NCBI GenBank assembly: GCA_038049695.1
Contig: CP142451.1
Span: 10,476,001 to 10,540,000 of the forward strand
DNA from: Cinnamomum chago
Taxonomy: Eukaryota > Streptophyta > Magnoliopsida > Laurales > Lauraceae
Length of the DNA stretch: 64,000 nucleotides
Direction: 5' to 3'
Shown: positions 1 through 64,000 of the stretch, one piece after another
How the letters are laid out: the number at the start of each line of letters is the position of its first letter
Numbering within the stretch: position 1 is the first letter of the stretch
The notes under the pieces: model-generated
Databases searched by the model: none
What the model saw: only the letters and a program-made list of their open reading frames with translations
What the model was told of the DNA's origin: nothing
Made by a program: the position numbers and the translations under genes

Positions 1-125
1 TTCATTACCAAAAAATAAAACATAAATACTCTCCATTGTAACAATAACTCATTGCACAAGATATGCTGACCTCCCATTATCTTCTAGGCCTTCAATAGAT
101 AAACAAGAAAAAATTCATAACCCCA

Positions 126-146
126 CCACACACACACACACACACA
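126..146. repeat. (CA)n microsatellite
   Basis: A run of alternating C and A about 20 bp long, followed by an A-run, in the intron just downstream of exon 8 of the CCA-enzyme gene. Bases 1-169 otherwise hold no exon that I can recognise. Confidence 0.85.
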
Positions 147-169
147 AAAAAAAAGACAACAGAATAAAC

Positions 170-3100
170 CTGTCACATCCTTCAACAACTGCAGGCTCAG
201 AATTTTGAGGTAGGCTGAAAACAACCCAAAATAATTGTAATTCACTAATGAAGCCAATTGCATTATTTGGTTGATTGCCAGATACCATGAGATCAATCTG
301 CACAGAAAGAAGAAAGAAGCAACTTAAAATAATGAAAGAACCAGTAAAAATGCATAATAAGCAACATGGAATTCACCAGTGGCACCATTTCACTTTAAAC
401 ATAAGCATACTTCATGACCAATGCGCTCTCTGCTAATTTTATTTGCAAGTGCAGCTTTCACTTCCTCATCAGCAGCAGCCTTTTTAAGTTCTTCATCTAG
501 TACAAAGCCAAACCTTGCACCTAAAAGAAACAAAGAAACTCAGGTATCTTTTAGTAATAGATGTGCATAATAAACGATATAGTTGCCACAAAAAATCAAA
601 TATCAACCACACACCAAGTGAGACTGAAGAAAGCAATTATAAATTAATAAGAAATCCTTACAGACCCAGAACCAATATTCAAAGAGAAATGGCAAATAGA
701 ATCACTCTTCCCCGGACAAGGGTATTATAAACAACATGTCCTGTAGGGGCAAACACCTGTAAACATTACACATGAGTGTATCATGTGTGAAAGTGGTATT
801 TTAGACACTAAAATTCTGTTTCTCCATTCTTGTCTATCCAAAGTCAAATCCTCGGATATGCTGCATTTCTTCAAATCTAACTTTTCTATTTTCATCCTTG
901 TCCTAAAGTGCATAAAACACTATGAACTAAAATTACAACGTATGTATTAGTAAAAGCCACTAAAGCAAGAGAAATCCTGACAAAAATTGATTGCAGCATC
1001 ATATTACAATTTATAAGGATGACCATCAGAAACCCCATTAGCAAATAAGACAATAACTTAGAGAGAACTTGAATCCTTACTAAAACGAATAGCACGAAGA
1101 ACACGAAATGGATCATCCAAAAAAGTAGCTTTTGGGGGCAGAGGAGTAACAATGACTCCAGACTTCAGATCTGCTACACCTGAACACAAAACAGATGCAC
1201 CAAGATATTGAAGTAGTAGCAATCAGGGCATGATAGAATGAAAACATGATCAACAAACGACAAACAAATCTAACCTCTTCCAGTTAAATCTTCAACTGAA
1301 TTAGTGTTTAAATTGTAGAACATGCTGTCATAAGCAATACAAATAACTGTCAAAATTGGTCCAAGAAAATGAGCATACAGAAACTGAACTCTAACTCAAA
1401 ATCCATAGAAGTACCAAAAAGAAAATCTAGATCTATCAGCATAGAGAGATATTAGGTCAAAAATTTGAAAAAAAAAAAAAAAACACTGAGGATAAGAGTA
1501 ATCCATTAGGAACTCAGTGTGTTGCCCAAACACTCATATCTGATCCAAAGGTTCTTCCTTCCAAAATTCATTGCCTTATCCAACTGTTCTATTTGTTTAT
1601 TACTTTCAATTTAAAAAAAAATGGAGTATATGTTGATGCCATTTATGTAGAAGTACCAAAAAGAAAATCTAGATCTATCAGCATAGAGAGATATTAGGTC
1701 AAAAATTTGAAAAAAAAAAAAAAAACACTGAGGATAAGAGTAATCCATTAGGAACTCAGTGTGTTGCCCAAACACTCATATCTGATCCAAAGGTTCTTCC
1801 TTCCAAAATTCATTGCCTTATCCAACTGTTCTATTTGTTTATTACTTTCAATTTAAAAAAAAATGGAGTATATGTTGATGCCATTTATGTACCTAGTGCA
1901 TTTTTAAGGTCGAAGAAATAAGTATAAATATTCATCAACAATAACAAAAAATTGAAGAACATGTTGATGTCATTTATGTACCTAGTGCATTTTTAAGGTT
2001 GAAGAAAGAAGTATAAGTATTCATCAACTAACAATTTGCTGATCTCACAATCAAAGTACTTCTAAAATGAGAAATATAGATTGATGATGATAAAATCTGT
2101 TTGGCTAAAAGATGTCGATGATGGAGAGGTTAATTAGCCCGTTATAACAGGATATAACTAAAAGATTGTTAAAAAAAATGTCCTCTGGATGATGAAATTA
2201 GGGGCATTAAAGAACGACACTAAATGATTTGTGAGGTGTTTAGCTAAAAAGTACCACACATAAACTCCTACATCAAATTAAACCCTTCCCATGAATAAAT
2301 TACTAAGATTAATGGCTAGCCAATGCCTGTGTACCTGGAAAATACTGCAAATAATAACAAGCACAATGTGCTTGTATGATTAACAGCTAGCCATTGCTTG
2401 TATATACTATTAATGAAATGAATGTATTTGTATTCATGTTGATGTACATCAGTTAACATAAAAATGTTGAACTTGTTATACCTTTCCAAATAAGTGCTTC
2501 TGATAGAAGAAATCATTTGACAAACAAAGCAAGTTTAAATGAAAAAGAACACCAATATGCCCAAACATTAAAAGAGGGCAAAAGACTACAATTACACCTA
2601 TCATATTGTACTATTTCTTTACTAACGTGTACAAATCATATTACCTGTTTATAGTTAGATCTCTCAGATACGCATCCTCTTCTGCAGTGCCGAACTTCTG
2701 CAAGATATTATGCATATAGAGCCAAATTTAACCATTTCAATAACATAGAAATTACGAAGCATGCATTGGAGCATTTATGTTCTATGGAATTATGCTGTCT
2801 GAATTTAAATACCCATTTAAGATGTTCTTCCCTTAATAAAAAAAAAAAAAAACTTAACAACCATAGTCCATAGCTAGGTTTCACAATGTAGCACGAATAA
2901 CGTTCCATGTTGAGTATGGGCTGTTAGTATATATTTCAAGTTGAATATATAGATTGGTAGCATCACAATATAAGGTTATAAACAGAGAGAGAAATAACAG
3001 AAATTCAAAATACTAATGGAGGATGAATGAGTTATGGTGACTTTTTTGTTTTAAATTTTTTTGCAGGTTACAGAAGAGTCATTAACTTAAAACTATTCTG

Positions 3101-6100
3101 GATTAGCAGTGAAGCCTTCGTATTCTTTTCATAAATAACAGGGTACTTTTTTTTTTATTTTGTGATTTGAACCCATAACCTCTCTATGAGGAGCATTGTA
3201 TTAATAAGTGAAAATCACATATAAGATGATATAAGATGATGCTGAGAGAGTAAGTTGGGAAAATTCAAAAATAGTAACTTGATTCCAACACCACCCTGCA
3301 TGATGAATTGACCACCCCACCAACCCCTCATTGGACTCCTTCTTTCACTGCCCTCAACGACTCGGACCTATTCGAATTCCTCATCCGTGCGTATTTTGGT
3401 GTGATCCCGGAGATGGGTTCGGACTTTTCGAAGCTAACAGCGAAATGGCTGCTTCCTCAGGTCTCTCCAGTGAAGTCTTTTGGTTTTCTACACTACCCAG
3501 CATCGTAGAAGACTTTACTTCTCCACACATTCCTTCTTCCCTCGGCACTCGTGAAATCCGATTTTTCCTCCAAAACCGGGAGTTGGTTTCTAGACGAGGC
3601 AGGGAAGAAACTCAGAATCTTAGAAGAAGCATGCCGCAATGCTCACGGTGGGATGAAGGTGGTTTTATTTTTTCATTGCAAGGAAGAAATTAAGAGGGTG
3701 CTTATTCTTAATTTCCCCTAGATCCGAGATCGCCCATACACATGTAACATTGATTGTGCAGGAATTAATATTCCAAGAGTGTATTACCATTATTAGTTCA
3801 AGTTTTCAATATTGCAATTTGGTTTGCAGTTTGCACTCGCCAACTACATTGTTGAAATTCGAAGAATTTCTATTTTGGGAAATTTTGGATTTTTAAATAT
3901 AATGGAATTTTGTAGGATCTTACACCCCCATTGAGTTACCACTTATCTTAAAACTAATTAGTGATAGAAAACAGCACAACAATTATGATCCTGCTGCGAA
4001 CTCGCAAAATGCGTGTTCCTACCAGGCTTTGATACCACTTGTAGGATCTTACATCCCATTGAGTTATCACTTATCCCAAAACCAATTGATAATAGGAAAC
4101 GACACAACAATAATTTTATAGTGAGGGCAAAGGTTTGACCACAATTATGACCACTCAAGAGCGAGGGTGAATGTTAACCTCAACAAATTTCCAAAAAAAA
4201 TAAATCAAAGGGGTTAGATTTTCAAAACTCAAATAAGGCATTTGAGACCTTTTAAATGGTTTGGGATGTTGAAATTCCAGTGTACTAGTAATCACATCAT
4301 GTCAAATAAATAAGAAAAGAGAGAAAAACCTTAACATTTTCAGTTATTATCAAAAATTCTATTAAAGAAATAAGCCCAACAATAATGAAAAACTGACGAG
4401 GAATACAAAGAAATAGAAAAGTTCTCACAAACAAGAGCCCCACATGTCCCTTGAAAAATGTCATGAAGCATTTTAAAGAGATTATCATATCTCTAGTACT
4501 GTTGAAGGTCTATTTGTATCCCCACCAACAGGTTGGTAAGTTGGTTGGCCGTCACTTAATCTCTAACATGAAGTACATAAATTATCTTAACACATCAAAA
4601 TTACAAATGCTTTCAACTGCATACAACATAGAAGTCAACTGTGGAGAAAGACGAACTCCAAATATCCAAAACCTCCCTTCTTCATTAGTGTTGAAAAAAC
4701 CACACTAGCCTAAGACTCAACACACAAATAAAAGAAGAAGAACAATCAAAAGACAAAAGAGGGAAGAGTCACAATTTCATTAAAAGGTAAACACTACACT
4801 ACAGGTTTAGCTAGAGGCCACTACTTGCACAAGATATGAACTTATTGATGATGTGACTCCACCTCTCTATGCTTGCTCCAAGGTGATTTCATGGGCAAAT
4901 GAATGAAGGAGTCACCCACATGCCTATATATATATAGCTGATTTGAGAAATTAATAAGATAATGAAGTAGTTGCATAGAAAAGGAAGATAATTAGTGGAG
5001 AACCATTGAAAGATGAGAAATGGTTGAATAGAAGCAATGGGATGTATATGAAGTATAAGTTCGGTGTATGGAAAAGTGGACGAGAGCAACGAAGCACACG
5101 AAAAATATAGCTTGGTATATGGAAAAATGGATGGAAGTAATGAAGTAGCGTGGGAAGTGTGGCTTGGTATATGAAGAAGTGGATGGAGTAATGAGGTGTA
5201 CTTGTAAGGAGCAGTATGTTGGTATATGGAAAACTGGATATTTTTTTTGGTAAATATGGAAAAATAGATGTTGGTAATGACCTGGCGAGGGTAATGATGT
5301 GGCAACATGTGAAGATGGAAAAGTGGGTGGGTAGAGAGAAGTTAAGAGAGAGAGAGAGAGGCATGTGTCATCCACACATGTGCAAGTTAGACCCATTTAC
5401 AAAAGGCCCCCAACACAAAATCACATAATAACCTCACTATAATACTCAAAATAAATAAATAAATACAACAAGAAATTAAACTAAGAATTTTATCGAAAAT
5501 ACACTTTAAAATTTAACAAAAACCAACAAGTAATCAAGCACAAACTATACTTCTCCATTATTTGAAACCACAAGATTACTATTAAAAAGAAAAATACAAT
5601 AAATACCGTTGTGGGAAGGTTGTTCTGCACGTATGTTCCGGACCTCAAGTTAACAAAATCAATCCATTTACCAAATAAACGCATCATTGCAGTCTCCAAG
5701 TGTTTGAATTGATTGGGATTGCTGCAAAGAAAATAAATCACTTAGCACGTACAAAGGAAGAAACTAAACCGAATGGCCCCATAAAATACTAAAGGGCACG
5801 TTTGTGTACACACCCTTTCCGCGGAAAGAGGAAATTGCCATGTCAGCAAATTCCATAGAAATGAAAACCTCGGAAAAAGATTTCCGTAGAATTTAGAAAT
5901 TCATGTTTTGTGCAAAAAGAGTTTCCTCATTAAATTGGTGCAGATGTTGTTTGGTGCGGCTGTGGATTCCTTATAGAAAATCAAAATTTCTTATTTGGTG
6001 ATATAATTTTTTGAAGAAAATAACATAACATGTATATTATTTATTTAACATTAAATAATAATTTATATAAAGAAATAAAAAAATAAAAGAGTTATAGAGT

Positions 6101-9100
6101 TTTTGGGTTGAAATGGACAAGAGTGAGGAAGAAGTTTTCCGAGAAAAACCATTTTGGACACCATGCACTTTCCACAGTAATTATGCACTTTCCATAGGGA
6201 TTCAGTGACTTCCACTTAATTAATACTTAGTTTTCTTCCCTTTTCACAGGGATTCATGTGACATTTGTTCATTAGATTTGAATATAATGACTTACACAAT
6301 AATAGGCCATTTAAAACACATCCCATTTGTTACTAGATCATGATGCTTTCAGATTAGAATTAATATAAATAACCCAAGATCACTATACTAACAGCATATT
6401 CTCTTTCAAAGATTTTATCAAAATCTCAAGGCGTTAATAGAAGCCACTGAAGTGATTTACAACATAGGGCCAACTTCAAGGAATCAAATATTTTGGATCT
6501 GATCAGCTAGTAGGTACATTGAATAAAAGATTTCTTTAAATATGAATTTCATGAGTTGTGCGGACATGCCACCATGAACAAGCAGCAAAAAATGGTCCTA
6601 CCTTCGGATAACAACTATACGATGGGTTCTTTCTCCAACATGTAATAGGTATTCATTGATCTTCTCACAGAACTCTCGTCCCAACATGTTGTCCACCATT
6701 ATGTCCATATCATGGCAGTCTTTGCCCAAAAGCTGAAGAAAAATGTAACCTATATTTGAGTAGCTCAATGAAATTGTTGATAAGAGAGATTCTAACAAAA
6801 TTCATTGCGAAATTTAATTGTAATCATAAAAAAAGATGCGACCAAGTTTAGTATATAAACTTTCACGTTAGTAGATGTTAAGCGTGAAACAAATAAGGTG
6901 TCACATAGGCTAATTACAAAGGAGGCTGTTCATCGGCCTATGAGAAAAATATGGGTGGATTGTTTTTTAGATTTCATTCAAGATCATGTACTTGCTGAAG
7001 CAGTTGACGTTGCTTGATATTAATGTAATCACTTAATTTTTACCAAAAAAAAAAATAGAGGGTGTTTTATGTTGGGATGTTGTCTTAACCCTCTCTTATG
7101 TTACAATATGCAAAGCTGAAAGAAGTGGGGTAAATAAAAAATTTTCAATCTAGAACCTATATGACAATGAAATGAAGTCTAAGGCAAACATTAAAATTTC
7201 TACTAGTTCTCTCTAGTGGGAATAACATCTCTAAGTCCAAATGCTATTATGCCCAGCAACAATATGATGCAATCCCTAGACATGGGCCTGTTGAAGTTCA
7301 CAATCAAGCCCGTGGAAGGTCCATCTTATGCATGGAATCAAAATAAATTAAGTCTTATCATTCCTTATTTTTAGGATCTTTCTTTGAATTAGGTAGGGAT
7401 AAGATTAACTAAAGATTAGTTATTTTTTCATTCGCATTATTATCCACCCATATGAGCCAATTGGCCAAGTTAGTGGTAAAATTTTTATTAGTGGTACAAG
7501 TTCTTTCTCATTTTAGGCACAAGCCTTGCATAGGTTCATAAGAATTTAAGGTAGCGTTTGGTTCGTTGTAATAAAGGTCGGAATGAAATGGTCATTCGAA
7601 CGAGATGACCATTTCCGCATTTGGTTCGCAATGAAGTGGCGGAATGACCATTACTTCCGAAATCACCATTCCTTCATGTAATGGAATCATCATTAAATTG
7701 GGGAGGTATAGGAATGATCATTCCATTCCTTTATAATTTTTCCTTGAGACCAAAATGGCCCTTTATCACATCAAAATGTGGATGATATTTTTAAACTTAT
7801 AGATGAATGTTAACTTGATTACTATATTTAGCTAATTTAAGTGATGTTTAAGTTTAGTAATATGTTATTTAGATATTTTGATGATGTTTAAGCTATTGTA
7901 AATGATGTTTTAGGTGTGTTATTTTGTGGTTGTTTTAATGATAATCTATCAAAATAGGTAAATAATTATATTTTGGGTAGCTTGAAATAAGAAAAAATTT
8001 AAAAATAAAAAATTCTAACAAAGGTATTTTCGTCGGTTTTATGTAAAATTTATTCCATTCCGAGTATCATTTCAGTGTACTAAACGCAAGAACGTGAATA
8101 AGAATTCTATTATTGGATTGATTCTTCAGTAAAACCAAACGTTTGAATGGAAATGACTATTCCTACCTCATTCCATTCCAGACTCATTCCACTCTCCATT
8201 CCATTCTTACCTAAAACCATTCTAGTGAACAAAACGCTACCTAAATCTTACTACAGAGGTTGAGAAGGACCTTAATCTTGCCTACATCGTAATATAGTGT
8301 TCCAACTTTCAGAAACCCCCCTTAAGTTCTAGGAGTTTCTATCATTTTTTTTTGTAACATTTGGCCCTCCAAAGTTTTCAAATAAGCCCTTATATATTTT
8401 GAAGATTACATGCGTTGTTGATATGCGTCCCTCTGAAGAATCTTTTTCTACATAGTGCCCCCCCAAAGAAGAACTCCGCCCCTATATATTAGGGTCATCA
8501 TTGAGCCAATCAAGACGCTTGAACAAATAGATGCCTTCTTAAATTTGAAATCAATTTATATATGTTTCCAATTGCAAAGTCGACTCTCGATTTTGAAATT
8601 AATTCTCAGTTTTGAGCTCTCCAATTATATATAAATATATAAAGCGAAGTGGTTTCCAATTGCCAATTCATTGTCAATGTCAAATTTATTTTGAATGTCT
8701 TATAATTTTTGACCTCCTTTTAATACCAGGCCCTACCAACTAATGGGCCATTAATCATAATGCAACACATAATGTTAGCCCATTAATTTTATCAAGTAAT
8801 TGCCCATTTAATATCCAAATGCAACACAGAATGTTAGCCCATTAATTTTATCAAGTAATTGCCCATTTAATTCCAAATGCAACCCAGAACATTTCTTTAT
8901 GAAAGGGACTAGTTTCAATCTCCGATTCTCTAATTGATTTTGACCGCATACATCTCTTTACTCCTTATAATCATTTCCCCATCAATGTTCAACTTCTCCC
9001 ATCCTCTTACGTTATATTCTTCTTTAACTTCTCAAAACGGTTTACAGATTAAAGTTTTCCCACTCCTCTCACATTCTTATTGTGCAATACTTCCGGTAAC

Positions 9101-11253
9101 TCCCTAAATTTATGTAGGGTTTCTCTCTCAAATTGATTCCAACAATGAGCAGATCCTCTAATTCTTAGTTATCCCTCTTTCATTAGACCCTCGGCAACTG
9201 CACTCGTAAGTTTGTCACCAACAGGTCAAGTTTGTCACTACCATGTTGGCCACATGGCTTGAGACTGCTCTATAGAGGATTCAGTGGCATTGAGGTATTC
9301 TTTCTTGAGCTATAAGAAGACTATAAAATAGTAGTAACCTATTATCCGAGTCGGTGAAAGAAAGGAAGTGTAATATGCTCCATTTCTATGACAAGCACAT
9401 GGGTCATGGATTTTCTTAAATACAGAGGTTTTGCATTTTTTTTCTTTCATTTTATATATGCATGTGATGAATTTCATTTTACTCAAAAATCAAATAGTAT
9501 TTCATCTAATTACAATATGATGATTGTAGATTGATCTAACTTAGGCTCGGGCTATACCAACCTTCATTTATTAATATGATATTCTACAGCTTTTACATTT
9601 TCTTCAAAAGAAAAATCGGTGCGTTCTTAACAAATTTCCAGTTAAGATATATTTATTTTTACGAAAGTTAATATATTTTTGGTAAAAATTGTAATTAATT
9701 TTTCAGTTTTTTTAAACCGTCCAAATGGCTACAATTTGAAATTAGTTGCTTATATATATATATATATTTATTAGTACCAACTCGGATAAATTTTTCCAAA
9801 TTGACTATCAAGGGTTCGAGTCCTTCTCTCTCCTTTTGCTCGTTGAATCGATTTGTTTCTTTATTGGTATGGCTTGGCCGGGTGTCATAAAGGGAAATGG
9901 CTCGGCTATCCACGCTTCAATTGATTTTGGCCATCCCCACAACTTTGACCTAAGGACCACAATCAACTCCAATACTCTATTCTCTTTTAATCTTATTTAA
10001 TCTAATTCCGTTCAATAAAATGTCGTGTTATTCAGTCCCCGCCACTCCCTTTTTCATTCTAGCACAGGACATTTCGCTTGGTAATTTTGAACGAGAGATG
10101 TTTCCCTCCAAAGGGAGAGAGAGAGGTGGTATATATCAAAGTTCCTTTTAAACGAAGGAACCATGACAAACGTCTATGTGGTCTATATCATGGCTCCTAT
10201 CAAATATATAAAGATAGGATAGCACTAGCACATGTCTATATTTTCATTTTAAAGCTAAAGATGCATAGAAACTTACATCTATATATTTCCTCTAAAATCC
10301 TAGATTTCTTTTTACACACTTGGGATTGATTATCTTATCTTCACTCTTTTCTTGAGTGACAAGGAACCTATCTTCTAATGTCTCCTACAACAAATGTTTA
10401 TAAAGTATTGAAGAATCTCACTTTCTCTATTATTTACTTTGTCCAATTGTAAAGAAGCGTACTTTGGTACCCTTTTTGTAATTAATCTTTATAATTTTTA
10501 TATCTTTCTCTTTACCTTATTCTCAATCTTTTCTTGATATTGTGATGGCTTCATTCTAATTCTAATGCAGGGTTTGATTAAGTTTGAAACATACTATAAT
10601 CTTAGTATAGATCAAAATTGAAATTAATGAGAGGTTTAAGCTCAGGAAGTTTAGAATAGATTACAATAACCTTATCTAAAATACTAGAATTATATTGGGT
10701 TATAGATTCAAGATTACAGTATCTGGAATCTGTCATAAACATTGACCATTCATTTAGATTTGCTCTTAATTGAAGCCCAAGTAAGCCAGTGATTCAATAT
10801 GAGAAGAATAAAGGTTCAAGATTACAATATCTAGCATATGCCATAAACATTCAACCAAGAAAAGATTAGTAATTGCTTGAAAATAACCAACTAAAATAAA
10901 TAAATAAATCCCTCCCTTCTTTAGCTTGAAAGTTCACAATTGATCAAAATAACTTCATACAGAATATTGAAAACTGGGCTAAAAGATTTCAATACTACAG
11001 CATATATAGCTAGCATCTTCAATTGAGAAAACTTGAACCATTCATGATTCATCAATAGCGAAGTCAGTGATTCAACTGGAGAAGAAGATGAATTAGAGGG
11101 AGATGATGGAACCTTGTCTCGAACCCAGCCGCCTGCGACTCGGAGCTGAGTGTCAAGATTGGAGTGTTGGAGAACATTAAGGAGGAGCTGGAAGATCTCC
11201 TCCTCCTCGTTGGTGACATCAATCTTGTCCTTCACATGAACTGAATCTGCCAT
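170..11253 (-). CDS. tRNA nucleotidyltransferase (CCA-adding enzyme), 3' end outside window
   Basis: The enzyme adds or repairs the CCA end of tRNAs. Eight exons are readable: 11253-11113, 6732-6602, 5721-5607, 2697-2645, 1324-1275, 1179-1081, 520-411 and 297-170. All have GT/AG borders and matching phases. Exon 1 ends in the family motif RVAGGWVRDK. Exon 2 carries the catalytic DxD as DCHDMDIMVDNMLG. Exon 3 has HLETA and WIDFVNLRS. Exons 5-6 read SMFYNLNTNSVEDLTGRG then VADLKSGVIVTPLPPKAT and LDDPFRVLRAIRF. Exons 7-8 have ARFGF, KISRERIG and IDLMVSGNQP. The order matches the plant enzyme as I remember it; the C-terminal exons should lie left of base 1. The start at 11253 gives no transit peptide, and the only upstream ATG seen in that leader is out of frame. 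One oddity: motif B, normally RRDLTIN, reads LRDLTIN in exon 4. Intron 1 is about 4.4 kb. Confidence 0.9.
1406..1889. repeat. Tandem duplication, 2 x 242 bp
   Basis: Two head-to-tail copies (1406-1647 and 1648-1889) start with TAGAAGTACC and end at ATTTATGT. They look identical by eye, including a long A-run. They lie in the intron between exons 5 and 4 of the CCA-enzyme gene. The near identity implies a very recent event or an assembly duplication. Confidence 0.92.
1873..2032. repeat. Degenerate tandem repeat, 89-bp period
   Basis: The segment starting TGTTGATGCCATTTATGTAC at 1873 recurs at 1962 with a few substitutions (shared TTTTTAAGGT, GAAGAA, TATTCATCAAC). It overlaps the end of the 242-bp duplication, so repeats in this intron have arisen more than once. 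Confidence 0.8.
3302..3718 (+). pseudogene. GC-richer coding-like segment, unrecognised
   Basis: This roughly 400-bp stretch inside a CCA-enzyme intron is clearly richer in G+C than its AT-rich surroundings. One plus-strand frame reads as plausible protein (starts MTTPPTPHW, includes FEFLIRAYFGVIPEMG). After one in-frame stop the same frame continues to LRILEEACRNAHGGMKVVLF and a final stop. That looks like an inserted or captured piece of a host gene, such as a retrocopy or transposon-captured exon, now broken. I do not recognise the family. No A-tail or terminal repeats are obvious, so the mechanism is a guess. Confidence 0.4.
3913..4180 (-). mobile_element. TRIM-like LTR fossil
   Basis: Two degenerate direct repeats, each beginning TGTAGGATCTTAC on the plus strand (about 3913 and 4040), flank a short middle segment. 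Read on the minus strand, the right repeat ends ...GATCCTACA and is followed within a few bases by TGGTATCAAAGC. That closely resembles the tRNA-Met primer-binding site TGGTATCAGAGC used by many plant LTR elements. The very short repeats and tiny interior fit a TRIM. It is an old, degraded copy. Confidence 0.55.
5060..5335. repeat. Degenerate minisatellite, about 52-bp period
   Basis: Units opening TGGTATATGGAAAAxTGGA and continuing with a TAATGAAGT-like segment recur near 5065, 5113, 5166, 5219, 5258 and 5311, with drift and small indels. The long overlapping minus-strand open frames here are by-products of this stop-poor repeat. It lies in an intron of the CCA-enzyme gene. Confidence 0.7.
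7550..8241. mobile_element. Tourist-like MITE (PIF/Harbinger), intact ends
   Basis: A 692-bp element starts GGTAGCGTTTGGTTC and ends GAACAAAACGCTACC, a near-perfect terminal inverted repeat. It is flanked by the 3-bp direct repeat TAA (7547-7549 and 8242-8244), the target typical of PIF/Harbinger. The subterminal zones are full of GGAATG/CATTCC inverted motifs. There is no transposase frame, so it is non-autonomous. It sits in intron 1 of the CCA-enzyme gene. Confidence 0.85.
8761..8877. repeat. Tandem duplication, 2 x about 59 bp
   Basis: TGCAACACA-AATGTTAGCCC followed by ATTAATTTTATCAAGTAATT occurs at 8761 and again at 8820 with one or two changes. A third unit begins at about 8878 and then diverges. 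Intronic. Confidence 0.85.
9775..9975 (+). other. Probable plastid DNA insertion (NUPT) with a trnS 3' end
   Basis: The stretch contains CAAGGGTTCGAGTCC followed by TTCTCTCTCC, which looks like the T-arm and acceptor end of a plastid serine tRNA. It continues into GCTCGTTGAATCGATTTG and a fairly G+C-rich tail (GGCTTGGCCGG, GGCCATCCCCACAAC) unlike the AT-rich intron around it. I recognise this as resembling plastid spacer next to trnS-UGA, from memory only. The tRNA 5' half is absent, so no functional tRNA is expected. Confidence 0.4.
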
Positions 11254-12288
11254 GTTTCTTGCACATTGAAGGGGAGGAGAGCAGAGGGCCTTTTAAAGAG
11301 AAAGGCCATTCATGATGATGCATGCATATATTAAGATTAGAAATGATATGTGGTTCCTCATATCAAGTGATTGATTGTTAAGCTATTTTGTTGTGGGGGC
11401 CACAAGATTCTTATCAAGCCATGTTTGTTATACAAAATGATAAAAGGGGAATAGGGAGGAAAAGTAATCTCAACAATTAACTTTATCATTTTGCTCATAT
11501 TTAGTTAGTTGGTGACAAGTGATCACAGAAAGTAGGAAAGCAAATCTTTTACCCCAAAGGTTTTACATTTACTTTCAACATTGGAAAAAAATTATTAATT
11601 CATATATAAATACGGTGGTTAATTTCTCATATCACTTCAAATTTTATTTTATACCACAAAACTAAATCTCGATATGATATATCAAAAAATATAGTTCTCC
11701 TTTATACAAGCATCACTCTCCCTATCATTCCACAGTTATTCTATATTACCTTCTCACTAAATCATTCAAACATTACCTCAAGGTTTTGCTTATGGACATC
11801 AAATTTTGGTTTAATATATATAAAATTTGAGAAACAGATTTAGTTAAATGGGTGATTTTCTCTGGACCCACCTTTTATCACTGGCAGGTAGGGCAGTGGC
11901 TTTTACAGGCCACGGCAAGTATATTTGTGTAGATTTAGCCTCTGGTTGGTCAAGGGAAGGTTCGGATTTTACCCCATCTCATCCCACACTTTTTTATTTC
12001 TACCATTGACAAACGAAATCAAATGGAGTTATCTTTTTTTTTCACACACCTGACATGCATGAGGAGGGTGATGGTTTCAATGCAATCCTATACATGTAAG
12101 AGTGTCATGGTTGATAACGCGGGTTCAAAAGTATGTATTTTTGACGTGGTTGGTGTACTTTTGATAATAACAGGGACTTTACTACACTTTAACTTTACAA
12201 AGTAAAGTGCCAAACGCGGCATGTCGGCATGTCTGTCTTCCATCTGAACTCACACAAGACTCTGATTTGATGGGACCACACTGGGTGA
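11254..12288. other. Intergenic, upstream of the CCA-enzyme gene
   Basis: The segment holds the minus-strand 5' leader of the CCA-enzyme gene and, toward 12.0-12.28 kb, unremarkable sequence. A TATA-like TAATATATG lies about 70 bp upstream of the start on the minus strand. No convincing coding segment was seen. Confidence 0.5.
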
Positions 12289-12442
12289 TATGAGGCCTAA
12301 TTTGTATCATTCCCTCCCTCCATAGTGGCCACATATCCAAGTGGGCTCCAATTGAATCCAGCTCACAGCTGCATCACGTACGTCGATCACGGAATAGGCA
12401 CGGGCTCCACAAAGTTCATCAATTTCACCATTTCCGAGTTTC

Positions 12443-12450
12443 TATAAAAA
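12443..12450 (+). promoter_or_regulatory. TATA box of the block X1 gene
   Basis: TATAAAAA lies 70 bp upstream of the ATG at 12520, a normal plant spacing. It is conserved in the second copy (36876-36883). A CACGTACGTCGATC stretch lies about 60 bp further upstream. Confidence 0.65.
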
Positions 12451-12519
12451 GGCTGCACGTCCTCTTCAAGGCCAATCTCCTTTCTTTTTTCTTATGCGGT
12501 GAGGTGAGAGAAGAAAGAG

Positions 12520-12897
12520 ATGGGAGGAGAAAGAGAGGGTGAAATGGAGGAAAAGGCACAATCAGGTGCTTTCTATTTTTTCTTGTGTAGATCTGTTGCT
12601 CTTTTTCTCTTTTGACCTTTTTTTTTGTTTTTATTTTATTGGTGTTTGAGGAAATCGGCAGACTCATCTTCTTCTCCCAATTTAGTTCCAAAACCCCAAA
12701 TCTCACCCATCAAAACCCTAAACCCCTCCTCCTTCAATCCATCGTGCAATGAGGGTTTAAGAAATGCAACCTTAAGGAAGGGCCCAAATAAATGGGTCTT
12801 TGATCCTCTCATTTTACTTAAGAAGAAATGGGATGGGAGGAATCCATCTGCTGATACACCACCCATCATCCTCCAACTGCCAAACCACCATTCCTAA
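12520..12897 (+). CDS. Predicted small two-exon protein, function unknown (copy X1)
   Basis: Exon 1 (12520-12565) encodes MGGEREGEMEEKAQS and ends at a GTGCTT donor. Exon 2 (12662-12897) follows a TTGAGGAAATCGGCAG acceptor in matching phase, giving 93 residues. The protein has a Ser/Pro-rich first half and a basic Trp-containing C-terminal part (GPNKWVFDP, LLKKKWDG). No signal peptide or membrane segment is seen, and I do not recognise the family. A TATA box at normal distance, in-phase splice sites and an equally open second copy support a gene. A non-coding transcript remains possible. Exon-like pieces downstream (near 13043-13079 and 13423) have splice-like borders but follow the stop codon. 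Confidence 0.45.
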
Positions 12898-13838
12898 GTC
12901 CTCTTTCTTCCAGATTCCCCTTTAAAAGGATCTTATATTTTTATGTTACCTTTTTTTTTTTTTTTTTGTAAAATCCGTATTTATTTATTGGTCTGTAGGA
13001 CTTGCTCTTACTATGATTAGTTCTATCATGTTTATCTGTTGTTACAGCGACTACGAAGGATTTGGTGGTATAGGAAAAGGTATGTTTTAAGATTTTCTTA
13101 AACATGTATATTATTCTGGTTGCTCAAGCTATTATGTATGTTACAGATGTTTTACTGGTTTTTCTAATAGATAGCTATAACAATGGAATGTAAGAGAATT
13201 TTTGTTGGAAAGAATTAGATTTGTTCTTCTTACGTAAAGTGTAACATATTGTTATTCTGTAAGTGCAATCTGGTGTCATAAAGCAGAATTTTGGGACTTT
13301 TCTTTTATAATTTACTAATATAAATTTAAAAGCTCTCATGGTAGACCTAAAGACATGTTCCTGGAAATCTAATTGTTGAACTTGAAAGTATGTAATTAAA
13401 TTTTATGTTTTTTATCATTTAGATGTCACTGAGACTTATCTTTGCAATCTTTGGTGCTCTTATATATTGGTCAAAGACAAGTTCTACATGATGCATTATT
13501 TAAAAAGAACATTTAAATAGAATTGGTCTTATCAATAAAAGATCATGCATGTGACACCACTTGACAGCCCTTGAAAACAAATATCCCAGTTCTTTTGGGT
13601 TTACGTGGTTTGTAGAAACGAAGCTCGGAGATGAGGGCAATCAGTTTGATTTTCTCTCTGCAAAAATCATAGAATCTAACACTTTTGATTTATTTTCTAT
13701 TTTCATGCTTGTGAGGGTTCTCAAATATATGGATGGAGACGGAAATCAGGGCAGGATTTTGGGGATTTAGGTGATTTAGGATTTCTTTAATGAGAAAGTG
13801 AGATGAGTTGGTGCTAGAGAATAAGAGGATGAGAAAGT

Positions 13839-14535
13839 TGTAAGACCCCGACTCCACCTTGGTAGGTTTAGTGCTTAATCAACCTTGATTTGGCACCTAA
13901 TATTTGTTTTGGAGGATTTGATGAAGGATTAATTAGGTTAGTGGGGTTTGACCAAAGTTAGATAGAGCTATGACCTTTTAATAGTTTCAATCATGTATGT
14001 GTATTTATAGCATTAGTGGTTCATGTGCATTTCATCAAACATCTTCCCTACATCATTTCCACAATTAGACCCAACTCAGCCCATCTCCAGACCCAAAACA
14101 AACCAAGGGCATTTCCATCAAAGAAGGTTTTTTTTTTTCCAAATTCCAGTCAATCAAATGGACTTGCATGCAAAGTCCACCAAATACCCATTTTAAAACC
14201 CCGTCATGCCACGTTTTCCCCTTCACTTCCTGCTTCATCCACTTCCTCACAGAGAGAGCTTCTTCGCTCCTTTCTTTCTTCTTCATTTCTTCATTTCCTT
14301 TCCTATCTAGCCTAATACAACTAAGAGAATGAATGCTTGTAAGGATTTCCTACCCATCTTCATCTTCAATCTCTCCTATCCTCTACCACAAGCAACATAT
14401 CTCTCAAGCAATTCCCATTGGCAAAGTTCTCATTCAATCACCATTTCCTTTCTTCCAAGCAAACTTAGTTGATTGTGCATGTTGATTTGAAGAACTTGAA
14501 GCATCGCCCATCTCCAAATTCGGCATCTTCTCCAA
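13839..14535 (+). mobile_element. LTR-like fragment (fossil), in block X1
   Basis: The sequence opens TGTAAGACCCCGACTCC, the style of 5' end seen in many plant Gypsy LTRs, and runs into pyrimidine-rich leader-like sequence. Copy X2 extends the same sequence beyond 38954. No gag or pol sequence adjoins it, so it is an isolated fragment. The family assignment rests only on the terminal motif. Confidence 0.4.
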
Positions 14536-14764
14536 TACGGTGAATCCTTAGGAATTAGAATACTACTAGGAATGTGGGGTGCCCAATGCAACTTCCCCAT
14601 TGGGAGGAGACATCTTGATTATTTCAATAAAAGAATTCATGAGTTTGGTGTGCATGCTTCTCTTTGGTTGAGAATGCTTGTGCTTGTGTGAATCTCTGGG
14701 GGATTCAACCAAGCCCTATTTGGCGTTTGTTCTATATCTTGTTGAATCCCTTGAATATTTAGCC

Positions 14765-15720
14765 AAATTCCGTAGTGGAGTTGGTCCTCATAATGGTCTT
14801 TGGATTATATTTTGGCATGATGAGTGGTGTGGGCAGGGGGTTTTACTCAATCAATTTCCAAATATCTCTATTCTCTTGATAGACGTCCTCACGCATTTGT
14901 AGCTGAAAATTTTACCATCATAAGAGGATCTATTGTTTGGGACTTTTGTCTTTGAAGGAACTTGACGGATAATGAAATAGCAGATCTATGTATTTTGCTT
15001 GGCTTACTGGATAAGGTCTATGTATCAGTGGGTAAAAGAGATGTTCGGTTATGAAAACTTGATGCTAAAGGTAACTTTACAGTGAAGTCGTTTTATAATG
15101 TTCTGATCGATAGTTCTAATGGTGATGGAGTTGGTCTTTGGAGGAGATTTTGGGATCCTTATATCCTGCCTAGAGTTTTGGTTTCTTGCTGGCTGGTGAG
15201 GAAAGAAAAAATCCTTACAATAGATAAATTGAGAAGAAGAAATCATTTTATTGTTAATGGCTGCCCTATGTGTTTGCGGGATGAAGAAACGGTGGATCAT
15301 TTATTTATTCATTGTAACTTTGCTCGCAATGTTTGGATGATTCTTTTTTCTCGGTTCGGAATTTCTTGGGTTATGTCAGTGGAAGATTTATTTCAGCAGT
15401 GGCATTTCAAGTGTTGGTTTGCTCGTGGTAAAATTTTATGGAAGTTCTTGTTATATGCTTTTTTGTGGAAGGTTTGGTTGGAAAGAAATAATAGAATATT
15501 CAAGAACAACAGTAGAACAGTGGAAGACATTGTAGAGATAATTGTTAGGACTGTCTCAGAATGGGCGACTATGATAGAAGCATTTCAAGGAGTTTCTTTG
15601 GATGATCTTAACAGGTCATGGGATGCTGTTTTAAAAGGGGTATGGCGTGTTAGTTTGTCTTGTCCAATCAGTTGGATGCCTCCTCCTAGGGCAACATGAA
15701 GAAAAAACATCACTTGTAGG
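14765..15720 (+). mobile_element. LINE (L1-like) 3' fragment, zf-RVT region
   Basis: An upstream piece reads GPHNGLWIIFWHDEWCGQG, the FWxDxW stretch found after the reverse transcriptase in plant L1 LINEs. An open frame at 15082-15699 then carries the zf-RVT pattern (LPRVLVSCWLVRKEKILT, CPMC, HLFIHCNFARNVW). The RT core and endonuclease are absent, so this is a 5'-truncated copy with at least one frame interruption between the two pieces. The stop lies at 15697-15699. No clean A-tail or target duplication was found, so the 3' limit is uncertain. Confidence 0.8.
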
Positions 15721-16179
15721 GTGAGTTTTTAGAAAAAAGGGGAAGAGTTTGCATAAAAATATAGATTCACCCTTCCTAGAATAGGGCTCATGTATGGTCA
15801 AATTCCCTATTTAAAGTTATGAAAATTAAATTTACATTGCTTAAGTTATGCCTAAGGCACCCCAATAGTCCTGAGAATACTCAGGAGAGGATATTGCTAG
15901 AACTGTTTATTGGTGTTGTATGATCTTATTATTACTAATATTATCATATATAGGATCCTATCATCACTATTATTATCATAAGATCCTATAATAATAATAA
16001 TATCCTATTATAAACCATATTGCTAGAATCTTATCATGATTTATACTAATAATTTGAATGATAAAATTAAGGTATATTTACGAAATACTTAAACTTCGAT
16101 TTTATGGTTTTATGAAGAAAAACAAGAACCATGGGTCAATGGTTTGTGCTCTTTTTTTTGTGCAAAAACATCCCATTGA

Positions 16180-16850
16180 CAATATCGTCAATTGTAATGA
16201 TGATATCGTCAAAACCTTTCATCTTCTTCGATTTTTCTTTCCTGTATCTCATCTTGACTTCAAATCTCTCACCACCTTCTCCCTTCACCAACACAGTTGC
16301 CTCTACCATCTTCATCTTTTCTTTTCACCACCAGCATACCGTCTCTCCTTAGTCTCTCTATTATCTGCTCTTCATCTCCATCACTGACCCACCTCATCTT
16401 CTATATTCCCATCTCATCTCTCTTAACTTCATTCTAACCTCTTCTGCCTCTTTCCCTCACTTTATCTCTTTTATCAACTTTTCCTCAACAACCCACATCT
16501 CATTTACCTTCCAGACACCTTACAGCCACTGAACCCATTTCCACACCTTTTCATATTCCAAACACCTCATAACCACAAAACCCACATCTCATCCATCTTC
16601 CAAACATCTCACAGCCACCGAATCCACATCTCATCCACCTTGCAAACACCTCACAGCCGCTGAACTCACTTCTTTCCCATTCATCTTCCAAATGCCCTTC
16701 CCATCACCAACTGACCATCTTCATCATCAATTTTGGGCCCCATCACCTCTTTTCTCATCTTTGTCTCTCAATCTCTCCTCTTTTTTCACAACCACCCTCT
16801 TCATTTTCTCTCTTCACACTTTCAAATCCAAGGTGGAAGAAGATGAAGCA
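16180..16850. repeat. Pyrimidine-rich tract with a degenerate ~45-bp tandem repeat
   Basis: Nearly 700 bp with strong strand asymmetry (C+T on the plus strand). Between about 16494 and 16700, units resembling CATCTCATCCACCTTCCAAA then CACCTCACAGCCACTGAA recur four or five times with drift. The short open frames here are composition artefacts. No gene was identified. Confidence 0.65.
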
Positions 16851-16909
16851 GAAAATGGTTTTTAGTAAAAATAAATAAGAAATAAATAAACACAGGTCTT
16901 TGATAATAT

Positions 16910-19900
16910 TGTAACACCCCGCCCCCTAATGGCCTATTAATTATAATTAATTGTTTGATTAGTTAGTAAGTTAGTTTAGAGTCTAAATAGTTGGGTTTAA
17001 CGCCGGAACTCGTGTGCGAAGTTTCGCACGATTCGGAGCGCGTTTGGGTAGGATAGAGGTCTTTTTGCTAATTGGGTAGGGTTTCAGGGAATACAAGAGA
17101 TTATGAGTTTTGTGAGTTGGGTGCATTGGGTAAGTTTCGTCGTTTCATGAACTTTAGCCTTCGGTCGCGTTTCGATTCGACGCGTCGAAGAGGCCCGAAA
17201 TTCATCAAATGTTAATTTAGGCCGACCCGGAACTTGACCCATCAACCAAAGCCCAAGTCCAAAGCTCAAACCCAAAGCCCAAGCCCAAGATCCATTTACT
17301 TAAGTATCCTACCAACCCACTTACACTTATCTCCTTTTCATTCAATCCCATTTACTCAACTCAACAACTATCCCAACACAGCAACCGACTCATCTCTTCT
17401 TCCTTTCCTTCATTTCTTCTTCTCCGTCGACGAGCACCGGAGCTCCGGCGAAGGAAACAAGTCCACCCATCTTCTTCCTCAAGTCTTCAAGAGTCCAACC
17501 ATACACTTTTCTCCTTGTTTCACCCACAACCCACTTAAAGGTAAGCTTTCAAAGCTTGAAAACTATTTCATCATCTTCTTTCTTAGTTAGAAATGGAGTA
17601 GATAGGCTTACCTTGACCCTTGGCATGCATTTATAGGAGCTTGTTGGATTTGGAGGGGTGTTACACCTTTTTGGAGCTTCAAAGTGTTTTCCTTCCTCAC
17701 TTTCTTCTTGACTTTGAGTTCATCGCATCACTAAGGCAAGTCAATAGCTATATTAATGCTTGATATGTTTGTTTACCTTGATTTGGATGCTTAAATCATG
17801 TTTTAGATGTCATTGGCTCAATTAATACTTTAGAATGTTGAAAACATGATAAATTGGCTTATAGTTTGAATGGAATGGATTTAGAGTTTGATGAAGTGAT
17901 TAGGTAGTTTTATGGATCTTAGTTGAGGTGTTTTTATCCATATATGTGATGCTTATCAGGTCCAAGAAGAGAGAAATGGGAAAAGTCCCATTTCAGCCCA
18001 GAACAGGGGCTGTGCCCAGTTTTCGCAGGCCAGCCGGTCGACCGGCCTGCAGGGGCAGGTCGACCGGGCAAGCAGGGGCAGGTCGACCTGCGGGTCGACC
18101 TGACCTTCTGCAGTTTTCTGCAGAATTCCTTCTGTGAAGGATTTTTACCCTGTCTTGTGTGGACTTTGGTGGACCTTTGGATACCCCTTTGTGGACTCAT
18201 TGGACTTATTGTGAGGACGTCTTGAGCCGACGTTCGTCACTGTTGATTCGGTTGTATCGGAATCCAACCTAGTTCAATCTTGAATGGTACGGGACAACGG
18301 GATACTCTTCTTTAAATTTATGCACGAAGATTGTTCGTCCGAGTATCGCGAACCCTAACCCCTTCGTTGACTGAATAGGTTGTGCGATGCTTCAGGGTTG
18401 ACACTCTACTTAGTATTGGATTGTTTATTCGCTTTGATTCCGAATGGTACCTTCGGGTACTATCTTCTACATGTGATGAGCATGTTCTTTAGTTCTATTT
18501 GCTTTGCTTTATTAGAGGATCCTTTCTGAGAACTTAGATGATGGACTTAGGATCCCCTTTGATGTTTCATTTTGTTTCGATGTTCGTTTGAAGTGTTGAG
18601 GCTAGGGAGCTTTGATTGTTAGGCTTAAAGAGGACTACTATTGATATTTGTTTTGAGTTCGATTTGATTTGGAATAAAGTAGTTCTCTATTGGTATTGAA
18701 TCTTGTTCGCGCAAGAAGCCTAGCCCTTCACAGATGTTTTAGGATTCTTTGTGTCAGGCACCACTCAGCTGTTAACGTTCAACACAGTTGTAGCACCGAC
18801 TGTGGGAGAACCCGATACCACCTCGAAGCAAGATAGAGCCAGAGCTCACGGAGCCCGAGCTACTTGGTCCTCAAAGCAAGATAGTGCCAGAGCTCTCGGA
18901 GTCGGAGTACTTGAGCTATGAGTTGTTTGGATATTGGATATTGGGTTTCATCCCAATTGATGATATAGATTAGCATATGTGAATCGCCTACTTTGATAGT
19001 TGTTTATGATTCGAATGCAATGTATCTCTTCCGATCAGAGTGCTATGCATACTTTATGATTTTGGTTATCATTCATTCTCTTTAGTACTGCATATCCATG
19101 TGATTTCTATACCTATTGCTTTGCCATCCGTTGTGTTGATGATGCTATTCTTGGTGCATAGGTACCGAGCTCTATTACCCCGGAGAGGAGGAGACGACGG
19201 AAGAAGTTCAGGCAGATCAGCCTGATGACTTCTTAGAGTATAGTACGGATGGCATTGTATAGCCGTGACGACCCCGTACACGAGAGCTACACGATTATCC
19301 TCCTAGCTTCATCTTTTGGTTGCTTTATACTCTTGTGCAGGCCTAGTTTTAGTTTGGCCTTTTACTTGTAATTAATATTTTGTAATAGTCTTAAACTTCA
19401 ACCTTAACTTTGATACTCAGTATATTGCTCGTAAACTATACATCTATAAGATACCTCTTGTTTTATGAAGCTTCCGCTATTGTTTGATATATTCGAGGAA
19501 ATGTTTATACCTCACAGCGGTCTTCGATCCAGATGGGACACGATTAGGGCAAGTGATATGTTATTATCATTGGAAAAGTTTTAAATTGGCCCTAATCTCA
19601 CGCATAATCCCGGTTTCACTTTTGGGGGCGTGACAAGTCGGTATCAGAGCAGTACTGGTTTCTAGATTAAAAACAAGTAGAAACTTAAGACGTGTGAGGA
19701 TTGGGTTTTCGTTGGGTATCTTAGCTTGTGTAGATTGTATAGTTTGTATGTTAGATTGAGTCCCATAGGACTAACATGTCTTTTCTTGCAGAATGGCTGG
19801 GGGACATACTCGTTCTACTCAGAACAATGATCAGGCTGGGTCTAGTGGAGATGGATCAGCAGAGGCTAGATTCAATCAGCTTATGCAGGCCTTTATGGAT

Positions 19901-20525
19901 TCCCAGACAGCACAGGCTCAGACTCAAACACAGCAGCGGGAAGAGCAGAACAAGCAGCGGGAGGATCAGGCTACCTTCCAGGCTCAGATGCTGCAGTTCT
20001 TGCAGAGGCCAGCCCCGGTACCTCAGGTCATCATCCCTCCTAGGGTGATAGACTTGAATGATATCTATGACAAATTCAAGAAGAGGAACCCGCCAGTGTA
20101 TTATGGGAATGAAGACCCACTCGATGCTGATGAGTGGGTGGTACAGATGGAGAAGATCTTCAAGGTCTTCCAGTGCACCGGACGGGAGCGTGTGCAGTTG
20201 GCATCCTACATGTTCAGAGGAGTGGCAGAGCTATGGTGGAAATCGGTCATGACTCCTTATGACACGATTGAGGATGCTGAGGCTTGGATGTCTTTTCAGA
20301 CACTTTTTCGAGCCAAATATATTCCACCCCACGTTCAGGCTCAGAAGCTGATAGAGTTTGAGTCGTTGGTTCAGGGAGCGGACCCAGTGCAGATCTACGA
20401 GCAGAAATTCACGAACCTCTCGAGATTTGCACCATCTTTGGTTCAGGTTGAGGCGGACAAGGTGATGAGGTTTATTCGGGGACTGAGACCCGATATTCAG
20501 ATGGAGGTGACATCTGTTACCTTAG
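16910..20525 (+). mobile_element. Gypsy-type LTR element fossil: 5' LTR, PBS, partial gag
   Basis: A long LTR begins TGTAACACCCCG (16910) and ends GGGGCGTGACA (19635), about 2.7 kb. Four bases later comes CGGTATCAGAGC, a primer-binding site complementary to tRNA-Met. A gag frame opens at 19793 (MAGGHTRS) and includes a retrotransposon gag domain (DEWVVQMEKIF, LASYMFRGVAELWWKSV). Similarity stops near 20525, with no protease, polymerase, integrase or 3' LTR. The copy is therefore 3'-truncated. LTR style and gag suggest a Tekay/chromovirus-like lineage. Confidence 0.88.
18020..18110. repeat. GC-rich palindromic cluster inside the Gypsy LTR
   Basis: Repeated motifs CCGGTCGACCGG, GGGGCAGGTCGACC and GGTCGACCTG form short self-complementary units in a ~90-bp G+C-rich island within an otherwise moderate LTR. 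It lies well downstream of the expected transcription start. Confidence 0.7.
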
Positions 20526-20639
20526 TCATCCGATATTCTCTCTAATGATTGTTGTTATAATATGAAAATTAATAAGATAATAATATTATGAAATATCATT
20601 ATTGTCATTATCATTGTCATAAAATTAAGATACATGTCC

Positions 20640-21443
20640 CATAGTTATCAAAATCCTATGATTTGTATCCTGAATCCCAATTTGTATCCTGAGTATTAAG
20701 GAAAATGATTCGTATCTATGTAACAAATCCCATTTATAGATGAATCTTAGGATTCAAATGTGAATCTTACAATTCGATACTTGTTTTGTCGAATCTTACG
20801 ATTAAAGCAATGCAGCCGAGTGAGAATAGCTACAACCGCTAAATTAATATTAACAATCTTTTAAGTTTGTTTGTTTCTTTATTCTTTTTTTCTTTTAGCG
20901 TTTTAACTTTTAAATGTTATTTAGTAGTTAATAAAATTTCTTAATAAGAATATTCACAGCTTTAGGGGGGTTTTAGATATAAATAAAGAACTTGCATTTA
21001 ATTGAAGTGTTTGACTATACGTATGGTGCGTGTCTATATCTTCTTTTTAATCTTTTTTTGTTTTTTCTTCATAAACACTTTTTTAACTTAAAGAGATATC
21101 CTACTGTGTAAGATTAATGGTTTGGATTTAATTTTTACTTTTATATTTTGATTTAAGTATAGATTAATACCTTAAACTTATTGAATCACAGATCATTTAT
21201 TTTGTATTAATATATGCCGTGGTGTTCTTGATATGATTGTATGATAGACTTATTTGTCATTGTATTTTTACTGATATAAATGGACAAATGATGGTTATGA
21301 ATAACTACTTGTTTTTTAATTTATAATTTTTTTCAATTTTATTAGAATAATAAAGAATCCTATGATTCGCGATACAATTCACGATTTGATTCGATTCATG
21401 GGTATGAACGATTTGTGATATGATTTTGATTTTCAAAACTATG
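20640..21443. mobile_element. hAT-like MITE, copy 1 (8-bp TSD)
   Basis: An 804-bp AT-rich element starts CATAGTTATCAAAATC and ends GATTTTCAAAACTATG. It is flanked on both sides by the exact 8-bp repeat ACATGTCC (20632-20639 and 21444-21451), as expected for hAT insertion. The interior holds repeated CGATTC/GAATCG-like words and no transposase. Shorter relatives lie at 22988-23414 and 32162-32603. Confidence 0.85.
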
Positions 21444-21941
21444 ACATGTCCTATTATTTATGATATGATAATACGATCTTTTTCAATAATTTCCGTTAGA
21501 TCTTATTATCATGATATTATTATATATAGGATTTCAATAGGATAAAATCTTATTAAGATTTTTTCATTATTGTTATTATTATCAAAAGATATTATAATGT
21601 GGTAATAATAAAAGGATCTTATTATAAAGCAGATCACCCGAATCTTAAGATCCTATTATTAATGATATCGATGAAAACATCAATACTATTAATAAGATAT
21701 TTTTATGATTATAATAAAAATAATGTGGGTTTTTACCAAAAAATTATAAAGAATTCCACTAATTAGCAATTAATGGTAAGGACTTGAGTTTTTACCCAAG
21801 ATGGATAACTGGTAAAAAATGATTTTTTTCCCAAACTATCCATAGGTTGTGATATCTAAACCTAATAACTCCGCAAAATGGATGTTTTGAAAACCTTGCT
21901 TATGTTTTCCATGGAGTTTTTCTATATGTAGAAGAGAGATT

Positions 21942-22075
21942 TTGATGCGGAGTGGGGTACCAGGTGTGTGGCGGGTAGAGGCGTAGAGACGAGTAATGGA
22001 TGGTGGGAGGGATATTGATGCGGAGCGGGTAGAGGTGGAGAGACGAGAGATGGATGGTGGAAGGGATATGTCAGA
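21942..22075. repeat. Two-unit GC-richer tandem repeat, about 70-bp period
   Basis: TTGATGCGGAG followed by GGGTAGAGG, AGAGACGAG and ATGGATGGTGG occurs twice (from about 21941 and 22014) with small differences. The downstream segment to about 22470 holds no gene that I recognise. Confidence 0.75.
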
Positions 22076-22896
22076 CTTTAGTATGAAAATTGGCCTCACG
22101 CCAAACTCCCCATTGCGGGCGAGGAAGAAGAGACAACTTGGGAAAACCCAAAATCACTCGTAAGAAATTTCATTAATCAATAACTAAAGCCAAATGAGGC
22201 ATTACAACCATTCAAATGCAATGATGACCAGGATTAAAACATCCACCTAAATACTACTTAAGACATAAATAAATAAATATATAAATAAGTAGGATAAGAT
22301 ACGTGGGCTAGGCCCAAAGAACGGGTCGAGACGGATGGACTGGGCCATTGGCAGGTCGACCCATGGGGACCATGGGTCTGTCCTGCATCAGATTGCCACA
22401 TGTATCTATTTAGAGAGTTGCTCACGAAGACTGGGTGTCTTCCTCCCGGTCTCTATAACATCTACTTGAACAAAAAAAAAAAAAAAAATCCAAAATACAT
22501 CTTTTACAATAGAATGAATTAATACGAGGTTTGGATCTTAAGTAAGTTTGGGTGTGTTTCAATGTGCTCTAAATTGTCATTAAAAAATCAAAGATAACCT
22601 GTGCAGTGTGTACTAAAAATGTGTGGTTTGCCCCCTCAATTTACCATGGAAGATTGTGGCCATTAGGTTGCTAATCTTGGCCAGGTCATCCGTTGAGAAA
22701 GATTAAATTGCTCATATGAGAGACCAAGACCCTTCTCAGTGCAACGGATATGAATCATCATTGACCCTCATTCCCATCAAAGATATTGCATTTCTTGAAA
22801 GAACCAATCAATAGATTTACTTTATTCCCTTTCTCGACAACCTTTCTAGTATGACTCCTCTCCTTTACATGAGAATGTGTAGAATTTCCCATCGGC

Positions 22897-25800
22897 ATTG
22901 AAGATGTCTAATTCAAAACGTTACTTTGATCCAACCCCCCCCTTTTCCTCTTCTCAAGTTTCCCGTCTTTTAGTATATTGTGATGAGCATAGTTATCAGA
23001 ATTCTACGATTCGTGTCCCGAATCCTAAGGAATTCTATGATTCTTCATGAACACTTTATTAATTTCAAGCGATATGGTACTGCGTAAGAGCGATGTTTTT
23101 TTTTTAAACTTCTATATTTTGATTTAATGATAACAAACACTATATATATTGATACTTCAAACTTATTTAACTAATTACACATATGTCATGATGTTCTTGG
23201 TATCTTTTTATGATAGACTTATTTGTCATCGTATTTATATATCTTTAAATGGGAAAATGGATGGTTTTGAATAACTACTTTTCTATTTTTCATTTTAGTT
23301 TTTAATTATTTTCATTCTTATTAGAAAAAAAAAATTCTTAAAATATGCGATACGATTCAATTCGATTCATGGGTATGAATGATTTGCGATATGATTCCGA
23401 TTTTCAAAACTATGGTGATGAGATACTGAATCTTGTAGTGTTTAGTTAGTCATAGACGTAACCAAAGAACAAAGAAGATAACTGGGATTAATAAGATATT
23501 GAATTGGCAATGGAGAAGAAGTTACTCCATCAAGGAGGCGAGTTTCCATTTGAGCTGAACTCTATAAAGACTTAGAATGCTACGAAAGAAAACATGTAAC
23601 TGTTGGCGAATACTACACTTCTTTGCGTTCTGATGGCAAAGAACAAGGCCTTCATTTTTTTTTTTCCGGAAAACTTCAAATTGAATTACTCCCAAAGAAC
23701 ATACTAAGCTAAATTCCTCACTTGTCTCTTTTGAACACAGGTATGACAGAACCTTCTTCAGAGAAGGAACCGCTCATTCCCGAACAGGGAGATAGAGTAA
23801 CAGAACACGCTGTTGAAGTGGTTCATACACAAAGCAATCATCAGAATGAACAAGCACATAATGAGGAACACCAGAGCATAAGTCAAGAGCAACTAGAAGG
23901 GGAACGACGACTTGCTAGCAATCTGACAGAATTATTTCTTTTCCTCATGTTCACGGGGATTGAACTACCTTGTTCATATGTTTGGAAAATAGTGTGTATT
24001 TTCATATATGCACTCACAGGCGTTGTTTTTCCTATTTTCTTAACAAGGAAATATCATGCTGATTTCCTTGTTATGTCGTCGGCGGTGCTTGGTATGCACA
24101 CTTTTTTTTCAGTCATATGTTTTACCCATATTTCATGTAGAGTATGGAAGGACGGGACGAAGAGTTATCTGCTGCTTCTGGAAAAACTAACCAAATGTGC
24201 AGTAGCTTTTCATGGGGAATACACAGCCAAGATCAAGGTGAGTAATGCTAAGAATCATTTTTACCTTTATTAATTTATTTGAGTTGTATTTGATTCATTG
24301 TGTTTTTCAATTCTACTTGAAACTTGAGACCCAAAACAGCCCCAAATTACTGAGTTTCTACTGTTGCAGGGGCTGGGTAAGCATTTGAACATAACAATGG
24401 TAAAATTGTGTTACCCCAAATTTTGTGTGGGGAGTAGGCAGTAATGTCGCCAGTTTTTTGTGCCACAATTGATGGGCCCAAATAGATGTGAACCTGCTTG
24501 GGATCATGACCATGAGGGTTGCCCAGAAGTGTGCTATAACCTGGAAGGTGCATCACTTGATCAGGTGCGCCATGTGGGTTGACCAGGCTTGCAGAAGATT
24601 TTGGATTGTTGACTGTTCTTTCCCATTTTAACTGCCAAATTGATCCTTTAACTTCTCTATATTTAGGAATAACTAGTGGGCAATGCACGTGCACGGAATA
24701 TAGAGTTTCACTAAGATAATTCGAAAAAATAAAGTTATTGGACAATTCATGGTAATGATCCCAATGGAGAAAGACCAACTTACTTACCAGCCTAATTATT
24801 TTGATAAATTGATCAATTTGCAATAACTCATTGTGCTTATGAAATTCAGTAGAAATTTCAATAGAAAGAATTTAAAGAAGATTGAATAACAATGGTTGAA
24901 AAAAAGTTGCAAACGCACAAATGAGTACGCTAAACACTCGCCAATTTGAATATAGATAAATTATTGAGACCTTTTTTGAACTAAGATTTGTCTAAAACTT
25001 AGCGCCAAATAAATACCAAATTCATAAATTCATGTTGAGAAGCATCAAATGTCAGTAATATGAATAAAAAGAAATTTGAACACCATGGAAAGGAGCGAGA
25101 TTAATATCTCAAAATTAGAGTTAGAGCAATGACTTAAATATCTTTCTTGAATTAAGGTGACACAACTACCAAATTTTGAACTCAAATTGAATTTTTCCTT
25201 GTGAACAAGATAAAAATTTAATAAATCCATCCAAACTTGTGGCACTTCTTTTTTGCGTTTTATGTGTCATAAATCAATTCTATTAGATTCTAATTTTGTA
25301 GGAAGTGAAGCTGTCAAATAAATAGCATAGTTTCAGCCTAGACAACCAACTACAAAGAGATCTTTAGCCATGCACTCGCAGGGTGGGCACAACTACTTCC
25401 TTCAAATTTCCTAAGAAAATTTAATGGAAAATTCATTATCCTAGCATTATAGTAATGTGGTTGCAACATTGGATTAATCAGCAGGAATCACCTCCAAGAG
25501 TAACATTGGCGTGGCCTAAGATAATGCCTTGCTGAAGATTGTATCATACGTATGCTGAAAATATAGAATGTTAGTTAGGATTAAGTACTTAGTCCTTGGA
25601 TGCTTTTTTGTTGAGAACAAGACTCCTGTGGAACAATAAATATTAATACTTAACATGGTTCACTCTAAATGCCTGACAGATAATGAAAGTTATAGAAATA
25701 TTTTTTGAAAAAAGGTTTCAAAACGTTGAATACACTAAATTTATCAAATACTATAGGCAACTATGAACCAGAAAAGGGCTTGAGTACTGTTTAGGAGACC

Positions 25801-27478
25801 AGAGATATGAAAGTTTCCATCATCCTGCAGTACACATAGCAACAAAGCAAAGAAAAAAAAAAAAAACACTCAATTGGGTAAACTTAAACCTAATAAAAAA
25901 AATCCCACAATCGAGGTGAAAAGAGAAGTCCACAAGGCCTTGTCTACTCTACCAAATTGAGCAGTGGTGGTTTAGAGACCACATGTACAAAAGGTTACAT
26001 CATTCTGCAGCATATAGCAACAAAGCAGAGAAGCAAAGAGAAGACCACAGCACAGACACATGAAATAAAAATCCACAAAAGATGCACCAAGAGGTGTTAG
26101 TCTCAATCCAGCCTCAGTTCAGTATCAATTCACTTTTCTAAAACCAATATTCTCATTCTGTGTTTGGTTTTGAGATGTTTGGATTGGTAGTTAGGCACTT
26201 CCACCAAGTACCAGTGCTCATTTGAAAATCAAGCTTCGCGTGGCTAAGTACCTAGTGCATCAATCCCAATGAAAATTTTTAAACAATCAAAAGAAGGAGA
26301 AATAAAAAAAAAAAAACCCAAACACGTCAAAACCATTTTCAACTATAGTAGTGTCATTTCCAGTTTAAAGTTTCAACAATAATTCATTGGGAAGAGAAAC
26401 CTTGGCAGTTGACATTTAAATTCATAACCTATTCTTAACAAAATGGATAAAAGTTCAAGAATCTGCTCTTTACAACATATCTACTCTTTAAATCCATAAC
26501 CTATTGATGCTTGGACCTGGATTTTTTCCTTTACAGGTGTGTGTATAATTTCTCTGTTTCCTTTTCTTTGTTTAACATAGAACAACAGTTAATTATATAT
26601 CAGTTATGGTCTAGTATGATGTGGTTAAGACTCTATTCGAGGATTATATAGTACATAGCTTGTGAATTATACTGTTATTGGTGATTACACATGTGGAGCT
26701 TGTTTCTGATATGATAGACTTACATAGAATGACAATTACATACATCTCATCTATGGTTCTAGTTAAAGGTGACTCAATGTATTTATTTGAGGATTATAAA
26801 GTATGCAGTTTGTCAATCTGACTGTTTATGGTAATTTTTCATAGTGAGTAGTATTATAGACTCTTCTTTAAAGTATTTAGATTGTTAACACTTTGGCTGG
26901 AGAATTCCCTAGTTGTTCAACTATAGTTAGTTAATCCAGAGGGTCATATAAAAAATAGAAATATTGACCATAAAAGATGAATATAAAAGAATCCAATATT
27001 CAATATAATTTAGCAATTAACAAAAGATTTAGAAGGATGGGAAGCAATCTCACTAACATTCCATCCTAACCATTTTTTCAAAAAATAAACAAGAAAGTCT
27101 CAAAGCTAGTTGAAAAGATTATTGTAGTTGGATTAATGGCATAATGCATGTGTGATCAATGACATAAAGCACATGTGAACTGGAAGAAATAAAAATCACA
27201 CAATGATCTAATTATCAAGACAATCACACTTGGTTCCAACATCAAGTCATAAAGTTCGTATGCATATAGTTATTTGCTTAATGAATAACATCGCCAGTTG
27301 AGAATAAGAGACATAAAAAGAAATTAAAATTAAATTCTAAATAGTAGAATAAAAGACAATTAATTACAGCAAAACATAGTACAGTATCCCAAAGTTTTTT
27401 TGTGCCATATGCATATTTCAAACTAAAATAACATCTTGAATGACAAACCTTTAGATTGAAACGAGAAGCAAACATATA
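22897..27478. repeat. Duplicated block Y, copy 1
   Basis: This block is repeated in direct orientation at 32072-36700. It contains a hAT MITE, exon 1 of the DUF3537-like gene and about 3.2 kb of its first intron. Similarity begins at ATTGAAGATGTC and stops abruptly at AACATATA. The intron part is almost identical between copies, while the exon is visibly more diverged. Confidence 0.93.
22988..23414. mobile_element. hAT-like MITE, copy 2 (8-bp TSD)
   Basis: A 427-bp member of the CATAGTTATCA...TTTTCAAAACTATG family, flanked by perfect 8-bp GTGATGAG repeats (22980-22987 and 23415-23422). It lies just upstream of the DUF3537-like gene and is shared with block Y2. Confidence 0.88.
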
Positions 27479-30400
27479 TTAAAACATGGGACAAAACTAA
27501 TAATAATAAATCAAGGAATAAATCTACCGTAAAAATGTCATCCAACCATTTTTTTGACAAGTAAATTTTTTTCACTCATTAGTGCTTGGATCCAAATTCC
27601 ATAAGAAGCTCACTCTTAAGCTGATGCACGAGAAAGAGAAGCCAGAGATGCGGCGACAGATTCAAATATTGACTTCAATGCACTGCCTAAATAAAATTAA
27701 ATCATTTTCTTAGTATTAGAAAGGAAATGAAAGATAAATGGATAATATTTTAACAAATGATGTAATTAAGGCAAGAGAACATGAATGCCCATCTCCAATC
27801 TACACCTAAAGAAAATGTCCATAACGACCATTGTTTGTTTTTAAATTGAAAGAAACTTAACAACCATATGAATACATGTCTTTTTGAACAAAACATTGTT
27901 CCTTTATCAACATGAGTTTATTTTTATAAAAATAATCATAGTAGCCTTTTTTTTCTTTTTATCTCCTATTTATTGTTCCGGCATAATAATCCAGTTTTTT
28001 TTTTCTCCTATTTGCTATTTCATTTTTTTAAATGAGGATAGAGATATTTTTTTTATAAAATGAGGATATTTCTACAGGCATTATGCAGTGTTTCCCACTA
28101 TGACAAGATTAAATTATTCGAGTAAGATTCTTATTACATTACCCAACAATCATTTGATTTCATTCTTTTTTCTTCATCCCTACAATTTGGTTCCAATGCC
28201 ATGAATGTCATTAATGCTACTGAAAGAAAATGAAAAGAAAGCAAATCAGCAATCACCGAATCTTCAAGATTTGAAGCTCGCGTACAAGAGACCTTAGGGC
28301 CCTTGAAGTTTAGGAAAAGAGAAAATTGAATAACACCCACTTACAAATTAAGTCGCGAACAATGAAAGAAGGGATCTTTAGTTGAAAAAACAAGAAAAAA
28401 GTTCATCAGATTAAAGAAAAATAAAGAAACCAGAAGAAAGGGACAAGAAAAACTAAAATTCCAATCAATCAAGATACATGGAAGTGATGGAAAGGGGAAA
28501 GGACTTGTATGTATGTCTAAATTTGATCACTGTATTTGGTGTTATTGGGGCAGTTCTTTGTGTACTTGCCTGGAAAAACCCAGTTTCTTGGTAATGGTAG
28601 GCCGATGCTTGGGGAACAGTTTTTGTGAGTTCTGTCATTTTTGTTTCAACATATTCTGCTAAAAACTCAATACTTTTTTTTCTCTTTATCACTTGTTTAC
28701 ATTCTATATTAGAGCTTTTACTTTATTGATTATGTTTTGGGAAATCGGAATTGGTGTTATTTTTTTAATGTATTGGGACTATGGTATTGAAATTGATACT
28801 AAAATTTTATTTTTGGACGAATGTTCTTATTCTGTCTGGGGATAGATTATGGTGTGAGTTTGCTAGCCTGCACTAAGGTATGTCTGGATGAGGAGAAGAG
28901 TTGGAGAAAATGGGAGTGGTAAAGCTATCCGTGATATGGAAAAGGACATCCTTTTGCAGTGTTATCCTGCTATATCAACTGGGCAAATATAGGGGAGTTA
29001 TTAACAATTAAAGGAGCTGAGTTAATGCAAGGTGTTGCATACCCAAACCTAAAGGTCCCATGAGGAGCTATAACCACATTCTTTCCAGAATTGAAGGGTA
29101 ATATCCAAATCATAGCTCCCTTTAGGTAGAGTTGAGCTTAATCAGCTTCTTCTTATGTGAGACTAAATGAATACTAAGAGTTCCACCTTTGTCTACTGAC
29201 AAACAACAATGAACTTTACTGAAAACAAAGATAATATAATGCAAGTGGAGATGATATAGGAGGCCATACCAAAACAAAGCACAGAAAGGGGAAAAAACAG
29301 AGAAAGAACAAGAAACATACAAACTATGTCTATCAGCATTCAACACGCTATCTTGCTAATGGATATGCAATAGCATTAGCCTTTCTAAGTGTATGCTTGA
29401 AATGCATACCCAAAGAAGCCATCTCTCTTGATTCTTTCAAAATGTTAGCATTCCATGGATGCCTGGTCTGCTTTGAGACCAATCTATAGAATCTGCAACC
29501 CACCCTTCGCAATCAAAGGCCCTGAGAAAGATTCTTTGAACATCCTCAAGTCTTTCCAGATGATTGATCCTTATTGATAAGAATTCCATATTAACAGTCA
29601 TCCCACATGATGGATCATCAAATATAATAACCATCAACTGATCAAAGCTCCCAATGCCATCACCATCATTAATGCTGTAGAAAGACAATGAAAACAAACC
29701 CAAATTAGCAATCACCAAATCTTCAACATTTGAAGCTTGAGTACAATAATCTCCTTTAACAAATATTAATGCACTGCCCAAATAAAATTGAAATATTTTT
29801 TTGGCATTAAAAAGAAAATGAAAGATAAATAGAAAAATGGCCATATCCTGTCTACACAAACAGAAAAAATGCCCATCTCTATCCCTATATTGAAGCATTT
29901 TCTTCTCAAGTAAGCTTGTTTGAATCATTGTTTGTATTAAAAATGAAGCAAAAATGATGAACCAGATGTTAGTGCCAGGGAGGAGGGTTTGGATGGACAA
30001 GAACGGAAAATTGATATTTGGAGATGAAATCGGGAAAGTGGAAAGCCCCAAATGCTAATTCCTTGTGTTTTCCCTTACCAGTTGGGGTTGCATGCACGTG
30101 CCCTAACTTGGGGTGTGTATACAGAAGTGAAATAATGAGTGCTAAAAAAAGCACTAAAATCAGGGAAGCACAAGAAATAATCTCTTACGAATGATCCATC
30201 AAACCACAAAAAGGAATATAATTTTTAAAAAACAGAGAGAAGAAAAAATCAGATGTAGAAGCAAATCACATTTTAGGGTTAGAATTCACATAGGTTCCCA
30301 TTTAGCATTACGGGATTTTTTTCAGAGAAAGGCTTACCTTGTGACCATGGCTGTGTGTCTCACTTTTCTCTATTAGAATGTGTTGTTGTAGAGTGTTTTG

Positions 30401-31764
30401 GAGTGGCGGGCATAGTAGAAGAGGTGGAAACCTATTCTCAACAAATATAATAGAAGAAAGAATCCCATCAGATACAATAAGAAAATTAAACAAAATGCCA
30501 AGGGATTTCTCATGGATTATTACGGTGAAATGCAGAGGCCAGAGCTTTTGGTTTTTTGAGAGGAGGAAGAGTTGTCGGTTTGCTTCAGTTCTCATGCCTT
30601 CCAAATTTCAGAATTCGTGGCTCATATAGATGTGCCTTGCAAGGTGAGTTGTCCCTTACCAGATGAGCCACAATCTAAGATGCATGCAACTGGGCCCACT
30701 TGAGGTGTGTAGAGAAAGTAAAAAAGCAGGACAGTTCTCTTTTATAAGGGTAGATAGATCTTGCTTGCAGTGACAAGGAGGGCTGATTTTATTGAGATTT
30801 TTTGGGTTTTCTTGATCTTATGTGAATTGTAACGGTTGACTGTGTCATACTTGAATAATTTCTATCCTTTCCTGTTTTTGTTTGATTTTAGTAAATCATG
30901 GTGTCTTGCTAGCACAAGTGGCACAATGGTGATAGGATTTTCGAGATAGTTGTCTTATGTTTTTCTTTTGTTGTGAAGCATTATAATAGACGGTTATGAA
31001 AATTGGCTATTGATTATATTCACAATAAAATGAAAACCTGTACAATTATATAACCTTACTAAGAGTTTTTTTTTTTGCAGAGTTTTCGGTTTTCTTGGAT
31101 CTGTTCATTGATATCATGTTTGGTGGCGAGAGGCATCTATGAGATTGTTCGGCTAGTGTTTATGCCAAACATATCTTGGTTGATGATCCTGGTTTCGATT
31201 CTTTCTTTCATAGCATGGACGTTCTTGAGTATGACCATCCTATCTGCATGCAACTTTTTTGGTTTGGCATGCAGATTGGTCATTATTCCATTGAAAGATT
31301 TTGAAGGATATCTAAATCAAGGGCTACCTCCATCTGATATTTGGGAGGAATTGAAGTCCATAAGGAGTAATGTGCTGCAGATCAGTTCTAATTTCAGTTC
31401 GTTTCTTCTCCTTACTTTCTTGGTGGTAAATGTAAACTTCACGTTGATAATGCTTCACTCTTTGGCACACAATGAGATGATTCATGTAGTCACCAATTGC
31501 GATTTTCTTGTAAGTATTTTTTAGTATGTACATTTTACATATTATTTATTCTTTTTTATTTATGCAATTTTTTTACTAACCTAAATGTTTTATATGGACA
31601 GCTATATGCAATTGTCCAGGTTTTTTGTCTTTCGATTTGCTTGCGTTCTGTGGCAATCGTGTCCAACGAGGTTCTAGACATCACACCACTACTATGTGCA
31701 TGGCGTGTCAAAAAACTATTATGTTCTAATGATGGTGCAGATGATACGATCACTCATGGCTTAT
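23743..31764 (+). CDS. Multi-pass membrane protein, DUF3537 / plant gustatory-receptor-like; last exon not found
   Basis: Three exons are readable: 23743-24237, 31081-31509 and 31602-31764, with GT/AG borders; the first two junctions are in phase. Exon 1 follows an acceptor ending AACACAG, so a 5'-UTR exon is likely. The 362 readable residues start with an acidic, hydrophilic N-terminus (MTEPSSEKEPLIPEQGDRV). Six hydrophobic segments follow near residues 82-100, 108-130, 168-190, 197-227, 271-294 and 309-328. The segment IWEELKSIRSNVLQISSNF before TM5 and LRSVAIVSNEVLD after TM6 resemble plant DUF3537 proteins, distant relatives of insect gustatory receptors, as I recall them. The family's seventh membrane segment, in a C-terminal exon, is not found before block Y2 begins at 32072. 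The gene is either 3'-truncated or continues past the duplication. Intron 1 is 6.8 kb. Confidence 0.6.
27479..31080. other. Remainder of DUF3537-like intron 1, with diverged internal duplicates
   Basis: This part of the intron is not in the X/Y duplications. It holds two diverged copies of one sequence: 27660-28300 resembles 29650-29960 (shared AATGCACTGCC, ATTAGCAATCACC-like and ATCTTCAACATTTGAAGC words). The minus strand at 29437-29690 has a coding-like frame (RLEDVQRIFLRAFDCEGWVA) that I cannot place. It may be a relic of another gene. The rest shows nothing clear. Confidence 0.4.
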
Positions 31765-32161
31765 GTATGTATCTCTCTTTCTTCTAAAACTATAATCATA
31801 CTCTTAGATGCTAGAATATGGATGCTAAATGGACATTGAAATACCCATCTGCTTTCCCAATAACCCCATTTGCATTGTGATCCATCATTTTGGGAACTTT
31901 GGAGTGTCGTGCATATTTGTGAATGGATAATGGATTGCCAACAAATTTATTCTTATTAATTATACATTTTTTATTCATAGTTAGGTTACATTTGGAGTCG
32001 GGATAAAAAGGAAAATGAAGAATGAAATAGCAGCGAAGAAGTAGGAAAGGCTAAAAGAACATGAGCAATCAATTGAAGATGTCAAATTCAAAACGTTACT
32101 TTGATCCAACCCCCCCCTTTCCTCTTCTCAAGTTTCCTGTCTTTTAGTATATTGTGATGAG

Positions 32162-32603
32162 CATAGTTATCAGAATTCTACGATTCGTGTCCCGAATCCT
32201 AAGGAATTCTACGATTCTTCGTGAACACTTTATTAATTTCAAGCGATATCGTACTGCGAAAAAGCGATGGTTTTTTTTATTTTTTTATTTTTAACTTCTA
32301 TATTTTGATTTAATGATAACAAAAACTATATATATATTGATACTTCAAACCTATTTAACTATTTACACATATGTCATGATGTTCTTGATATCATTTTATG
32401 ATAGACTTAATTGACATCGTATTTATACATCTTTAAATGGGAAAATGGATGGTTTTGAATAACTACTTTTCTATTTTTCGTTTTTTTTTTTAATTATTTT
32501 CATTCTTATTAGAAAAATAAAAAATCTTAAAATATGCAATACGTTTCAATTCGATTCATGGGTATGAATGATTTGCGATATGATTCCGATTTTCAAAACT
32601 ATG
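32162..32603. mobile_element. hAT-like MITE, copy 3 (same insertion as copy 2)
   Basis: A 442-bp element with the same ends and the same 8-bp flank GTGATGAG (32154-32161 and 32604-32611) as the copy at 22988. The insertion therefore predates the block Y duplication. Confidence 0.88.
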
Positions 32604-32953
32604 GTGATGAGATACTGAATCTTGTAGTGTTTAGTTAGTCATAGACGTAACCAAAGAACAAAGAAGATAACTGGGATTAATAAGAGATTGAATTGGCAAT
32701 GGAGAAGAAGTTACTCCATCAAGGAGGCGAGTTTCCATTTGAGCCGAACACTATAAAGACTTAGAATGCTACGAAAGAAAACACATAACTGTTGGTGAAT
32801 ACTACACTTCTTTGCGTTCTGATGGCAAAGAACAAGGCCTTCATTTTTTTTCTTTCTGGAAAACTTCAAATTGAATTACTCCAAAAGAACATACTAAGCT
32901 AATAAAGCCTATACTAGATAACAATTCCTCACTTGTCTCTTTTGAACACAGGT

Positions 32954-33444
32954 ATGACAAAACCTTCTTCAGAGAAGGAACACTCATTCCCGAACAGGGA
33001 GACAGAGTAACAGAACACACTATTGGATTGGTTCATGCACAAAGCAATCATCATGATGAACAAGCACATAATGAGGAACAACAGAGCATAAGTCAAGAAC
33101 AATTGGAATGGGAATGACGACTTACTTGGAATCTGAGAGAGTTATTTCTTTTCCTCGTGTTCACGGGGATTGAATTACCTTGTTCATATGTTGGGAAAGT
33201 GGTGTGCATTTTCATATATGCACTCACCGGCGTTGTTTTTCCCATTTTTGTAACCCCGAAATATCATGGTTATTTCCTTGTTCTTTCATGGGTGGTACTT
33301 GGTATGCATACCTTTTTTTCAATCATATGTTTTACCCATATTTCACGTAGAGTATGGAAGCAAGGGACGAAGAGTTATCTGCTGCTGGAAAAACTACCCA
33401 AACGCGCAGTAGCTGTTTAGGAGGAATACACAACCAAGTTCATG
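32954..33444 (+). pseudogene. Broken exon 1 of the DUF3537-like gene (copy Y2)
   Basis: It aligns with exon 1 at 23743-24237 through the same acceptor and a GTGAGT donor. Relative to copy 1 it has a one-base deletion near codon 9 (GGAACACTC for GGAACCGCTC). A CGA codon has become TGA near residue 55, and TAG appears near residue 157. The open remainder (FTGIELPCSYVGKVVCIFIY) still shows two membrane segments. No downstream exons follow, because Y2 ends within the intron. It cannot encode a full protein. Confidence 0.85.
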
Positions 33445-36400
33445 GTGAGTAATGCTGAGAATCATTTTTACCTTTATTAATTTATTTGAGTTGTATTTGA
33501 TTCATTGTGTTTTTCAATTCTACTTGAAGCTTGAGACCCAAAATAGTCCCAAATTACTGAGTTTCTACTGTTGCAGGGGCTGGGTAAGCATTTGAACATA
33601 ACAATGGTAAAATTGTAATACGCCAAATTTTGTGTGGGGAGTGGGCAGTAATGTCGTTAGTTTTTTGTGCCACAATTGATGGGCCCAAATAGATGTGAAC
33701 CTGCTTGGGATCATGACCATGAGGGTTTCCCAGAAGTGTGCTATAACCTGGAAGGTGCATCACTTGATCAGGTGCGCCATGTGGGTTGACCAGGCTTGCA
33801 GAAGATTTTGGATTGTTGACTGTTCTTCCCATTTTAACTGCCAAATTGATCCTTTAACTTCTCTATATTTAGGAATAACTAGTGGGCAATGCACGTGCAC
33901 GGAATATAGAGTTTCACTAAGATAATTCGAAAAAATAAAGTTATTGGACAATTCATGGTAATGATCCCAATGGAGAAAGACCAACTTACTTACCAGCCTA
34001 ATTATTTTGATAAATTGATCAATTTGCAATAACTCATTGTTCTTATTAAATTCAGTAGAAATTTCAATAGAAAGAATTTAAAGAAGATTGAATAACAAAT
34101 ACATATTGAAAGGAAAATGGTTGAAAAAAAAGTTGCAAACACACAAATGAGTACGCTAAACACTTGCCAATTTGAATATAGATAAATTATTGTGACCTTT
34201 TTTGAACTAAGATTTGTCTAGAACTTAGCGCCAAATAAATACCAAATTCATGTTGAGAAGCATCAAATGTCAGTAATATGAATAAAAAGAAATATGAACA
34301 CCATGGAAAGGAGCGAGATTGATATCTCAAAGTCAGAGTTAGAGCAATGACTTAAATATCTTTCTTGAATTAAGGTGACACAACTACCAAATTTTGAACT
34401 CAAATTGAATTCTTCCTTGTGAATAAGATAAGAATTTAATAAATCCATGCAAACTTGTGGCACTTCTTTTTGCGTTTTATGTATCATAAATCAATTCTAT
34501 TAGATTCTAATTTTGTAGGAAGTGAAGCTGTCAAATAAATATCATAGTTTCAGCCTAGACAACCAACTACAAAGAGATCTTTAGCCATGCACTCGCAAGG
34601 TGGGCACAACTACTTCCTTCAAATTTCCTAAGAAAATTTAATGGAAAATTCATTATCCTAGCATTATAGTAATGTGGTTGCAACATTGGATTAATCAGCA
34701 GGAATCACCTCCAAGAGTAACATTGGCGTGGCCTAAGATAATGCCTTGCTGAAGATTGTATCATACGTATGCTGAAAATATAGAATGTTAGTTAGGATTA
34801 AGTACTTAGTCCTTGGATGCTTTTTTGTTGAGAACAAGACTCCTGTGGAACAATAAATATTAATACTTAACATGGTTCACTCTAAATGCCTGACAGATAA
34901 TGAAAGTTATAGAAATATTTTTTGAAAAAAGGTTTCAAAACGTTGAATACACTAAATTTATCAAATACTATAGGCAATTATGAACCAGAAAAGGGCTTGA
35001 GTACTGTTTAGGAGACCAGAGATATGAAAGTTTCCATCATCCTGCAGTACACATAGCAACAAAGCAAAGAAAAAAAAAACACTCAATTGGGTAAACTTAA
35101 ACCTAATAAAAAAAATCCCACAATTGAGGACCATGAAAAGAGAAGTCCACAAGGCCTTGTCTACTCTACCAAATTGCACAGTGGTGCTATAGAGACCACA
35201 TGTACAAAAGGTTACATCATTCTGCAGCATATAGCAACAAAGCAGAGAAGCAAAGAGAAGACCGCAGCACAGACACACGAAATAAAAATCCACAAAAGAT
35301 GCACCAAGAGGTGTTAGTCTCAATCCAGCCTCAGTTCAGTATCAATTCACTTGTCTAAAACCAATATTCTCATTCTGTGTTTAGTTTTGAGATGTTTGGG
35401 TTGGTAGGTAGGCACTTCCACCAAGTACCAGTGCTCATTTGAAAATCAAGCTTCGCGTGCCTAAGTACCTAGTGCATCAATCCTAATGAAAATTTTTAAA
35501 CAGTCAAAAGAAGGAGAAATTAAAAAAAAAAAAAAACCCAAACATATCAAAACCATTTTCAACTATAGTAGTGTCATTTCCAGTTTAAAGTTTCAACAAT
35601 AATTCATTGGGAAGAGAAACCTTGGCAGTTGACATTTAAATTCATAACCTATTCTTAAAAAAATGGATAAAAGATCAAGAATCTACTCTTTACAACATAT
35701 CTACTCTTTAAATCCATAACCTATTGATGCTTGGACCTGGATTTTTTCCTTTACAGGTGTGTGTATGATCTCTCTGTTTCCTGTTCTTTGTTTAACATAG
35801 AACAACAGTTAATTATATATCAGTTATGGTCTAGTATGATGTGGTTAAAGACTCTATTTGAGGATTATATAGTACATAGCTTGTGAATTATACTGTTATT
35901 GGTGATTACACATGTGGAGCTTTTTTCTGATATGATAGACTTACATAGAATGACAATTACATACATCTCATCTATGGTTCTAGTTAAAGGTGACTCAATG
36001 CATTTATTTGAGGATTATAAAGTATGCAGTTTGTCAATCTGACTGTTTATGGTAATTTTTCATAGTGAGTAGTATTATAGACTCTTCTTTAAAGTATTTA
36101 GATTGTTAACACTTTGGCTGGAGAATTCCCTAGTTGTTCAACTATAGTTAGTTAATCCAGAGGGTCATATAAAAAATAGAAATATTGACCATAAAAGATG
36201 AATAGAAAAGAATCCAATATTCAATATAATTTAGCAATTAACAAAAGATTTAGAAGGATGAGAAGCAATCTCACTAACATTCCATCCTAACCATTTTTTT
36301 CAAAAAATAAACAAGAAAGTCTCAAAGCTAGTTGAAAAGATTATTGTAGTTGGATTAATGGCATAATGCATGTGTGATCAATGACATAAAGCACATGTGA

Positions 36401-36875
36401 ACTGGAAGAAATAAAAATCACACAATGATCTAATTTTCAAGACAATCACACTTGGTTCCAACATAAAGTCATAAAGTTCGTATGCATATAGTTTTTTGCA
36501 TAATGAATAACATCGCCAGTTGAGAATAAGAGACATAAAAAGAAAGTAAAATTAAATTCTAAATAGTAGAATAAAAGACAATTAATTACAGCAAAACATA
36601 GTACAGTATCCCAAAGTTTTTTTGTGCCATATGCATATTTCAAACTAAAATAACATCTTGAATGACAAACCTTTAGATTGAAACGAGAAGCAAACATATA
36701 AACGAGAAGCAGTCATTGATTTATGAGGCCTAATCTGTATCATCCCCTCCCTCCATAGTGGCCACATATCCAAGTGGGCTGCAATTGAATCCAGCTCACA
36801 GCTGCATCACGTACGTCGATCACGGAATAGGCACGGGCTCCACAAAGTTCATCAATTTCACCATTTCCGAGTTTC

Positions 36876-36883
36876 TATAAAAA
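36876..36883 (+). promoter_or_regulatory. TATA box of the block X2 gene
   Basis: TATAAAAA at the same distance from the ATG (36952) as in copy X1. The promoter was duplicated with the gene. Confidence 0.65.
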
Positions 36884-36951
36884 GGCTGCACGTCCTCTTC
36901 AAGGCCAATCTCCTTTCTTTTTCTTATGCGGTGAGGTGAGAGAAGAAAGAG

Positions 36952-37328
36952 ATGGGAGGAGAAAGAGAGGGTGAAATGGAGGAAAAGGCACAATCAGGTG
37001 CTTTCTATTTTTTCTTGTGTAGATCTGTTGCTCTTTTTCTCTTTTGGCCTTTTTTTTGTTTTTGTTTTATTGGTGTTTGAAGAAATCGGCAGACTCATCT
37101 TCTTCTCCCAATTTAGTTCCAAAACCCCAAATCTCACCCATCAAAACCCTAAACCCCTCCTCCTTCAATCCATCGTGCAATGAGGGTTTAAGAAATGCAA
37201 CCTTAAGGAAGGGCCCAAATAAATGGGTCTTTGATCCTCTCATTTTACTTAAGAAGAAATGGGATGGGAGGAATCCATCTGCTGATACACCACCCATCCT
37301 CCTCCAACTGCCAAACCACCATTCCTAA
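36952..37328 (+). CDS. Predicted small two-exon protein, function unknown (copy X2)
   Basis: The second copy of the 93-residue gene. Exons are 36952-36997 and 37093-37328, with the same donor, acceptor and phases as copy X1. The two reading frames are almost identical; one visible replacement is Ile to Leu near the C-terminus (PPIILQLP versus PPILLQLP). Both frames stay open even though the intron has accumulated small indels, which mildly favours real coding. Function is unknown, and no domain, signal peptide or membrane segment is seen. Confidence 0.45.
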
Positions 37329-38258
37329 GTCCTCTTTCTTCCAGATTCCCCTTTAAAAGGATCTTATATTTTTATGTTACCTTTTTTTTTTTTTTTTGTA
37401 AAATCCGTATTTATTTATTGGTCTGTAGGACTTGCTCTTACTATGATTAGTTCTATCATGTTTATCTGTTGTTACAGCGACTACGAAGGATTTGGTGGTA
37501 TAGGAAAAGGTATGTTTTAAGATTTTCTTAAACATGTATATTATTCTGGTTGCTCAAGCTATTATGTATGTTACAGATGTTTTGCTGGTTTTTCTAATAG
37601 ATAGCTATAACAATGGAATGTAAGAGAATTTTTGTTGGAAAGAATTAGCTTACGTAAATTGTAACATATTGTTCTTCTGTAAGTGCAATCTGGTGTCATA
37701 AAGCAAAATTTTGGGACTTTTCTTTTATAATTTACTAATATAAATTTAAAAGCTCTCATGGTAGACCTAAAGACATGTTCCTGGAAATCTAATTGTTGAA
37801 CTTGAAAGTATGTAATTAAATTTTATGATTTTTATCATTTAGATGTCACTGAGACTTATCTTTGCAATCTTTGGTGCTCTTATATATTGGTCAAAGACAA
37901 GTTCTACATGATGCATTATTTAAAAAGAACATTTACATAGAATTGGTCTTATCAATAAAAGATCATGCATGTGACACCACTTGACAGCCCTTGAAAACAA
38001 ATATCCCAGTTCTTTTGGGTTTATGTGGTTTGTAGAAACGAAGCTCGGAGATGAGGGCAATCAGTTTGATTTTCTCTCTCCAAAAATCATAGAATCTAAC
38101 ACTTTTGATTTATTTTCTATTTTCATGCTTGTGAGGGTTCTCAAATATATGGATGGAGACGGAAATCAGGGCAGGATTTTGGGGATTTAGGTGATTTAGG
38201 ATTTCTTTAATGAGAAAGTGAGATGAGTTGGTGCTAGAGAATAAGAGGATGAGAAAGT

Positions 38259-39350
38259 TGTAAGACCCCGACTCCACCTTAGTAGGTTTAGTGCTTAATC
38301 AACCTTGATTTGGCACCTAATATTTGTTTTGGAGGATTTGATGAAGGATTAATTAGGTTAGTGGGGTTTGACCAAAGTTAGATAGAGCTATGACCTTTTA
38401 ATAGTTTCAATCATGTATGTGTATTTATAGCATTAGTGGTTCATGTGCATTTCATCAAACATCTTCCCTACATCATTTCCACAATTAGACCCAACTCAGC
38501 CCATCTCCAGACCCAAAACAAACCAAGGGCATTTCCATCAAAGAAGGTTTTTTTTTTTCCAAATTCCAGTCAATCAAATGGACTTGCATGCAAAGTCCAC
38601 CAAATACCCATTTTAAAACCCCGTCATGCCACGTTTTCCCCTTCACTTCCTGCTTCATCCACTTCCTCACAGAGAGAGCTTCTTCGCTCCTTTCTTTCTT
38701 CTTCATTTCTTCATTCCCTTTCCTATCTAGCCTAATACAACTAAGAGAATGAATGCTTGTAAGGATTTCCTACCCATCTTCATCTTCAATCTCTCCTATC
38801 TCTACCACAAGCAACATATCTCTCAAGCAATTCCCATTGGCAAAGTTCTCATTCAATCACCATTTCCTTTCTTCCAAGCAAACTTAGTTGATTGTGCATG
38901 TTGATTTGAAGAACTTGAAGCATCGCCCATCTCCAAATTCGGCATCTTCTCCAACCTCAAGCTTCATTCATCATTATCTTCTCTATACCCATTTCTTTGG
39001 TAAGCTTTCTTCCTTCTAAGGTGTTGTATAACTTAGTAACATTGGTTGGAAGTCAATGACAATGCATGCATACTGATTTCATCCCATTTCAATCAATTCA
39101 CCATTGTAGAGATTTCCATATGAGCTAGAAATTGGGTTTTTTGCTTAAATAGAGTCACATAAGAGATTAGCTTTGGAAAGCTCCTAAACAAGGCAAGTAA
39201 TGAGCAATTTTGATATATATATATATACATGTGATTAATTCGTTAATTGAGTAATATGATTTCATTAAATGTTATATTCAGCCTTTTTCCTTTGAATTGG
39301 ATTATAATGTTAAATGGGTTTCATATAAATGTGTTATGAGAGATGAAATG
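38259..39350 (+). mobile_element. LTR-like fragment (fossil), block X2 and beyond
   Basis: Same TGTAAGACCCCG start as the fragment in block X1, but running on past the end of the duplication into TTTGGTAAGCTTTC and AT-rich sequence. No primer-binding site or protein sequence was found after it, and the right end is uncertain. Confidence 0.35.
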
Positions 39351-39640
39351 GTTATAGGATGATGAATAGATTGTATATGAACCATTGCAGTCTCAAATCA
39401 TATTTAAATGGTCTATGGAATGATCTGGAGTTGAGTAGGAAAGAATGGAAAGAAGGGGATGGAGAAACAGTGCAAAAACCAAACAATTCTAACATGTCTT
39501 CCAGTGCTTTTGCACGAGGCATATCTAAATGGGCAATGTATCTTGTTGTATCACATTCGATACTTCACTTTTTATGTATAAAATCAGTGTCGCTGTCGTA
39601 TTCATGGCATTGCCCTCTTGTATCAGTATCTGAGCATCAC

Positions 39641-39852
39641 AGATCTCAACTACCAATTGAAAGTATTTCTCATGGTTACTTGGAAGGACTGATTTGCACT
39701 ATACATAGTTGGGTCATATTGCATGTAGTGTTGTTATAATGCATGTAGATCTCAACTACCTATTGAAAGTATTTCCCTTGGTTACTTGGAAGGACTGATG
39801 TGGACTATACATAGTTGGGTCATTTTACATGTAGTGGTGTTATAATGATTGA
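39641..39852. repeat. Tandem duplication, 2 x 106 bp
   Basis: AGATCTCAACTACC followed by TTGAAAGTATTTC and TGGTTACTTGGAAGGACTGA occurs at 39641 and 39747. The copies differ at a handful of positions. The plus-strand frame through it (39359-39739) shows no recognised protein. Confidence 0.88.
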
Positions 39853-39963
39853 TCTTTGCATGTAGAATTTCATCGTTGAATTGTTTAGGCTCTGTTCATT
39901 TGACGTTTTGATGAATTGCTTAATATTTCCTGCCTTTTGTTTGTGTATAGGAGTGGGATCAGT

Positions 39964-40490
39964 AGATTCAATACGATTGATCTGAGTCTCTGGACTACCT
40001 TCAACCTGAGTCTGAACCAACTTTTAATCTCCCTTCACGTAATTCAAATTAACGAGGGTAAATGAAACACAGATTCTCGCAATGCATTTTCTCTCAAGAC
40101 AATCCTGTCATCTCTCTTTCCTTCCTTAAACTTCACTTTTATTTTTTATTTTTTATGTATTTATTCTTCTTATTTCAAAAGAATGTTTGAAGTAAAATAT
40201 ACAATTAATTTCAAACAAATTAAAGTGCTCTCATTTTCAAATTAACCATCTATATTTTTTTTTGTTATTATAGGTTTTAATTTTTGATTGCAATTTTTAT
40301 CATCTCAATATAATTTTGACTAAATATTATTTATAAATTTATTATTTTTAAAATTATAAATTATATTACTTGTGCTATTATTAATTACTCAAACTAGTAT
40401 ATATATATATAAAACCTTGTAAGAGGTGAGAACTAGTTCCGACTTAGGTTGAAGGTAGTCCAAAGACTCAAATCAATCGTATTGAATCGT
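39964..40490. mobile_element. Inverted-repeat element, about 530 bp
   Basis: The left arm GATTCAATACGATTGATC ... GGACTACCTTCAACCT returns inverted as AGGTTGAAGGTAGTCC ... AATCGTATTGAATC at the right end. The arms are about 50-55 bp with few mismatches. The interior is very AT-rich and non-coding. It looks like a foldback MITE. No target duplication could be fixed, because microsatellite lies on the right. Confidence 0.7.
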
Positions 40491-40504
40491 GTGTGTATAT
40501 ATAT

Positions 40505-40637
40505 GGAGGTGCTCTTGTTAGAAACACTTACCTTACTATGAGAGATAAAAGTGTGGGCCGACATTTGATATGGATGTGAAGGCCCCCACCTTTATCTCTC
40601 ATAGTAAGGTAAGAGTGTCTCCAACAAAAGCACCTCC
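40505..40637. mobile_element. Short foldback MITE, 133 bp
   Basis: GGAGGTGCTCTTGTTAGA through TTATCTCTC-complement sequence forms two ~55-bp arms with a ~20-bp centre. The right arm ends CAAAAGCACCTCC. The arms pair almost throughout (CTTACCTTACTATGAGAGAT in the left arm is matched inverted in the right). It is flanked by TA/CA repeats on both sides. Confidence 0.75.
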
Positions 40638-40650
40638 CCCTACACACACA

Positions 40651-40671
40651 TACAAACACACACACACACAC

Positions 40672-40707
<36 letters not shown>
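40651..40707. repeat. Compound palindromic microsatellite (CA)n(TA)n(TG)n
   Basis: Alternating CA, then TATATATATA, then TG repeats make one self-complementary run of nearly 60 bp. It fills the gap between two MITE-like elements. Confidence 0.9.
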
Positions 40708-40708
<1 letters not shown>

Positions 40709-41070
40709 AATATTCAAGTAAGAACTAGTTCTCGCTTATTATATGAGAACTTTTTTGTGGGGCTCAACTAGCAATCCATCCAAACCTAGTAACCAATAGG
40801 GAACCTCGTGATAGTCACTAATTCTAAGAATTGGCATACATCCGAATGGACTAAACCGTTGGATCAAGGATTGAATATCTTTTTGAATATGAAGTCATTA
40901 AACTTGTAAACCAGTGATGAAGGGGTTAGGGGCATGAGTTTGAGGTCAAATTTAATACTTGGGTGGTCTCACATAGATTTTTCCTTCCCCCTTGGTTCCA
41001 TCCCCAAATGGGGCCTAATCATAAAATAGTTCTTACATAATATGTGAGAACAGTTTCCACCTGAATATTA
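40708..41070. mobile_element. MITE-like element with AATATTC ends
   Basis: The left end GAATATTCAAGTAAGAAC and the right end GTTTCCACCTGAATATT are inverted relatives (shared AATATTCA, GAGAAC/GTTCTC). The interior is about 360 bp and non-coding. (AT)n follows at 41071-41097. Target duplications are not resolvable in the flanking microsatellites. Confidence 0.55.
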
Positions 41071-41433
41071 CTCATATATATATATATATATATATATCCA
41101 AAGAGACTTAAAATTATTCTTGATAATGATGAAATTCAAAGGTTGATGGTGTTGGATCAAGGACCTGACTTTTTTCTTCATTGCCCAGCATGATGGTTCC
41201 CAATAGATGTGTGATTGGGATGGATCATAAGAATAGATGGGACCCACCTTTTTGGAAAGATTAAACACTTAGCCTGTACAAAACAAATGCAGCGACTAGG
41301 CCTTGTAGGCTTGTACCCACCATGGATGTATGAAGGGCGCTCCACCATATTACAATGCATCGTGCATTGTGATAATAGTACCTTTTGAGCAAATCTTGTC
41401 TTGTAAAGTCAAAAGTGAATTTGTGATGATAGT

Positions 41434-41500
41434 CATTGCAGCTCCAGCACCACATGTGGCTATTATGCTGGCACTAGCTCCAGCACCACATGTGGCTTCT
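41434..41500. repeat. Short direct repeat GCTCCAGCACCACATGTGGC
   Basis: The 20-bp word occurs twice about 36 bp apart. It contains the palindrome CACATGTG. The nearby frames are not recognisable proteins. Confidence 0.85.
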
Positions 41501-41914
41501 TTTAATTTTTAACAAATTAGAGAAACAAAAAACCCATGAGTACATAAACCTAACAAACAATGAGCAAAAAAGAAGCAAAATGATATACTTATTTTGTGAT
41601 TCAGATTCATCTGCCCTATCAATTTGCGATTTCAAAGCATATTTTTCCATTCTAAGATCACATCTAGAGTTCAAAAGAATGTGGCCTTTAAGCATTACTC
41701 ATCTGCAACTTAGGCTTCATTTTCATACAAATCATTCCATATGTGGGGAAAGAAAAGGACACAAATGAGTAACTAATCAATCCTCTTCTATAATACGACA
41801 GCCCACACACTGCTTCTATTATTAATGAATGAATGCAAGTGTAGATCAAAGAACTAAATAAGGGCGATAATTACGACAGCTTTGACTGCAACTAAACTAT
41901 ATAGAGCATAACTG

Positions 41915-41921
<7 letters not shown>

Positions 41922-41961
<40 letters not shown>
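41922..41961. repeat. (AT)n microsatellite
   Basis: An uninterrupted TA/AT run of about 40 bp just upstream of the SINE at 42011. Confidence 0.9.
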
Positions 41962-41963
<2 letters not shown>

Positions 41964-42010
41964 CAATGTTGCCATGGATTCCTGCAAGAAGAACTGCTCT
42001 AAAACATAAG

Positions 42011-42233
42011 CTTTTTCATTTTTTTTAATAATCTAGGTTATTTCCCGCCCGGCCCAGCAATGTGACACTCAATTCTGTCGAGAAATAATCCCCAAGGGCA
42101 TATGCAAACCCTCCTATCCACATGCATAGTGTAAAACTATGGGAGGTGGCCAACAATGTCCTAACACAAGACCTCTCCCTTCCTGACGCGCAGAGTAGAG
42201 TCCTTCGCCAATTGAGCTACCACTCGCTGGTTG
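42011..42233 (-). mobile_element. tRNA-derived SINE with 15-bp TSD
   Basis: Read on the minus strand, the 5' end has TGGTAGCTCAATTGGCGA, a good tRNA A-box. A weaker B-box-like AGGTCTTGTGTTAGGAC follows about 50 bp on. The 3' end is A-rich (a T-run on the plus strand). The exact 15-bp repeat GCTCTAAAACATAAG flanks the element (41996-42010 and 42234-42248), as made by LINE-type retroposition. Confidence 0.85.
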
Positions 42234-43622
42234 GCTCTAAAACATAAGTGGATGTATGGATCCTAGCTTCAGGAGCAGTGTCTCGTGGAAACTGACCATG
42301 GAAGTGGTCCTTGATCATACCCTTTTTAGTTTTTAGTTACCTACCAAGGGAGTTAATGTGCTATAATTTAGAAACGCAAGAAAGAATTATTTGAATAGAA
42401 AAGAACATAATCCGTTTCAGATTATTTAAAATTTAAAAAAAAATTATGTCCCATTTAAAATTTGATTGGTGTTAGTTCCGAACGTGTAAAGGTGTAAACA
42501 TTCAAAGGGAAGCATTCGCTCATGAAAGGTGTAAGGTGGGCCGCATTTTGGGGGACCCATTTTCTGTGGTCTTTAAGCCCAAGTTATGTCGTTTTTGTGG
42601 GCATCAGAAACTCATAATAACTTTTATTTAGAAACAGGATCCTCTTGAACCAGAATCAAAGATGGAACAAATTGAATTTTGTTGACACCAAGCAGATTAG
42701 TCGAGTTCATTTGTCCAACCTAATGCAGGTTGATTTAGGATAGGTGTGTACTAAAATTAATCTTACAAGGCAGTCCTAGCCATGCATTAAAAAAATTAAT
42801 GAAGTTGAGTGTCTCAAATGAAGGAAAACAAGATCTTTTCCACCGACTCTATGACTATCTATACATCGACGGCTGGGATTGTTTTCCAAAGCTTGTTTTT
42901 GCCCGGCCTCTAATCTCATGTAGGAGAAAGATGTTTAAATTCTAAATTGTCTCCAATGCTTGATTTACTCTTGAGATCAGATGACATGTGAGAAAAATAG
43001 ATTGTGTCGATTCTAGAAAAGGCTGAAAGCAAAATGAGAAATTTATAGGGATGAAATATGAATGCAAGTGAGAAGACTAGAGTTTTAAAGATTCAAAAAC
43101 TAAATTTTTAAAGAGATTATGTTGGGAATGGGAATAGGGATCAAATCCTAGGAAAGTCAATGTCCCATCCATCTACATCACTTCCTCTTATTAAAGAAAG
43201 AGGCACTTTATGTCTAAATAGCCAAATATATGAGCATGGCATCCTAATGTTGGCTGTATCAATGGTATGCACCAGCCAGGCTGCACGCATCAGCTGTACA
43301 TGTTGGGTCCCCAATCCTTTACATTGTATTGTTTTCTTGAAAACCAACACCTACTTCAAACGAACACATGCCACTTTCAAAATCAAAAGGGATGCATCAA
43401 GAGACTCATGGATACCAGTCTACAACAGCATGAAAGACATCATGGCAATCTTACCTGTACAAATTTCAAGACACTGATCGTTCTTCCTTATGTTCTTCGC
43501 AGCGGACGGAGGAATAAAGAAACATGAAATAAAGCATGCAGAGTCCAATATGAAAAGGCAACGATTAGATGAACTGAATATGAACAAAGGTCAAACTGAC
43601 ATTCAGAAAGTCTCAAAACCTC

Positions 43623-43922
43623 CTAACCCTCCACCAGAACTTCATCAAAGTTCCAGTCTCTCACAAGATCCCTTCTCACAGCACAGCTCCGAACTAAACG
43701 TGGAGCCCCAGAAATACCTTGACTGTTCAGCATGATTGGTTGAGGGGTCACTTTAGAAGTTGTTGTGTTGTTTGCAGTCTCTGGTGGTGGAACAGAGACC
43801 TTCCGAGATAAGCAGTTCACGATGGTGGAGCACCGGCTGTCGTTTTCTGAACTTGAAATGGAGTAACTTCTAAAAGAGTGTGATCTGTCTGAGCTGTGAC
43901 AAATGAGACATGCTAGACTCAT
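43623..43922 (-). CDS. Small plant protein of unknown function (99 aa)
   Basis: The frame from 43922 encodes MSLACLICHSSD, then a Ser-rich stretch (SFRSYSISSSEN), a variable middle, and a basic-acidic tail ending GAPRLVRSCAVRRDLVRDWN-FDEVLVEG. A block of conserved-looking Cys/Ser and RRDLVRDWNFDE residues is reminiscent of a small uncharacterised plant family, from memory. I chose this Met because a splice acceptor (GTGGATTGCAG, exon from 43932) lies 10 bp upstream, so the longer in-frame Met at 43964 would be intronic. A 5'-UTR exon and TATA box lie 3.4 kb upstream on the same strand. No targeting signal or membrane segment was seen. Confidence 0.65.
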   Translation of the reverse strand: MSLACLICHSSDRSHSFRSYSISSSENDSRCSTIVNCLSRKVSVPPPETANNTTTSKVTPQPIMLNSQGISGAPRLVRSCAVRRDLVRDWNFDEVLVEG

Positions 43923-43932
43923 GATGCAAGGC

Positions 43933-46900
43933 CTGCAATCCACACCAGTACAAATCAAACCCATCAGTATGATGATTATGTCAACACAAATAAAGAATTT
44001 GTCAGCTGTAAGCAGTAATGTGTTTGCACGACCAAGCTCTCAATTGGGTTGCATTTGGCTCCTTCCTGTTTTGGCATAGGGAAAACTCTTAAATTGGAAT
44101 GTCTCAAAATCAAGAGAAGTTTTACTCTGCTCTCAGAATTGGAAGGATCCAAATATAGTCAAACTTTACAAGCAAATTCTTTAAAACCTTGACAGCCAAA
44201 CCACCAATGTAGAGCATGAAAGGTCTAGATAGGAGTCAAACGGGTAGAGAGATATTATTCTAGCACTACAGAGAGTCGCAATGTTACAAAATAGGTTAGC
44301 AAATGGAAACATATGGAAACATATCTTTGGCAAGGCACAGACTGATTGACATGAATTAACTCCAAGAACCAATCCTTTCTTAATGCCAAAAAGGCTTACA
44401 CAGGAGATACAAATGAGAGTGCCTTAAGAATGGGAAAGGGAATATGTACACTGAAACCTGTGTGAGATGCTAGTAGGACTATTGGAATAGGTAACTGCAG
44501 CCGAATTCTCCAGTTCAATGGTGTATTCTCACAAATTAACAGGATGCACTAGCACTTGTAAAGCAATAGAGAAAATTATCATATCATGTACTCGTAAATC
44601 TTTCTTTTAATGAAAGCAAAAGGTGGAAATGATGTTTGGTTGTATTATGTGGGCCCCTCCAATTCAATAATGAAGAATGCCAACCATGCAAGAGCTTTTG
44701 ATGTGCTTGTCAGTCCCATCGATATCGATGGAAAATAGAGAAGGTAAAAAGAGGAAGGCAGTGATTAACAGAGATGATGAACACCAAGGAATAGGAAAAA
44801 AGGAAACATAAACCCTGGGGATTGAGAGCTCATACACCGTGAGTATAGCATTATTATTATTGTTGTTATTGAATGGTAACCAGGAGTATGTTATTGAAGA
44901 AGCCATAAACTTTTCAAATTCTATGTAAAACCAGTAGAAATTTGAGGAGATATAGATGGAAGAAAGAAAGATTTGAAGCCATGATTTATATCTCGCTCTC
45001 ACTAAAGCCAGTTCAAATTCAAGAAAACTTCGTTTGGAAGAAAGAACAAGGTGAATGCAAGAAAATCTAGAGGGATGGAAGAATATTGACAAATCAAAGA
45101 GAGAACATAAGAGTACAAGTACAATGGATCTGAAATTGAAAAGAGGAGCCGGTGAAAATTGAGAACTGAGAAGCCAGTCCCACAGTGTAACACAATTTGA
45201 TATCTAGGAGGAACTATATAACAAAGAGGTTCAAGATGGGGCAAGGGAAATGGGATATCTGTGGGCACACATAGTGAAGGCAACCTAGTAGAGTGTAGCA
45301 TGGTTGTTGGGTGCCACCTCAGATAAGGGGCATTTTAATAAGACATCAGTTAGACATGCATTTTCATATATAGTTTGAATCATGGCCAACAAAGAAACAG
45401 GAAGATGCTAAAATACATGTAGCTGAAATTTCATACTAAGATGGATGTATGGAGGTAAAAGAACTAGTGAGATTCAAAATGAACAGATGAGAGGAAATGA
45501 TGCTATTAAGGGTTGCTTGTTGAGGAACTAAGAAAAGAGGAGATTTATAATGAAATGTGAAAACATGACTTTGAATAGGGTTGATTTGAAAAGTCAACCC
45601 TATATGGATGGGATTAGGCTTCCAAGATATCAGTTCAGTGTGTTTGCAAAGAATCAGGAACAACAACTCCTATATGATGTATCGAAGGGTTTCAAAGAAA
45701 CAGGAGGGTGGGGAGACTGATAAAAAAAAAAAAAGATGAAAAAAGACATCTTCAATTGTGGGGTTAGTTACTAAGAACATTATCCATATAGTGTTAAGAA
45801 GTAAAAGTCACAGAGCTGACCACAGTTGGATAGGATGAGGCATCAGTAATCAAACATGCAATAACTTAAGGCAAACTTTCGGTCAAACCAACTACATGCC
45901 TGATTTGCTTCAGTGAAGGCTTCAGCGAAGGCTTCAGCATCAAGATGCCCATGTTTAAAGTAAAGGTCATTTCATTTCTCAAAGGCATTAAATTTAAGTA
46001 CATGTATATTGTTGCAAAATTTGGAGCATGAGGAGAGAGGATATTGACATATAGGTACAAAGTGTGGAAAATGAAAGACAGCAAGTAAACTAACTTCTAT
46101 TCCGCAAGTGATTACTGGTCCAATAATGGTCAGATATATCAATCTGTCAACCAGCCTTCGAAACCTACCTAAATCTCACATGGTCTCTCTTTTCATACTA
46201 CACAGATGAGGAGAAGCAAACGTGAGTTTCAATGATTCAACCCCAACGTCCTTCTCATAAAAGTGGTACATAGTATATTTTCTTTGAGAGATTGAAACCT
46301 CACCAATACCTAACCCAGATCAAATGGGTAAAGCTAGGATGACCTACAAAACAAAAAATTAAAATTCTTTATTTTTTTGAGTTAGCTCTAGCCATTTTTT
46401 TCACACCATATTTGTTTGCATTAAAATACATAGGAATTAAATATATAGGGTGGTTAAAATTGAAGATCAAAGGTAAATTTCCAAAAAAAGAGAGCATCAA
46501 ATAGAATTTCTTTTTATTCTATCTCCAAGAAAATGTTATTTGATGTTCAATTTTAGAAATTCACCTTTAATCATCATTTTTAACAATCCTATGTGTTCAA
46601 TCCCTATGTAAACAAAAACACCCTTTCATCTTTCTCCCAAACCTAGTCAAAGAGAGATAAAAATAAAAAAACCAAAATTAGTCCAATACTACTCCAAATC
46701 TAAACTCCACAAACTTTTCTCAATCCAAACATTGAGAGTAGGATTTAAAAAAAAGAAAAAGAAAACTAGAAAAGTAAGGAACTTTTCACAACCCAAACAT
46801 TGCGACCGGGATCCAAAAAAACAGAAAAAAAAGAACATTCAGACTAACACCTTCCCTTTAGCCAAGACCTTGTCTCTATTCCAGATCTCCAACAAAACAA

Positions 46901-47379
46901 AGAAGAAAACAAGACAATAAGCTTAGAAACACAAGATCCATCAAAGCAACCAAAGCTTGTTCATATACACTCCAAATCACTACAACAACCAAACCCTGCA
47001 ATCATTCACGATATGCAGTCCTCCTCATACTCTATCCACAGTACAAATAGAGTAAAGGTGAATTCCGTTAACTAGATCTGTTCCCAAGTGCATAATTGCC
47101 GAGCTTCTTCTTCTTCTCAACACAATCATTCACGGCGCAAAAATCAAATCTTGATCCAAGATCTAACAAACAACTCAAATCACAGATCTCAGAAACTAAA
47201 GAAAGGAGATCGAAACAAATCACGATTTGGGGTAAAAAAAAAAAAAGAAGTACGAATGGAGATCGTAGTTGCAAGCTGGAGAGAGAACAGATCTCAGAGA
47301 GTAGAAAACGAGAGCGAAACATTTCGTGATTTTGAAGAAATGCGATTTCGGTTGTGAGTGGAGATTGTGAGAAACGTAC
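43933..47379 (-). other. Long 5'-UTR intron of the small-protein gene
   Basis: The interval runs between the acceptor before 43932 and the CAG/GTACGT donor at 47380. It contains short composition-driven frames, an A-run near 45720 and no recognisable gene or element. An intron in the 5' UTR is common in plant genes and often raises expression. Confidence 0.5.
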
Positions 47380-47468
47380 CTGTGACCTGTCTGGGACTGG
47401 AAACCGTTCGCGGAAGGAAAAGAGAGCGAGAGAGGAAGAGAGAAAGGGAAGAATCTTGTCTATTTATA
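47380..47468 (-). promoter_or_regulatory. Promoter and 5'-UTR exon of the small-protein gene
   Basis: On the minus strand, TATAAATA (47468-47461) is followed at about 30 bp by a CT-rich leader. The leader exon then ends at the strong donor CAG/GTACGT (GT at 47379-47378). Confidence 0.6.
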
Positions 47469-47573
47469 CAAGGACTGAGAGGGATTTTATATTATACGTA
47501 GAGGAAGGGTATGGTTATACGAGTATGGATAATTTTTTATTTCGTGACGAAGGGACGAATTAATGGAGATAAA

Positions 47574-47599
47574 GTCTAGTCTAGTCTAGTCTAGTCTAG
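47574..47599. repeat. (CTAGT)n pentanucleotide repeat
   Basis: Five tandem units of TCTAG, about 110 bp upstream of the TATA box of the minus-strand gene. Confidence 0.9.
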
Positions 47600-47847
47600 G
47601 TTGATGGTTGGGTTAAAATTTTGAGAGGGTTGGATTCTAACTCACTCCATGAGTTTTGTTTATGTGGATATTTTTTTGGATTTTAAGTGTATGGTTAGAT
47701 TGAATGTGTCATGCAATCAGTTTTATTGGACATTATTAGATATTTGATATGAGATAATAAATTATATAACAAAAAAAAAAAAAAATAGTGAGCTGGATTT
47801 GCATGAATGGGCTACCAGTATGAGGTCCACGACCCCACCTTTGATTT

Positions 47848-48027
47848 TTTTTTTTTTCCGCTATCGGAGGGTTCTCAACCATTTGGACTATACTAATCCC
47901 TCCAGGCCTAGAGAGAAGCCAGATAAACTCCCCTGTAGTTTTATTGTGGTAGTGCAGTTTCGAACATACAACTTCCAAATACAAACTTGGTTTTAAGCCA
48001 ACTGAGCTATCTCTTAAGATTTGAGCT
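47848..48027 (-). mobile_element. tRNA-derived SINE with 16-bp TSD
   Basis: The minus-strand 5' part has an A-box (GATAGCTCAGTTGGC) and a B-box (GTATGTTCGAAACT) at tRNA-like spacing, and the 3' end has an A-tail. The flanking repeats ACCCCACCTTTGATTT (47832-47847 and 48028-48043) are identical. The insertion is complete and fairly recent, and it still has a recognisable Pol III promoter. Confidence 0.92.
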
Positions 48028-48600
48028 ACCCCACCTTTGATTTGTGCCGGTTTTTTCACACCCGTTTTCTCCTTATAATTTGGCACCATTGTGTCCAATT
48101 TTTTTTGCTCGTCCAACATTTACTCATTGTTGAATTAAATTTCTAAAATATTTGCGATCCCACTAAGAGGGCCATTTCCTTTGGACCCCTAACATTTTGC
48201 AGTGTGTTCAAAGTCAAACCCTTAAAAATAGATTCTCTTAATGGAATAATTAAGAGCTTCTATTTAATCCTCCTACGTGTGAACATATTACCATCTTTTA
48301 TCATAAACTTCCCATAAAAATTCGGCGAAAGGATAATCCACAAGCCGTTGACCCAAGGTCATCGTCCACGAACATGTCACATTTAGCGCTGCTGACGACT
48401 CCGGCATAAAGAATTTTATGGACAAGAGACGTGACACGTGTCCTGATCCAACGGCCCATGTACGAGAATCTTCAAATGATGAAAATGACCTTCACGATCG
48501 TGGTGGAAATGATGAACTTGAAGGTGACTGCTCGTGTAGAATTGGAGATTCTTTTTCTTCTCCTCTTTTTTACGAGTGCTGAAGCTGAAATGGCTGAAAT

Positions 48601-48745
48601 GCCCTTATCCCTTCTGTGGGCCCCACAACTATGCAAGAGAATATTGTGACTTTGATGTGTGGGGCCCATGCCCTTATCCCTTCTGTGGGCCCCACAAACA
48701 TCCAAGAGAATATATTCTGGCTTTGATGGGTGGGGCCCATCTTTA
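48601..48745. repeat. GC-rich tandem repeat, 69-bp period
   Basis: GCCCTTATCCCTTCTGTGGG occurs at 48601 and 48670. Each is followed by CCCCACAA, CAAGAGAATAT and a TTTGATG-GGGCCCAT end. A third partial unit (ATCCTGTGGGATCCAC) follows. Confidence 0.85.
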
Positions 48746-49004
48746 TGATTATCCTGTGGGATCCACTGTTGATAGGCACATGGAGACAATCACAGCTGAT
48801 GTTGGTTTCCATCAGATTAGCTGGTACAAGAGAGAGAGAACCCTGAGCCTTGATCTTGTCTAATAAGGGTGCAAAAAGGGCCCACACAGATGTAACTTAT
48901 AAGAGGAGGAAAGAATCTCATCTCATAGAAATAGGATGGCACAAATCAAGACTTGGGTGAATTTCTTGGGCTCTTCCAGATTAATAACATGGCTTTCTCT
49001 GAAA

Positions 49005-49450
49005 TTTACCTATTAGCTAATGGGGTAGTTCCCTCTTTCTTTAAAATTAGAAATAAGTGGATAAGGACATCTTAAACCAGAGATTTGTTGGAAGTTAATG
49101 AATTGGTGAGTTGGTTTTTATGGTAATGAAATCCAAAATTGATAAGAGGCCCTTTAAGATTTACCTCTTAAATTTAGGGATAAGATTGACAACAATTACA
49201 TTTGTTTTTCAATTCTCACATTGTCAAAATCAGTGGGAGATTTGTCTAGAAGTTAATAATGATCATGAGTTGGTTTTTGTGGTGAAGGACTCCTAACCTG
49301 AAATGGCTCTCTAAAATTTACCTTTTAGTTGAGGGGATAGTTAATTTCCTCTTTCTTTAAAATCAGAAACATGTCGATTAAGACATCTTAAACTCAGAGA
49401 TAAGATTAACAATAAATTATATTTGTTTTTAAATATCCATCTAACCCACT
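49005..49450. repeat. Degenerate direct duplication, about 300-bp offset
   Basis: The segment with AATTTACC, GGGGTAGTT and TCTTTCTTTAAAAT-AGAAA (49010-49080) recurs near 49315-49390 with many substitutions. The AAGTTAATGAATT / GAGTTGGTTTT words also recur. Non-coding. Confidence 0.6.
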
Positions 49451-49659
49451 GTCAAAACAGTTTTGAGATTTGTTTGAAAGTTAATGAATTCATGGGTCAA
49501 GTTGTGGGGTAGAGTTTGATTTAGTGATTTATTTAGTACACAATCATAGGTCCTTATCCAAGTATTATCATGAATGAATGTATACTTTCCACCCCAGATG
49601 ACATGTGATGATCTCAAGTGGGCCCACAACAAAGATTGTACCTTGATGGATGGTGAATA

Positions 49660-49895
49660 GCATCAAATCAAGGAAGAATAAAATATAACAAGGTTAGGTT
49701 GGTCTTTTATTTTTAATGGTTTGATAGACTTTTTTTCTTTCTTTTTATGTGAAATGAGGTTTTTTTTTTTTTGTCAATTAGTGGAGAAAGGATATTTCTT
49801 TTTAAATGAAGAAATTTTGAATTTATGTACTTTTGATATGATCTTTGATCTTTTTTTGTTTGTATAATGAAGGCTTTACTTCACTCTAAGTTTAC
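49660..49895. mobile_element. MITE-like repeat, related to 60216-60530
   Basis: It shares an ordered series of words with the second copy: ATCAAATCAAG-AGAATAA, TTTATTTTTA-TGGTT, GTGGAGAAAGG-like and ATACTTTTGATATGA, then a TTCACTCTAA end. The ends here are less complete than in the second copy. Confidence 0.55.
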
Positions 49896-52550
49896 TATTA
49901 AAAGTCTCGGACACGTGTACCGGACTCCACCAGTTGATGCCTTATCTAGTCTAGATTTGGCACAAGTCAGCCTGGCTCAAATGTGGGCAATTGTTTGTAA
50001 AGGTTCTTGTCAATTTCAATGGACTTGATAGCTCACCAAGATGACCAAGACTCAATGACCTTTCACGTAGGCGTTTTTGAGTACCTAAACATTGATGATT
50101 GTAACATTTTAACAATTAAATATCTTACAACCTTACCATCATAATATATTTTATTTATATTATTTCCAAGTCTCTGGTCTATTGTGGAATAGTTATGTAA
50201 GACAAGTTTTTTCACTCTTGGACCTAAACACTGTTGAACTGATATGACTTGAACCTAAACCTATGGCTGGCCTCTTTTGATCAATGAGATATGGTCCATA
50301 TGGTTACACACGTTGTGGCTATGATGTGATGGGCCCACTTGCGATTGAAAAAATTGGTCTTGTGAGAGTCATGTTTTTCACCATTAATCAATTTTACTTT
50401 TGTACCATCAATCAGTTTTATTTTGATGCTACTGCTACCAAACTCAAATATTGTATATTGAATGAGTGAGGTCTACTGTGTAGCTTATACTGTGAACAAA
50501 AGGTTGAAACTTTAATAATAATAATAACATAAAAAAAGGTTCTATTGGCCAAGGTGGATCTGCCTGGGTGAATGCAATGGTTAGTGGTAGCTGATCCACA
50601 GTCCACAAGGGCCCACTAGAAGAGCAATTTAGAAGAATATAGATCCTCTAAGGTGTTAGCCTAGAGAAATCCTGAGTTATAGAAGTGGGGCTCTACATTG
50701 GCCCATCTAATCTAAATTGTTCGAAATAAACGCCCTTTCAGGTATATGGGGTATCCACAAGTTTAACTCAAGCCGAGTTTGTTTGTTTGATAAAAACATG
50801 ATTAAAACACACTTATACAAATATATTATCGGGTTTTTCATCAAACAACCAATCCAACAGTGGAAAAAAAAATCTCAAGCTGGCATAAATTTGAGGAAAC
50901 CCAATATGCTCAGAGGACATTTATTCTCAACAGTTCGGCTTTCAAAAGTTGGGCCCTAATGTAGAGTTCCATTTTTTTAAACTTAGGATTTCTCTATGTT
51001 AAAGCCTTAAAGGATTCGGACCGATCAATTTAGAATAAGGTTTCATAATGGTGTTGAAGATGGGTCCCACAAAAATGGTAGAGTTTAGTCCTGTCATTTT
51101 TTCTAACCTTCTCTTTTTTATTGTCACAAAGTAAACCCGTCCCTAAAAAGGACTGAGAATATGCCCATCTGAGCAGGAAAGTGACTCCTATAGTCTCTAT
51201 GTGGTTATTTATGATAATCAATACAAAATAGATTGAGTCAATGAGAGAGAAGAGTTCTTTTCTTTTTTAGTGATGAAGGATCTGCTACAACAATAACGCA
51301 GTATAATATCATCAAAGTTCTTAGGAAGATATGATAAATAAATAAATAAATTATGCACCCATGATTCTTAATCCATGTATTGAGCCAGTTCAAAAAGGTG
51401 TGTGTACTTACAAAGTACAAAACAAACAAAACACTTGAGTAGTTGAGTCATGAGTGTATTCACTAGGTGTGAATGGATCTGATTCGGGTCTAGTGTGGAT
51501 CTGGATAGATGAGAATTTTATCATAGTTGATGCTTGCAGTATAAAATAGTGCTGCAACTTGGGCTAACTTAACCCTAATCTAAGTGATCCAATCTCACCA
51601 AATCTGAACTCAGGCTTGGGACTTTGGGTTCAATTCAAGCTCAGGCCAGAAGTCCAAAGCCCATTTTGAATTTGGGTTCAATTTTTTTTTTTTTAATGAA
51701 GGGTTGTAGTGAGTCGGAGTCATGTTATCGGGTCGGAAGACGAGCCCATGAGCCTAACATACAGCCCAAATCTATATTAATGATGGTCAGGTGGAACCCA
51801 TGACAGCCCCAATCACTGGTTTTCTTGACTTGCAAAATTGTTCCTGGTCGAAAATAAAGAATGGAATCTCACATGATTCATGACTTGAGCTTAGTCTTTC
51901 TCATATTTAAAAATAATAGCTTAGGAACACTTAACTGTAGGATTATGATATGATATGATTTTAAACAGTGGCAATGTTCCATACGTGGGAGATATGGGTC
52001 ATGTGTGAGCATGTGACTTGGCAGCTCATAGTCACACAGCTCATATAATTTAATTAATACTTTTTAAGAACCCAACTTAGGGGGTCTTTTTGTAGACCAC
52101 ATGGCATAAGAAGATGTGCATGCTAATGTATATACTTTCAGTTTTATTATAATATGGGTCACCATCGTATTAATTCATTATCTATAGACGTAGATAAGCA
52201 GTCAAGTCATAAAAACTTGTTACACTTTCCTTAAGTCTGATTTGTTTGGTTGCATTAGAATACATATGAATTGAATACATACGATTCATGCCATTAGTAG
52301 TTGAAAATGAAAGTAAATTGTTAAAGCTCAACAAATTACCGTTTCTTTAACAGAAATAGAATCGAAAAGGATAAGAGATATATACTAAGGCAGCACCCTA
52401 GTGGTTTCATACATAGAAAAGTGAAGGTCATAACTACATCTTCGGCATATATCCTTCACCCCTCATCTCACTAATAATCGTTTGGTAGAATTCATTTCAC
52501 CGGAATTCCTATGTAATTTAATGGAAACAAACATGCCATCATCTGAAATC
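49896..52550. other. Intergenic, no gene recognised
   Basis: About 2.6 kb of AT-rich sequence with scattered short frames, poly-T runs and no splice-supported coding segment or clear element. Short GGGCCCAC-type words recur but without a regular period. Confidence 0.45.
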
Positions 52551-53543
52551 TAGGACTGCACAAAAATAACCGTAACCCACCAACCCGCCCGCTCCGCTCC
52601 GCCCCGCCCCGCTACAAGTGGATATACGTCAAAACCGTCTTTAGGCGGGCGGGCGATTTCAATCCGTACTAATGAACGGGCGGTTACGGTTTGACATTTG
52701 AGTAGACGGTTTCAAACCGCTCTGCCCGCTCATTTCCTACTTTTAATTTTTATAAAATTTTATTATATTTTATATTAAAAATTATAAACCGACAAGAGTT
52801 ATATTCCTTTACAGATAGTACTTCTACTCGTATGGGTCCCCCCACTCCTCATGATCTTAGTGCAACTCCAATACAAGTCTAGATTATATTATATGATAGT
52901 TTGACGACCTTACAATTCTATCACTAAACTAAATATTGATGTTTATTATCTTTTATCAATTATTATTCTAACTATGATTTTTTTTTTTTTTGTTTCAGGA
53001 TTGCTTCAAATTATATATCGATTTTTACGAACTTGAAGTTTAGATTTTGAGTTTCTTTTAGCATTTGAATATTGAATTTTGAAATTTGAAGGTTTATTTA
53101 TTGAAATTTAGACATTGAATTTTCGAATTTAGATGTTTCTTTATTAGATTTTTTACTTTTGGATGTTAGATTATATAAGTGATCGTATTTTTTAATTTTG
53201 GTGATGCTTTTGGACTTTAATTTTACATTCATATACTTAGTTGAAATTTTTTTTTATTACTGATTATTGACTTTTATTAAAAATCATGTTTAATTTTTAT
53301 TCTTTATGTTAAGTACTGTAGTTACATTCTATTAAAAATAAAAAAATAAAAAATAAAATAAAAAAGAAAGAGATAGATACAAATACCAAACCGCCCAACA
53401 TGCCACCCAAGTCGCTCACTATAAAAACCGCCCAAACCGCCTATACTTTGGGCAGTTACAGTTTCTACCTTTTATAAACCGCTATAAAACAAAACTGTCT
53501 AAACCGCCCAATAACCGCCCAAGCCGCCCGCTGTGCACCCCTA
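52551..53543. mobile_element. Non-autonomous hAT element, about 1 kb
   Basis: The ends are TAGGACTGCACA and TGTGCACCCCTA (inverted TAGGGGTGCACA). The flanks CTGAAATC (52543-52550) and CCGAAATC (53544-53551) match at 7 of 8 positions, as expected for hAT. Both subterminal zones are packed with short direct and inverted GCCCGC/CCGCCC words, typical transposase-binding arrays. The interior is AT-rich with no open transposase frame. Confidence 0.85.
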
Positions 53544-54039
53544 CCGAAATCTATCTAGTTTGAAGACAAAGCTAATTTGACGGATTAAAAACCTGAGCTG
53601 TAGAGAATTAGGTGGCGAATCGCATTGGGTTGGCTCTGGCCCAGGTTGATGAACCTTGATTGATGAACAAAGACTAGAACATAGCTTTATCTGTTTATTG
53701 ATTGAGTTTAAAATGTAAACTGAAATTCGGAACTAATGGAACAGACCAGGTAGGTTGAATAGGATGTATGGACCAATCCTAGATCAAACTTGTTTACCAG
53801 CAGAATGAAAGGACAACCCAGACCCTAAATCAGTTTAAAAGGAAAAATTCCAACATTGAACTATTGGTGCAACCAAAAACTATTACACATGGCTACCTCA
53901 ACATGCCCCTACTAATAGAGGAGCTTTACCATAAAGAAAAAAAAATGCCCCTACCAATAGAGGAGCTTTACTATAATGATTGCAATGTTAATAGAGCTTT
54001 CTTCAAGTTATCTGCTAAATGAGATCATATACCCGGTTG

Positions 54040-57000
54040 TCATGCCATATGAGCTGAGACATGAGCTTGAGCAGTGAGAAATGCAGTTGATGAGAGGGTA
54101 TGATTAGCCATCAATGTTCCATCAACATCAGGGTTTACAGTGGCAGATGCATAGGGAGACTTGTTTAAGATTCTGCAAAACCAACATTATATATTCATTT
54201 TAACAAGTGATGATGCCAGCTTTTTCATCAAGTTGGAGAAAATCTTGAAGAGCTGTGCCTGTGCACTGAAATTATCAGGGCTGGCGGGCCTGGCCCATGG
54301 ATGGGGCCCATTCAATGATCAGTCTAAAGTCTAAACCCCTTACCTTCACTACCTATCTGTGTCCAAGTCGGAGTTTTTAAGGACGTGTTCTGGCCTATGG
54401 AGTCCACCTGGTCCCCTCATTGATCAGTCCGAAACCCACACCCCAGTTTTATAGGCTCTTGGATTGATCATGCAAATTTGACACCCACGGGATTTTATTT
54501 AATTACTAGGATTGGAATAGCTTTGGAGCCCCCAAACTGTAGCTCTCGTCGCTAAAAAATTCTCATTTTTTGCACACAGGTGATAGGGGAGTCTTTTCAA
54601 ACCCTTTAATCCAATCATTGTCATTCTTCTAGGTGGGATGAACAGGCCAAGCCCTTGCACTAAGAAAGTGTAGATATGTACCTGTCACGGCGTTTCTCCA
54701 GAAAACGTTGAAGGGAATACTTTCTAGCAATTGGAAGGTCTGCCAAGAGGAATTCATCATCAACCCACAAAAATAATTTAATTTACAGCACATGAATGAT
54801 CCAATGGAACAAATTTGGCATGGTTGAATGATGATGGATGGATGGATTGTTGTGCTCCAAGCCTATAAATTTAATTGGATCTTATTCCAAAGTGGAGTCC
54901 AAGTCAGGTTCATTTCATAACCATACCCAGACATAATTGTGTGGATTATCTTTGTCACGTTCATAGGCAATAACCTGTGTAACATTCAAGATAGAATAGT
55001 TAACATATGGGAATAGTAACCATTCGGATCTTTGTATTGGTTTGATTGGGTTGAATATGATATTGAAATATTCGATCTGAATTCGGTCCATAATCAGACT
55101 ACTTAGGTCCATCAGATATTGGGCCCTGCAATTCGCCAAGACACGCCCTGGATATGGACCCAGGTGAGGTTCCCATGCTGTGATTGGAAGGACCAGGTTT
55201 GATGTATCCAGCCTGGCCACCCATTGTCCTGCACCTGACTCCACCTTGGACTATTCATGACTGAAAATTATAGGTGAGAAGACAATCTAACTTTCTGATG
55301 AATATTATTAATCATGAGTGTTGATTGTGGTCGATTTCTTTATTTTTAACCATTCATCTGAAGGCCATTGATCATACCATTAGAGTAAATTCTTGGTCAT
55401 GGGGAAATATGAGACAAATGATTAAAAGCACTCAAGGTTAGTCCTACCAACTCACTGAGTGCACAACTAATCACAATTAGTGAGGGCATAAGGTAGTTCA
55501 TCATTCACTTGTGCAGACATACTCTATTTAAGGAATATGATTACAGTTAGGATGTGGTTCTAGATATGAATTTAGAGAAAAAATTATGAAGCCTAACATG
55601 CCATACTGAAAAATGAAACATGTTGATGAAAAGAAGAATCAGCAAGTTGGGGGAAATAGAGCTGTCACCTGCTTGCAATTTGCAGGCTGATTGTAAGATG
55701 GAAGGATGAGTTGGTGGCGCTGCTTTGGTTGCATCTGGTGCTGCAGTTTTCGGGCCACCGGTATTCGTCGAGGAGCTTTCACCAGCAAGAAGCAAAATTG
55801 CTTGGGCCTGTCATGCTGATCTAGTTAGCTCACAGTTGTATTTTTTGTGTAAAACTCTGCATTATCAAATGATCACATGCTGTGGGCCGCACATTAATAA
55901 GCATTTGATCATGATTTGATGATGATAATGATGAAGATGATGCAACTAAAATAACATCACATTTAGAACATCTAAGTATGGAAAGCCAAATCAACTCAAT
56001 GACCAACCAGTTAGTTAGACTCAGGGAACTTGACCGATCAACTTGAACACTCCATTAGCAGGGCTAGACATGTGCTTAGGTGGGCAAAGCTGAAGCTTCT
56101 TTAAGATCATCCTGTTTAGTCTTTGGGCCTCTGACTAAACCTACACTGAGCCCGTGGCTCTGAGAGAACCATAAGCATCCCATTTGCAGACTTGCGTCAT
56201 AAAAATATTGGGCTAGACCAGGCCTATATTGGGCCTTTGATCACATATAGGCTCAGGCATCAGAGAAGTTGGGTGCATATTGGTTCACAATATGCTCCCA
56301 GCGTTAGCCCACTGACCTTCAAACACAGACCAGGGCCCAGGTCCAGTTCAATGTGGACTTGTCTCGGGCATCCCCATCCCTCTTTACTAGGATTATATAA
56401 TATATTTAACCATTACTTAAATCTTTAATTATCATATAAATACGAGTCAAATTGAAATTGATGTGTTCAATCAAGTTAACGAGTTTTAGAGCTAAGGTTG
56501 CCACCGTTTAGAATGGCCCATAAGGTCGTATCCCGGAGAGGAATCCACTGAATCAAGAACCTTCAAGTTCAGTTTGTATGCCAGACAACTAAACTAAACT
56601 TTGTTTAGTACTCATCTGTAATGCTAACAAAATCAGAGGATCTTGTGACCATCATCATCAAGCCTGATACCGATTATCTAGGGTCCACTTTGAAAATTCT
56701 ATCTGTCCTTTCATCCATTCTAAGGATCAAGTTCTCTTTGACTCTACAACCTAATTACTTCTCACTGCTAACCATATGCCAAAAAAATACAGTATGCAAA
56801 TACATGACAGAGATTGATAAATGCTAAACATTAGGATGTCAGTCCAGTTTAGAATTGCTCAGAGGAGGCCTGTTTATTAATCAGACCCGAAACAGGATAG
56901 AGCCCAATATGTTATTAATTAGGTAGGACACTATGGTTGAATCCTGATTCATAACATTTTTGTGTAAGGCCTCTCGGTCTGGGCCGAAAATCATCCTGGC

Positions 57001-58141
57001 ATACAAAAACCGCTGTAATCATTGGCCCAGATTGGCCATTTAGTAATGAGGCTCAAAATTAAGTCCAGGCTCAACAAAGACCAATCCTGGTCCTTAATGG
57101 GTCAGCCCGAAAACCTTGATTGGACAACCTAACACATTGTTTGATCTTTGTATGTTCTCTATGACTAGAATTTACTGCAACCTAATCCTTCTTAATTCAA
57201 TGTATTCTTATCAATTGTCAGTAAAACTATCATTTCCACTGAGGAAAAAAAAAATCAGTTGCTTCTCAGTAAGTTAAAGTAATAGAAAGCAGTAGATGGG
57301 AGTTTTAATACCTTCTCAACTGGAACATTGTCATAAACATTTATAACCCCCGAGTAGAAAATAGTGAGTTGTCCCTTTGAAGATTGGGTTTTCATTGTTG
57401 GTGCCTGATTAGACCTGAGTAGGAGGAAATTAGTCCATGCAATGGAACTATTCTTGTAAGCATCATTTAATCAAAATGCATAGAGGAATGAAGCAAAGGT
57501 AAAAATGCTAAGGAATGATTATGTCTTGCACTAACCAAATTAAAAACAAATTATTTTTTTTGGTGGCATGTGGGGAGTCCTATCCATCTCAGTTACTAAA
57601 ACCCCATAAAGATGCAAACACTTTCCAAATGTGGAGAAAATCATGGATTCTGTATCCAATTTCAGGTGATACAATTCACCAAAAACATTAAAAAAAAAAA
57701 GCTGCAATTCTCTTTGGCTTCAAAAAATGGAAGAGTTAAAGTGTCCAACATGTCTTAAATCAATCACATATCTTTAAGAGCAAATCACCTGATCACCGGG
57801 AGAAGTTCTTGCTCTAGAAAAGAAGGCTTTCTAAGTGAACTTGCGCTGTTTCGTGGAGGGAACAGGCCTCGACATGTTGGTTGTTTTTTGATTGCTTCTG
57901 CTTCTTCCACATTTGCTCTATGAATACTCCGGTGAGCTTTGTCAAGGAGATATTTTCTGAACAAATCTAATGTCTGCGACATATTCTTCTTTGACCTGTG
58001 GCCCGCTGTCGCGATGGGGCTAACTGTCTCCCTCTCCAAGTATGAAACTAATGGATTGTTGTTGCTTTCATGGAAATGCTTGTTAGATACAGAATTCTCC
58101 ACCTTCAGGAGGTCCTTTCCAATGGTAGTCCCCGACGACAT
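54040..58141 (-). CDS. JAZ: JAZ (TIFY) jasmonate-signalling repressor, complete
   Basis: Five exons with matching phases: 58141-57789, 57414-57312, 55807-55669, 54739-54682 and 54172-54040, giving 261 residues. JAZ proteins bind MYC-type bHLH factors in the nucleus, recruit co-repressors through the TIFY (ZIM) domain and are degraded through SCF-COI1 when jasmonoyl-isoleucine is present. The TIFY motif is TIFYSG at residues 135-140, followed by NVYDNVPVEK and AQAILLLAG. The Jas motif (about 199-225) reads DLPIARKYSLQRFLEK, then RRDRILNKSPY. It fits SLX2FX2KRX2RX5PY exactly and keeps an LPIARK degron. The N-terminal part includes SQTLDLFRKYL, comparable to the conserved N-terminal JAZ segment. 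The subfamily is not assigned. No breaks were seen. Confidence 0.92.
55808..57311 (-). other. JAZ intron 2
   Basis: A 1.5-kb intron between the exon ending in the TIFY core and the exon starting AQAILLLAG. The GTATTA donor and CAG acceptor fit. No element or nested gene was recognised. Confidence 0.7.
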
Positions 58142-58613
58142 GACGTCGATGTCTGTAAAAGCTGTAAGATCTGTGTGCCTGTGATGTTTATAAACAAAAC
58201 TCTGTCATTGAAGGCTGGAGACTTTCAGTAGAATGGTTTGCATGAGATACTGATTTAGTATAAAATCAATTTTCTCAGGGGCCTTTTGTCTTACTGGAAT
58301 GAATACTAGTAGTTCAGAGGAAAATGGTTTTAATGTAAGGGGTTTTGAAGGGGTGAAGCATGGAGAACAACAGAGGACCATCAAATTTCTAAGATTTAAT
58401 TTGATAGAGTAATGGATGTGCATTCAATCCCCATTATTGATGGTCATTTTGCAGGCTGCCTAAAAATCATCAGGATCCTATTAGTATATATGAGAGATAA
58501 CTGATAATGTCATAGTTACTATAATTCGGAAATATTACAGTAATTCCTATTTTAGATATAGTTGCTGCATTGTACTTAGATTTATTAAATGTCTATCTTC
58601 AAATATTCTTCAA

Positions 58614-58829
58614 AGGCACGTTTGTGTAAGGCATCTTTTGCAGAAAAAGAACAGAAAATGTTCCAATTTTTTTTGCGAACTTAATTTTTCACAATCTGAA
58701 GTAGACAGTTAATTTTCCACAAGGAAAAACTTTTCTTGGATTGATTTTTTTTTTAATCCGAATAAAGATTTTCCAACGAGAATAAGAAAGGTTGACTTAA
58801 TTACCCGCGTACACTACACAAACGTGACC
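58614..58829. mobile_element. Small MITE, GGYCACGTTTGTGTA ends
   Basis: The left end GGCACGTTTGTGTA and the right end TACACAAACGTGACC are inverted repeats around about 190 bp of AT-rich, hairpin-rich sequence. The left end resembles GGGCACGTTTGTGTACAC at 5796, which may be a fragment of the same family. The target duplication is uncertain (AAA versus TAA). Confidence 0.6.
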
Positions 58830-59504
58830 TAAGTTTTGGAAGAATGATCAACTCAACTTGATCGACCACTTTAGCTCACTTGTATTTAATAATTACTAGT
58901 TCGATGAGAAGTGCCTTGTTTATGGCGAAAATATCACCCCCCCTCAACTATCTCATGAGGTGATTTGAAAAATGATGGGGAGGACAATTTGATCTAACCA
59001 TTCAATTCAATTTGTATGCTCTTGGTTAAATGGCTATGTTCATCCAACCCAAAATAACATTATGCCACTTACAATTAAAGTTGTGTTCTTTCAAGCCAAA
59101 CACCCACCATACATGTACTACTGCATTGCAATGCATTGGACTTGATCATTAATCATTCAGCATTTTTTTTTGTATAATCTTGAACTAAGATGATCAAACC
59201 ATTTAAGGGTTTTAAGTACAATCAATGGCGAGTAAACCATGAATTCTATAACAAGAGAAACATAATTACTCAATGAAATCAATCAGCATCTTAAAAAAAC
59301 CTTCTAAAGTTTAGAATTACAAGAATGTAATGAAATTAAAAGGGAAGAAAGAGAAGAACATTGGAGCAAAAATGACTTTGAACCTCACTTGAAGCAATGA
59401 GAGTACGTGAGTGATCAGAAATCTTCAAGATCTCAGCTGTCCATCAAAGGGGTGGTAGAGGTGGGTGGAAAGAGGATCAAGAGAGAGGTGGTATTGCAGC
59501 TGCC

Positions 59505-59512
59505 AATTTATA
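59505..59512 (-). promoter_or_regulatory. Candidate distal TATA box for the JAZ gene
   Basis: TATAAATT on the minus strand, followed by a CT-rich leader and a possible donor (CAA/GTGAGG) near 59390. Short acceptor-like CAG sites precede the JAZ ATG (near 58150-58180), so a spliced 5' UTR is plausible. A competing TTTATAAA lies about 45 bp upstream of the ATG. Confidence 0.4.
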
Positions 59513-59642
59513 GAGATAGAGAAAGAGAGGTTATGTTTGAGGGCCGAGAGAGAGAGAGAGGTGCTTACCGTGCTTTGGAGGGAACGTTGGCTGCAGACAA
59601 TGAAAGATTCTGAGCTTCGATGACTTCGAGAGTACCTTTTGT

Positions 59643-59648
59643 CACGTG
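59643..59648. promoter_or_regulatory. G-box CACGTG
   Basis: A perfect G-box within GTCACGTGGGACG, about 130 bp upstream of the candidate JAZ TATA box on the minus strand. MYC-type bHLH factors bind G-boxes and activate JAZ genes in known plants. The assignment to this gene is inference. Confidence 0.45.
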
Positions 59649-59850
59649 GGACGTATGGCAAATATATAGGACAATGCAAAGGAAAGAGGGTCTCATGGAA
59701 TCCTTGTGAGTTTGGAATTGCAGAGGGACCCAAGAAAAGACCCATGAGAAAGATGCCTGCATGCCCCATAACAAGGACCCTGCAACAAGTGTTTGTTTCC
59801 TCTTTCAAGAGATTTCATGTGTGATGCTTTATGATTTTTTTGGTTGGAAC

Positions 59851-59893
59851 ATGCCCCACTCATTAAACACTTACTGTTTAATGAGTGGGGCAT
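59851..59893. repeat. Perfect 18-bp inverted repeat, 7-nt loop
   Basis: The arm ATGCCCCACTCATTAAAC (59851-59868), the loop ACTTACT and the exactly complementary arm at 59876-59893. It lies about 200 bp beyond the G-box. No T-run follows, and it is not a bacterial-type terminator. Confidence 0.9.
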
Positions 59894-60215
59894 CATTCAA
59901 TATTTGAACACTTACTTCATAATGAAAATTAAGGAAAATATGGAAGATCTGATTGTCTTCACACACAAGTATTTTTATGCAGACAAATTCTTTAGGGTGC
60001 GTCTCTTTATTAGGATTTTTGACAAAAGACATTTGGTTTGTTTGATGTTTCTTAGACGTGATGTGATGGTTTTTCTTTTGACGTTTGCAAATTCTATATT
60101 ACTTTAAGAGAATTTCCAAGATTCAGTCATCTAAAAGGTCTCAAATACAAGGGAGGATTCAGAAGTTCTACTATACAAGAGAATTTAGAATTTCTCTAGA
60201 TAGAAATTTCTTTTA

Positions 60216-60530
60216 TGTTGTTTGGATGAATATTTAATTGAAGTAAAGTAAGGTGAAGTATCAAATCAAGAGAGAATAATATATAGGGGGTTATGATGAA
60301 CCTTTATTTTTAGTTGGTTAATAAAGATTTTTTTTTACTTTTTGTATAAAAAGATGATATTTTTTATCATTCGGTAGAGAAAGGGGGTTGGTTTTTTACT
60401 TTTATTTTAAAATGAGAGAATTTTAAATTTGTATACTTTTGATATGACCACTTGTCTTTTCTTGTTCTAGATAATGGAGGTTTACCTTACCTCACTTTAA
60501 TTCACCTCACATCTAAATACACTCACGTTT
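60216..60530. mobile_element. MITE-like element, related to 49660-49895
   Basis: The left end TTGTTTGGATGAATATTTAA with AAGTAAGGTGAAG returns inverted at the right end (ACCTTACCTCACTTTAATTC then CATCTAAATA). The interior is about 315 bp, AT-rich and non-coding. Confidence 0.65.
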
Positions 60531-60533
60531 GGC

Positions 60534-61564
60534 AAAGGTCCATGGTGTGGAATCCTTCTCCTTTTTCCTTACAAGCATAGAAAACCCATGTTTGAAAATG
60601 GATTCCACCGTATCTGAGAATTCCTGAAAAATACACAAAAATCTTCAAAAGTCTAGAAAGTTCCCGTCAGAACACCCCCATCGGCCGGAAGACAGCTACA
60701 CATGAAGAAAGGTGGATGAACAGTGCTTGTTTGGGCTTACCCATTTTTTTCTTTTTCTTAGAAATCCCTCTTTGGGTCCCACATTCACGATCCGAACCAT
60801 TAATCATGTTAAAGATATCTAAAATAGCTACACGATCGAATCTCAGCTGTTGACTCTTCATAGATTTTTAGATAATTTTAAAAAAGTCCAGACCGTTGGA
60901 TCATCAGATCTGGATTTAAGTTGACCCTTTTTGCAAAATTCGAATCATACAGTCTATTCAGAAGGCCCGTAACGGCTATGAGTGCAGATTTGGCATCTTA
61001 ATTCGTCATGGATGGTGATAAAAATGACAAAATCATATTGACCGTTGAACATCCAGAGTGAAATGTGTTCGTTGAACATCCTGAGGCCAAAATATCTTGG
61101 TCACGTTTTTGTCTTTGAAACCTACCTTATGGGTCCCACAATCACGATCCGAACCATCCATTATGTTTAAAAGGTCTAAAATGGTTTGAAGGTCAATTTT
61201 CAGCCATTGATTTCTTATATATTTTGAGATACTTGTAAAAAAGTCCACAACCTAAATATATATATATACCTTTCTTTTTTTATGGGACTCGCAATGAAAA
61301 TCGAAACCATCCATCATCTCTAGAACAGAAAATACGCCTAGGGATTCAAAATTTAGGGCTTGACTCATGGTAGATTATGAGAAAACTGCAATAAAACTTG
61401 TGACCATTAGATGTAGTATATGCAAATCCATATATTCACTGGTGTTTGCCAAACATGGATTGAAATGGATCTTCTTCATGAGAAATCCTCAATGAGGATA
61501 TCATCCTATAAGAAGAATGAAGGAATCCTTTGAATCAAAGTTTCCTCTCTGATTGCCAAACGTG
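60534..61564. mobile_element. About 1-kb element with CACGTTTGGCAA ends and internal repeats
   Basis: CACGTTTGGCAA at 60534 matches TTGCCAAACGTG at 61553-61564. Inside, a module of the form GGGTCCCACATTCACGATCC, GAACCAT, TCTAAAAT, then AAAAAAGTCCA, occurs three times with drift (near 60773, 61131 and 61282). No transposase frame is present. The superfamily is open (hAT or Mutator-like); the target duplication was not resolved. Confidence 0.55.
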
Positions 61565-61747
61565 CCCTTAATTCCCAATAAAGAAACTGGCCTTAAAGGG
61601 AACCCTTCTACTTTTTCATCTCCTCCATCCTCTTGTAGCGAGCCCACACTGACCAATTGAATTCATTATTGCCACTAATTACTCTTCCGAATCATGATGA
61701 TAGATGCGATAAAAAAAAAGTGATGGATATTTTGTTGAAGCGATTAT

Positions 61748-62270
61748 TGTTAGGATTTTTTTTGTGTTGGCTAATTTATGGGTTGGATAAAACTCTGGAT
61801 CCATTGAGTTGTATTTTCTATTTATTTTAGAATGGACTGTGGTTGTCTCGCCAGAAGAGCTGAAGCGAACAAAGAGAAGAAAAAGAAGAAATCCGGGCAA
61901 ACCATCGAAGACCGATCAATCGGATGGTTGACATGCCTCCGCTACTCATAAGGACTGATCGATCAGATCCTCTATCCGATCGATCGGATGGCTGGAATGT
62001 TCCAGAATCCTGCACGGATTTTGTTTCTTTTTTAGGCTGGGTTTCCCACTTTGAGTCCTATTTGTATTTCTATTTTAATACACGAATTTGGGGCTATATA
62101 TAAGGTGTTCCTCTCAATCATAAATAAGACAAAAAGTTAATTCTTTCACTTGATCTGAAGTTAGGTTTGTAGAGCTTGGAGCCATAAATGCCATGTGTCT
62201 CTTTTGTGTAGGGTTGGTGAAAGGAGTTGAGGAGTCCTCATCCTCTGAGTGCTGAAACTCTTCAAAATGA
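61748..62270 (+). mobile_element. Possible LTR fragment (fossil)
   Basis: The segment starts TGTTAGGATT and contains CGATCAATCGG and the palindrome ATCCGATCGATCGGAT. It also has a clean TATA box (GGCTATATATAAGG at about 62093) followed by a CCTCTCA leader start, the layout of an LTR promoter. No paired LTR, primer-binding site or protein sequence was seen, so it would be solo or truncated. Confidence 0.4.
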
Positions 62271-62852
62271 ATGTGATGTTCTTTAATGGGATGGTGCCAG
62301 CCATGGTATATTCAATAGTGGGGACCCACTGTGGAGTTCAACTTGTCTTACTCATGGACTTTGAGAGGAAGACTGGGGGCTATTATCACTTTAGTTTGGA
62401 TTATGGGAAATGGGATGGATAATGTTGATACACTTTAGACTGGGGACAGCCCACAAAAAGGCCTTAAAAAAAGAAAGCTTTAGCTTTTCTTAAAACCCCC
62501 AAGGGCTGAGCTTGGACAAAAGTTTTACAGGCCCGCTAATTTGACATCCAGGCCAGTCCAACCCAACTCTATATTTATTATTACGAAAATCATTATAATT
62601 TTTCCATGTGCAAACAAAAGTAGGGTCATGATCTGAGTCCAGGTTCATAAGGTATATGTTGAATGAGTCAGATATCTTTTCAGTAGGTTCGACGAATGGA
62701 GCCGCGGAGTCCTATCTTTTGGTTCCCAAAACTCTATTATAGGGCGTATTATTTTCAGAATCTGAACTATTCAAAATAAATAAACTAGTCGATAAATTTT
62801 CAAGTGAAATTTCAATATTTCTCATCAAACACTTTGGTTGTTCCACTTGCAG

Positions 62853-63635
62853 GCAAGAATCAGAAGAAGACAAGGACAGCCAATGCCTTATTTTCCTTCT
62901 TCATGGCTGTTGGGAACGTCTTAGGCTATGCAGCTGGATCCTTCACCCGCCTCCATAAGCTCCTTCCATTCTCCACAACCTCAGCATGTGATCTCTATTG
63001 TGCCAACCTCAAGACTTGTTTCCTCATCTCCATACTCTTACTACTCATTCTTGCCTCCATCGCTCTCATTTCCATCCATGACAAACCACTAGACAAATCG
63101 TACCTTGTCATCTCCAGCGAGATCACAACCAAAGAAAATGGCACCCATGAGATCACTGAAGAAATTGATGACAAACCACATCGTGAAGCATTCATTTTGG
63201 AAATCTTTAAAGCTGTGAGAAACCTTTCAAGGCCAATGTGGATCCTTTTGTTGGTGACATGTCTCAATTGGCTTGCGTGGTTTCCTTTCTTGCTCTTTGA
63301 CACTGATTGGATGGGAAAGGAGGTGTATGGTGGGGTGGTCAATCAGGGGAGGTTGTATGGTAAAGGGGTCGAGGCAGGTGCAAGCGCTTGGATTGATGTT
63401 TAACTCCATAGTCTTGGGGTGCACATCATTGATGATTGACTTCTTAGCAGGGAAGGTTGGAGTTCAGAGGCTGTGGGGGTGTGTGAATTTTATCCTGGCA
63501 CTCTGTCTTGGGATGACACTGCTGATTTCAAAGTTGGCCCATTCTCCTTCCAGGGCTGAAGCAGGGATTCTGCCTCCAATTGGTATACGGGTTTCAGCGA
63601 TGCCGTTGTTCGCATTGATGGGAATACCTCTGGTG
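62853..63635 (+). pseudogene. Sucrose transporter (SUT/SUC) exon, broken or incomplete
   Basis: SUT proteins are plasma-membrane or tonoplast sucrose/H+ symporters. This exon, after an acceptor CACTTGCAG, reads TRTANALFSFFMAVGNVLGY, ACDLYCANLKTCF, RPMWILLLVTCLNWLAWFPF and LLFDTDWMGKEVYGG, all SUT hallmarks. A reading-frame shift of one base near 63380-63390 separates the YGKGVEAGA part from LGLMFNSIVLG, which continues to GIPLV at a GTATGC donor. The exon length fits one extra base. No N-terminal exon (first membrane segments) is visible for several kilobases upstream, where the JAZ leader lies on the other strand. It is either a 5'-truncated pseudogene or affected by an assembly error. The sequence looks closest to the SUT1/SUC2-type clade. 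Confidence 0.85.
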
Positions 63636-64000
63636 GTATGCTCTAATAATCTAACTTCTACATGATTATTTCTAATGTAGCAGTTTCCAGTAGTGCTTCT
63701 TGGACGATCATCTCCTGCATTTAAATGTCCAATGGCTTGACCTAGGTAGGCCTAACCTGATCACATCTGGCATGTGACATTCATAATTTGGCCTCAAGTT
63801 CTACGAGGACCCGATGGAGAAATTATGGAAAGCTAGTTCAAACGCCTGCCTATTTAACAGTTGAATTTAGGCCAGAAACGCAGCCCAATCTGGCTAGTTT
63901 ATATGATCAAGTTCATCAAGAAGTCTTCCTCTTCCAACCATGTATATTTCCTTCATTTCCTACGTATAAATGATTTCTCAAGTTTCTGAATAGTTGAGAT
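63636..64000 (+). other. Start of the intron after the sucrose-transporter exon
   Basis: It follows the GTATGC donor. The next SUT exon (expected to begin with an ITYSIPFAL-like stretch) was not seen before the window ends. Confidence 0.5.

Follow-up and report, generated by a model that had tools for sequence, protein, structure and literature searches.

An island of divergence at the first exon of a duplicated DUF3537 gene in Cinnamomum chago

Nearby gene duplicates whose exons differ more than their introns are known from the primate L/M (red/green) opsins. In gibbons both the synonymous and the non-synonymous divergence of the opsin exons exceed that of the introns, as summarised in PMC3213168, and a synopsis of this exon/intron signature together with the relevant theory is given in PMC3924837. 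The GOT1p1/GOT1p2 pair of Tigriopus californicus likewise presents a mosaic of high and low divergence, which that study interprets as gene conversion, with some transfers from one paralog to the other (PMC3728101). Such mosaics are therefore already known from other duplicated genes, and the duplication described here is a clean example of a known pattern. It affects a gene of the DUF3537 or gustatory receptor-like (GRL) family (PF12056), summarised in PMC7746228 as plant homologues of the insect chemoreceptor superfamily; our literature search found no paper that treats DUF3537 and gene conversion together.

The window, by which we mean the whole 64-kb stretch of DNA analysed, contains two copies, Y1 and Y2, of a segment that carries the first exon of this gene. 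As in the opsins, the copies lie near each other and both classes of exonic site are more diverged than the intron (dS 0.188 and dN 0.109 vs 0.020). Whereas both opsins work, and their pattern, documented in several species, is attributed to selection against conversion in exons, in the present pair one member is dead and fragmentary and the evidence comes from a single sequence. The same holds for the comparison with GOT1p1/GOT1p2, which rests on multi-population data, whereas here one sequence carries an island inside one exon.

The gene and its duplicated first exon

The features on which the argument rests are as follows.

22897..27478, plus strand: Y1, duplicated segment comprising the 5' flank, exon 1 and 3.2 kb of intron 1; 95.0% identical by self-BLAST to 32072-36700
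32072..36700, plus strand: Y2, second copy of the segment, by self-BLAST to Y1
23743..24237, plus strand: exon 1 of the Y1 gene, open, 165 codons followed by a GTGAGT donor; codes for the N-terminal part of a DUF3537 protein, from translation and the splice donor
24238..27478, plus strand: part of Y1 intron 1 common to Y2; 2.0% diverged and mildly patchy
31081..31509, plus strand: exon 2 of the Y1 gene; PF12056 match with E 5.6e-15 (interval 31063-31524)
31602..31766, plus strand: exon 3 of the Y1 gene, end approximate; weak PF12056 match on its own, 12.5 bits, below cut-off
32954..33444, plus strand: Y2 exon 1 remnant, from alignment and translation, start from tblastn
12289..14535, plus strand: X1, one copy of a further segment, by self-BLAST
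36722..38954, plus strand: X2, copy of X1 (12289-14535) fused immediately downstream of Y2; self-BLAST, 17/2233 differences
36681..36711, plus strand: Y2/X2 junction; AAACGAGAAGCA, which stands at the end of Y2 (36681), recurs at 36700, just before X2

Joined together, exons 1-3 of the Y1 gene match PF12056 with 93.2 bits over profile positions 21-305 of 391 (gathering score 25 bits), while exons 2-3 reach 79.7 bits over positions 118-305 and exon 2 alone 55.5 bits. Exon 1 by itself gave no DUF3537 match; because the match extends into it once it is joined to exons 2-3, we assign it to the N-terminal part of the protein. In covering positions 21-305 the gene resembles the plant DUF3537/GRL family, and it differs from full members in that exon 1 goes unmatched alone and the joined product of 363 aa ends at position 305. 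The C-terminal 86 profile positions were not recognised among the plus-strand stop-to-stop fragments inspected by eye downstream (31580-32200, at least 15 aa; 38900-44700, at least 33 aa), a scope from which a short exon could escape. A complete protein of the family would have about 350-500 aa and seven transmembrane segments. The gene looks truncated, or else its last exon was missed.

Relative to Y1, the Y2 exon carries one 1-bp frameshift, two in-frame stops and one 3-bp gap, and no exons 2-3 lie behind it, so that Y2 is not functional now, although it may have been in the past; opsin-type selection on both copies is not seen now. When the window was searched by tblastn with exons 1-3, exon 1 had no third copy (next-best E 0.28), and neither exon 2 (next-best E 0.09) nor exon 3 (next-best E 1.8) had a convincing second one; with only two exon 1 copies in the window, no donor paralog was seen there. 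A blastn match at 21065-21443 was considered as a third exon and rejected, being a repeat in the 5' flank, and a search around this repeat gave no clear terminal inverted repeats. Peptide patterns matched 11 stretches in IMG/VR viral contigs and 38 in GTDB genome contigs, none of them confirmed as a relative.

Divergence confined to one exon

Over their whole length Y1 and Y2, delimited as in the sequence-only reading of the locus, are 95.0% identical by self-BLAST (4648 columns). A MAFFT global alignment of the two, with gap columns excluded, shows how unevenly the differences fall: exon 1 (23741-24237) differs at 58/493 sites (11.76%), the intron (24238-27478) at 65/3227 (2.01%) and the 5' flank (22900-23740) at 31/840 (3.69%). 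Exon divergence is thus three to six times that of the non-coding parts (Fisher P = 1.1e-20 against the intron, 4e-8 against the flank). The sequence-only reading had judged by eye that the exon differs at roughly one site in ten and the intron at one to three per cent, and the alignment bears this out; uniform identity, which would have spoken against it, is not what a proper, windowed alignment gives. That reading needs amending in that one of the two exons it compared is a broken remnant and that divergence is low in the 5' flank too. Because the flank is also low, the exon is an island of divergence and not the end of a gradient. The outer ends of the duplication are similar as well, with 2/87 sites differing at 22897-22984 and 1/98 at 27382-27479.

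Chance clustering does not produce such a contrast. A scan statistic of 82.1 compares with maxima of 27.4 in 2000 site permutations and 40.9 in 2000 shuffles of 20-bp blocks, and the exon/non-coding contrast was reached in 0/2000 of either. Outside the exon no stretch exceeded 4.7% per 490 sites (4.7% in the flank, 4.1% in the intron) or 6.3% per 300 sites. Alignment error was rejected as a cause, since a second aligner, applied to the exon plus some 500 bp to either side, agreed (exon 58/493, intron 11/499, flank 14/492). CpG decay was likewise rejected, since the contrast persists once CpG sites are left out (exon 45/457 or 9.85%, intron 56/3175 or 1.76%, flank 22/793 or 2.77%), as was base composition, exon divergence being raised at GC and AT sites alike.

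The non-coding DNA is itself not uniform. The near intron differs at 10/273 sites (3.7%) and the far intron at 55/2954 (1.86%), the flank stands at 3.7%, and X1 and X2 differ by only 0.76%. The intron also contains a run of 379 identical aligned sites from 25382 (P 0.01 for the whole intron, 0.026 for the far intron), and its patchiness has P values of 0.01-0.09 depending on window size.

Substitution pattern and edges of the island

The exonic differences are of a coding type. Synonymous divergence exceeds non-synonymous divergence (dN/dS 0.58) and is about nine times that of the intron, and four-fold sites alone (6/51) are more diverged than the intron (65/3227; P 7e-4) or the flank (31/840; P 0.015). 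Changes at the three codon positions number 28/8/21; the 8/57 at position 2 compare with 18.2 expected (P 0.001 simulating from Y1, 0.0005 from Y2; 2000 simulations each). Indels are scarce relative to substitutions, at 2/58 in the exon vs 16/96 in flank and intron together (P 0.034; P 0.065 against the intron alone). In simulation neither the synonymous excess (P 0.13-0.22) nor the deficit of amino-acid changes (P 0.08) is significant alone, and the two stops in Y2 are about what random change would give (2.95 expected from Y1). Because synonymous divergence is high and second positions are depleted, we conclude that most of the differences date from a time when both exon lineages coded for protein, although the Y2 exon is broken now.

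Simple pseudogene decay is rejected by the position-2 deficit and, weakly, by profile scores. Joined to exons 2-3, the Y2 exon scores 100.5 bits against PF12056 and the Y1 exon 93.3 bits in the same construct; 0/19 neutrally mutated Y1 exons, 9 and 10 from two runs, reached the Y2 score (range 77.9-99.4), a resolution of 1 in 20. The broken Y2 exon thus weakly departs from what a decayed Y1 exon should look like. The profile score is, however, a weak polariser, in that 7/19 neutral mutants of this longer construct score above Y1 itself. With a 132-aa fragment there was no separation: Y2 scored 24.4 bits, 2/9 neutral mutants scored higher and 5/9 had no DUF3537 match. The 3-bp length difference makes the Y2 length more family-like by 4.1 bits in both backgrounds.

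A two-breakpoint likelihood scan (likelihood ratio 84.7) placed the island within narrow limits.

23793..24250, Y1 coordinates, no strand assigned: maximum-likelihood divergent tract, 57/455 sites

Within 2 log-likelihood units the left edge lies at 23749-23812 and the right edge at 24232-24250, that is within 64 and 19 bp, as compared with a coding exon of 23743-24237. The left edge is inside the exon, and the right edge may reach at most 13 bp past the splice donor at 24238. The naive probability that both edges fall so is 1.2e-4, a rough figure, the exon having already been singled out by the finding. Such a bounded, sharp-edged tract of discordant divergence is what a mosaic templated by a paralog leads one to expect. 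That it does not clearly cross the exon edge is expected of conversion templated by cDNA, and of other readings too. Both copies retain the start of intron 1, so there is none of the intron loss that a cDNA template could give; this is not decisive, because a tract within one exon removes no intron.

Origin of the island

The reading we favour, at odds of roughly one in two, is that one copy took its exon tract from an older DUF3537 paralog, inside a duplication whose non-coding DNA is young. A young, rearranged duplication would have placed a second copy of the 5' flank, exon 1 and 3.2 kb of intron 1 at a distance of about 9 kb. This copy, Y2, is fused to X2, the copy of another nearby segment, and lacks exons 2-3. 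Some 420-500 bp within coding exon 1 of either Y1 or Y2 would then have given way to the corresponding stretch of an older coding paralog, through interlocus gene conversion or a comparable switch of template, from genomic DNA or from a reverse-transcribed spliced transcript. Replacement of the tract would account for paralog-deep divergence in the exon (dS about 0.19) amid shallow divergence (about 2-4%) around it, and because the duplication itself would be young, low divergence right out to both outer ends of Y is expected. The sequence-only reading had offered a mosaic origin of Y2 from another paralog; the mosaic part fits best, with either Y1 or Y2 as the possible recipient. Against it, introns would probably still have been alignable in a donor with only 19% synonymous divergence, so genomic conversion need not have stopped at the exon edge. 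A tract that does stop there suggests either a spliced-RNA template or an island bounded by selection. The former can be taken further, though we consider it rather doubtful: exon 1 of one copy would have been overwritten from a paralog's reverse-transcribed spliced message, which would be why the island stops where the splice site lies. Even fragments of a dead first exon in this receptor-like family would take part in the swapping of exon variants, with pseudogenes acting as a store of exon sequence.

The latter belongs to the main rival reading, a possible, if less probable, course of events in which Y1 and Y2 are old, as the exon dS of about 0.19 would have it. Flank and intron would later have been made alike by repeated conversion from one direct repeat to the other, while selection for two different proteins kept the exons apart until Y2 died. 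The opsin accounts summarised in PMC3213168 and PMC3924837 describe the same signature, and both the patchy intron with its long identical run and the still closer likeness of X1 and X2 are in keeping with it. It requires, however, that conversion reached every non-coding part, from the edges of the exon out to the two outer ends of Y, and left no old island behind, and Y2, a first-exon fragment with stops, shows no selection for two proteins now. Conversion limited to the intron, as the sequence-only reading also proposed, may have occurred but would have had to span the 5' flank and the outer ends too, a course that needs more events. Strong diversifying change of the exon, its remaining proposal, does not hold up: synonymous sites are also far diverged (dS 0.19 exceeding dN 0.11) and second positions are depleted, and diversifying selection is therefore not the cause. 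Acceleration in place after duplication, whether by such selection or by a mutation process confined to the exon, is accordingly highly improbable, even though 35/163 of the codons compared have a different amino acid or a stop; the position-2 deficit argues against blind mutation, transitions and transversions are mixed (33:24), and the contrast survives removal of CpG sites.

It is very unlikely that the duplicated piece came from another haplotype with an old, exon-limited allele under balancing selection, like those of MHC or self-incompatibility genes. Flank and near intron (both 3.7%) do stand above the far intron, as the shoulders of such a peak might, yet divergence drops abruptly on the donor side, and we know of no balanced polymorphism reported in DUF3537 genes. 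An assembly artefact, with Y2-X2 or its exon only being a mis-joined haplotig or a collapsed paralog, is unlikely. The heterozygosity of outcrossing plants spans a range that includes both the X1/X2 value of 0.76% and the far-intron value of 1.86%. The order Y2-X2, however, differs from X1...Y1, the junction carries a 12-bp repeat of the kind that genuine repair joins show, and an error limited to one exon within long shared sequence is improbable.

Exon and intron date the same duplication differently, and an age taken from the coding part only would be several times too great. Should a donor paralog exist, the locus would represent a clean exon-limited exchange in a plant family of unassigned function related to insect chemoreceptors. 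Comparison of dS with dN, combined with mapping of the tract edges, can serve as an argument against positive selection even where there is no outgroup. Finally, the uneven non-coding divergence and the intron patches hint that Y1 and Y2 have also undergone some conversion with each other.

Layout of the repeats and the DUF3537 gene

The window carries two direct-repeat pairs of more than 2 kb. One of them, Y, includes the 5' flank, exon 1 and some of intron 1 of a gene of DUF3537, presented as a plant family in PMC7746228, which is our basis for taking the window to be plant DNA.

Repeat copies and exons (window coordinates)
12289-14535 (X1) and 36722-38954 (X2): X copies, direct repeat
22897-27478 (Y1) and 32072-36700 (Y2): Y copies, direct repeat, 95.0% over 4648 columns
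23743-24237: exon 1 of Y1, open for 165 codons, then GTGAGT
31081-31509: exon 2 of the Y1 gene, matching PF12056 by itself (55.5 bits)
about 31602-31766: exon 3 of the same gene as exons 1 and 2, about 300 bp before Y2

Exon 1 alone gives no match to Pfam DUF3537 (PF12056). When exons 1-3 are joined, their translation scores 93.2 bits over profile positions 21-305 (of 391); leaving exon 1 out lowers the score to 79.7 bits and moves the start of the match to position 118, and the full match therefore reaches into exon 1. The C-terminal part (profile 306-391) is seemingly missing from 31602-32071 and downstream. Of the gene, Y2 contains just exon 1 with a portion of intron 1, and it leads directly into X2; in a tblastn search of the window, exons 2 and 3 had no convincing second copy. 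Inspection by eye did not turn up a last exon for the Y1 gene, which may therefore be truncated, possibly through the arrival of Y2-X2. Open frames at 15055-15699 and 19775-20545, matching zf-RVT and Retrotrans_gag/Ty3 capsid, are retroelement remains between X1 and Y1.

Divergence of exon 1 and its surroundings

In a global alignment with gap columns excluded, Y1 and Y2 differ at 58/493 sites in exon 1 (11.8%), at 65/3227 in the intron downstream (2.0%; Fisher P = 1.1e-20 against the exon) and at 31/840 in the 5' flank (3.7%; P = 4e-8), which bears out the sequence-only estimate of one site in ten for the exon and one to three per cent for the intron. The exon count is unchanged with a second aligner. 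A single-island likelihood scan places the left edge within the exon (23749-23812) and the right edge at the splice donor (24232-24250; 2 log units for both), with a statistic of 82.1 against maxima of 27.4 in 2000 site permutations and 40.9 in 2000 block shuffles. Windowed comparison likewise confines the divergence to the exon, the maxima elsewhere being 4.7% per 490 sites and 6.3% per 300 sites. The contrast persists when CpG decay and base composition are considered. Copies of a dispersed AT-rich repeat, alike at about 75%, occur upstream of, and also within, the 5' flanks of Y1 and Y2 (21065-21443, 23041-23414, 32215-32603); around the copy in the Y1 flank, 21/436 sites differ at 22985-23420, slightly above the rest of the flank (2/87, 8/320).

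The 57 exon substitutions over 163 codons fall 28/8/21 on codon positions 1/2/3. Neutral simulations with the intron's own substitution spectrum, 2000 from each copy, predict 18.2 rather than 8 at position 2 (P = 0.001 from Y1, 0.0005 from Y2); in the same simulations neither the synonymous excess on its own (P = 0.13-0.22) nor the shortfall of amino-acid changes (P = 0.08) is significant. Over 162 codons (164 minus two with gaps, the last codon lying outside the count) dS is 0.188 and dN 0.109, a ratio of 0.58, and 6/51 four-fold sites differ. Indels number 2 per 58 substitutions in the exon against 16 per 96 in flank plus intron (P = 0.034), a scarcity that is not clear against the intron alone (P = 0.065). 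Taken together, and with the position-2 deficit weighing most, this evidence says that the exon difference mostly accumulated between two coding lineages. Fast protein evolution is not the explanation, to judge from dS exceeding dN, the four-fold changes and the position-2 deficit, and the strong diversifying change offered as one explanation in the sequence-only reading is not borne out.

Origin of the exon tract

The Y2 exon is now dead, with a 1-bp frameshift near its start and two in-frame stops. Joined to exons 2-3 (residue X at the stop), it scores 100.5 bits against PF12056, and Y1 joined in the same way scores 93.3. None of 19 Y1 copies given an equal number of random changes reached the Y2 score (range 77.9-99.4); 7/19 outscored Y1 itself, so the profile score is a coarse measure, and with a shorter fragment 2/9 changed copies exceeded Y2. 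On these scores the Y2 exon does not resemble one that decayed from Y1. At a 3-bp length difference Y2 is closer to the family by 4.1 bits in both backgrounds, and therefore Y1 looks like the altered copy there.

The simplest account, to which we give a probability of about one half, is a mosaic with two clocks, in which either Y1 or Y2 could be the recipient. A young rearrangement would have duplicated Y and X, and the exon tract of one Y copy would have a separate, older origin in a DUF3537 paralog, coding through most of the separation and transferred by interlocus gene conversion. Our statements on a third paralog, on the transfer's direction and on the order of ages are inferred. Searches of viral and prokaryote collections found no relatives. 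At a dS near 0.19 the donor's introns should remain alignable, and a tract ending at the splice donor would thus be slightly easier to obtain through a spliced-RNA template or selection, which is suggestive only. Of the earlier proposal that Y2 is a mosaic from another paralog, the mosaic is retained ahead of homogenisation, with Y1 as well as Y2 a candidate recipient and Y1 looking changed at the 3-bp site.

Exons likewise exceed introns in divergence, at both kinds of site, in the primate L/M opsins, where two papers (PMC3213168; PMC3924837) attribute the pattern to introns homogenised by conversion and exons kept apart by selection. That Y1 and Y2 are old duplicates with such a history is the main rival reading, to us less likely than the mosaic: non-coding conversion would have had to extend to both outer ends of Y, leaving no old remnant, and selection would have had to act on Y2, now a dead fragment. 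The intron is mildly patchy, its longest difference-free stretch running for 379 aligned sites from 25382 onward, more than expected (P = 0.01), and the X copies differ at 17/2233 sites against 55/2954 in the part of the Y intron far from exon 1 (P = 7e-4), so exchange, constraint or a difference in timing may have played some part. For X, a younger age, constraint or conversion are all candidates. The mismatch between exon and intron is a known kind of pattern, to which Y1/Y2 adds a clear new case from a family that has been little studied.

The Y2/X2 junction

The 12-bp repeat AAACGAGAAGCA occurs at 36681 and 36700, and also at 27459 in Y1; within 36661-36741 the copy at the end of Y2 recurs immediately before the start of X2. 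Y2 precedes X2, the opposite arrangement to X1...Y1. Given this repeat and the reversed order, re-insertion from a circle or template switching would suit the junction better than simple tandem duplication. Elsewhere, 1406-1891 holds two perfect tandem copies of a 242-bp unit (100% match), which are of very recent origin or else due to the assembly.
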